Shown here piece by piece: positions 1-36,504 of a stretch of 36,504 bases of DNA (position 1 is the stretch's first letter; every line of letters begins with the position of its first letter). Below the pieces are notes generated by a model, which ran no database searches, was not told the origin of the DNA, and saw nothing but the letters and a program-made list of their open reading frames with translations. Source of the stretch: a virus; IMG/VR virus record IMGVR_UViG_3300017782_004791, positions 1 to 36,504 of that record; one strand, 5' to 3'. The position numbers were made by a program, and so were the translations under genes.

Positions 1-1
1 C

Positions 2-748
2 CGTGGCGGGGAGATCTTAAACTGCGTCGACCTTCCGATGTCGCACAAGAAATTTAAGACGACCTGGGGCGGGGCTGACATCGGCTTCACCGTCGACCCC
101 ACTGAGATTCTGATCTTCCATGAGGACGAGAAGAGCAAGGGCGGTGATCCGGTCTTCAAGCTCATCTCTAGATTCAGGCTTGAGCGCATCTCGGCTCCTG
201 ACCAGATGAAGTTGATCCTGTTCCTGTTGGACTTCTACAAGCTCAACGCCTTCTCTATGGACAAGACGGGTAACGGCCTTCCGTTGTTCCAGATGATTCA
301 GGACGAGGCTGAGAAGGGTGGCATGATCACGACCAAGGTCTTGGAGCGGATCAAGGGCTACAACTTCTCGGAGAAGATCCCGGTTGACTTCGACCAGTCG
401 ATCGACGTTGACGAGTTCGGCGGCGATCAGATCGAGGACACTCAGATCAAGCGAAACGTGTTGGAGTATTCGTCGGACAAGCTGCGTGAGTACGTAGATA
501 CTCAGCGCTTGCGCCTCCCGGACGACCGTGATCTGGTCACGGAGTTCCAGGGACAGACGTATACCTATGACAAGGGCGGTATGGACATGTATGGCCGCAA
601 GCGATTCTCGAAGGGTTCGTTCCACGCTTTGGACGCTGCGAGAATGGCTGTTTTGGGCCAGGTCCAGTACGGAATTGAGGCGATGCTTAGAGAACACGCC
701 CGGTTGAGCAAGCCTGAACCGGTCTACGACATCTTTGTCCCTCTCTAA
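2..748 (+). CDS. Terminase large subunit, C-terminal nuclease part (5' truncated)
   Basis: The frame is open from the first bases of the window, so this is the 3' part of a longer gene; the ATG at 38 is internal. The residues match the RNase H-like nuclease half of phage large terminases, which cut concatemeric DNA during packaging. Three acidic motifs are visible: the Asp in GADIGFT (codon at 77), the Asp in SMDKTGNG, and the Asp in SFHALDAARMAV near the end. These fit the metal-binding triad of the family. The ATPase half must lie upstream of the window. It sits two genes before the portal, the usual order. Stop at 746-748. Assignment is confident; only completeness is limited by the window edge. 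Confidence 0.9.
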   Translation, partial: RGGEILNCVDLPMSHKKFKTTWGGADIGFTVDPTEILIFHEDEKSKGGDPVFKLISRFRLERISAPDQMKLILFLLDFYKLNAFSMDKTGNGLPLFQMIQDEAEKGGMITTKVLERIKGYNFSEKIPVDFDQSIDVDEFGGDQIEDTQIKRNVLEYSSDKLREYVDTQRLRLPDDRDLVTEFQGQTYTYDKGGMDMYGRKRFSKGSFHALDAARMAVLGQVQYGIEAMLREHARLSKPEPVYDIFVPL

Positions 749-791
749 ACTTCAGTTAGGTCGTTCTAAGGACGATCAAAGGAAGAGTTGT

Positions 792-1103
792 ATGATTTTG
801 GAACTGCAAACAATGACCGTAAACATTGAATTGCTCCGCAAGGAAATGGACTCCTACTACGAAGTGATGCAGAACTTCTCGACGGGTGACCCCAGAGAGA
901 ATCTGATGCAGCTTTCGGCGTTCTCGTCCCGCATGAGCCACGCCAGAACGCACATCATCCGCAATGGTGATGGCAAGGTAGATGCCAATTTCCGTACCAA
1001 GGAGCTAGATCCATTCATTGCTGAGTGCGATCGTCAGTTCAAGATCTGGTCCAGGTTGATCACGTACTCGCAGCATGAGTACGAAATGTCGAGAGGGTTC
1101 TAA
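792..1103 (+). CDS. Small hypothetical protein between terminase and portal
   Basis: This is a 103-residue protein I do not recognise. The ATG at 792 is preferred because GGAAGAG lies 4 nt upstream. The longer alternative (ATG at 735) would overlap the terminase gene by 14 bp and has no ribosome binding site I can see. The protein is charged and probably mostly helical, with no membrane segment and only one Cys. Its stop abuts the portal ATG directly (TAA then ATG), so translation of the two is probably coupled. Position between TerL and portal suggests a packaging or head-assembly accessory role, but that is inference from location only. Confidence 0.7.
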   Translation: MILELQTMTVNIELLRKEMDSYYEVMQNFSTGDPRENLMQLSAFSSRMSHARTHIIRNGDGKVDANFRTKELDPFIAECDRQFKIWSRLITYSQHEYEMSRGF

Positions 1104-2798
1104 ATGAGTGGCGATCTAGTGCAGAGTGGAAACTCTGAGTCAAATGAAGAGTGGTTGATGACGGATGACGACGGCATCCAGTATTTCATGGACCCCGAGA
1201 TTGGGGTAAGTGGAGATTCGGTCGCCAAGGCTCTGCGTAACCACCCGGAGCTTCGTTCGATGGCTTCGTGGATCAATGAGGTCAACCCGGCCTTCGCTGC
1301 CACGAACCACCGCAACCAGGCCCGTCGTTCTGGTGGCATCATCGAGCGTGACCGCTATGTCACCCCGATGGGCATCTTCGACCAGTTCCGTGTGGCTCGT
1401 GACGCAGCGATGCACGACGACACGGTGTCGAACGTTCTGGAGACCACTGAGGCTCTTGTTTTCAACACAGTCCGTGTCGACTGTGAGGACCCGGACGAAG
1501 AGAACGTCTGGAACCAGATCATCGATGAGATGGACCTAGAGGATTCACTGCACCAGATGTGGCGTGAACTCTTCACGTACAGCCAGTTCAACATGGCGAT
1601 GCAGTGGGGTAACTCGTCCTTCCAGATCGAGGGCAAGGGCGAGAAGCGTGCCCGCCGCAAGAAGTACGACGTGCGTACCGTGACCTCCCTGTCGATGCTG
1701 GACCAAATGAAGGTCATTCCGGTGGGTGACTTCCTGTTTGGTGGTGAGCAGTTGGTGTGGGTTGCGAACCGCACCGAGGCCGAGAGCATCGATGCCGTCC
1801 TGGCTGGCAAGAACACGACCGATCAGATTGTGCGCCAGCTTCTCACTGACCGCATGCATGTGGATCAGAAGGAGAAGGCTCGCCTGGCCGAACTTCTAGG
1901 CGAGGGCGACTTCACGAATCTGTTCTACATGAACCCCAGTATGGTGTTCCGCCACACGGCAACGAAGCCGGACTACGAGCGCTTCGCTCCGGTCCGTATG
2001 ACCTCGGTCTTCGAGCTTCTGGATCTGAAGCATCAGCTTCGTCAGATGGACCGTGCTCACCTGATGGGGGCAACAAACTTCATCGTTCTGATCAAGAAGG
2101 GTTCTGATCAGCAGCCTGCAACTTCCGGCGAAATTGCCCACCTGAATGCAAGTGTGAAGACAGTTGCGAGAACTCCGCTCATCGTTGGCGACCACCGCCT
2201 CAGCGTGGAGATCGTGACGCCGAAGATCGACGTGACTTTGGACCCGAAGCGCTATAACAACCTGGACAGCCGAATTATGGCCCGTCTTTACCAGATGTTC
2301 CACACTGGCGGTTTCTCCGCTGGTACCTCTGGCGACGACTCGCTGAAGCTGATCCGTGTTGTGGCTCGTGGCCTTGAGTCTCGCCGTCGTGCGATCAAGG
2401 ACACCGTAGAGAAGAAGGTTCTGCTGCCGATCTGGCGTGCGAACGACGAACTCAAGTCGAAGCCGAAGCTCCAGTTCACTCCTCGCAGCGTGGCCTTGGA
2501 CTTCGATCCGAACTTCATCCAGTTGATGCTGAGTCTCTACATGGACGGCGCTCTGTCTCGTGACACGATGCTGGGCCTTGTTGACCACGACCAGGCTGAG
2601 GAAGCTCACCGTCGTGAGTTGGAGAAGGAACTCGGCTACGACGACATCTTCGAGTCTCGCCAGGCCGACAAGGGTCTGATGGGTGCGCTTGAGGGTGGCA
2701 ACAACAATGGTGGCGGGAACAACCCGGACTCCAGAATCCCAAACCCTCGCCCACGTCGAAACGACAGTGATGTACCGGGCGACTCGGATTCCGAGTAA
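1104..2798 (+). CDS. Portal protein
   Basis: This 564-residue protein is assigned as the dodecameric portal that forms the DNA channel at one capsid vertex and docks terminase and neck proteins. Support comes from length, position between terminase and protease/scaffold genes, and portal-like features: an N-terminal wing region with many Trp and acidic residues, a central region (MRELFTYSQFNMAMQW, residues about 150-170) resembling the stem/clip part of siphoviral portals, and a polar Gly/Asn-rich disordered C-terminus (from about residue 530). It starts immediately after the preceding stop. No truncation is seen. I cannot place it in a specific portal family without a profile search. Confidence 0.85.
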   Translation: MSGDLVQSGNSESNEEWLMTDDDGIQYFMDPEIGVSGDSVAKALRNHPELRSMASWINEVNPAFAATNHRNQARRSGGIIERDRYVTPMGIFDQFRVARDAAMHDDTVSNVLETTEALVFNTVRVDCEDPDEENVWNQIIDEMDLEDSLHQMWRELFTYSQFNMAMQWGNSSFQIEGKGEKRARRKKYDVRTVTSLSMLDQMKVIPVGDFLFGGEQLVWVANRTEAESIDAVLAGKNTTDQIVRQLLTDRMHVDQKEKARLAELLGEGDFTNLFYMNPSMVFRHTATKPDYERFAPVRMTSVFELLDLKHQLRQMDRAHLMGATNFIVLIKKGSDQQPATSGEIAHLNASVKTVARTPLIVGDHRLSVEIVTPKIDVTLDPKRYNNLDSRIMARLYQMFHTGGFSAGTSGDDSLKLIRVVARGLESRRRAIKDTVEKKVLLPIWRANDELKSKPKLQFTPRSVALDFDPNFIQLMLSLYMDGALSRDTMLGLVDHDQAEEAHRRELEKELGYDDIFESRQADKGLMGALEGGNNNGGGNNPDSRIPNPRPRRNDSDVPGDSDSE

Positions 2799-2818
2799 CC
2801 AAAGCCGAAAGTATCTGT

Positions 2819-3610
2819 ATGACTCTTACTCCTGCGCTGACAACTGAACGGTCGCATGTCCTTCTGGGTTCTGTCGACATGTGGCCGACTGCTGCGACAG
2901 CGCAGGAGCTAGGTCACTGGGCCACTCCACACGTGAACGACAACCCAGCATTCCGTTGGATCGTGGCCAAGTACGTCGAGGGTGGCAACCCGAACCGCAA
3001 CAACCACATGTGGTCCCCTGAGGATCTCGCTTCTTCAGTCGAGTCGATTCGTCACACCCCGATGAACATGCTCCACAAGTCGCACCACGTCGTGGGTTCG
3101 TTCACAGCGGCCAAGTACATGGACCGCCCACACACTGCCACTCTCGCTCAGGAAGGGGATTTCAATCCCTACGTCGAAGTCGTCGGTCCTTTCTGGCGCT
3201 ACTACTTCCCGAACGAGCTTTACACGGTTGAGTCTGCTTTTGAAGAAGGCCGTCTGTTCGTTTCGATGGAGTGCGTCTCAGAGACCGCCCGTTGGCACCG
3301 TGCATCAGACGGTGCGACGGAGGACTTCCCGTACATGGGTCCTACTCACCAGTCGTATGGCGAGTGGCAGGCTGAGGGTAATGTCCTCCAGTTTGTGAAC
3401 CCACACTTCCTTGGTGGCGGGCTGATTGTTCCTCCGGTCGCTCCTGGTTGGGGTGGCGCTGAGGTCCGTGAGATGGCGCACTACGTAGAGAAGAACCAGG
3501 AAGAGGCAGAGGATATCTACGCATCTGTGGCCCGCCTGGCACCGCATCTTTCCCCAAAGGAATGGGAGAATGTGATGCTCTTCATCTTGGAACAGCACAA
3601 GAATCCGTAG
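2819..3610 (+). CDS. Prohead (capsid maturation) serine protease
   Basis: This 263-residue protein resembles S78/U35-type prohead proteases, which digest the scaffold and capsid N-termini during head maturation. The signature reads in order: TPMNMLHKSHHVVGSF (residues 80-95), matching the family pattern with a catalytic His followed by an Ile/Val-Gly, then VVGPFWRYY, then GRLFVSMECVSE (residues 144-155), where Ser149 occupies the nucleophile position of the family VS(I/M) motif. Which of His86, 89 or 90 is catalytic cannot be settled by eye. It lies between portal and scaffold, as expected. The ribosome binding site before ATG 2819 is weak (GAAAG). Family placement is by motif; activity is inferred. 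Confidence 0.8.
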   Translation: MTLTPALTTERSHVLLGSVDMWPTAATAQELGHWATPHVNDNPAFRWIVAKYVEGGNPNRNNHMWSPEDLASSVESIRHTPMNMLHKSHHVVGSFTAAKYMDRPHTATLAQEGDFNPYVEVVGPFWRYYFPNELYTVESAFEEGRLFVSMECVSETARWHRASDGATEDFPYMGPTHQSYGEWQAEGNVLQFVNPHFLGGGLIVPPVAPGWGGAEVREMAHYVEKNQEEAEDIYASVARLAPHLSPKEWENVMLFILEQHKNP

Positions 3611-3650
3611 AAACGTTAAATACATTCCGAATTCAGTCGTTAATGGTCTC

Positions 3651-4418
3651 ATGGAAGAAAATTCCACACTTGACGTGCAGATGATCCACGATCTGATGCT
3701 CGCAACCAAGCCGTCTGAAGCCTCTCACGATGCTTCGCTTTGTCCACTCTGTGTAGCCGAGGTAGACGGTGCCGAGGTTCACAATGACGACACCTTGGGA
3801 GGTGACGTGAGCACATATACCCAGGACGAACTGGACACTGCTGTTGCCGAGGCTATCCAGCCACTTCAGGCGAAGCTCGACGCTCTGCTTGCGGAGCAGG
3901 GGCTAGCAGAGTTTGAGACTCGTCTTACCGAGATGACTGAGGCCCACGAGGCTAAGGTTGCTGAGCTACAGGCTGAGATTGACTCCGCTGTTGCCGCCGC
4001 TGAGGCTGCAAAGGCAGAGCACGACGGTCTTGTATCTTACCTAAACGAAATCCAGGAGACCGAAGCTGCCGAGGCTGCTTTCGAGGCTCGCAAGGCTGAG
4101 GTCGCTGCCGTTGTGGCGAACCTCTTCTCTGACGAGTACATCGCTGAGCGCATCGACGGCTGGGCTGCCCTGGAAGCAGAAGCTTTTGAAGCTCTAGTCG
4201 CTGACTGGACCGCTGCTGTCGAGGCCACCAAGGCTTCGCTTGCAAAGGTTGAGAGCGATGACGATACCGCCACCACCGACGACCCGCCTGCATCCACTGC
4301 GATGCAGCACGGCTCGGACGAGGGTGAGCGTTCGGTGGCCGACATCCGTCGTTCACTTCACACTCGTGGCAACGAAGTTCGTACCGTTGGCGCGACTTAC
4401 ACGGGAGGTGTAGCCTAA
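3651..4418 (+). CDS. Scaffolding protein with possible internal start
   Basis: This 255-residue protein has a long Ala/Glu-rich helical, coiled-coil central region (about residues 60-200) and a basic/polar C-terminus. That is the usual make-up of phage head scaffolds, and it sits between protease and capsid genes. The ATG at 3651 has no clear Shine-Dalgarno sequence. An in-frame GTG at 3807 is preceded by GGGAGGTGA (3797-3805), a near-perfect ribosome binding site, and would give a 203-residue protein starting at MSTYTQDELD. The first 52 residues contain a CPLC motif and may be a separate delivery or regulatory extension. Either start could be used; the coding frame is clear. Confidence 0.75.
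   Translation: MEENSTLDVQMIHDLMLATKPSEASHDASLCPLCVAEVDGAEVHNDDTLGGDVSTYTQDELDTAVAEAIQPLQAKLDALLAEQGLAEFETRLTEMTEAHEAKVAELQAEIDSAVAAAEAAKAEHDGLVSYLNEIQETEAAEAAFEARKAEVAAVVANLFSDEYIAERIDGWAALEAEAFEALVADWTAAVEATKASLAKVESDDDTATTDDPPASTAMQHGSDEGERSVADIRRSLHTRGNEVRTVGATYTGGVA
3797..3809 (+). promoter_or_regulatory. Strong internal ribosome binding site and GTG start in scaffold gene
   Basis: GGGAGGTGA is followed by C and then GTG at 3807, in frame with the longer scaffold reading frame. The core GGAGG lies 4 nt before the GTG, which is short but workable. The first ATG (3651) lacks a comparable site, so this one may produce the main scaffold product. Confidence 0.55.
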
Positions 4419-4419
4419 T

Positions 4420-4980
4420 ATGAGTTACGGACGTAATTTTGAGGTGACCGTTCCGCCGCATGGTCGCGACCGTCGTGGTCGTTTCTTCCTTGACGGCGCT
4501 GCTCTTCCAATTGGCGCTCCAGTTGCTTATGGCACTGGCGGCACTGTTGGTGGGCCGAACGATCTAGGCCTTGAGCCTGTCGTAAGCGTAGTTGGCGACG
4601 TTGCACCGACCGAGATGTCGGGCATCGTGCTCTACGAGTACGCTCCAAACGCCTACGCAGGTGATGACCCTGTTCTTACCAACTACTCGGATAAGGACAC
4701 TGTTCCGGCTGGTGCCGCTGTTCAGGTCGTGCGTGGTGACTACGTGAAGGTTCGCTTCACGAACACCACCGCTGAGACCTTCCTGAACACTCGCGACTAT
4801 GCCGGTCGAGTAATGGTCGACCTTGCTGGAATCTCTGTCGGAGATCTTCTCCAGCCAGAAGCCACTCCAAACGACACCAACGGCTACTGGCAGGCTGCTG
4901 TTACCGCAGCCAACGCTTGGCTCGTCGTTACCAAGGTCGATTCCGCCCGCGGTGAGCTTGAAGCTCAGATGACGTTCTAA
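4420..4980 (+). CDS. Probable head decoration / capsid-stabilising protein
   Basis: This 186-residue, beta-rich, Gly/Val-rich protein is encoded directly before the major capsid protein, the place where many siphoviruses carry a decoration protein. GGGAGGTG lies upstream of ATG 4420, inside the end of the scaffold gene, so strong translation is expected, as needed for a protein made in hundreds of copies. The sequence has segments such as GAPVAYGTGG and AQMTF at the C-terminus but no motif diagnostic of a family. The role is inferred from position, composition and ribosome binding site; an alternative is another minor capsid component. Confidence 0.6.
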   Translation: MSYGRNFEVTVPPHGRDRRGRFFLDGAALPIGAPVAYGTGGTVGGPNDLGLEPVVSVVGDVAPTEMSGIVLYEYAPNAYAGDDPVLTNYSDKDTVPAGAAVQVVRGDYVKVRFTNTTAETFLNTRDYAGRVMVDLAGISVGDLLQPEATPNDTNGYWQAAVTAANAWLVVTKVDSARGELEAQMTF

Positions 4981-4992
4981 GGAGACTGAACG

Positions 4993-5919
4993 ATGACTAT
5001 TATGACTAACGCTGACCGCAAGGAACTGCGTGCAGACATCGACAAGGTTAACGCAGACGCTCGTGAGAACTGGGATAACCAGACCTGGCGACGTGCGATG
5101 GCCCAGGAGATGGCTGAGACCATCCGTGAAGGTTTCGATCATGAGAATCTTCTAAGCATCATGACTGACGTTGAGAACGCACCATTTGATGGTCGTATCA
5201 CCGTCTCTGAGGTTCGTGGCCTGAAGGCTCACTGGGTCGCCCGTGGCGGCTACATTGAGGCCAGCACGCTGCGTCGTCAGACCATGGAGCTTCCACGTGA
5301 TACCATTGGTTTCCATCTTGTCGAGATGGAGCAGAAGTTGCTGACCAACTTCGCTGAAACCCAGTCAACCATGATTGAGCTTGGTGGACAGCGCCTCGAC
5401 GCACAGGTTAACGCCCGTGTGCTGGCTCTCTTCCAGAGCGCAATCGACTCGGGTCACCCATCCTACGTGTCCAACGCCGGTCTGACCCTGCCAATTCTGA
5501 ATGATGCTCTTCGTGAGGTTCGTGACGAGTCCAAGGTCAACGAGGTAGCAATCGTCGGTCGCTCGACCATGACTCACCAGATCATGGACCTGCTTCTTGG
5601 CGCTAGCTCGAACGGTGGCGGCTTCATTCCAGAGTCCAACGAGGACATGGTTCGTCGTGGCGTGCTTGGCACCTACCGTGGTGCTCCGATCATCACCCTT
5701 GTTAACCACAAGGATGACGCAGACGTTTCGTTCTTCCCGAACAACGAACTGTACGTGATCGGTCGTGACGCTTCGAAGTTCGCATTCTGGGGCGGCATGT
5801 ACGTCAAGGAATACAGCGAACTCGACGCTTGGTACTGGCACTACATCGCACAGCGTGACTTTGGTGGTGTTGTTCACCGTCCAGAGCGTGCCCGTCGTAT
5901 TATCGACACCAGCCTCTAA
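4993..5919 (+). CDS. Major capsid protein (HK97 fold)
   Basis: This 308-residue protein carries features of HK97-type capsid proteins: a helical charged N-terminal region, a mid-protein segment with ETQSTMIELGGQRLDAQVNARVL resembling the spine helix, GTYRGAPIITLVNHKDD near the P-domain/A-domain junction, and a C-terminal segment with Trp/Tyr-rich strands (FAFWGGMYVKEYS, WYWHYIAQRD). AAGGAG stands 8 nt before ATG 4993, consistent with very high expression. It follows protease, scaffold and decoration genes and is closed by a strong terminator. Whether its N-terminus is processed by the upstream protease is unknown. No HK97-style crosslinking can be judged from sequence alone. Confidence 0.85.
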   Translation: MTIMTNADRKELRADIDKVNADARENWDNQTWRRAMAQEMAETIREGFDHENLLSIMTDVENAPFDGRITVSEVRGLKAHWVARGGYIEASTLRRQTMELPRDTIGFHLVEMEQKLLTNFAETQSTMIELGGQRLDAQVNARVLALFQSAIDSGHPSYVSNAGLTLPILNDALREVRDESKVNEVAIVGRSTMTHQIMDLLLGASSNGGGFIPESNEDMVRRGVLGTYRGAPIITLVNHKDDADVSFFPNNELYVIGRDASKFAFWGGMYVKEYSELDAWYWHYIAQRDFGGVVHRPERARRIIDTSL

Positions 5920-5948
5920 TTCCTCGCCCTGCGGGGTTTCGCTACGGG

Positions 5949-5982
5949 AGACCGGCCTTCGGGCCGGTCTTCCTGCGTTTTG
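5949..5982 (+). terminator. Rho-independent-type terminator after capsid gene
   Basis: A perfect 9-bp stem (AGACCGGCC / GGCCGGTCT) closes a TTCG tetraloop at 5949-5970 and is followed by TCCTGCGTTTT. A smaller CCC-TGC-GGG hairpin precedes it near 5927. The U-tract is imperfect, so termination may be partial. Confidence 0.85.
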
Positions 5983-5996
5983 GGGCTAAGTTTTGG

Positions 5997-6025
5997 TTGT
6001 GTATTTGTCGAATATCCACTACACT
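5997..6025 (+). promoter_or_regulatory. Candidate promoter upstream of the gene at 6054
   Basis: TTGTGT (5997-6002) and TACACT (6020-6025) are separated by 17 bp and fit a relaxed -35 / TANNNT -10 arrangement. The site lies between a strong terminator and an AAGGAG-preceded ATG, where a new transcription start would make sense. The -35 match is poor; transcription by read-through is the alternative. Confidence 0.35.
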
Positions 6026-6053
6026 AGGATTTACCTAGGTACAAGGAGTCTTC

Positions 6054-6638
6054 ATGACGAATATTCAGACACAACTGGAGAAGTGGCAGAGCGCTACAGA
6101 GGCGACGATCTACGTGAACAAGTTCGACCCGGCCCGTCCTGGCTCGTTTGTTCAGGAGCGTGTACGTCCCGGCCGTTCGCTCCTCATCACTCCAGAGGAG
6201 CGAAACCTCTTGAATTCGGATCGAATCATCGAGGAGAAGAACGACCCGTTCAAGAACGGCATGCTTCGCCCGGTCAAGGGCGATGCGTTGGCTGAGGCCC
6301 GTGAGGCTGAGCGTCACATCGAGGAGCAGGCTCGTGCTGCTGCTGCTCCGAACCCGAACCACATGAGCGACGAAGAGCTTGGCCAGGTCTTCGCCATCAA
6401 GAACTTCAAGCAGTTCGAGAAGGCGGTCAAGAGCATCTCTTCTCAGGGCGTGCTTCAGCGTCTTCTGTCTCTGGCAGAGGAGTATGACGCCACCGTCTCG
6501 AAGGTGAATCTGATCAAGAGTCTCTTGGACGACGCAGGGGTCCAAGAGGGTCCTGAGGTAGTAGAAGTAGAGCAGAACTTCCGTGTTGGCGGTGCTGACG
6601 AAGTTGACCGCACAGGTTTCCAGCCGCTCAAGCTCTGA
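6054..6638 (+). CDS. Hypothetical protein in head-neck region
   Basis: This 194-residue protein is not recognised. AAGGAG lies 6 nt upstream of ATG 6054. The N-terminal third is mixed alpha/beta (VRPGRSLLITPEERNLL), residues about 80-105 are an Ala/Glu/Arg-rich helix, and the rest is largely helical with LSDAG-type polar turns; no Cys, no membrane segment. It is isolated as its own transcription unit: a terminator lies on each side and a candidate promoter before it. That packaging and its place directly after the capsid gene suggest a structural or assembly protein needed at a separate level from capsid. No function is assigned. Confidence 0.75.
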   Translation: MTNIQTQLEKWQSATEATIYVNKFDPARPGSFVQERVRPGRSLLITPEERNLLNSDRIIEEKNDPFKNGMLRPVKGDALAEAREAERHIEEQARAAAAPNPNHMSDEELGQVFAIKNFKQFEKAVKSISSQGVLQRLLSLAEEYDATVSKVNLIKSLLDDAGVQEGPEVVEVEQNFRVGGADEVDRTGFQPLKL

Positions 6639-6679
6639 GTAAGCTGGTACTACCCATTTGGGTTCTTTCCTTTCGAGCG

Positions 6680-6712
6680 AGGCCGGTCCTTCGGGGCCGG
6701 TCTTTCTCGTTT
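6680..6712 (+). terminator. UUCG-loop terminator after the gene at 6054
   Basis: The stem AGGCCGGTCC / GGGCCGGTCT (6680-6689 with 6694-6703) has ten pairs including two G-T wobbles and a TTCG loop, then TTCTCGTTT. It closely resembles the terminator at 5949, using the same GGCCGGTC core. Confidence 0.8.
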
Positions 6713-6765
6713 CCGATACTATACGAAATCTCAAACTGGTCAAGGGCAAGGTCGATCATGTCTGT

Positions 6766-7263
6766 ATGGCCATTGATCTAGCAGACCTTGTAGACAATCT
6801 AAAGATCGAGGTCAACCCTCCTGGTCAGACGGTGTTCGCTGAGGCGACCGACGCTGACTACGAACTGTACCTCAGCAACTCCTTCTGGGAGTTGACGCTG
6901 CGTGGGTACATCACGGGCTACACCGCTAACGAGACCGTGGTCTCCCCAGAGTCCGGGACAGATGAGCTTTCCCGAGAACTCCAGCAGCTTGTCGTGATCA
7001 ACGGTGCGATGGCAATCATGAGGGTCCATCTCGCCAACATTGATACCGGCTTCCGTGCTCACGCTGGCGCCGCCGAGTTCGAGACCCGCAAGTCTGCTCA
7101 GGCGATCCAGGCCGTACTAGAGAATCTACAGGACCGCTACCAGACGATTCTGGATCATCTGCCTTCAGAGAACGAAGGCCACCCAACCTTCTACAACGAC
7201 ATCATGAACCTTCGAGGGTTCTACGGTGGCGTGTTTGACGATCCTTACTTCTCGGGGTACTGA
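6766..7263 (+). CDS. Probable head-tail connector (adaptor, neck 1)
   Basis: This 165-residue protein begins MAIDLADLVDNLK; in-frame codons upstream run through the terminator stem-loop, so the ATG at 6766 is chosen although its ribosome binding site is weak (AAGG 14 nt away). The second half, with INGAMAIMRVHLANID followed by AGAAEFETRKSAQAIQAVLENL, matches the helical pattern of head-tail adaptor proteins in related siphoviruses, where an EYE/EFET-T-S segment precedes a long helix. Adaptors bind the portal ring and start the neck. Location just after the head genes and before other neck candidates fits. A short ATG frame at 6758-6781 overlaps the start and could affect initiation. Confidence 0.6.
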   Translation: MAIDLADLVDNLKIEVNPPGQTVFAEATDADYELYLSNSFWELTLRGYITGYTANETVVSPESGTDELSRELQQLVVINGAMAIMRVHLANIDTGFRAHAGAAEFETRKSAQAIQAVLENLQDRYQTILDHLPSENEGHPTFYNDIMNLRGFYGGVFDDPYFSGY

Positions 7264-7266
7264 TAA

Positions 7267-7752
7267 ATGCAGACAGAGAACGCAGCAGCGAACGCAGCGT
7301 TTAATGCGACTGCGTTCAAGAACGGAATCAAGACTGCCATGCAGCTTGGCATGCCTGGCACCGAGTCTGAGCGTGCGACCTTCTACTGGGATTCAGAGAA
7401 GACGTACACCTCAGCCGACACACGGGCGAACCCATATGACTGGACTTCTTCGCCAACAGCAACAACTTCTGCCCCGGATCTACCAACCTCGTTGAGTGTC
7501 CCGGTGGCTATTGAGTTCCTCGATGCCAAGGCGGCTTCGGGTGATACCCGAATCGGTAACTTTGACTCTCCACGTTTGAAGGTGACGATTCTGGATGACG
7601 AGTATGTGGAGATCACGGACCAGAACCTTGGTCTCCCTGATGGAATGGTGATCGATGGCAACACGTATTTGATCGAATACTGGGCACCGCCTACGGGCCT
7701 GTTTGGTGTGACGATCTATCTGTGCTACGCCATCGCACGTGACGAAACGTAG
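7267..7752 (+). CDS. Probable head-tail connector / head closure protein
   Basis: This 161-residue protein follows the adaptor candidate with a 3-nt gap. The N-terminus is Ala-rich and helical; the remainder is beta-rich with FYWDSEKTYTSAD, NPYDWTSS and a C-terminal IEYWAPPTGLFGVTIYL strand. Small beta-barrel proteins of this size in second neck position usually act as head-closure (stopper) proteins. The family cannot be fixed by eye, so the role rests mainly on gene order. The ribosome binding site is weak, suggesting translational coupling to the gene before it. Confidence 0.5.
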   Translation: MQTENAAANAAFNATAFKNGIKTAMQLGMPGTESERATFYWDSEKTYTSADTRANPYDWTSSPTATTSAPDLPTSLSVPVAIEFLDAKAASGDTRIGNFDSPRLKVTILDDEYVEITDQNLGLPDGMVIDGNTYLIEYWAPPTGLFGVTIYLCYAIARDET

Positions 7753-7757
7753 GGACA

Positions 7758-8279
7758 ATGGCAATCGTTGGTGGTCTCAGAACGAGACTGATCTTTGACT
7801 CAATCTACAACATGATCAACGACTCGTTGACGAGCCTCGGTTGGTTTGACGCAGGACGTGAGCACCTGCCTGTGTCGTTCATTTCAGAGCCTCTCGACCA
7901 TGAGGCCGAGGTGGCTTTGAATACGCTCGCCCTGTCGGCAGACAACGCTGTGTCGTTTGACATCGAGATGGGTTCTAACTACTCGGAGCATCGCCGTGTG
8001 TTCTTCTTGGATTTCTACGCAGAGAGTCACTCTTTGGGCGAGCATTTCGCCTACGACTTGCGTGATCTTCTTGAGGGCCGCATGCCTTCTATCGGTCGCT
8101 CAGCACCGATCGTTGCCGTCTATGACTACCGCACCCAGCCGACTCCCCCACAGATCGCTACTGTGCATCTCGACTTCGTTTCTGTCGAAAGAGCTAATGA
8201 CTTCGTGAAGCCTTGGCAGAAGAATTGGTGGTCCATTGCCTTCACGGTCACGGATTACTACGGAGATGAGAACGACTAA
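7758..8279 (+). CDS. Probable tail terminator / neck protein
   Basis: This 173-residue protein starts at ATG 7758 after AGGGAC. Its stop overlaps the next start (TAATG). It contains a mixed alpha/beta core with AVSFDIEMGSNYSEHRRVFFLDFYAES, HFAYDLRDLLEGRMP and a closing strand pair IATVHLDFVSVER / WWSIAFTVTDYY. Tail terminators that cap the tail tube and join it to the neck typically show this order: helix, long strands, a helix with acidic residues, and a C-terminal strand. Position fits, but neighbours could swap roles with it, so the exact assignment is tentative. Confidence 0.5.
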   Translation: MAIVGGLRTRLIFDSIYNMINDSLTSLGWFDAGREHLPVSFISEPLDHEAEVALNTLALSADNAVSFDIEMGSNYSEHRRVFFLDFYAESHSLGEHFAYDLRDLLEGRMPSIGRSAPIVAVYDYRTQPTPPQIATVHLDFVSVERANDFVKPWQKNWWSIAFTVTDYYGDEND

Positions 8280-8539
8280 TGGACGATGGAATGAGAGCGC
8301 TTCTTGGGAAGCGCAAGAACAGAACGCTGGCGATCATGCTCAGCGAGAAGGAAGAGATCGTTGACGAGTACCTCCCAGAGGAGGTGGCTCAGGAGCTTCG
8401 CAAGATGATCCTTGACTACGTGAACGACTTCCACGACTTCTGCGTGGATCTGGTCGATTCAGCCGAGTCAGGCATGATCTTCAACAAGCTTGCTCTTGAG
8501 AAGCTCGACACGATTGCGAGGGCGTTGGAGGACGGCTGA
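8279..8539 (+). CDS. Small hypothetical tail/neck protein
   Basis: This 86-residue acidic helical protein begins MDDGMRALLGKRKNR and contains VDEYLPEEVAQELRKMILDYVNDFHDFC. The start overlaps the previous stop by one base (TAATG) and its own stop overlaps the next start (TGATG), so it is translationally coupled on both sides. I recognise the general pattern from small proteins in the same region of actinophage genomes but know no function for it. The coupling suggests it is needed at levels matched to its two neighbours. Confidence 0.65.
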   Translation: MDDGMRALLGKRKNRTLAIMLSEKEEIVDEYLPEEVAQELRKMILDYVNDFHDFCVDLVDSAESGMIFNKLALEKLDTIARALEDG

Positions 8540-9741
8540 TGGTCCAGATCAATCTCGACGGCTTCGAGGGTAACGCATTCCTCAGCGACAGTGTTCGAGT
8601 TGGCCCAAGGTCGGATCTCTCGATCCGCAACAACATCTCGGGTGTCCAGAACGTCCTGACCACGATGAAGTTCGTGGGGGATGTGACTTCAACGACCGTC
8701 CAGGGTGGCTTCACTGTTGGTGTTCGAGAAATTGTCGACGCAGCAGTTCTGGAGACTACCGGCGCTGTTCAGCGTGACATCGAGATCTTCGCCAAGGCTC
8801 TTCGCACAAGAGTGGGCGGCAACCGTGTGGCGATCCGAAACGTCCACCGTGACGCTGCTCAGAGTGCTCAGCGAGCCATGCTTCGAGCCTACGCTACGGC
8901 TCACGGCCGAGGTACGGGCGGCAATGCCCAGTCGAGAACCCGTAACGCCAACGGCAAGCTCTACGCTGCTCTGTCAAACCCAGCGATGATCGACTGGGAC
9001 AAGAACACCGTTTCATTCATCAATCCGGCCTTCCTGAATCAGACGGCCTCTCACTGGTACCGCCTGAACTTCGGCGCTGGTATGCGAGGTATTCAGGAGA
9101 CTCGCCCTGCCCGTAGCGATGCGAACATCGTCTTCTTCAACCAGGCTGTGGGCAACATCTCTCTACGAGGGAACCGCCCATCGCCTACTTTCGCTATGCC
9201 CGCTGGTGCCTTCGTCATTCGAGGCACGTCTAACCCTGCTCCGGGTGCCGCCCTGAGAGACTTCCCAGCGGTCAGCCGAGCCAGAGTGCGTGACAGTCTT
9301 GGCGGTTCTGCGGGTAATTCAGAGACTCTTTGGGGTGGCCCGAATGAGTCTCGCCGTTCTGGCAACATCCCTGGCGGTGGTTCTCTGGACGAGTTCATTG
9401 CTGACACTGGTGCAAACGCTGGTCTGATCAGCCAGATGCGAGCGAACACACCAAGCGGTGGCCTCTTCGCTGGCTACGGTTATTCCAGCAACGGCACGCT
9501 CTCTAGAGGTATCCGAGGATCTCACTTCCTTGATGCCGGTATCAAGAGGCTGTCTCTGGAGTTGAGTCGTGGCTATACCCGAGTCATGAGAGAGTGGCTT
9601 GAAGAGTCTCGCAACGAGGCTGGCCCGTTCTTCCAGGCGACCAGATCGATCAACACAGATGTGAACGTTGGCCGTGCCCTTGGTCGCATCAAGCGTGCTG
9701 AGGCGGCTATGGAGACTGCTGCCCGTAACGCACGCCGCTAG
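8539..9741 (+). CDS. Hypothetical virion or tail-completion protein
   Basis: This 400-residue protein starts at ATG 8539, overlapping the previous stop. It has an alpha-rich N-terminal half, then a Gly/Ser/Asn-rich central region (about residues 230-320), and a C-terminal helix GIKRLSLELSRGYTRVMREWL preceded by GSHFLDAG. The end of HK97 gp10-like tail-completion proteins has a comparable hydrophobic/aromatic motif before a final helix, so an enlarged relative is possible, but at 400 residues it would be well over the usual length. The gene ends just before the regulated major tail protein gene. Coding status is certain; function is not. Confidence 0.55.
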   Translation: MVQINLDGFEGNAFLSDSVRVGPRSDLSIRNNISGVQNVLTTMKFVGDVTSTTVQGGFTVGVREIVDAAVLETTGAVQRDIEIFAKALRTRVGGNRVAIRNVHRDAAQSAQRAMLRAYATAHGRGTGGNAQSRTRNANGKLYAALSNPAMIDWDKNTVSFINPAFLNQTASHWYRLNFGAGMRGIQETRPARSDANIVFFNQAVGNISLRGNRPSPTFAMPAGAFVIRGTSNPAPGAALRDFPAVSRARVRDSLGGSAGNSETLWGGPNESRRSGNIPGGGSLDEFIADTGANAGLISQMRANTPSGGLFAGYGYSSNGTLSRGIRGSHFLDAGIKRLSLELSRGYTRVMREWLEESRNEAGPFFQATRSINTDVNVGRALGRIKRAEAAMETAARNARR

Positions 9742-9751
9742 CGTTAAAACA

Positions 9752-9838
9752 CCTTTTGGCGGTGCCGATAGTAGATACATAGCCTTGAGCGGCTATGCCA
9801 TCCTCTATTAAAGTATGCGCCCTCTCAGCGCCAAAAGG
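9752..9838 (+). promoter_or_regulatory. Inverted repeat covering the major tail protein ribosome binding site
   Basis: CCTTTTGGCG (9752-9761) and CGCCAAAAGG (9829-9838) are perfect complements. The right arm includes part of the AAAAGGAG ribosome binding site of the gene at 9847. Between them a second hairpin, CATAGCC-TTGAGC-GGCTATG (9778-9797), has a perfect 7-bp stem. The layout suggests a multi-stem leader RNA that could hide the ribosome binding site. TTGAGC (9785) and TAAAGT (9809), 18 bp apart, are a weak candidate promoter within it. Confidence 0.6.
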
Positions 9839-9846
9839 AGTCAAAC

Positions 9847-11061
9847 ATGAGCATCAAGGCTGCACAGATTCTGTTTGATAACGACGGCTACGTTATCAAC
9901 CGTATTCAGAGCGCCGGTCCTGGTAACGTCAACATCCCTGAAGAGACCGTCTACGAGGTCGGTAACTATCAGTCAGTCGGCATTACCCGTGACATCCCGG
10001 ACCTTTCTTTCGACGTTGAGGCTCTGTCCGTCAACTCGGAGCTTGAAGGTATCCTCACCGGCGTAGCCCCAGGCTCGCTAGGTGCCAACCAGGCCATCGC
10101 CCTTGCCGACGTTGTGCCGATCGACATCCTGTCGCCATTCAAGAGCGGCAACGGTGCGTTCGACATCGTTCGTGGCATCGCTATCCCAGAGCTACTACTA
10201 GAGCGTGCGTCGTACCGATTCGGTCTTCGTCAGAACGCTACCCAGCAGTTCACCCTTCGTGGCGACACCATTCGCTACATCCCTGGTAGCCCGTACAAGG
10301 AAGTCGTTGCCAACACTGATGTGGGCACTGAGCAGGCTTTCTCTAACACCGCTATCCAGTACACCGAGGGTTCGGACAACTACTTCGCCCTGAACATTCG
10401 TGCCGTTGATACCTCGACTGGCAACTCGAAGCGTCTTCGTTTCGGTGATGACTTCACCAACACCTCGACTGGCTTCACGATCGTAACCCCAGCCGACTTC
10501 CCGTCTGCTACCTACGACGAGTTCCACGTGGTTTACGGTTCGGCTGTCGCTGCGACCTACAGCCAGAGCGTCCACAACACCACCGATCCGACCGCTATTC
10601 GTGGTCGCAACATCGATGTGTACGTTGAGACCGCTCCTTCTTCGGGCACTCTCGCTCGTTGGACCACCGTTCAGTCGTTCGAGGCTAACTGGTCTGTCCA
10701 GCTTGAGGCCGATGAGGAATTCGGTAGCTCGGTTGCTGTTGGTCGTGACTTCCAGGTGCCTGAGGTGACCGGTTCGGTCGCTATCCGCCCGGAGGACCCA
10801 GCCGACCTGTGGACCAAGATCGAGCAGATCGCCAACACCCCGGCGACTGAGATCACTGGCCCACTTTCGCCAGAGGCTCTTGAGGTCGAGGTTCGCCTGT
10901 CGGACCCAGACACCGGCACTGTTGTGAAGACCTTCTACATCCCGGACGCAGTGTTCACTGTTCCGGCTGTGTCGGCTCGTCAGCAGACCAAGCTTGATAC
11001 GACCTTCTCGTTCCGTTCTGAGAGCGGCAACCTGACGGTCTACAACGGCGTCAAGCCGTAA
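9847..11061 (+). CDS. Major tail protein
   Basis: This 404-residue beta-rich protein is assigned as the tail tube subunit. It starts with MSIKAAQILFDNDGYVIN after AAAAGGAG, has repeated VSFDVEAL / VEVRLSDP-type strands, and stands just before the two chaperone frames and the tape measure gene, the standard position. It is larger than minimal tube proteins (often 150-250 residues), so it likely carries an extra Ig-like or insertion domain, perhaps about residues 170-270, rich in Thr, Ser and Asp. Expression may be tuned by the inverted repeat over its ribosome binding site and by two hairpins after its stop. Confidence 0.8.
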   Translation: MSIKAAQILFDNDGYVINRIQSAGPGNVNIPEETVYEVGNYQSVGITRDIPDLSFDVEALSVNSELEGILTGVAPGSLGANQAIALADVVPIDILSPFKSGNGAFDIVRGIAIPELLLERASYRFGLRQNATQQFTLRGDTIRYIPGSPYKEVVANTDVGTEQAFSNTAIQYTEGSDNYFALNIRAVDTSTGNSKRLRFGDDFTNTSTGFTIVTPADFPSATYDEFHVVYGSAVAATYSQSVHNTTDPTAIRGRNIDVYVETAPSSGTLARWTTVQSFEANWSVQLEADEEFGSSVAVGRDFQVPEVTGSVAIRPEDPADLWTKIEQIANTPATEITGPLSPEALEVEVRLSDPDTGTVVKTFYIPDAVFTVPAVSARQQTKLDTTFSFRSESGNLTVYNGVKP

Positions 11062-11068
11062 CCCTAAA

Positions 11069-11100
11069 ATCTAGCCCAACATGAGGTTTTGGGCTTAGAT
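11069..11100 (+). repeat. Hairpin after major tail protein gene
   Basis: ATCTAGCCCAA (11069-11079) pairs with TTGGGCTTAGAT (11089-11100), an 11-bp stem with one bulged base and a 9-nt loop. It is not followed by a U-tract, so simple termination is unlikely. Its left arm holds a sequence repeated near the frameshift site at 11913. Confidence 0.6.
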
Positions 11101-11104
11101 CGCA

Positions 11105-11141
11105 GTATCCTGGGGGGGGAGCAAGTGCCCCCCCAGGATAC
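11105..11141 (+). terminator. Long G-tract hairpin between tail tube and chaperone genes
   Basis: GTATCCTGGGGGGG (11105-11118) is perfectly complementary to CCCCCCCAGGATAC (11128-11141): 14 bp with a 9-nt loop. There is no T-run after it, so it may act as a weak terminator, an RNA-processing or 3'-end-stabilising structure that lowers downstream expression relative to the major tail protein. The 8-G run is likely prone to length change. Confidence 0.55.
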
Positions 11142-11161
11142 ACACTTGGAATAGAGGAAAA

Positions 11162-11908
11162 ATGACACTGACACGAAAGTCCCTTGAGGATCTGTACGAG
11201 GCCGGTCGGGAGTACGACATCTCCCCGCATAGCGACGGCACTGCGATGATCTACATCCGCAAGCTTGGGCCTCTTCAGCAGGCCGAGGCCGTTCGTAAGG
11301 CCAATGCGGAGCGCACGAAGATCAAGACTCTCCTGGACGACAAGGAGAATGAGGAGTACCTCACTCTTGTCCGTGAAGCTGCCGAGGTCGATCGTGAAGA
11401 GAAGATCGAGCAGCTAGCTCAAACTGAGGTCGCTGAGGATCGAGCGAAGATTGAGCAGGAGATCTCCGAGAAGGAAGATTGGGCGAGCGACGACAAGCTT
11501 CAGGGCCTCGTTGACGCCTGGGAGGGTGGTCTTCTTGAGGAGTGGCTGAAGGGCGAGGGCCTGCGTTCGGAAGAGTCCGAGCGTGTGTACGCCGACATCA
11601 CTCGTTTCAATGACGAGGTGGTGAAGAAGCTTGAGGGCCGTCTCAAGCAGGCGAAGCGTCCTCTTCAGGACAAGACCGATGACGAGTTGAACGACATGGT
11701 TGCCGAGGCTCAGGTTGAGTACGAAGCTTCGATCGCTTGGATGCGTACTTTCCGCCTGTACCAGATCGTGTTCGGTGTCCACGACACTGACCGCAACCGT
11801 ATGTTCGACCACATCGATGAGGTTTCCAGCCTGCCTTCGGAGCTTTTCGGCAAGCTTGTTGATGCCCTGCTTGATCTGACGACTCCAACTCTAGAAGTAA
11901 AATCCTAG
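11162..11908 (+). CDS. Tail assembly chaperone (G-like)
   Basis: This 248-residue, very acidic, mostly helical protein lies between the major tail protein and the tape measure gene, where siphoviruses encode the chaperone that coats the tape measure during tail assembly. GAGGAAAA precedes ATG 11162. The first 45 residues are beta-rich, followed by a long charged helical region and a compact C-terminal region (IAWMRTFRLYQIVFGVHD). The frame ends at TAG 11906-11908 just after an A-run, and a second frame, shifted by -1, is open across the stop. That arrangement strongly supports the chaperone call even though the sequence itself is not diagnostic. Confidence 0.75.
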   Translation: MTLTRKSLEDLYEAGREYDISPHSDGTAMIYIRKLGPLQQAEAVRKANAERTKIKTLLDDKENEEYLTLVREAAEVDREEKIEQLAQTEVAEDRAKIEQEISEKEDWASDDKLQGLVDAWEGGLLEEWLKGEGLRSEESERVYADITRFNDEVVKKLEGRLKQAKRPLQDKTDDELNDMVAEAQVEYEASIAWMRTFRLYQIVFGVHDTDRNRMFDHIDEVSSLPSELFGKLVDALLDLTTPTLEVKS

Positions 11909-11944
11909 CGGGTAGCCCAACATTCCTCAGCATGGTGAGGGTTG
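11899..11944 (+). promoter_or_regulatory. Candidate -1 ribosomal frameshift site with downstream hairpin
   Basis: In the chaperone frame the end reads GTA AAA TCC TAG. The lysine tRNA on AAA (11900-11902) could slip back onto AAA at 11899-11901. The -1 frame is open from 11875 onward, and this A-run is the only slip-prone tract before the TAG. A hairpin (CAAC-CCTCA / TGAGG-GTTG, 11918-11944, with a 3-nt bulge) follows about 15 nt downstream. The heptamer is not canonical X-XXY-YYZ. Confidence 0.5.
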
Positions 11945-12213
11945 CTCGTAAGTCCAATACTGGGATTGTACTGCCATGCGACAAAGCCCAGGATGCTCCT
12001 GCTGAATTGATGGTCGCTCTTCAGCATGCTGATCACATCTTGAGTTGGTACGAGAACATCTCCACTGAGGAGATTCCTCCTACGTGGATGTGGCCGTTCC
12101 CAGATGAGCTTGACGAGTGGTTCGAAGAGGTCGCTCTTGCCCGTAAGCAGAAGTACGGCGGCGGGGGAGACGACAACTGGGGCGACATGGTGTCGAACGA
12201 ATGGGACGGTTGA
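11899..12213 (+). CDS. Tail assembly chaperone extension (T-like, -1 frame)
   Basis: This -1 frame encodes about 104 residues after the slip, ending at TGA 12211-12213. It contains VRVARKSNTGIVLPCD, WYENISTEEIPPTWMWPFPDELDEWFEE and a Gly-rich end. The first ATG (11932) has no ribosome binding site, so independent initiation is unlikely; joining to the upstream chaperone by frameshift would give a fusion of about 350 residues. In lambda-type phages both the short and fused chaperones are needed at a set ratio for tape measure folding. The frame and position fit that model. The exact junction is inferred. Confidence 0.65.
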   Translation, partial: KILAGSPTFLSMVRVARKSNTGIVLPCDKAQDAPAELMVALQHADHILSWYENISTEEIPPTWMWPFPDELDEWFEEVALARKQKYGGGGDDNWGDMVSNEWDG

Positions 12214-12267
12214 TGCGGGGGTCGGTTGTGCCGATCTCTCTAGTACATAAGGCAACGAGGGTAGAGA

Positions 12268-15200
12268 ATGTCGGACACAACACTGATTAGAGTTGGCCTT
12301 GACGCTAGTGCCGTCAATCAGGCCCTAATTGGCATTGGCAACACGAGCACGAGCGTCTTTGCTCGTCTTCAGGCGATTGCCAGCCAGCCGATCAACATCC
12401 CGGCGAACATCGCCATCACTGGCGAGAACCGACTGAACGATATCATCCGTCAGGTCGATGCGATCAGCGACCGTGCGATCACCGGCAGCGGCCGTGTCTC
12501 GAACAGTTTTCGTCGTGATGTTCGTGAGAGCATCAACAACGAGTTTGACCGGCTTATCGGCCCTGGTGGTGTTCGAAGCCAGGTAAGGGGCCGCAATGCA
12601 CAGGGTACTGCAACGGTTGCCTTGACTCGCGATGCGGCCACTCAGGCCATCCTTCCTCTTCGCCAGGCTGTTCTTCAGCAGGTCGATGCGCTGATCGGTG
12701 CTCGTGAAGCCGGTGAAGCTGCCTACCGACAGGGCCTGAAAGATGAGCGTCAGATCCAGCAGCAGTTGATCGCTGCGGATAACGATACGCTTACTCGCAA
12801 GGCCAGCGAGGCCAACGAGGCCCGCTCTATCAGCCGTGCCAAGTCTAGCATCGAAGGTCGTTTGGCTGTCGCTCGTGAGGCTGAGATTCAGCTTTCTCGC
12901 GAGTCTCTGGCTGTCATTGACACGATCAACAACCTCAACAGAGCGCAGGTTGTCAACGAGAACGCTCAGGTTCAGCAGGGCCGTACCGAGGTCTCGATCC
13001 AGCGTCGTATCCAGTCTGCCAAGAACACTCTGGCTCAGCTTCTTGACCCTCAGGTTCAGGCCGAGACTGCCAAGGTAGCTGCGGCCCGTCGTTCTCTCCG
13101 TGCTCAGGAGCGTGAAGCTAGAGAGCAGGAGCGCCGTGCAGCGATCCTGGCTACCGGCTCTCGTGTTGAAAGACTCGCTGAGGGTGGCGGTATTGGCGGT
13201 GGCTTCTTCCGTCCGATTGCCGCTGCTGGCGGTGCTGGCTCATTCTTCGGTGGCGGTATCGCCTCGACTCTGCGATTCGCTCTGCCGTCCGCTGCTCTGT
13301 TCGGTGCCTTCCGTGGCATCACAGAGATCGTGCGTGAGGCCGAGGAGCTAGAGCAGATCTTCGTTCGTTTGGAAGCCCAGTTCAATGCGCTTGGCGCTCG
13401 TGGCTTGTTCGGTGGTTCCAACCCGGTTGAGCAAGCGCAGCTTGCAACCGAGGCCTTGGGTGACTTCCGTGAAGAACTGCTATCGATCTCTCGTGACACT
13501 GGTGTTGCGAACGATCAGACATCGCAGCTTGGCGCTCAGTTCGTCGGTCTGTTCTCGTCTATCGGTGACGGTGGTGGTACTCAGGAATTCGCTGAGACCG
13601 CTACCCGTATCGCCGCTGAGTTCGCAGTTATCACAGGCCTAGACCCGAAGACGATCTTCGATGACTTGGTTGGTGGTGTCCGTTCATTCGGTGACACCGG
13701 CGCTGAGGTCTTGACTTTGATCGATGGCTTGACTGACTCGATCATCAACGTCTCTGACGCTACCGGTGTTGCCGCTGGCGAGATCACGGACTTCGTTGGT
13801 CGTATCGGTCCGGCTGCCGCTCAGGCTGGTCTGACTCTCGAAGAGATCACCGCTATCGGCTCTGCCGCCCTTCAGGGTTCAGGCGTTGGTGGTGCGGCTC
13901 TAGCCGAGCAGTTCGGCCGAATCTTGACTGGTCTTCAGGGAGAGCTTGGCAATGAGCTTTCTCGTCTGGCCTTGCAGTTCGAGGACACGTTCCGAAACAT
14001 CGATCTCGGTGATGAGACTGTCGCTGACCTCTTCAACGTAGACACTGTTGCTGCCGGTGAGGTTGACCGAGTTCTGTTCGGCCTAATCAACGGCTTCGAT
14101 GAGTTGTCTGAAGCTCAGCAGCGACAGATCGTTGCAAGCATCGGTTCTCGTCGTGAGGGCGCAACCCTGGCTGCCGTCCTCCAGAACGCATCTACTGTCA
14201 ACACGGCCTTGGCCGCTGCTACTGACATCAGCGTGGACAGAAGTGAGCGTTTCGAAGACATCGTTGCCCGTCTGACGGGTCAGTTGGCGCGTCTGCGTTC
14301 AGAGTTCACCCAGCTTGGCCTGAACCTGTTCAACGCTGGTCTTGCCGACATCTTGTCAAGCTTCATCACCCTACTTGGCGGCGTGGTCGATGTCGTCAGC
14401 TTCGCTGCGGATGTGTTCATCACATTTGGCGACATCCTCAATGGAGCATTTGGAGATGGTGCCTCTACTGCGGTCCTCCAGCTAGGTCTACTGCTTGGAG
14501 CGGTCAACCTCTTCGCACGAACAGATACGGCCCTAGTGGCTGGCGTTCGCTTGCTTGACGCCTTCGCCGGTATCTCTACCGCTGCACGCTCAGCCGCAGC
14601 CTCAACAACTCTGGCTGCTAGAAGCTTCGTTGCTGCTGGCACTGCCGCTTCAAGAGCGGCCATTGCTGCCCAGGGTGCTCAGGGTGCCTTCGCTGGTGTT
14701 GCGGCGGGTGCTCGTACTCTCACCGCTGCGATCGGCCCTCTCAACTTGGCGATTGGTGCTGCGCTCCTTCTGTGGAACAACTTCAGCCGAGGCCAGGCAC
14801 AAGCTCAGGAGCAGATGGAAGCCACTCGTGAGCGCCAGGCCTTGCTGCTTGACGTGGTGATCGACAGCGAAAGCCCATACGCAATTGCCTCATCTGCTGC
14901 TGCGAACTACGCAGATCAGCTTAGCAATGTTGCTGCTGCTGCTAACGAAGCTTCGGGCGCTGTCTTGGACTTCAGTCTTGCAGCGGGCATCAACGCTGCC
15001 ATCGCTGGTCTCGACAACTCGGCCGACGTTCAGTCTGTACTGACCCAGGCTCTTGGTGGCGGCGACTTGCAGAGCGTTGCTGACGGCCTACTCGCAGACT
15101 TCGGTGACGATCTCCAGGGCGTTCGTGACACGCTCAAAAGATTCGATGACGTCTCTACTCGCCAGATCCTTGGACGAGAAATTGGCGACGGTCTGCTGGG

Positions 15201-17910
15201 AGACTTCGTTGACGCTCTTGACGACCTTGCGGGCACCGACGCCGGTGACCTCGACGAGGCCTTCGCACGCTCTAACCTTGACGAGCTTGCCGAGAGCAGC
15301 GACACCCCTGAGGCCATTGCCAACATTCTTCAGCGAGTCCTTGATGGAGAGCTTGATGCTGGTTTGGCCCTCCAGACCATTGACGCCCTCAATGATGTAA
15401 TCCAGCCTGTCTTGAGAAACCGTCGAGAGACAGAGGACAACGCTCTGGCTGGCTTGATTGCCAACCTTTCAAACCTGCCCGAGTTCGATACCGAAGATCA
15501 GATCAATGAGGCGATTGCTGCCGCTGCTGATGCTGGTTCTCAAACACCTGCTCTTGATGTCTTCATTGAGGCTGGTCTTGCAACGTCTGAGCAGCAGGCC
15601 GATATCGTCAACTCTGCTGTAGCGAGCTTCGAGTTTATTCGTGAACAGTACGAAGCTGGCCTGATTGGACAGTCTGAGTTCAACGCTCTTGCAGCCGAAG
15701 AGATCGCCGCCATTGACCGAATCCTCACCTCTCAGATTGCTAGCGGCAACGCTGGCGATGCTGCGGTTGAGAACGCCAACAACCTTGCTGAGCTACGTGA
15801 CGCTCTTGAGGAGGACGTGGTAGAGCGAGCAGACGACATCATCGCTGCTGCTGAGATCATCGGCGATCCGCTGTCGACTCGTGAACAGGCCGACCTGCTG
15901 ATTGCAACAGCGAACGACCTAACGGTCCGTCGTTCTCCAGAACAGATCGATGACATCGCAAACCGCCTGATCGCAGCAGAACAGGAGATTGCCCTTGAGG
16001 CGATTGGCCGTGCCGAGAGCGTTGAGGCTGCTCAGGCAATCATCGATGCATTCGGCCTAACCGACGCCGCTTCTGAAGCAGTCACCCGAGCACAGCTTCT
16101 TGCCAACTCGGACGTGTCGGCAGCAGTCACTCAGACCGCTGCCCAGAGCGGCCAGGACTTCGACGCTCTTATTGACAGCATTGTGACTGACATTGAGGGA
16201 GGAACTGCTGTCCTTGTGGCCATCCGCCGTAACTTGATCGATGCCGTCAGCCCGGAAAGCGGGTTCGGTGGCCTTGGTGCTCCGGGCGTTTCCGATTCGG
16301 GAGCAATCGCTGAAATTGACAGTCTCGTCAACAACATCGATCTTGGTGGTCTGTTCACTGGCGGTGACGTTGGCCTGGCTGGCGCTGTCGGTGCCCTTCA
16401 GGAAGTAGAAGATCGCATCGGAGAGAACATCACCGATGCGGTTGCCGACTACAGCGACGTGGCTGCCCTGCTGCGTGCCACAGGTCAGGAGGGTAGCGCT
16501 CTAGCTGCCGAGGTTCGAGGCATTGCCGCCGAACTAAACTCTCCAGACGTGGTGTCTGGTTCAAGCGATGCGATCCAGCTTGCGATCTCTCTCACTGAAG
16601 CGATCCAGGCCTCGACTGATTTGTCGGCTGAGCAGTTGGAGATCTTCAACGCAGCGATCCTCGGCCTAACCGAGACTGCGGGCCTATCTGCTGAGCAGTT
16701 CGCTCAGGCCAACGTGTTGTTCCAGCTTCTCTCTCAGAGCAGCAACTCGTTCAACCAGTTCATCGCCCTGTATCTACAGGCCGGGTCTGCAACATTCAAC
16801 GGTCTGCTTCAGCAGGTATCGGTCTTGATCGCTCAGGGCGTCAATGCCAATGAGGCGCTACGTCAGGTTTCTCAGTCTTCAGCGGCGGCTCTACGTAGCC
16901 GTATCGCCTTCCTGCGCCGGATCTTCGCTATCGAAGGCGACCCAGCGATCCTTGAGCAGATCAATGAGCTTGAAAGTGCTCTCGGCGGCCTGGACGACAT
17001 CTTCGCAAATGCGGGTAGCGCTCCATCTGTCAGCATTCCGAGAATCTCTGTTCCATCAGTCAGCAGCGGTGGAGGAGGATCGTCCAGTGACGACGCTGAA
17101 CGTGCAGCACGTGAACTCCGTGAAGCGCAGGAGGCGTTGCGTCGTGCCCAGATCGGTGATGACCCTGTTGCTCAGGCCTCGCTTGACCAGCAGCTTGCCA
17201 ACGAGGAAGTTGCTCGTGCCCAGACCGAGGCAGAACGTATCCGTGGTCTGATCTCTCAGATCGAGGCCCGCCGTGCCTACTGGACCGCAATCAACGATGT
17301 GATCCAGGCTCAGAACGAGCTTGCGATTACCATCGCTGAATCGAGTGGCGATTTCGCTAGAGCTTTGGAACTCTCTGTTGAGGGTGCTCAGGCTCAGCTT
17401 GACTTCCTGCGTAGCCAGGGTGCCGGTGCGGCTGAAATCAACCGTGCCCAGGCTGCCTTGATCAACGCACAGCAGGAGCAGGAGCGAGGGTTGATCCAGC
17501 TTCAGCTAGACGAGCTTGGCTTCCTGTTCAACATCGGTGACCTGTCGACGCAGGCCTACATTACGGCGCTTCAGGGAATCCTGGATCAGCTTGACCCAGT
17601 TGCGGACGTGGACCTGTGGCGTCAGATCTCGTTGCAGATCAAGAACCTGCGTGACTCGTCTAACGAGTTGCAGTTCAACCTGCCTGATAGCTTCGATCTA
17701 CCTACGCTGTTTGAGGTTCGTCGTTTGAACCAGGAAGGACTGGAATCAACTCAGTCGCTCCAGTTGGGCCAGTCGACCGTGGACAACCGACAGTACGAAA
17801 TCGTTTTGAATGTCCAAACTGGCTTGGACTGGGATGAGGCACGAGACGTGCTGGCTGATGCGCTCGGTGCGGATCAGTCGGTGTTCTCGCTTGGACCCAA
17901 GCGCTATTAG
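12268..17910 (+). CDS. Tape measure protein
   Basis: At 1880 residues this is the longest gene, directly after the chaperone frames, and it is assigned as the tape measure protein that sets tail length and is ejected at infection. It is Ala/Gln/Glu-rich with long predicted helices: an N-terminal coiled-coil region (residues about 130-300), hydrophobic stretches at about 313-351, 689-731 and 821-838 that could span a membrane, a helical middle, and a C-terminal coiled coil after a Gly/Ser linker (about residue 1605). With about 1.5 Angstrom per residue, the family rule of thumb, a tail near 280 nm is expected. I see no lysozyme or peptidase motif. GAGGGTAGAG precedes the ATG. Confidence 0.9.
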   Translation: MSDTTLIRVGLDASAVNQALIGIGNTSTSVFARLQAIASQPINIPANIAITGENRLNDIIRQVDAISDRAITGSGRVSNSFRRDVRESINNEFDRLIGPGGVRSQVRGRNAQGTATVALTRDAATQAILPLRQAVLQQVDALIGAREAGEAAYRQGLKDERQIQQQLIAADNDTLTRKASEANEARSISRAKSSIEGRLAVAREAEIQLSRESLAVIDTINNLNRAQVVNENAQVQQGRTEVSIQRRIQSAKNTLAQLLDPQVQAETAKVAAARRSLRAQEREAREQERRAAILATGSRVERLAEGGGIGGGFFRPIAAAGGAGSFFGGGIASTLRFALPSAALFGAFRGITEIVREAEELEQIFVRLEAQFNALGARGLFGGSNPVEQAQLATEALGDFREELLSISRDTGVANDQTSQLGAQFVGLFSSIGDGGGTQEFAETATRIAAEFAVITGLDPKTIFDDLVGGVRSFGDTGAEVLTLIDGLTDSIINVSDATGVAAGEITDFVGRIGPAAAQAGLTLEEITAIGSAALQGSGVGGAALAEQFGRILTGLQGELGNELSRLALQFEDTFRNIDLGDETVADLFNVDTVAAGEVDRVLFGLINGFDELSEAQQRQIVASIGSRREGATLAAVLQNASTVNTALAAATDISVDRSERFEDIVARLTGQLARLRSEFTQLGLNLFNAGLADILSSFITLLGGVVDVVSFAADVFITFGDILNGAFGDGASTAVLQLGLLLGAVNLFARTDTALVAGVRLLDAFAGISTAARSAAASTTLAARSFVAAGTAASRAAIAAQGAQGAFAGVAAGARTLTAAIGPLNLAIGAALLLWNNFSRGQAQAQEQMEATRERQALLLDVVIDSESPYAIASSAAANYADQLSNVAAAANEASGAVLDFSLAAGINAAIAGLDNSADVQSVLTQALGGGDLQSVADGLLADFGDDLQGVRDTLKRFDDVSTRQILGREIGDGLLGDFVDALDDLAGTDAGDLDEAFARSNLDELAESSDTPEAIANILQRVLDGELDAGLALQTIDALNDVIQPVLRNRRETEDNALAGLIANLSNLPEFDTEDQINEAIAAAADAGSQTPALDVFIEAGLATSEQQADIVNSAVASFEFIREQYEAGLIGQSEFNALAAEEIAAIDRILTSQIASGNAGDAAVENANNLAELRDALEEDVVERADDIIAAAEIIGDPLSTREQADLLIATANDLTVRRSPEQIDDIANRLIAAEQEIALEAIGRAESVEAAQAIIDAFGLTDAASEAVTRAQLLANSDVSAAVTQTAAQSGQDFDALIDSIVTDIEGGTAVLVAIRRNLIDAVSPESGFGGLGAPGVSDSGAIAEIDSLVNNIDLGGLFTGGDVGLAGAVGALQEVEDRIGENITDAVADYSDVAALLRATGQEGSALAAEVRGIAAELNSPDVVSGSSDAIQLAISLTEAIQASTDLSAEQLEIFNAAILGLTETAGLSAEQFAQANVLFQLLSQSSNSFNQFIALYLQAGSATFNGLLQQVSVLIAQGVNANEALRQVSQSSAAALRSRIAFLRRIFAIEGDPAILEQINELESALGGLDDIFANAGSAPSVSIPRISVPSVSSGGGGSSSDDAERAARELREAQEALRRAQIGDDPVAQASLDQQLANEEVARAQTEAERIRGLISQIEARRAYWTAINDVIQAQNELAITIAESSGDFARALELSVEGAQAQLDFLRSQGAGAAEINRAQAALINAQQEQERGLIQLQLDELGFLFNIGDLSTQAYITALQGILDQLDPVADVDLWRQISLQIKNLRDSSNELQFNLPDSFDLPTLFEVRRLNQEGLESTQSLQLGQSTVDNRQYEIVLNVQTGLDWDEARDVLADALGADQSVFSLGPKRY

Positions 17911-17942
17911 GTCGAACTAGATATTAGGAACTAAGGAACAAC

Positions 17943-18314
17943 ATGGCTAGATGGGCTTTTAGTGATGATGTGCTCACGGAGACTTACAGCTTCGACGTGA
18001 ACCCCAACCGGGGTGGCACACCATCTTTCGAGAAGAATTTGACGTATTCATCAACCCCAGCGGGTTCACCGATCGTCTTTGAGGGGCGTGATAAGCCCCG
18101 TACCTTTACGATCTCTGGAATTCTTCGTGAAGAAGCTCAACTAAATGCTCTTCAAAGTTGGTACGAGAAAGATTATCAGATCGAGATCACTGATGATCTT
18201 GGTCGTCAGTTTTGGGTCTTCATCACCGATCTTGAGTTCCAGCGTGCCCAGACTCGCCGTTGGCCGTTCAGGCATACCTTTACCATGAACTACATCGAGG
18301 TCGATTGGCAGTGA
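17943..18314 (+). CDS. Distal tail (Dit)-like protein
   Basis: This 123-residue protein sits right after the tape measure gene, the standard Dit slot, and is assigned as the hub ring at the tail tip. It begins ARWAFSDDVLTETYSF, has a central RTFTISGILREEAQLNAL stretch, then ITDDLGRQFWVFITDL and a closing FRHTFTMNYIEV strand, a beta-sandwich pattern. It is short for Dit, matching only its N-terminal belt-forming domain. The same domain recurs as the C-terminus of the proteins at 25338 and 31018, aligned from WxF to the closing YT/Y strand. TAAGGAAC precedes ATG 17943. The Dit role is inferred; the repetition is seen directly. Confidence 0.65.
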   Translation: MARWAFSDDVLTETYSFDVNPNRGGTPSFEKNLTYSSTPAGSPIVFEGRDKPRTFTISGILREEAQLNALQSWYEKDYQIEITDDLGRQFWVFITDLEFQRAQTRRWPFRHTFTMNYIEVDWQ

Positions 18315-21256
18315 GAGAGCTACCTACCATCCGTCAAATCCTTCAGCAGAGTGATAACAAGTACGTCGGCGTCAATAAGCCCCATGGTCGTGTGACAGTT
18401 GAGCCTGCTTGGCAGTTGAACACAACCGGTCAGGTCTATGGCAACCTCGATGGCGGTCCGTATCGCTACTGGGCGTATGGAGACCAGTCTCAGGTCGAGC
18501 TAGAGGTCCCTAATATTGATTCGATCAGCATTAACCGCTCTCTGGATCAGGAGGCGGCTACTTGCACGATCATCATGTCGAATCAGGTGCATGACGACAA
18601 CGATGAGACGCCTTCTACTCTTGATTTCGGTAATCCTGGCTACTACGGCTTCGGCTATGGCGATGCTCCTGACTCGTTGCATCTGTGGGCACACCAGGAG
18701 AACTCTTGGAATAACGTCCTTGTCCCGAACGCTCTCATTCGCACCTATCAGGGCTATGGAGGCTACACGGTTGACGGCAATGGTCAGCTTCAACAGGACT
18801 CGATTTCGACTGCTGTGGCTTCTGGGAACCTTACCATAACTGGTGTATGGCTGATTGATACAGTTCAACTTGGAACCAATGGTAAGATCCAACTTCAATG
18901 CCGAGACATGGCAAAGCTGCTGATCGAACAGTTGATTTACCCGCCCCTCGTGCCAGATCGTTTCTATCCGCCGAAGTGGTGCCGCTATGTCTATGAGAGC
19001 GTTCCGGCTAACCCATTGAATGAAGGTGTCACTGAAGATGAGCCGCTCGTTCTTGGCCCTGCTTCACTTCAGTACGAAGATAGTTCTGTCGCTCGTTGGC
19101 TAGGCGCAAGCTCTGATCTCGGCAGTCAGGCGAAGAACGCTTTCTCGATCAACGAGACCGAAGTATCTATTGGTCACGGCTGGCGTTACTGGGAGTATGA
19201 CTATGCCAAGGACTGGTGGCAGGCGACCTGCAACACCGAGATCAACGAGATCTATATCAACCTTGCTGGTACACCTCATGGCGGTGGCTACTTCGTCTAC
19301 ATCTCCGTAATGGAGGACGGGGTATGGCAGGGCGTTTCAACAATCCCTTACAGCGGTGATGACCCTGGAAGCAATATTCAGATCTACCATCCCGATAAGC
19401 CCTCGCTGAATACCGGAATCAATTTCGTGACGGCGACAGGCATTGAACCGACTCCGAACGTAAACGAAGACCTGAAGGACGGCACGTGGGTGAAACTACC
19501 TCGTGTCTACGATGCCGAGCGGATTCGAATCACGGTGGAGTCTACCTGGGATTCTCCTTGGGGTCCGAACACCTATCGTTCAGCGGTCGGGGCTATCCGT
19601 GCTCGTCTCGCGAACATCGACGTGAATACAGAGACTCCGACTGTTGCCACTGAGTTTGAAACGATCCAGCGCGATGGCAACATCACTGACTGGCTTGACC
19701 CAGTGAAGGAGCTACTGCTGTGGGGCGGGTTCCTGCTCTACAACGGCGAAGAGCCTTCGGGCGAGCAGGGCGTCTACGGCATCTTAGAGACCTCGGGCAC
19801 ATGGCCAGTTGAGTGCCTTAACGAGAACCTATTCGACAAGAAGTCGATTATGGACTCTTTGATCTCTATCAAAGAGGTTTTGGGTTACCTATTCTTCATC
19901 GATGAAGAGGGCGCTGTCCATTTTCACTCACCGAACTGGTGGTCTTCGGGCAACACTAATCAGAACGGCATTCGGGTTAACTACGTTCACGACATCGCAG
20001 ACGATAACACGATGACGGACTACACGGCGAACTACACGGATGCGAACACTCGCTCTGAGATCGTCATCGATTCATCTCTAGTGGACGACGAAGCTGGCGA
20101 GACTCAGCACGTTTCTTTTGACCCTCGTGCTGTTCAAGCTCCAGACTCGCCAGATCTTCTACGTGGCATGGTTAAGCCTGCTGTCTGGACCAACGAGGTG
20201 TGGACTAACGAGGATGAGCAGCGCCTCATGGCTGCTCTTATTGGCTTGCATAGCATGTTCAATTCCCGTCAGGGCAGCGTGACGATCGTCGCCAATCCTG
20301 AGATTCAGATTAACGATCAGGTTCGCATCACTGAGCGTGTGACTTCCGAATCCTGGGTTCACTACGTCCGTTCTATCCAGTCGGATATGAACCTGGAGAC
20401 CGGTGAGTACACGATGACTGTCGGCACGAACTGGTTGGGCGAGTCGGAGAATTGGGCGTTTGATCGCAATACTCTTCTTGCATTCTACAACCGTCAGAGT
20501 CAGCCACGTCAGACTGGTTATGACAATGGCTACGAGGCTTGGCGTGCATTCCAGGAGGGCCGCTCTCAGGATCTTCGCATCCCAACTGTGGTTACTGAGC
20601 CTTCGGTGACACACGGCGAAGGAGGCACTTGGAACGTCGGCGTTGTGGTTGGTAGCGACCCTGGCACTGGTGTTTCGGCTGCCGAGATCGCAGACACTGA
20701 TGTTTTGGCGTTCATGGATCAGGCGACTCAATACTCGCTGACCTCGGTTAACTATATCTTCTCAACTCCAACTGTCCCAACGGGGTACGACGTTCTGGTT
20801 GTCACATCTGAGGCGAACAACTCGGACATCAACTCGTGGGGTTCGTTCGCTTTGATCAGCACCCCGGTCATCCATGCTCGTCCAGCGAACTGGGACAACA
20901 ACGAGATCTCTGGCGTTGGTGCAAGCTCTGCGAACTCGTCAACGATCGATGCCCAGATCAACGGAGCGTTCCAGATCACTGGCGCTCCGGGCACCGTCCC
21001 ATTCGGTGACGGAGGCACGGTTACTACTTCGGCTGTGGCCAGCGGAAACCTGCCAACTGGCACGATCTCTGTTGGTGAGTCTGGCGGCGGCGACATCGTG
21101 ATTGGTGCCATTCCTGCTGGTGAAACCTACGACGATTCGAACGACTCAACGGTGCGCCACGTCATTTGGGGTTCCGATGTTGCCGATGTTGATCTATACG
21201 ACAGCGTTGCCTGGGAGGCAATGGGTGATGCAATCCTATGGACTAAGGGAGTCTAA
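18311..21256 (+). CDS. Tail hub / Tal-like minor tail protein with C-terminal alpha/beta domain
   Basis: This 981-residue protein is taken to start at GTG 18311, overlapping the previous stop (GTGA) and preceded by GAGG 10 nt away; a longer frame to 18260 would overlap the Dit-like gene. The N-terminal half resembles gp27-type hub proteins, with IDSISINRSLDQEAATCTI (about residues 69-87) and a later VRITERV / YVRSIQSDMNLETGEYTMT region (about 665-705). Between these an inserted beta-rich Trp/Tyr-rich region (about 260-450) looks like a carbohydrate-binding module. Residues about 795-981 form an alpha/beta domain shared with the start of the protein at 25338. The hub anchors the tail tip and fibres. 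Confidence 0.7.
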   Translation: MRELPTIRQILQQSDNKYVGVNKPHGRVTVEPAWQLNTTGQVYGNLDGGPYRYWAYGDQSQVELEVPNIDSISINRSLDQEAATCTIIMSNQVHDDNDETPSTLDFGNPGYYGFGYGDAPDSLHLWAHQENSWNNVLVPNALIRTYQGYGGYTVDGNGQLQQDSISTAVASGNLTITGVWLIDTVQLGTNGKIQLQCRDMAKLLIEQLIYPPLVPDRFYPPKWCRYVYESVPANPLNEGVTEDEPLVLGPASLQYEDSSVARWLGASSDLGSQAKNAFSINETEVSIGHGWRYWEYDYAKDWWQATCNTEINEIYINLAGTPHGGGYFVYISVMEDGVWQGVSTIPYSGDDPGSNIQIYHPDKPSLNTGINFVTATGIEPTPNVNEDLKDGTWVKLPRVYDAERIRITVESTWDSPWGPNTYRSAVGAIRARLANIDVNTETPTVATEFETIQRDGNITDWLDPVKELLLWGGFLLYNGEEPSGEQGVYGILETSGTWPVECLNENLFDKKSIMDSLISIKEVLGYLFFIDEEGAVHFHSPNWWSSGNTNQNGIRVNYVHDIADDNTMTDYTANYTDANTRSEIVIDSSLVDDEAGETQHVSFDPRAVQAPDSPDLLRGMVKPAVWTNEVWTNEDEQRLMAALIGLHSMFNSRQGSVTIVANPEIQINDQVRITERVTSESWVHYVRSIQSDMNLETGEYTMTVGTNWLGESENWAFDRNTLLAFYNRQSQPRQTGYDNGYEAWRAFQEGRSQDLRIPTVVTEPSVTHGEGGTWNVGVVVGSDPGTGVSAAEIADTDVLAFMDQATQYSLTSVNYIFSTPTVPTGYDVLVVTSEANNSDINSWGSFALISTPVIHARPANWDNNEISGVGASSANSSTIDAQINGAFQITGAPGTVPFGDGGTVTTSAVASGNLPTGTISVGESGGGDIVIGAIPAGETYDDSNDSTVRHVIWGSDVADVDLYDSVAWEAMGDAILWTKGV

Positions 21257-21774
21257 TGGTTTCAAGGGATAATTTGTTCGTAAGACAGCCAGGGGCTAGC
21301 CAGCGGCACCGTCGATCTAGCTTCTCTGGCCTGAATGCAGCAAGTGAGCGCCGCCGTGGCGACCTCATTCGTTCTGCTAACACCGAAGGCACTGTTCACG
21401 TGATTCCTGGCTTCAGGGAGCTTCTGGGGGCAGGTGAGAACCTCGTGGATGTTGTATTCCCTGTGGCTTTCATTCAGCCGCCAGTGTTCTTGTATGGCTC
21501 TGCCCTAGCCCCTGGTAGCGAGCTAGTTGATGGCGAGTACCCGGTAGTTTCGGCTGTGGTCGCCTACTGGGATGTCACAGAGCCTGACGTGGATGTGTTC
21601 GGCGCTCCGCTTCGCCAATACTACAGTGGTGCCCAAATTGCGGTTACTACTATTGGCCCTGAGTATCAGCGTATAATCATGAGTTGGCAGTTCTCGGGTA
21701 TGGCTTTGACAAACCCGAGAGGTAGTCAGCGGACATTGCCGACTGAGAATGAGATCGGAAGGACAATCGGATGA
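21256..21774 (+). CDS. Minor tail protein (hypothetical)
   Basis: This 172-residue protein starts at ATG 21256, one base into the previous stop (TAATG), and ends overlapping the next start (ATGA). It has a basic N-terminus (RQPGASQRHRRSS) followed by a beta-rich body with VIPGFRELLGAGENLVDVVFP and a mid-protein AVVAYWDVTE. I do not recognise a family. Tight coupling on both sides, between the hub and the S74 fibre, makes a minor tail or fibre-attachment role the best guess. No Cys and no membrane segment are seen. Confidence 0.6.
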   Translation: MVSRDNLFVRQPGASQRHRRSSFSGLNAASERRRGDLIRSANTEGTVHVIPGFRELLGAGENLVDVVFPVAFIQPPVFLYGSALAPGSELVDGEYPVVSAVVAYWDVTEPDVDVFGAPLRQYYSGAQIAVTTIGPEYQRIIMSWQFSGMALTNPRGSQRTLPTENEIGRTIG

Positions 21775-23765
21775 GTAGAGATGTTGTCTACATTCGCGGC
21801 AATGGTCGCAGCTCTCGAATTAGCCGAACCGACTCGACCTACACCGGCTATGCCACTGAGACTGGCCCTGTCGTTGATCGCCTCAACAACGAGGTGCTAA
21901 CAAATACACCGTCCCCAGGGAACCTGTCGCTATCCTCAGGGACTTTGTTCAACAACGTCTATATTGCCGCTACATGGGACCCGGCAGGAGACTCGAACGT
22001 CGTCGGCTATGAGGTTGTATTCCGTCGTGATGACACGGTTTCTCCTGCTGTTGTTCAGCGTGTCGAGACGACTTCGGCATGGTTTGAGCCTGCTCTTGGC
22101 GGCGCTGACTATACTGTCATCGTTTCGAATGTCTATGTGAATGGCGTGCTAGGTCAGAACACTACGACCGACACGATTACTGCCGCTACTGACTCGACCA
22201 TCCCAGACATTCCGACTGGCCTCTCAATTGGCACAGGCATTCGCTCCATCACTGTCTCTTGGAATGAGAACACCGAAGATGACATGCAGTTTGGCCTGGG
22301 GCAGTACCGCCTTCAGATTTCGGACGATTCCGGGTTCTCGAACATCATTCAGGATAAGAAAGTTGGCGCTCTCGTTACAACGTTCTCTGACCTAGAAACG
22401 AATGTTCAATATTATGTCCGCATCGCTTCGGTTGACACATCGGGTAATGAGTCGGCCTTCTCTGGTTTTGTGACTGCCACAACCGGTGAGGTGCAGGGCA
22501 CGGATATCGCAAACCTTGCGATTACAAATGCCAAGATCGCCAACTCCACGATTGGCTTCGCTAAAATCATCGAGCTTCAGGCCAACCAGTTGATTGCCGG
22601 ATCAGGCTTCATCAATGCATTGACGGTGGCCTCTGGCGGTTCTATTTCTTCGGCTAATTACAACGCTGGCACTGCTGGTTGGAGGATCACGAACAACAAT
22701 GCCGAATTCAATAACGTAACTATCCGGGGAACTCTTGATGGTGCTACTGGTTCGTTTTCTGGTTCTTTGAGTGCTGCTACGGGTTCATTCTTGGGGAGTA
22801 TCACGGGTGCGAGTGGAAACTTTTCGGGCAGCATTACGGGCGCGACCGGCGACTTCGATGGAACTGTAGATGCCAATAACATCAACGCCGGAACAATTGA
22901 AGGCTCAACCATTAAGACTGGCGCCACCGGCTCTAATCGCATTGAGATGACTACGGGTAACACTCTTACTTGGTATAACTCGTCTAACAACATCCTTTGT
23001 CAGTTTGGCGATAACGGAACATACTTCGAGATGGACGGCACGGTTGGTCTTGCTCGTCCTCTCTGGATTCACGGAGACTTCCTGCTTATTGAAGCTGACT
23101 TTGGCAACATCACAATGAACGCAGGTGCGGCTATCGCCATCACATCTGGCAATGGTTCAAATGAAGATATCGTTTTGAATGTCCCTGGGACAAACACTAG
23201 CACTGGCGTTGACTTGAGGAAGAATAACACCGTGTGTGTCCGTGCTATCCAATCCGGTGCCTACGGTCAGCCTGTCTCTGTTCTTCGCCGTATGGGCAAC
23301 ACTTCATCTACAGGCATGGCTGACCTTGGATTCGGCATTGTGGGAACTTATTCGTCACGTGCTGAACTTAAAGAGTGGACCCGAACAGTTGAGCATGAAG
23401 CGGCCCGAGACCGGATCATGGCTTACCGTCCCGTTGACTGGGCATACAAGCCGGATCTTTATCCAGACAACCCTTTTCATGGCTTGGCGACACAGCGTGG
23501 TTTCGTGGTTGAAGAGGTCGCTGCTGTAGACTCCAATTCTGTCGATTACAATTGGATCGACAAAGATGATCGCTCTCAGTTGGCAGCAATGCCAAACCCG
23601 GAAGATCTAAGAGAGGGCCAGACAATGGAAGAGTGGTTCGATGAGAACTACCCAATTGAGTCTGCTGAGCCATCAATGTGGAACCATTTTGCTATACTGG
23701 CAGATGTGGTTGCTCACAATCAGTTTTTGGAAAAGCGGGTTGAGGAACTAGAATCTAGGAACTAA
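21771..23765 (+). CDS. Tail fibre: two FN3 domains and C-terminal S74-type chaperone
   Basis: The 664 residues divide into a short N-terminus, two fibronectin type III-like domains (about 45-140 and 143-240; second ends YYVRIASVDTSGNES), a lambda J-like segment (LAITNAKIANSTIG), a Gly-Ala-Thr/Ser repeat region (GATGSFSG, AATGSFLG, GASGNFSG, GATGDFDG; about 325-365), a beta-rich body, and a C-terminal domain from about 529. That domain opens SRAELK, matching the S-x4-K pattern of S74 intramolecular chaperones, which trimerise the fibre then cut themselves off at the Ser; Ser529 and Lys534 are both present. It ends in a coiled coil (FLEKRVEELESRN). The ATG overlaps the previous stop (ATGA). It probably binds the host surface. 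Confidence 0.75.
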   Translation: MSRDVVYIRGNGRSSRISRTDSTYTGYATETGPVVDRLNNEVLTNTPSPGNLSLSSGTLFNNVYIAATWDPAGDSNVVGYEVVFRRDDTVSPAVVQRVETTSAWFEPALGGADYTVIVSNVYVNGVLGQNTTTDTITAATDSTIPDIPTGLSIGTGIRSITVSWNENTEDDMQFGLGQYRLQISDDSGFSNIIQDKKVGALVTTFSDLETNVQYYVRIASVDTSGNESAFSGFVTATTGEVQGTDIANLAITNAKIANSTIGFAKIIELQANQLIAGSGFINALTVASGGSISSANYNAGTAGWRITNNNAEFNNVTIRGTLDGATGSFSGSLSAATGSFLGSITGASGNFSGSITGATGDFDGTVDANNINAGTIEGSTIKTGATGSNRIEMTTGNTLTWYNSSNNILCQFGDNGTYFEMDGTVGLARPLWIHGDFLLIEADFGNITMNAGAAIAITSGNGSNEDIVLNVPGTNTSTGVDLRKNNTVCVRAIQSGAYGQPVSVLRRMGNTSSTGMADLGFGIVGTYSSRAELKEWTRTVEHEAARDRIMAYRPVDWAYKPDLYPDNPFHGLATQRGFVVEEVAAVDSNSVDYNWIDKDDRSQLAAMPNPEDLREGQTMEEWFDENYPIESAEPSMWNHFAILADVVAHNQFLEKRVEELESRN

Positions 23766-23781
23766 GTAGAAAGAAAGAGAA

Positions 23782-24033
23782 ATGGAAAATCAGGAAACAA
23801 TCAAAGCCCCAGATATTGTAGATCAGGCAATCAGCATTGTCCGAAGTGGTGCTCGACTCACTGACATTGCGGTGGTCGAGGTCTCTGATGGAGAAGTGGT
23901 GAAGTATCTGACGGCTCTCGCCCCGGACATTGTTGACCAGGCCCGTAAGGACATCACTATTGCGAAGCAGGCTGGCGTGATCCATAACCTGTCGGCCCCT
24001 GCCGATACAGAAAGTGAGGACGCTGAGGAGTAG
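23782..24033 (+). CDS. Small hypothetical protein between fibre genes
   Basis: This 83-residue acidic protein starts at ATG 23782 after a purine-rich AAAGAAAGAGAA leader. The sequence has two similar stretches, APDIVDQAISIVR and APDIVDQARKDIT, separated by about 38 residues, hinting at an internal duplication of a short helix. It ends in an acidic tail. No family is recognised. It sits between two adsorption genes and may be a fibre chaperone or minor tail component, but nothing in the sequence shows this. Confidence 0.65.
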   Translation: MENQETIKAPDIVDQAISIVRSGARLTDIAVVEVSDGEVVKYLTALAPDIVDQARKDITIAKQAGVIHNLSAPADTESEDAEE

Positions 24034-24038
24034 GCGCA

Positions 24039-25334
24039 ATGGTAGCTAGAACGAACAATTTTGGACTTGTGGCTCTACAGCCGGGGGATAGTCTCTCTGC
24101 TGGCGGGTATGGATTCATCAACGATAACATCTTCAAGATTGATCGGCTTCTGGCCGCTGCTACTTCTCACGACCATACAGACTCGGGTTCGGGTCTGGCT
24201 GATCCAGTCGGTGCCCCGGTTCTCACATTGAGTACCAGCTCAGGCAACCTGCCTGCCGGTACTACGATCCGTTACCGTTATAGTTATGTGGATCAGTACG
24301 GATCTGAAACTGCTGCCTCACCAGAGGCCATGGTCTCGACTGCTGCTGTTGTTCAGAAGCCGGGTTCGCCCAACATCACTTCGGTGTCGACGGGTGGGTC
24401 TCTTTTGGGCGGCAACTACAACTACGCCGTCTCGGCTTATGTGACCTCCAACACGAACGAAACCGACCTGGGTGGTCGCCAGAGTGCAAGCGTGGCTTTC
24501 GCTACTGCTACGAATGTCAACACCGTGACGCTGCCCGCTTTGCCTGCTGGCGCTACGGGTTTCAATATCTACCGTCGTGCGCCTGGGGAGGCATTCTTCT
24601 CGTACTTGGCTTCCACCACTGGAGCCACCTACAGCGACGATGGGGGCACGACCCCAAACTACAGTCGTCAGCCTCAGATTGTCAATTTGACAAATAGCAC
24701 CAACAATGTGCTGGTTGCGCTTCCTGGCCCTGTCCCTGCGAATGCTACCTGGAAGATCTATCGCACGTTCGTTTCTGGCAACTGGGAGACTTCAAATCTG
24801 AAGCAGATTACCCAAGAGACATTTGTTGGCTCTGGGATCATTGTTGATGAGTACACAGACCTTGGTCTAGGCACCGGTCTTGAATCGGCTCCTGAGGTCA
24901 CTGAGATCGCTCAGGTTCCGTCGAAGATCTCGAACAACGAGGTCGACTTCGCCTACGTCTCATACTCGCCTACTATCACTGGCTGGGCTGAGGGTGACGG
25001 TACGCTCACTGCTTCCTACGCTGAGCTAGGCAAGCTAGTCTTCGTCAAGTTCAACTTTGTCTACGGCGGCACTTCTACTTCAGCTTCGCCGCTCTCTATC
25101 CCGCTGCCGGTGAACGCTGCGACTACGGGCTTTGTGGGTATGAACGGCATGTTGACTGACAGCAACACCGGCAATATCGCTCCTGCTGCTGTGGAGATCA
25201 CCGGCGCTGGAACATTCACGCTTCGCCCTATGTCGAGCGTGACCCAGCTAGATGGCGCTGTCGAGAACGGAACTCCTTGGACTTGGGCTACCTCTGATGT
25301 GGTGAGCGCATCCTTCGTGTATGAGGCGGCGTAA
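24039..25334 (+). CDS. Minor tail / fibre protein with Ig-like domains
   Basis: This 431-residue protein begins TNNFGLVALQPGDSLSAGGYGFINDN followed by a His-containing segment (TSHDHTDSGSG), a pattern I know from actinophage minor tail proteins. It continues with two Ig/FN3-like domains (about 56-107 and 112-215, with RYRYSYVDQYGSETAAS and GFNIYRRAPGE) and a C-terminal beta domain (about 300-431). GGAG in the end of the previous gene lies before ATG 24039. The N-terminus is probably the attachment part and the C-terminus the exposed one. Receptor binding is inferred from the neighbourhood. Confidence 0.65.
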   Translation: MVARTNNFGLVALQPGDSLSAGGYGFINDNIFKIDRLLAAATSHDHTDSGSGLADPVGAPVLTLSTSSGNLPAGTTIRYRYSYVDQYGSETAASPEAMVSTAAVVQKPGSPNITSVSTGGSLLGGNYNYAVSAYVTSNTNETDLGGRQSASVAFATATNVNTVTLPALPAGATGFNIYRRAPGEAFFSYLASTTGATYSDDGGTTPNYSRQPQIVNLTNSTNNVLVALPGPVPANATWKIYRTFVSGNWETSNLKQITQETFVGSGIIVDEYTDLGLGTGLESAPEVTEIAQVPSKISNNEVDFAYVSYSPTITGWAEGDGTLTASYAELGKLVFVKFNFVYGGTSTSASPLSIPLPVNAATTGFVGMNGMLTDSNTGNIAPAAVEITGAGTFTLRPMSSVTQLDGAVENGTPWTWATSDVVSASFVYEAA

Positions 25335-25337
25335 ACC

Positions 25338-28300
25338 ATGACCCTCGCAACCGGTTCATGGGAACCGATGGAGGTTCTGTTCGTCGTATCCAGCAGCGGC
25401 AGCCCGGTCGCCGCCGATCAGGCGATCGTGGGTTTGCTGGAGGACTCGGCGCACGTCGTCACGCTGCTCGGCCATACTAATTCGGCACCGGCCGGATACG
25501 AGACAGATTACGATCTGGTCCTGATCTCGGAGTCTTGTACGTCGAGCAGTATCGACACGGCGTTCCTGTCGGCATCGATCCCCGTGATTTGCATGGAAGG
25601 GTTCTATGCGGACGCAGGCGGAACGGCTGCGTGGATCAGCGCCAACCCCTCCAACCTGACGGCCCAGACATCGGTGTACTACGAGGACGACACCGAATTG
25701 CACTGGGCTGGCGAGACGGTCGATAGTGCCGTGACGCTCGCGTCCACGTCGCTGATGCGGTTCAGCGGCACGACCGGCGCAGGGTTCGTCGAGGTGGTCA
25801 CGGACGGGAGCACGAGCGGCGGGGACCTGATCGTCGGCGTCTACCCGTCGGGTTCGACCGTTTACGGCGGCGACACTGCCAACGCCAACTACGTCTACTT
25901 GGGGTTGCATTCTGATGGCTACACCTCATGGAACACCGCCACCGAAGAACTGTTCTTCTCCTGCATTCAGTGGGCTACCGGCGTGCGCCAGGTTACCGTT
26001 GCTGCGACCGGAGCGAATTACACTGGCATCCAGGCAGCGCTAGATGCAGCCGAGTGTGAGAACGGCATCTGGCGAGTCATCATCAACGAGAGCGTCGAGT
26101 ACAACCCGTCCACCACGATCGACATCGACACCGCAAACGGCACACTCGACGCCACCCACTTCATTCACCTGTGCGTCCATCCGGACCATCGCCACTCGGG
26201 TATCGCCGGAACGGGGCACGCCCGAGTGCACATGCAGGCGAACGGCCACGCTTTCACGATTGACCGAGACTTCACCGTCATCTCGGACTTGGAAATCAAG
26301 CTAGAGAACACGCAGGCCTCGGCCGAGTGCGTTCGTGTCCTGGCTGATACCAACGATGTTCTGTTCTCACGGAACATCTTTTGGGCGGACGGAAACACGG
26401 ATGCCGCAGACCAAGACGGACTCTTTTGCTCAAGCTGGTCCGCCGACTTCTCGGTAGACAACTGTGTCTTTCACGGCTTTGATCGAGCCGGGATCGACAT
26501 GCAATGTATTGCTGGGAGCCACGTCCACACCCTGGCGGTGGATCACTGCTCCTTCCACGACAATGGCGACTCAAGCGGCGAGATAGACGGCGGTCACATC
26601 ACTTCGTGGAACGGCGGTTCGACGCTCACGATGGGCGCCTACAACTGCGCCTTCGGCGACGTTTACGCCGACGGCGGAACGGCTCGACCCATCAATATGT
26701 CGGCCTCGCAAACTTCTGGCACATCTACGGTCAACGGGTCGCACAATGCCTGGGACAGCAACACCAACCGGGTTTCTCCCGACTATGACAACGACAACAC
26801 CACGGACTGGATATACGCAGCTGGCGGAATCACCGAGGTCACGACCACAGCTAGCGCCATCATCTTCAGCGAGGAGACGGACAACTCCGCCTATAACCTG
26901 ACGCCTGCCGTACCCACTGGCGCTGGTTCTAACGCTTTGCTGGGCGCTGGCACGAACCGCATCGGCTCTGAGCCAGATTCTCGCCAGGACTTCAGTCTCG
27001 ACATCGCCCGCAACCCCCGATCAACTACCGGCATTGACGTTGGTGCGTTCCAAGTATCATCCGTCCCCGTCGAGGTTGAGGTTGTTGCTACCGCGATCCA
27101 GTCGACCAACAGTGGTCAAGCTAACCCGGAAGAGTTTGACTTTTCGCTCTCGTTGAGTGACCTGCAAGACGATGACCGCATCCTTGTCCTGCTGTCGCTC
27201 GACGATGACCCGGCAGAGTACACGACCGCTGCGCTCGACAACGGCGTCACTGCGTCGTCGGTCACGCAACGAGGAACGCCGGTCACGTTGTCAACCACCG
27301 GAGCGGCGACGTTCTCCAGCGAACCGACCGGAACGGTCGAAGGCGACCGATTGATTGCCTTGTTGCATCAGGACTTCGACGGCGAGGACACCCTGACCGC
27401 AGCGACCGGCTGGACCAAGATTGGTGGCGTCGACATCAACGATGGGTCGGACTATCCAGCTGTCGCTGCGTTCTACATCGACCGAGGAGCGTCAGCCCCA
27501 TCGCTAGCGTTCGGTTCTGATGGGTCATCTGGCGTGTCCGGGGTCCTGTATGCCGTCCACGGCCACGATGTCGCTGTCGCTCCGAAGTTCGCCACGTCGG
27601 TAGACACTGGCTCGCCAGCCACACACACCCCACCAACCGTGCATGTCGCTGCGGCAAACGCTGGTGGGTTCGTGCTTATCGCCAACTCGGACGGCAACGC
27701 TACGTGGACAACCCCAGCGGCAATGGTCGAAGACTACGAGGACTCCCCCGACTCGTTTTCGTCGGCCGTGTTCGCATCCGACACCGCTCTGAGCGCCGGA
27801 GACTGGTCTCCTGGAGCGTTCACCCCTTCGAGCACGAGCAGCCGCTGTTCGATGATCACTGTCGTTGTCGAGCCTGATACCGGGATGAACCAGATCACGA
27901 CCGGTGTCGACAACTCGGGCGGCACGAGCAACCGAGTGACGGCGTGGATCAGTGATCCGCTCAGCGGAACCATGCCTACGACGGTAACGTTGTCGGGCAC
28001 CGGTCTCGCCGAGCAGAACGTCATCATCGTCTACCAACTGCGTAACGTCTCGACCTCATCGATCCTGGGCGATGTCATCGAGAACATCCGCACCGTCTAC
28101 GACACAGGTGCGGGCAACGGCACCTCGGTGACGGTCGAGGGCAGTGACACCGTGACCGACAACGGTTCCGTCGTGGTCGCTTTCGTTGGCACGAACTCGG
28201 ATTCGGATGCGGTCGGAGCAACGCCGACCGGCTGGACCGCTGGCCCCGGCGACGACAACTCCAACATCTCGGGCTGGTCCTTCTACCGATCTGGAGACTC

Positions 28301-29312
28301 TGGCCTCGATCCCGACATCACCATGTCGTGGACTACGAGTCGTCAGTACGCCGCGTTCTCGTTCGTCATTCGGCCAACCGGCGATGGGGGGAGCGACGGC
28401 GATATTGCTGGCTCTACTGACACTGCGAGTGGTGCGACCGGCGAGCTTTCTATTGCTATCCCGCTTGAGGGTTCTGCCGGATCTGCCTCTGAAGCAACCG
28501 CCACAATTAGCAAGGCCGTACCTCTTTCTGGTAGCGCTGAGAGCGCCTCTGAGGCCACTGCGGACATGGCTAAGGTTGTGCCGCTGGCTGGCTCTGCGAA
28601 CGCAGCATCGGACGCTACAGGCTCTCTGAGCGGCGGCGGCGATCTTTCAGGTTCGGCAGCCACAGCTTCTGGTGCGACTGGCGAACTTAGCGCCACCCTG
28701 AACGTCGCTGGCTCTACTGGATCTACTTCTGGCGCTGAGGCGACTCCAAGCCTCACTGTTGAAATCTCTGGCTCTGCGGCCGCTGCTTCCGGTGCTCGTG
28801 GTTCTGTCAGCGATCTGTCAGTCTCGGGCCGTGCTGGTACAGCCTCGGAAGCTACGGCAACCTTGTCGATCACCATGTCGGTTTCTGGTTCGGCCGATAC
28901 AGCTTCTGGGGCAGAGGGTGATCTGTCGGGCGGTAGTGATCCGTCATTTGTGCAGTGGAGGTTCACTGATCCAGTAACCTCGGACACCTACTTCTTCGAG
29001 AGCAACCCGACATCTGGTGGCACTCCGGGCCGTTCGAAGAACCTCGTGTACCAGAACTCGGCAGCCAACAACAGGACTCTCGCATACAAGAGGGCAGAGG
29101 AAGCGAGGACGGTCCGTGTTCAGGGCACGCTGTATTCACAGGCTCAGTTGTACGCCCTGGCCGAATGGTCACAGAAGCGCTATCCGATCACCCTCCAGGA
29201 CGATCTTGAGCGTACGTTCACGATCTACATCGAAGGGCTGGATGTTCGCCGCAAGCGCACAGCCGATACCCCATATGCGCATGATTACACCTTGAGTTAC
29301 GTCGTCGTTTAG
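25338..29312 (+). CDS. Large adsorption protein: alpha/beta, beta-helix, repeat and Dit-like domains
   Basis: The 1324 residues are modular. Residues 11-215 form an alpha/beta ThuA/amidotransferase-like domain (VLFVVSSSGS, YDLVLISES, FSCIQWATGV). Residues 217-572 are a right-handed parallel beta-helix like pectate lyase folds, with many short turns (DNCVFHG, DHCSFHDNG, YNCAFG) and a closing IDVGAFQ. Residues about 575-1020 are two beta-rich concanavalin-like regions. Residues 1023-1203 are nine roughly 20-residue repeats, and 1204-1324 repeat the Dit-like protein at 17943. The role is probably host-surface polysaccharide binding or cleavage. Through about 28,400 the coding sequence is richer in GC and uses different codons from its neighbours. 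The ATG lies 4 nt after the previous stop. Confidence 0.7.
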   Translation: MTLATGSWEPMEVLFVVSSSGSPVAADQAIVGLLEDSAHVVTLLGHTNSAPAGYETDYDLVLISESCTSSSIDTAFLSASIPVICMEGFYADAGGTAAWISANPSNLTAQTSVYYEDDTELHWAGETVDSAVTLASTSLMRFSGTTGAGFVEVVTDGSTSGGDLIVGVYPSGSTVYGGDTANANYVYLGLHSDGYTSWNTATEELFFSCIQWATGVRQVTVAATGANYTGIQAALDAAECENGIWRVIINESVEYNPSTTIDIDTANGTLDATHFIHLCVHPDHRHSGIAGTGHARVHMQANGHAFTIDRDFTVISDLEIKLENTQASAECVRVLADTNDVLFSRNIFWADGNTDAADQDGLFCSSWSADFSVDNCVFHGFDRAGIDMQCIAGSHVHTLAVDHCSFHDNGDSSGEIDGGHITSWNGGSTLTMGAYNCAFGDVYADGGTARPINMSASQTSGTSTVNGSHNAWDSNTNRVSPDYDNDNTTDWIYAAGGITEVTTTASAIIFSEETDNSAYNLTPAVPTGAGSNALLGAGTNRIGSEPDSRQDFSLDIARNPRSTTGIDVGAFQVSSVPVEVEVVATAIQSTNSGQANPEEFDFSLSLSDLQDDDRILVLLSLDDDPAEYTTAALDNGVTASSVTQRGTPVTLSTTGAATFSSEPTGTVEGDRLIALLHQDFDGEDTLTAATGWTKIGGVDINDGSDYPAVAAFYIDRGASAPSLAFGSDGSSGVSGVLYAVHGHDVAVAPKFATSVDTGSPATHTPPTVHVAAANAGGFVLIANSDGNATWTTPAAMVEDYEDSPDSFSSAVFASDTALSAGDWSPGAFTPSSTSSRCSMITVVVEPDTGMNQITTGVDNSGGTSNRVTAWISDPLSGTMPTTVTLSGTGLAEQNVIIVYQLRNVSTSSILGDVIENIRTVYDTGAGNGTSVTVEGSDTVTDNGSVVVAFVGTNSDSDAVGATPTGWTAGPGDDNSNISGWSFYRSGDSGLDPDITMSWTTSRQYAAFSFVIRPTGDGGSDGDIAGSTDTASGATGELSIAIPLEGSAGSASEATATISKAVPLSGSAESASEATADMAKVVPLAGSANAASDATGSLSGGGDLSGSAATASGATGELSATLNVAGSTGSTSGAEATPSLTVEISGSAAAASGARGSVSDLSVSGRAGTASEATATLSITMSVSGSADTASGAEGDLSGGSDPSFVQWRFTDPVTSDTYFFESNPTSGGTPGRSKNLVYQNSAANNRTLAYKRAEEARTVRVQGTLYSQAQLYALAEWSQKRYPITLQDDLERTFTIYIEGLDVRRKRTADTPYAHDYTLSYVVV
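28404..28946 (+). repeat. Nine tandem ~20-residue Gly-Ser-Ala repeats
   Basis: The translated units follow the pattern (s/a)GSAxxASxATGxLSxxxxx, for example SGSAATASGATGELSATLNV and SGSADTASGAEGDLSGGSDP. They vary in sequence but hold a 19-21 residue period, suggesting repeated short strands or a fibrous stalk. The same pattern occurs in the gene at 31018. Confidence 0.75.
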
Positions 29313-29339
29313 GACGATAGGGATAGTAGGAGTTGAGGA

Positions 29340-30770
29340 ATGGCTGCACTAGTAGAAGACTTTAGATCAGGTACGTTGACCGGCGCTATTACGGATAGTG
29401 CTACGACGATCTTCTCGGCTGAATTTGCCGATATCCAGGCGATCTCTGCTGACACGATGTCGATCGTCTTGGACCCGCAGGGCGTAGACGGTGATCCCGA
29501 GATCGTAACCATCACGAACCACGGTGCGTCGGATACTGACGTGACCGTTACCCGTGGTGCAAACAACCGTGCCCATGCTGCTGATACACGTTGGGTCCAC
29601 GCCGTCACTGCGGCTGATCTTCAGCGTATGGGGTTCGAGGGAACTTACACTGGTGATGTGGTCGGCAACGTCACTGGTGACTTGACAGGCGACGTTACCG
29701 GCAATGCGGATACTGCGACTAACGCCTCTACCGCTACTGCCCTTCAGACTGCTCGCACGATCGGCGGCGTAAGCTTCGATGGTACGGCAAACATCAACCT
29801 ACCTGGTGTAAACACGGCGGGTAATCAGGACACGTCGGGCAATGCTGCTACGGCTACGTTGGCTGCTAACAGTAGTTTGCTTGGCGGTCTTGGCCTCAAA
29901 TCAAGCAGTGGCACTCCAAGCGGTAGCCAAGTAATTCGGTCCCACACTAATGGGTACACCTACTTGGGCTGGATCAACACACCTAGCGGCTCAACAACTT
30001 CAACTATCAACCGCATCTTTGCGTCAAACGATAACTTCGTTCGTTACATCACTCCAGCTACGTTCAGATCACAGATCATCAATGGTCAGAGCATTACGCC
30101 AACCAACGTCACTGGTGGCAGCGTCCACGAGTCCGACTACTTCGAGGCCGATGTCAATGGGACTCGATCTGCTCCTGCCTACCGCTGGGACTCGGACACG
30201 AACATCGGTCTCTACCGTTCTGGCACAGACGAAGTTGCGGTAGGCGTTGCTGGTGAGTGCGCCGCCATTTTCGTTGAATCTACGAACAACAATACAGGTT
30301 CGGCTGGAGATGGTTATGTGGCGTTCAACACATATATGGGTGGAACGACGGGCACTGCTGCTGTAATCTCCAGCACAACCGTTAGCGGTGAATCTGTCAA
30401 GCGCCTTCTGTTCAACTCCTCGACCGATGATTCCAAGGACACCCCTGTTCCTTGGGAGATGTCAGATGAGGCGTTCAAGAAGATTAAGACTAGCTCCTAT
30501 CACTACCACGATACTTACGTAGACGACTTTGGGACGCACCAATTCTGGGACAAGGCCCGTGCCCTCTCGGGAGACCAGATTGATGACCCGCCTGACACTT
30601 GGGTACCCTTGAAGCGTTTTGGCTTCATGTGGAGCCAGTTGATGGAACACGAGGAGCTTTGGCCTCTGGTCACCGATCTCGGAATCCACGAGCCAGCGAT
30701 GCTGGCCGCAATCACCTCTGTTGTTCAGAGGCTCATTGACCGAGTGGAAGTCTTGGAGGCAGCAGCATGA
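29340..30770 (+). CDS. Tail fibre with phage fibre repeat and S74-like C-terminus
   Basis: This 476-residue protein has an N-terminal adaptor domain (about 1-100, ending TRWVHAVTAADLQ, a pattern common to virion-attached N-termini), then a Thr/Asn/Gly-rich fibre repeat region (about 105-175) containing TARTIGGVSFDGTANINLPG and NTAGNQDTSGNAAT, typical of T4/lambda-side tail fibres. A beta-rich body follows, with RWDSDTNIGLYRSGTDE. The C-terminal 102 residues start SDEAFKKIK, which keeps the Ser and Lys spacing of S74 chaperones (Ser375, Lys380) but is otherwise divergent, and end in a short coiled coil. AGGAGTTGAGGA precedes ATG 29340. Likely a trimeric receptor-binding fibre. Confidence 0.7.
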   Translation: MAALVEDFRSGTLTGAITDSATTIFSAEFADIQAISADTMSIVLDPQGVDGDPEIVTITNHGASDTDVTVTRGANNRAHAADTRWVHAVTAADLQRMGFEGTYTGDVVGNVTGDLTGDVTGNADTATNASTATALQTARTIGGVSFDGTANINLPGVNTAGNQDTSGNAATATLAANSSLLGGLGLKSSSGTPSGSQVIRSHTNGYTYLGWINTPSGSTTSTINRIFASNDNFVRYITPATFRSQIINGQSITPTNVTGGSVHESDYFEADVNGTRSAPAYRWDSDTNIGLYRSGTDEVAVGVAGECAAIFVESTNNNTGSAGDGYVAFNTYMGGTTGTAAVISSTTVSGESVKRLLFNSSTDDSKDTPVPWEMSDEAFKKIKTSSYHYHDTYVDDFGTHQFWDKARALSGDQIDDPPDTWVPLKRFGFMWSQLMEHEELWPLVTDLGIHEPAMLAAITSVVQRLIDRVEVLEAAA

Positions 30771-31015
30771 ACCTTCTACAGATGACCCAAGAGGAACGCA
30801 CTTGGATTCTGGCTGAGCTAGAAGAACGCCATGGTCACGGACCACTAGAAGACCTTGGTATTGATGGGAAGGTCCGCTGCACAGTGTGTGACTTCTACTT
30901 GACCGAGAGTGACCTTATTCGCTGGGCTATGGGGCGTCCTGCCTACATGGAACAGCCCGAAGAGGTCCGTGAGGCTAAGCGCCAGGAGTGGTTGGCACTT
31001 AGAACCAAGGATTAG
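30767..31015 (+). CDS. Small hypothetical protein with CxxC motif
   Basis: This 82-residue protein overlaps the fibre stop by 4 bp (ATGA), so it is translationally coupled to it. It is highly charged, with a helical N-terminus (QEERTWILAELEERHGHG) and RCTVCDFYLTESDLIRWAMG in the middle. There is one CxxC only, so a full zinc site would need dimerisation or the nearby His residues. It could assist fibre folding, as small genes downstream of fibres often do, but this is a guess from position. No family is recognised. Confidence 0.65.
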   Translation: MNLLQMTQEERTWILAELEERHGHGPLEDLGIDGKVRCTVCDFYLTESDLIRWAMGRPAYMEQPEEVREAKRQEWLALRTKD

Positions 31016-31017
31016 CA

Positions 31018-31899
31018 ATGGCCTTTATCCCCGCAGTCGGTACAGTACCGGTTGGTGAGGAGGCAGTACCGTCTACGCAGACGATCACGGTCTCCTTTTC
31101 CGGTTCAGCCGCCAACGCTTCCGGGGCCAATGGCCTAGAGTTCTCGACCGACAAGCTCTTTGACGGCAAGCTCGGCAATGCCTCCGACCTGTCGGGTAAC
31201 ATCAGTATTGTTGGCCCAATCTCGGGTTCCGCCAATATCGCTGAGGCTGTATCAGCAGACCTTCTCGAAGGAATCCTGGTCGATGGTCTCTCTGCGAACG
31301 CAACAAGTGCAACGGCCACGCTATCTCAGACAGTCGCATTCTCTGGTTCGTCACCTGCCTCGGCAGCAGCGCTAGCGTCCAATCTAGAGATCCAGATGGG
31401 CGTTTTTGGCGCGTCCGAGAACGCCTGTGACCTCTTCGGCGCTGCTGGCGTGCCTGTGCCCGTGTCTGGTTCAAGCGGTATCTCATCGGGTACCAGAGGC
31501 GGCGTTACCGACCTGCTGTTCAGTCAGTGGCGATTCATCGATCCGCAGACCAGCGAGGTCTACCGCTTCCTTCGCAACCCAAGCACCGCACCAACGACCG
31601 CAGGCTCGACACGTCGTCAGAAGTCGATCGTCTTCGATCAGCGACGTGCAGACGGCAAGACTGTGATGTTCAAGAAGAACGGCGAGGCGATCCAGGTCCG
31701 CATCACAGGCGTCCTCGACACACAGGAGCAGCTAGAGGCCTTGGAGACGTGGACCCGCAAGCGTTACGCCGTGACCCTGCGTGACGACCTTCAGCGCCGT
31801 TACGAGGTGTATCCGCAGTCCTTCGAGCCTCGTCGTGAGCACAAGGCAGACGCCCCGTACTACCACACCTACACGCTGACTTACACTTTGGTGGAGTAA
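31018..31899 (+). CDS. Repeat-containing tail protein with C-terminal Dit-like domain
   Basis: This 293-residue protein mirrors the end of the protein at 25338: a stretch of about seven degenerate 20-residue Gly/Ser/Ala repeats (about residues 27-167, for example FSGSAANASGANG and PISGSANIAEAVSADLL), then a C-terminal domain (168-293) beginning FSQWRFIDPQTSEVYRF and closing YYHTYTLTYTLVE. The latter matches both the gene at 17943 and the end of 25338. The two proteins are thus paralogues through their C-terminal halves; this one lacks any receptor-binding head. It may be a stalk or docking subunit at the tail tip. AAGGA precedes ATG 31018. It is the last gene before the early promoter. Confidence 0.7.
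   Translation: MAFIPAVGTVPVGEEAVPSTQTITVSFSGSAANASGANGLEFSTDKLFDGKLGNASDLSGNISIVGPISGSANIAEAVSADLLEGILVDGLSANATSATATLSQTVAFSGSSPASAAALASNLEIQMGVFGASENACDLFGAAGVPVPVSGSSGISSGTRGGVTDLLFSQWRFIDPQTSEVYRFLRNPSTAPTTAGSTRRQKSIVFDQRRADGKTVMFKKNGEAIQVRITGVLDTQEQLEALETWTRKRYAVTLRDDLQRRYEVYPQSFEPRREHKADAPYYHTYTLTYTLVE
31096..31518 (+). repeat. Degenerate ~20-residue Gly-Ser-Ala repeat array
   Basis: About seven units of 19-22 residues, each starting near a G(S/L/K) turn with hydrophobic ends (SGSAANASGANG, DGKLGNASDLSGN, SGSANIAEAVSAD, SGSSGISSGTRGG). The period and composition match the array at 28404 but sequence conservation is weaker. Confidence 0.6.
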
Positions 31900-31901
31900 A
31901 A

Positions 31902-31937
31902 GTCACATTTGGTGGTGGGGAATGTCACACCCTGTGG
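31902..31937 (+). promoter_or_regulatory. Tandem operator-like repeats
   Basis: GTCACATTTGGTGG (31902-31915) and GTCACACCCTGTGG (31924-31937) share GTCACA-N4-GTGG with a 22-bp start-to-start spacing, about two helical turns. The second contains the palindrome CACA-CCC-TGTG and ends 1 bp before the -10. A weaker copy, TTACACTTTGGTGG, lies at 31881. They could be binding sites for the Cro/CI-like protein encoded at 32516. Confidence 0.5.
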
Positions 31938-31938
31938 T

Positions 31939-31955
31939 TATAGTGTTTGGGTATG
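31939..31955 (+). promoter_or_regulatory. Probable leaderless promoter
   Basis: TATAGT at 31939-31944 is a close -10 match. Transcription would begin near 31950-31953, at or next to the ATG at 31953. No Shine-Dalgarno sequence precedes that ATG, which supports a leaderless mRNA, common in actinobacteria. No clear -35 is seen 17 bp upstream (TGGGGA), so repressor or activator sites may matter. Confidence 0.55.
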
Positions 31956-32519
31956 GATGCGAATGCCCTCGCTCACGAACTCCACAGACGCAGGCTGAGT
32001 CTCAGCGCTAACGCTCCCCGCCACCAGGCGGCTGGTGAAGCGCGCTTCTGTGACCAGTACGGCTACATGCCGTCTCTGGACGACTTCGACCATTACATGA
32101 ACTTGGTGATCTACCCGGACCCTCCCAACGGGGAGTGGCAGTGGGGAGACGAGGCTTCGGCTCTCTGCGTGGTCACCACAGCCAGTGATACCTACCACCT
32201 GACCGACAAGTCAGCGCTGATTCCTAACGCAAACTACGTCTTCACCCAGGGCGAGAAGCTCGCTGAGACGAAGGTTGTCGGCTGGTTGCCGTATGAGCGA
32301 GTGATCAGCGCCCCCCAGGTTCAGGTCAACATCAATTGCCTGTTCCCAATGCCGAAGGAACTAGACCCGAAGAACCCTGTCTTCGAGGAGCCGGACCTGA
32401 ATGTCCCGATGCTGTGGAGCTACGAGCTTCAGGCCTTCTGGACTCCGCTCGGCTTCCACGTCTACGACAACACGAAGAAGGGTCTCGTTCTCCGAACCGA
32501 AGAGGAGATCCGCAAGTGA
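31953..32519 (+). CDS. Hypothetical protein, first gene of early-type operon
   Basis: This 188-residue protein is taken to start at ATG 31953, placed at the predicted transcription start. It has a helical N-terminus (ANALAHELHRRRLSLS), then CDQYGYMPSLDDFDHYMN, and beta-rich Trp/Pro-containing segments (WQWGDEASALCVV, LPYERVISAPQVQVNI, FWTPLGFHVYD). I recognise no family. Its stop overlaps the GTG of the Cro/CI-like gene (GTGA), which implies coupling and suggests it may be a partner or target of that regulator, but nothing else supports this. Confidence 0.65.
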   Translation: MDANALAHELHRRRLSLSANAPRHQAAGEARFCDQYGYMPSLDDFDHYMNLVIYPDPPNGEWQWGDEASALCVVTTASDTYHLTDKSALIPNANYVFTQGEKLAETKVVGWLPYERVISAPQVQVNINCLFPMPKELDPKNPVFEEPDLNVPMLWSYELQAFWTPLGFHVYDNTKKGLVLRTEEEIRK

Positions 32520-32740
32520 ACCTTCACGAAGCCGTCCGATTCGCACGTGAGCGTGCAGGCGTGTCCGCTGCGTCTCTTTCACGGGAGATCGGCAAGTCAC
32601 CTTCCTACATCGCCAAGCTCGAAAAGCAGCAGCTAGAGCCTTCGTTCTCTGTTGTCGCTCAGATCTTCGAGGTTCTGGCTTTCACCGACCAAGAGATCGT
32701 CTTCACGGTCCGTACCACAGGAGCGCCCGATGAGGTTTAG
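32516..32740 (+). CDS. Cro/CI (XRE)-family transcriptional regulator
   Basis: This 74-residue protein starts at GTG 32516, overlapping the preceding stop and preceded by GAGGAG 9 nt away. Residues 5-58 form an XRE-type helix-turn-helix: AVRFARERAGVSAASLSREIGKSPSYIAKLEKQ, with the usual turn (SAASLSREIG) and recognition helix (SPSYIAKLEKQ). There is no C-terminal domain, so it resembles a small Cro-type repressor rather than CI. It probably binds DNA as a dimer; the tandem repeats at 31902 are candidate sites, which would make it autoregulatory. Binding is inferred. Its end overlaps the next gene by 11 bp. Confidence 0.8.
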   Translation: MNLHEAVRFARERAGVSAASLSREIGKSPSYIAKLEKQQLEPSFSVVAQIFEVLAFTDQEIVFTVRTTGAPDEV

Positions 32741-33563
32741 CGCCAGCATGATCAAGACTTGGATGGACTGCCCTCAGCAAGCCAAGTTCAAGTCCGTCCT
32801 AAAACTCCCCGAGGCTCGACACGCCAAGACTTCCTACGGAACCTGCGTGCATGACGCCTTGGAACTCTACAACAACTCCGGGAACGTGGAGGCTGCCGTT
32901 GCCCGGTTCAAGGACACGTGGGAAGACCCGTCCATCCTGCGTGCCGAGGTCGACATCTGGCCTCAGAACACTTCATGGGGTGAGCTTCGTGAGCGTGGTA
33001 TCAAGTCGATCCTGAAGTACCACGAGGACAACAAGTGGGCTACTCGCACGATTGTGGCCAACGAGCACAAGTTCTTGGTCCCGTTCGGTGAGCACACCTT
33101 GTCGGGCTTCGTGGACAACATCGAGATCACTGGCTCTGGGGCCAACAAGACTCTGGAGATCATCGACTTCAAGACGAGCAGCTACACGCCGTCTCATTTG
33201 GAGCTTCGAATGAACATCCAGTTCACGATCTACATGTACGCCTCCTATCAGCCTGAGTTCTGGGCTGACATCCCGAATGGCATGGAGCTATTCGAGAAGC
33301 TCAAGGACGCTCCTCGTCGGGGTACATGGTACTCGCTGTGGAACCACAAGCGCACTGACGTTGGCCCTCGCAATGAGTTGGACATGGAGCGTCTGTACCG
33401 GGCGATGGTCGAGATCGAGCGTGCTCTGAAGCACGAGGTCTTCGTCCCGAATATCAAGGGCGATTCGTGCATGTGGTGCTCATACACAAACCTCTGCCCC
33501 GCCACTATCCCTCTAGCTCAGGAAGTTGAAATTGCAAAACGTGAACGCATCACCGGAAACTGA
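32730..33563 (+). CDS. Cas4/RecB-type PD-(D/E)XK nuclease with Fe-S cysteines
   Basis: This 277-residue protein starts at ATG 32730 with AGGAG upstream. It shows the RecB-family nuclease order: TSYGTCVHDALE with His41, LSGFVDN with Asp129, LEIIDFKTS with Asp146 and Lys148, and MNIQFTIYMYA with the Q-x3-Y pattern. Four cysteines are placed as in Cas4/AddB iron-sulfur nucleases: Cys14, and Cys247, Cys250, Cys256 in CMWCSYTNLCP. Such proteins resect DNA ends with 5'-3' or mixed polarity. There is no CRISPR array, so here it likely serves phage replication or recombination together with the Sak4-like ATPase and SSB-like protein downstream. Confidence 0.8.
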   Translation: MRFSASMIKTWMDCPQQAKFKSVLKLPEARHAKTSYGTCVHDALELYNNSGNVEAAVARFKDTWEDPSILRAEVDIWPQNTSWGELRERGIKSILKYHEDNKWATRTIVANEHKFLVPFGEHTLSGFVDNIEITGSGANKTLEIIDFKTSSYTPSHLELRMNIQFTIYMYASYQPEFWADIPNGMELFEKLKDAPRRGTWYSLWNHKRTDVGPRNELDMERLYRAMVEIERALKHEVFVPNIKGDSCMWCSYTNLCPATIPLAQEVEIAKRERITGN

Positions 33564-33765
33564 CGAAGGAATTGATCTTGCAAGACGCATGATCACGATG
33601 AGGTTGTCCAGCGACGACCCAAACCCGGTCGTAGACGAGATCTACGACAACCAGGAATACGCCGTAACGACTGCCCTCTATCTCTTGGGCATGTTGGCCG
33701 AGTTCCTAGATCTTGAAACATGGCAAAAGAGCCGAATCGAAATGGAGAAGAGAAATGGCATTTGA
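33532..33765 (+). CDS. Small hypothetical protein in recombination operon
   Basis: This protein of about 77 residues has an uncertain start. TTG 33532 has AGGAAG 6 nt upstream and is preferred; GTG 33541 or ATG 33591 are alternatives. It overlaps the nuclease gene by 32 bp and the ATPase gene by 11 bp. The sequence is acidic and helical (LARRMITMRLSSDDPN, EYAVTTALYLLGMLAEFLDLETWQ) with no Cys. No family is recognised. Being squeezed between two recombination genes suggests a small partner of one of them. Confidence 0.55.
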   Translation: MQNVNASPETDEGIDLARRMITMRLSSDDPNPVVDEIYDNQEYAVTTALYLLGMLAEFLDLETWQKSRIEMEKRNGI

Positions 33766-35023
33766 GATCACCACTACCAACGCCCTCGATCACACGAACG
33801 TGTCGATCGTTGTCGTCGGCCCACCGGGGATCGGCAAGACACCGTTCGCACTGACGGCCCCCAAGCCGTTCTTGCTGAACGCTGAAGCTGGCGTGCAGTC
33901 GGTAGCTCACCTTCAGGTCCCTATGACCCAGGTGTCTTCGACTGAGCAGCTTGTCGAGATTCGCAACATCCTGGCGCTGCCTGAGGAAGAGCGAACCGAG
34001 ACTCTTGGCTTCGAGGTCGAGACTGTGGTCATCGACACGATCGATGAGATCACTCGCATCGCTACTCACGAGCGTTTGGAGTCCCAGAAGAAGGCTGAGA
34101 TGCAGCCTGGCGACTGGTCGTGGCTCGCTGACGAGATGAACGCTCTGGTCCGTGGCTTCCGTGGCCTGGACATGAACGTGATCTTCGTGTGTCACACCAA
34201 GGACCAGCAGTCGGGTGATACCGGCGAGGTCTTCCACAAGCCGGACATCTCTGGTGCCTTCGGTCACCAGCTTCCTGCTGCCGTGGACATCGTGGGTCTG
34301 ATCGAGCGTCACGCTGTGATCGATGACCAGGGCGACACTGCCATGAAGACCTTCTTCATCACTGACGACCGTCACGGCTACTCGTGGCTGAAGAACCGGG
34401 GCAAGCTCCCCGCCATGTTCGAACTCAACTTTGAGGATGATGTTCAGCGCATCCACGATGAGTTCTTCTCTGGCATCGAGTACGCCGAACCGAATCCTCG
34501 TGTCATCGACTACGCACTGCCCGAGGAAGAGGTCACTGAAGTGGACGACTCTCCGTCCATGCCAGCGAACCCGACTGTTGATGAGGTCCGTGACCAGATC
34601 TCCGAGGCTCAGGAAGTCGTGAAGGCGGCTACTGAGCAGAAGAAGGCCAGCGAGAAGCAGGCCGTGCTGACGGAGCCTAGCTCCATGAAGGCAGACGACA
34701 TCGACACGTCGAACCTAGTCAACGGTGAGCGCATCGTTGACAGCCGCTTCGATACCACCGGCTTTGAATTGAAGCCCGATGGGACGTTGAAGAACGCACG
34801 TGAAACCCGTTTCCACTACATCCTTGAGGATGGAACTCGGGTGATCAGCGTCAACCAGTTGGAGAAGGGCGTACTCCCCATCCCCAACCCCGAGGTCGGT
34901 ACTGGCATCTTCTGCCAGACCACGGGAGCGGAGGTCACTCGTGACCACGCAAACGTGAGCCGAATTCGGTTCCGCAAAGTCTTCTCCGAAGAAGAATTCG
35001 GTAGAAGAGTTGCATCAGAGTAA
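33755..35023 (+). CDS. Sak4-like RecA-fold ATPase
   Basis: This 422-residue protein starts at ATG 33755 after GGAGAAGAG. Its first 230 residues carry a RecA/AAA core: Walker A GPPGIGKT (22-29), Walker B VVIDTIDE (91-98) and VIFVCHTK (about 147-154), with FLLNAEAG after Walker A as in Sak4-type phage recombinases. Sak4 proteins promote single-strand annealing with a cognate SSB, and an SSB-like gene follows. Beyond about residue 265 there is an acidic linker, a helical stretch (DEVRDQISEAQEVVKAATEQKKASEKQ) and an extra domain (about 315-422) that I do not recognise and that makes it longer than typical Sak4 proteins. Confidence 0.75.
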   Translation: MAFEITTTNALDHTNVSIVVVGPPGIGKTPFALTAPKPFLLNAEAGVQSVAHLQVPMTQVSSTEQLVEIRNILALPEEERTETLGFEVETVVIDTIDEITRIATHERLESQKKAEMQPGDWSWLADEMNALVRGFRGLDMNVIFVCHTKDQQSGDTGEVFHKPDISGAFGHQLPAAVDIVGLIERHAVIDDQGDTAMKTFFITDDRHGYSWLKNRGKLPAMFELNFEDDVQRIHDEFFSGIEYAEPNPRVIDYALPEEEVTEVDDSPSMPANPTVDEVRDQISEAQEVVKAATEQKKASEKQAVLTEPSSMKADDIDTSNLVNGERIVDSRFDTTGFELKPDGTLKNARETRFHYILEDGTRVISVNQLEKGVLPIPNPEVGTGIFCQTTGAEVTRDHANVSRIRFRKVFSEEEFGRRVASE

Positions 35024-35057
35024 CACCAAGCAGCAAAACCAAAGATAGGCTAACCAA

Positions 35058-35588
35058 ATGCAGTTTACACTACAGGACAGTAACAAGAGCGGCGGCGGGG
35101 ACTTCCCCGAGCGTCTCCCCTTCCCGCACCAGAGCGTCTTCGAAGCGAAGATTCTCGAAATCACCGAGCAGGATTCCCGCTGGGACATCGATGATGAGGA
35201 CCCGTCGAAGGGCAAGAAGCAGGAACTCAACTTCAAGTTCGAGGTCATCGATCCTGATGGCGACTTCGACAAGCGTTGGGCCTGGGGCAAGTGCGCCGCT
35301 TACTTGAGCACCGACAGCCGTAACAAGCTTCGCCAGTGGGTCCAGGGCATCCTGGACATCGACGTTCTCCCTGAGGGCTTCGCTTTCAACACTGACGATC
35401 TTGTCGGTCGCCAGTGCCGCATCATCGTGGAGGCTTACGAGAAGAAGACCGGTGGCGTGGGCAACTATGTCGCCGAGGTCCGTCACTCTCGTGCCGCTGG
35501 TGGAGAGATTGGCCAGCAGCCTGCGATGACCGCTTCTGAGTTCCGTGCTCAGAACGCCCCTGCTGAGGACGACGTAGAGCCGTTCTGA
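35058..35588 (+). CDS. Probable single-stranded DNA-binding protein
   Basis: This 176-residue protein has an OB-like beta-rich core: PFPHQSVFEAKILEI, ELNFKFEVIDPDG, LVGRQCRIIVEAYEKK and VGNYVAEVRHS, then a disordered Ala/Gln-rich stretch and an acidic C-terminal tip DDVEPF. That tip resembles the SSB tail that recruits replication and repair enzymes. It is located between a Sak4-like ATPase and a primase, the expected setting for a phage SSB. The family is not shown by any motif I can cite, so the assignment rests on the fold pattern, tail and context. The ribosome binding site is weak (GATAGG). Confidence 0.65.
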   Translation: MQFTLQDSNKSGGGDFPERLPFPHQSVFEAKILEITEQDSRWDIDDEDPSKGKKQELNFKFEVIDPDGDFDKRWAWGKCAAYLSTDSRNKLRQWVQGILDIDVLPEGFAFNTDDLVGRQCRIIVEAYEKKTGGVGNYVAEVRHSRAAGGEIGQQPAMTASEFRAQNAPAEDDVEPF

Positions 35589-35938
35589 TGAAGGAAAAAG
35601 TGAACCTCGTGTCCAAGAAGGACTTGAGGATCACTTGGTTCTCGGGGAGTGGTGGTGGAGGACAGCACAGGAACAAGCATTCCAACTGCTGTCGCATCCA
35701 CCACCCTCCTTCGGGGGTGACTGCCGTTGGGCAGTCCCACAAGGACAGGCCTTCGAACCAGCGTGAGGCATTCCGCAACCTTGTGGACAACAAGATCTTC
35801 AAGGCATGGCTGAACACGACAGCCGCCCGAATCAACGGCCGTCCCTCTCCTGAGGAAGTCGTTGAAGAAATGATGAACCCACGGAACCTGCGAGTAGAGG
35901 TCCGTGATGAGACCGGCAAGTGGAGAGACGATGAGTGA
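35588..35938 (+). CDS. RF-1 domain (GGQ) protein, stand-alone
   Basis: This 116-residue protein contains the class I release-factor catalytic domain: SGSGGGGQHRNK (residues 19-30) with GGQ at 24-26, followed by RIHHPPSGVTAV and SHKDRPSNQREAF, the family signature around the peptidyl-tRNA hydrolysis motif. It has no stop-codon recognition domain. Its C-terminus is acidic (KWRDDE), unlike the basic mRNA-channel tail of ArfB/YaeJ rescue factors. It may release peptides from stalled ribosomes or do something different in infection. The start overlaps the SSB-like stop (TGATG) and its end overlaps the primase start by 8 bp, so it is coupled to replication genes. Confidence 0.85.
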   Translation: MKEKVNLVSKKDLRITWFSGSGGGGQHRNKHSNCCRIHHPPSGVTAVGQSHKDRPSNQREAFRNLVDNKIFKAWLNTTAARINGRPSPEEVVEEMMNPRNLRVEVRDETGKWRDDE

Positions 35939-36504
35939 GGTACTTGACTACCTTGCGTCCAAGAACATCGAATACAGAGTTGCGGGCAACCTCAACGTCA
36001 AGACCGTCTGCATGTTCCATGAGTCGGAGCGTGACGTAGACCACGGCAGTCTCTACATCAGTATCAACCCTGATGACGAGGTGCCGGGTCTGTTCTTCTG
36101 CCACGTCTGTGAAGCCAGCGGCACGCTGAACAAGCTGAAGCACCATCATGGTGACCCGACTGATGCGAACCAGATTCCGGCTGGCAAGAAGATTCAGATC
36201 CTCCAGGCTGCCGCTGAATACTACGCCAGCAACCTGGAAGACAGCCCTGAAGCCTTGTCTTACCTGATGGACGAGCGCAACTTGTCGCCCGAAACAATCA
36301 CCGAGTTGAAGCTGGGTGTTACGGATGGCGGATTGCTCAATCATTTGATGATGCGTGAGTTCCAGATCGAAGACATCCGTGGCACGGGTCTGATCACGAG
36401 CGTCGATGAGGAGTTCTTCCCCAAGGGCAGTATCACCATCCCGTACTTCGTGCAGGGCATGTGTACGCAGATCCGTGGCCGTGTCCTGAACACGAACAAG
36501 AACA
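35931..36504 (+). CDS. DnaG-type primase, N-terminal part (3' truncated)
   Basis: The ATG at 35931 opens a frame that runs off the window end, giving 191 residues. The CHC2-type zinc-binding domain is visible: CMFH (27-30) and CHVC (57-60) with a SLYISINP strand between. It is followed by YYASNLEDSPEALSYLMDERNLSPETITELKLGV (about 99-132), which matches the linker to the DnaG catalytic core (helix, RxLS, xGV pattern). The catalytic TOPRIM part should lie beyond the window; it could be a primase-helicase fusion. It overlaps the previous gene by 8 bp, and it completes the replication module. Confidence 0.8.
   Translation, partial: MSEVLDYLASKNIEYRVAGNLNVKTVCMFHESERDVDHGSLYISINPDDEVPGLFFCHVCEASGTLNKLKHHHGDPTDANQIPAGKKIQILQAAAEYYASNLEDSPEALSYLMDERNLSPETITELKLGVTDGGLLNHLMMREFQIEDIRGTGLITSVDEEFFPKGSITIPYFVQGMCTQIRGRVLNTNKN

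Follow-up and report, generated by a model that had tools for sequence, protein, structure and literature searches.

Why should a single phage encode a tail-tip ring domain three times, once as a protein of its own and twice at the ends of much longer polypeptides? Distal tail proteins (Dits) have a ring domain with the tail-tube/Hcp-like fold, and the "evolved" Dits bear carbohydrate-binding modules in a peripheral domain (PMC7291167). The question is raised by a stretch of 36,504 bases that makes up the entire IMG/VR virus record IMGVR_UViG_3300017782_004791 (hereafter the window), in which a sequence-only reading had recognized one Dit-like domain in three places. We examine whether the three copies are homologous, what the lone copy is, and whether the other two could plausibly attach adsorption proteins to the virion. 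The features on which the argument depends are as follows.

12268–17910, + strand: tape measure protein, 1880 residues, directly 5' of the Dit gene (Pfam PhageMin_Tail, E 6e-10; PHROG tape measure, E 6e-6; aligns with a GX15bay 'minor tail protein')
17943–18314, + strand: minimal Dit, a lone ring domain of 123 residues (gene order; AF2 model; fold matches; orthologues in GX15bay and IMG/VR contigs)
18260–21256 (ORF coordinates), + strand: Tal-like tail hub protein, 978 residues when translated from 18320 (31–47% identity to the same-position proteins of relatives)
25338–29312, + strand: large adhesin-like protein of 1324 residues with a Dit-like domain at its end (single uninterrupted frame; Dit profile iE 3e-48)
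25350–25985, + strand: N-terminal module of the 25338 protein, residues 5–216, a relative of the Tal-like C-terminus (end-to-end alignment; BLASTP)
28395–28937, + strand: about nine 20-residue Gly/Ser/Ala-rich repeats, xGSAxxASxATGxLxxxxxV, residues 1020–1200 of the 25338 protein (self-match 0.41 at lag 20)
28953–29309, + strand: Dit-like domain at the extreme C-terminus of the 25338 protein, residues 1206–1324 (BLASTP; alignment; Dit profile; shuffles)
31018–31899, + strand: 293-residue protein with degenerate repeats (approximately residues 26–168) followed by a Dit-like domain
31525–31896, + strand: Dit-like domain of the 31018 protein, residues 170–293 (BLASTP; AF2 model; fold matches)

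Three copies of one domain

The sequence-only reading had aligned the protein at 17943 along its length with the C-termini of those at 25338 and 31018, and its domain boundaries proved correct to within 1–2 residues. In BLASTP comparisons, the 17943 protein matches the end of the 25338 protein with 38% identity over 119 residues (E 1e-26) and that of the 31018 protein with 29% identity over 125 residues (E 2e-11); the two longer proteins match each other at E 6e-34, a value to which their repeats contribute. The Smith–Waterman scores of the pairs 17943/25338, 17943/31018 and 25338/31018 lie 44, 26 and 45 standard deviations above those of 1000 shuffles, and the homology of the three segments is thereby established. 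The two fused copies are the nearest to each other (45% identical). In a three-row alignment, 29 columns are invariant, among them W4, F6, D8, Y15, N20, P21, G59, W73, D84-D85-L86, R88, R101, P108 and H111, and the anchors originally picked out by eye agree with them. These comparisons confirm, at the level of sequence, that one Dit ring domain is present in this uncultivated tailed phage as three diverged paralogues, one of them alone and two at the C-termini of longer adhesin-like proteins. A scan of the entire 36.5-kb contig revealed no fourth copy. An assembly artefact in the form of a duplicated contig is unlikely, since identity among the copies is only 30–45% and a related contig, L009, has the flanking genes in collinear order.

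The expectation that the copies would also share a fold was borne out for two of them. The AF2 model of the 17943 protein (pLDDT 72.8, with residues 24–49 of low confidence) matches tube initiators, tail tubes and Dits in Foldseek and VIA-align searches. That of the 31018 protein is confident only in the last seventy residues, which comprise the last strands and the helix (pLDDT ~90); its repeats are mostly below 50 and its N-terminal part is of low confidence. Both models have the tail-tube/Dit ring fold, with the same order of secondary structure (strand-helix-strand-strand-strand), and for both the best solved match is the phiCD508 baseplate chain 9g8s_S (Z 11.9 for 17943 and 12.2 for 31018). 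The Dit of phage p2 (2wzp_P) is matched with Z 9.5 and 9.4, respectively, by two models that are not fully independent, because both input alignments held all three window copies. The C-terminal domain of the 25338 protein presumably has the same ring fold, since it is 38–45% identical to the two folded copies. The low-confidence stretch that corresponds to a putative Dit belt appears to be kept in the fused copies.

The lone copy and its relatives

One phage in GenBank, GX15bay, an uncultivated member of the Caudovirales from mangrove soil, encodes a protein 35% identical to that at 17943, and it is collinear with the window in its head and tail modules. Scans of IMG/VR added twelve contigs (L009–L015, L024, L028, L029, L032 and L048), making thirteen related records in all; L013 and L014 encode an identical Dit sequence and hence are not independent. 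In every one of the thirteen, as in the window, a gene for the domain is situated between those for the tape measure and the Tal-like protein. The 17943 protein itself has no match in Pfam, PHROGs or PDB sequences, and the matches to Dit profiles come from two of its relatives (L028, PHROG Dit, 4.4e-4; L024, Pfam Dit_like, 0.0027, below the family cut-off). Members of the Tal-like family weakly match the PHROG 'tail protein' (5.7e-5) and 'baseplate hub' (0.0065) families.

The identification of the 17943 protein as a minimal Dit is thus well supported by a gene order that is constant in the related records, and the ring fold and the weak profile matches of the relatives point the same way. Siphophage Dits such as SPP1 gp19.1, those of p2 and T5 (pb9) and the minimal Dit of lambda have the same tape measure-Dit-Tal order and a tail-tube-like ring fold, and the minimal form consists of the ring domain only. 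A peripheral C-terminal galectin or OB domain is found in most Dits of known structure, whereas the 17943 protein is devoid of one and ends with the ring domain, as minimal Dits do; we have not taken this as disqualifying. Its sequence is, however, too distant from these Dits for a direct match in Pfam or PHROGs. In the virion, the protein would join the tail tube to the Tal-like hub.

Several GX15bay genes, annotated as PhoH, epimerase, glycoside hydrolase family 25 and chitinase (L007 2353–5175; L005 5313–6530, 14383–18297 and 18290–18718), are collinear homologues of the window structural-region genes at 1104, 9847, 18260 (Tal-like) and 21256; these annotations may be wrong or describe added domains only. 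Elsewhere in GX15bay (L005 2866–4031), the window gene 7758–8279, a single gene, is matched by two neighbouring ones, which implies a tandem duplication or a loss in one lineage.

The sequence-only reading had proposed a search of related phages for the same arrangement, and here the outcome was divided: the domain is present in all thirteen records, but none of them has a fused copy anywhere other than between the tape measure and Tal-like genes. A profile search of the whole records, which may be fragments, found one copy in each, except for two in L015 and L032, and none beyond that interval; among the records compared, only the window has the domain as the C-terminus of proteins encoded away from the Dit position. 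In L032 (9570–10402), copies a and b stand in tandem between the tape measure and Tal-like genes, and in L015 (within 6983–9931) the order is tape measure, copy a, a 688-residue gene, copy b and Tal-like. The a copies of these two records pair together in the tree, as do the b copies; in L015, the product of the Dit gene proper has a short extension at its N-terminus. In L048 (65–1192 of a 136-kb contig), the sole copy is the C-terminus of a 375-residue protein encoded between tape-measure-like and Tal-like genes, immediately upstream of the latter. Its extension of 249 residues contains glycine-rich repeats and a stretch that is Ig-like by eye; in the frame that it shares with the domain, its GC3 is 0.90, against 0.94 for the domain, as coding DNA would show. 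A ring protein in the Dit position can therefore carry an N-terminal extension. Both genome-contig scans yielded no bacterial relative, and none was found among plasmids. A match in L004 covers 24 residues inside a polymerase sliding clamp-like protein and is due to chance, as are probably the Campylobacter phage matches (E 0.02–0.5 over ~54 residues).

The fused proteins and their possible role

The genes of the two fused proteins lie 7–13 kb from the Dit gene. Both proteins have the Gly/Ser/Ala-rich repeats, in degenerate form in that of 31018, and no gene at the loci of the relatives has more than one GSAxxA(S/T) match. Searches for other proteins with the 25338 body or a domain of the fused type found none, nor did a search for other repeat-bearing proteins, the result of which is limited by low-complexity filtering. 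In Pfam, the fused proteins have no match to a carbohydrate-binding family. Also in the window is a fibre-type protein (21771–23765) with fibronectin type III domains, which near its C-terminus matches the endosialidase chaperone (Peptidase_S74) below threshold (E 0.0028).

At its other end, the 25338 protein resembles the Tal-like protein. The end-to-end score of residues 5–216 with the Tal-like C-terminus is 112, compared with 45 ± 8 for shuffles (largest 98; z 8), and BLASTP gives 25% identity over 166 residues (E 5e-5; window 20585–21253 against 25350–25985). The two ends are thus probably the same module. If the Dit domain is the anchor of the 25338 protein, this module would be distal in both proteins.

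The reading that we favor, with somewhat better than even confidence, is that the Dit domains of the two longer paralogues anchor them on the virion via a tail-tip ring. In both proteins, the ring domain would be the virion-anchoring end, packing into a tail-tip ring, either mixed with the Dit in one ring or as an additional Dit-like ring; the 20-residue repeats would serve as a tether, while the 25338 protein would extend its N-terminal part toward the host. The L048 protein, in which a domain in the canonical position carries an N-terminal extension, makes it plausible that proteins ending in a ring domain are held on the virion by it. Docking of the adsorption proteins through membership in the Dit ring or imitation of it, as originally suggested, is thus plausible and offers the best reading, one in which we infer virion incorporation, ring membership, stoichiometry and the tether and adhesion roles alike. 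A more specific form of it, a tail-tip ring built of three different Dit-type subunits, of which the adhesins would be integral members attached C-terminally via the repeat tether instead of fibres bound N-terminally outside the Dit ring, is possible but rather doubtful.

The fused copies have, nonetheless, changed in ways that could indicate another use of the fold. They keep 21/33 and 22/33 of the sites conserved in canonical copies, including the W, DDL, NP, R and PxH motifs, and conservation is much the same in the a-type paralogues of L015 and L032 (20/33 and 21/33). The canonical FEGRDxP (positions 46–52) has become YKRAEEA and FKKNGEA, TDDLGR (around 83–88) has become QDDLER and RDDLQR, and neither copy has the C-terminal DW; simple substitution into the Dit ring is therefore not assured. 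In the tree, they form a clade on a long branch (support 100/99) apart from the window's own Dit, and most inner branches are without resolution. The joint departures and the separate clade are what one might expect had the fused domains ceased to form rings at the tail tip, the fold being kept for another end as an adhesin cap, an oligomerization module or a surface-binding domain. We judge this unlikely, because the core residues and the putative belt stretch, of low confidence in the models, are retained, and this same fold builds hexameric rings in Dits, tail tubes and Hcp (PMC7291167). The opposite net charges of the Dit and the fused copies were dropped as a sign of a mixed ring, since canonical copies span -10 to +2.

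The placement of the fused copies in the tree, away from the window's own Dit, would also suit an origin of the entire block 25338–31899 as a mosaic cassette from another phage, with its own ring domain and no functional tie to this phage's Dit. The closest collinear relative, L009, has just one 133-residue gene between its 24039-like and 31947-like genes, as such an acquisition would lead one to expect. The tree is, however, poorly resolved outside a few branches, and the N-terminus of the 25338 protein resembles the C-terminus of this phage's own Tal-like protein, a part that the shorter Tal-like protein of L009 lacks; a functionally unconnected cassette seems to us quite improbable. As for the 31018 protein, it has the repeats and the Dit-like domain, Pfam and PHROG searches recognize no other module in it, and a ring domain on a repeat tail could conceivably be an assembly or competition factor and not an adhesin. 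An unseen small domain could nevertheless lie in the N-terminal part, where the model is of low confidence, and we give such a role very little credence.

Relation to known tail-tip rings

Extra, probably host-binding, domains on a ring protein are also a property of the evolved Dits. Theirs, however, are insertions within the Dit's own peripheral C-terminal domain, and the window's Dit has no binding module so placed; here the additions are N-terminal to the ring domain, on separate paralogues, and a bare Dit is kept. In the lactococcal ceduoviruses c2 and bIL67, two Hcp-like paralogues are predicted to alternate in a hetero-hexameric, Dit-like ring whose periphery bears carbohydrate-binding or hydrolase-like domains (PMC12474359). 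Their ring subunits are thus likewise decorated paralogues, but they number two, have N-terminal ring domains and are accompanied by no separate bare Dit, whereas the window has three, and the ring domains of the fused ones are C-terminal. In contractile phages, the tube initiators build rings with this fold and bear further domains (PMC11915804). Those of phiCD508, Mu (gp43) and R2 pyocin are the best structural matches, and in the pyocin chain 6u5b_g it is likewise a C-terminal domain (residues 144–286) that is matched. They belong to contractile baseplates, whereas no wedge or sheath protein was recognized among the window genes scanned, and we have for this reason assumed the phage to be a siphovirus. 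The present case resembles these decorated or mixed rings in its working principle and differs from them in domain order, in the retained bare Dit and in gene position. Our literature search, from which subscription papers were mostly missing, turned up no adhesin described as having a Dit domain at its C-terminus.

To our knowledge, the attachment of siphophage adhesins has been described for few phages, and mostly involves N-terminal fibre domains bound to the Dit or the tube. An order with the binding part first and the anchor last would reverse that of such fibres. If the C-terminal ring domains are indeed anchors, they would provide a sequence marker for virion-bound adhesins and would show how duplication of a ring gene can supply an adhesin with its base.
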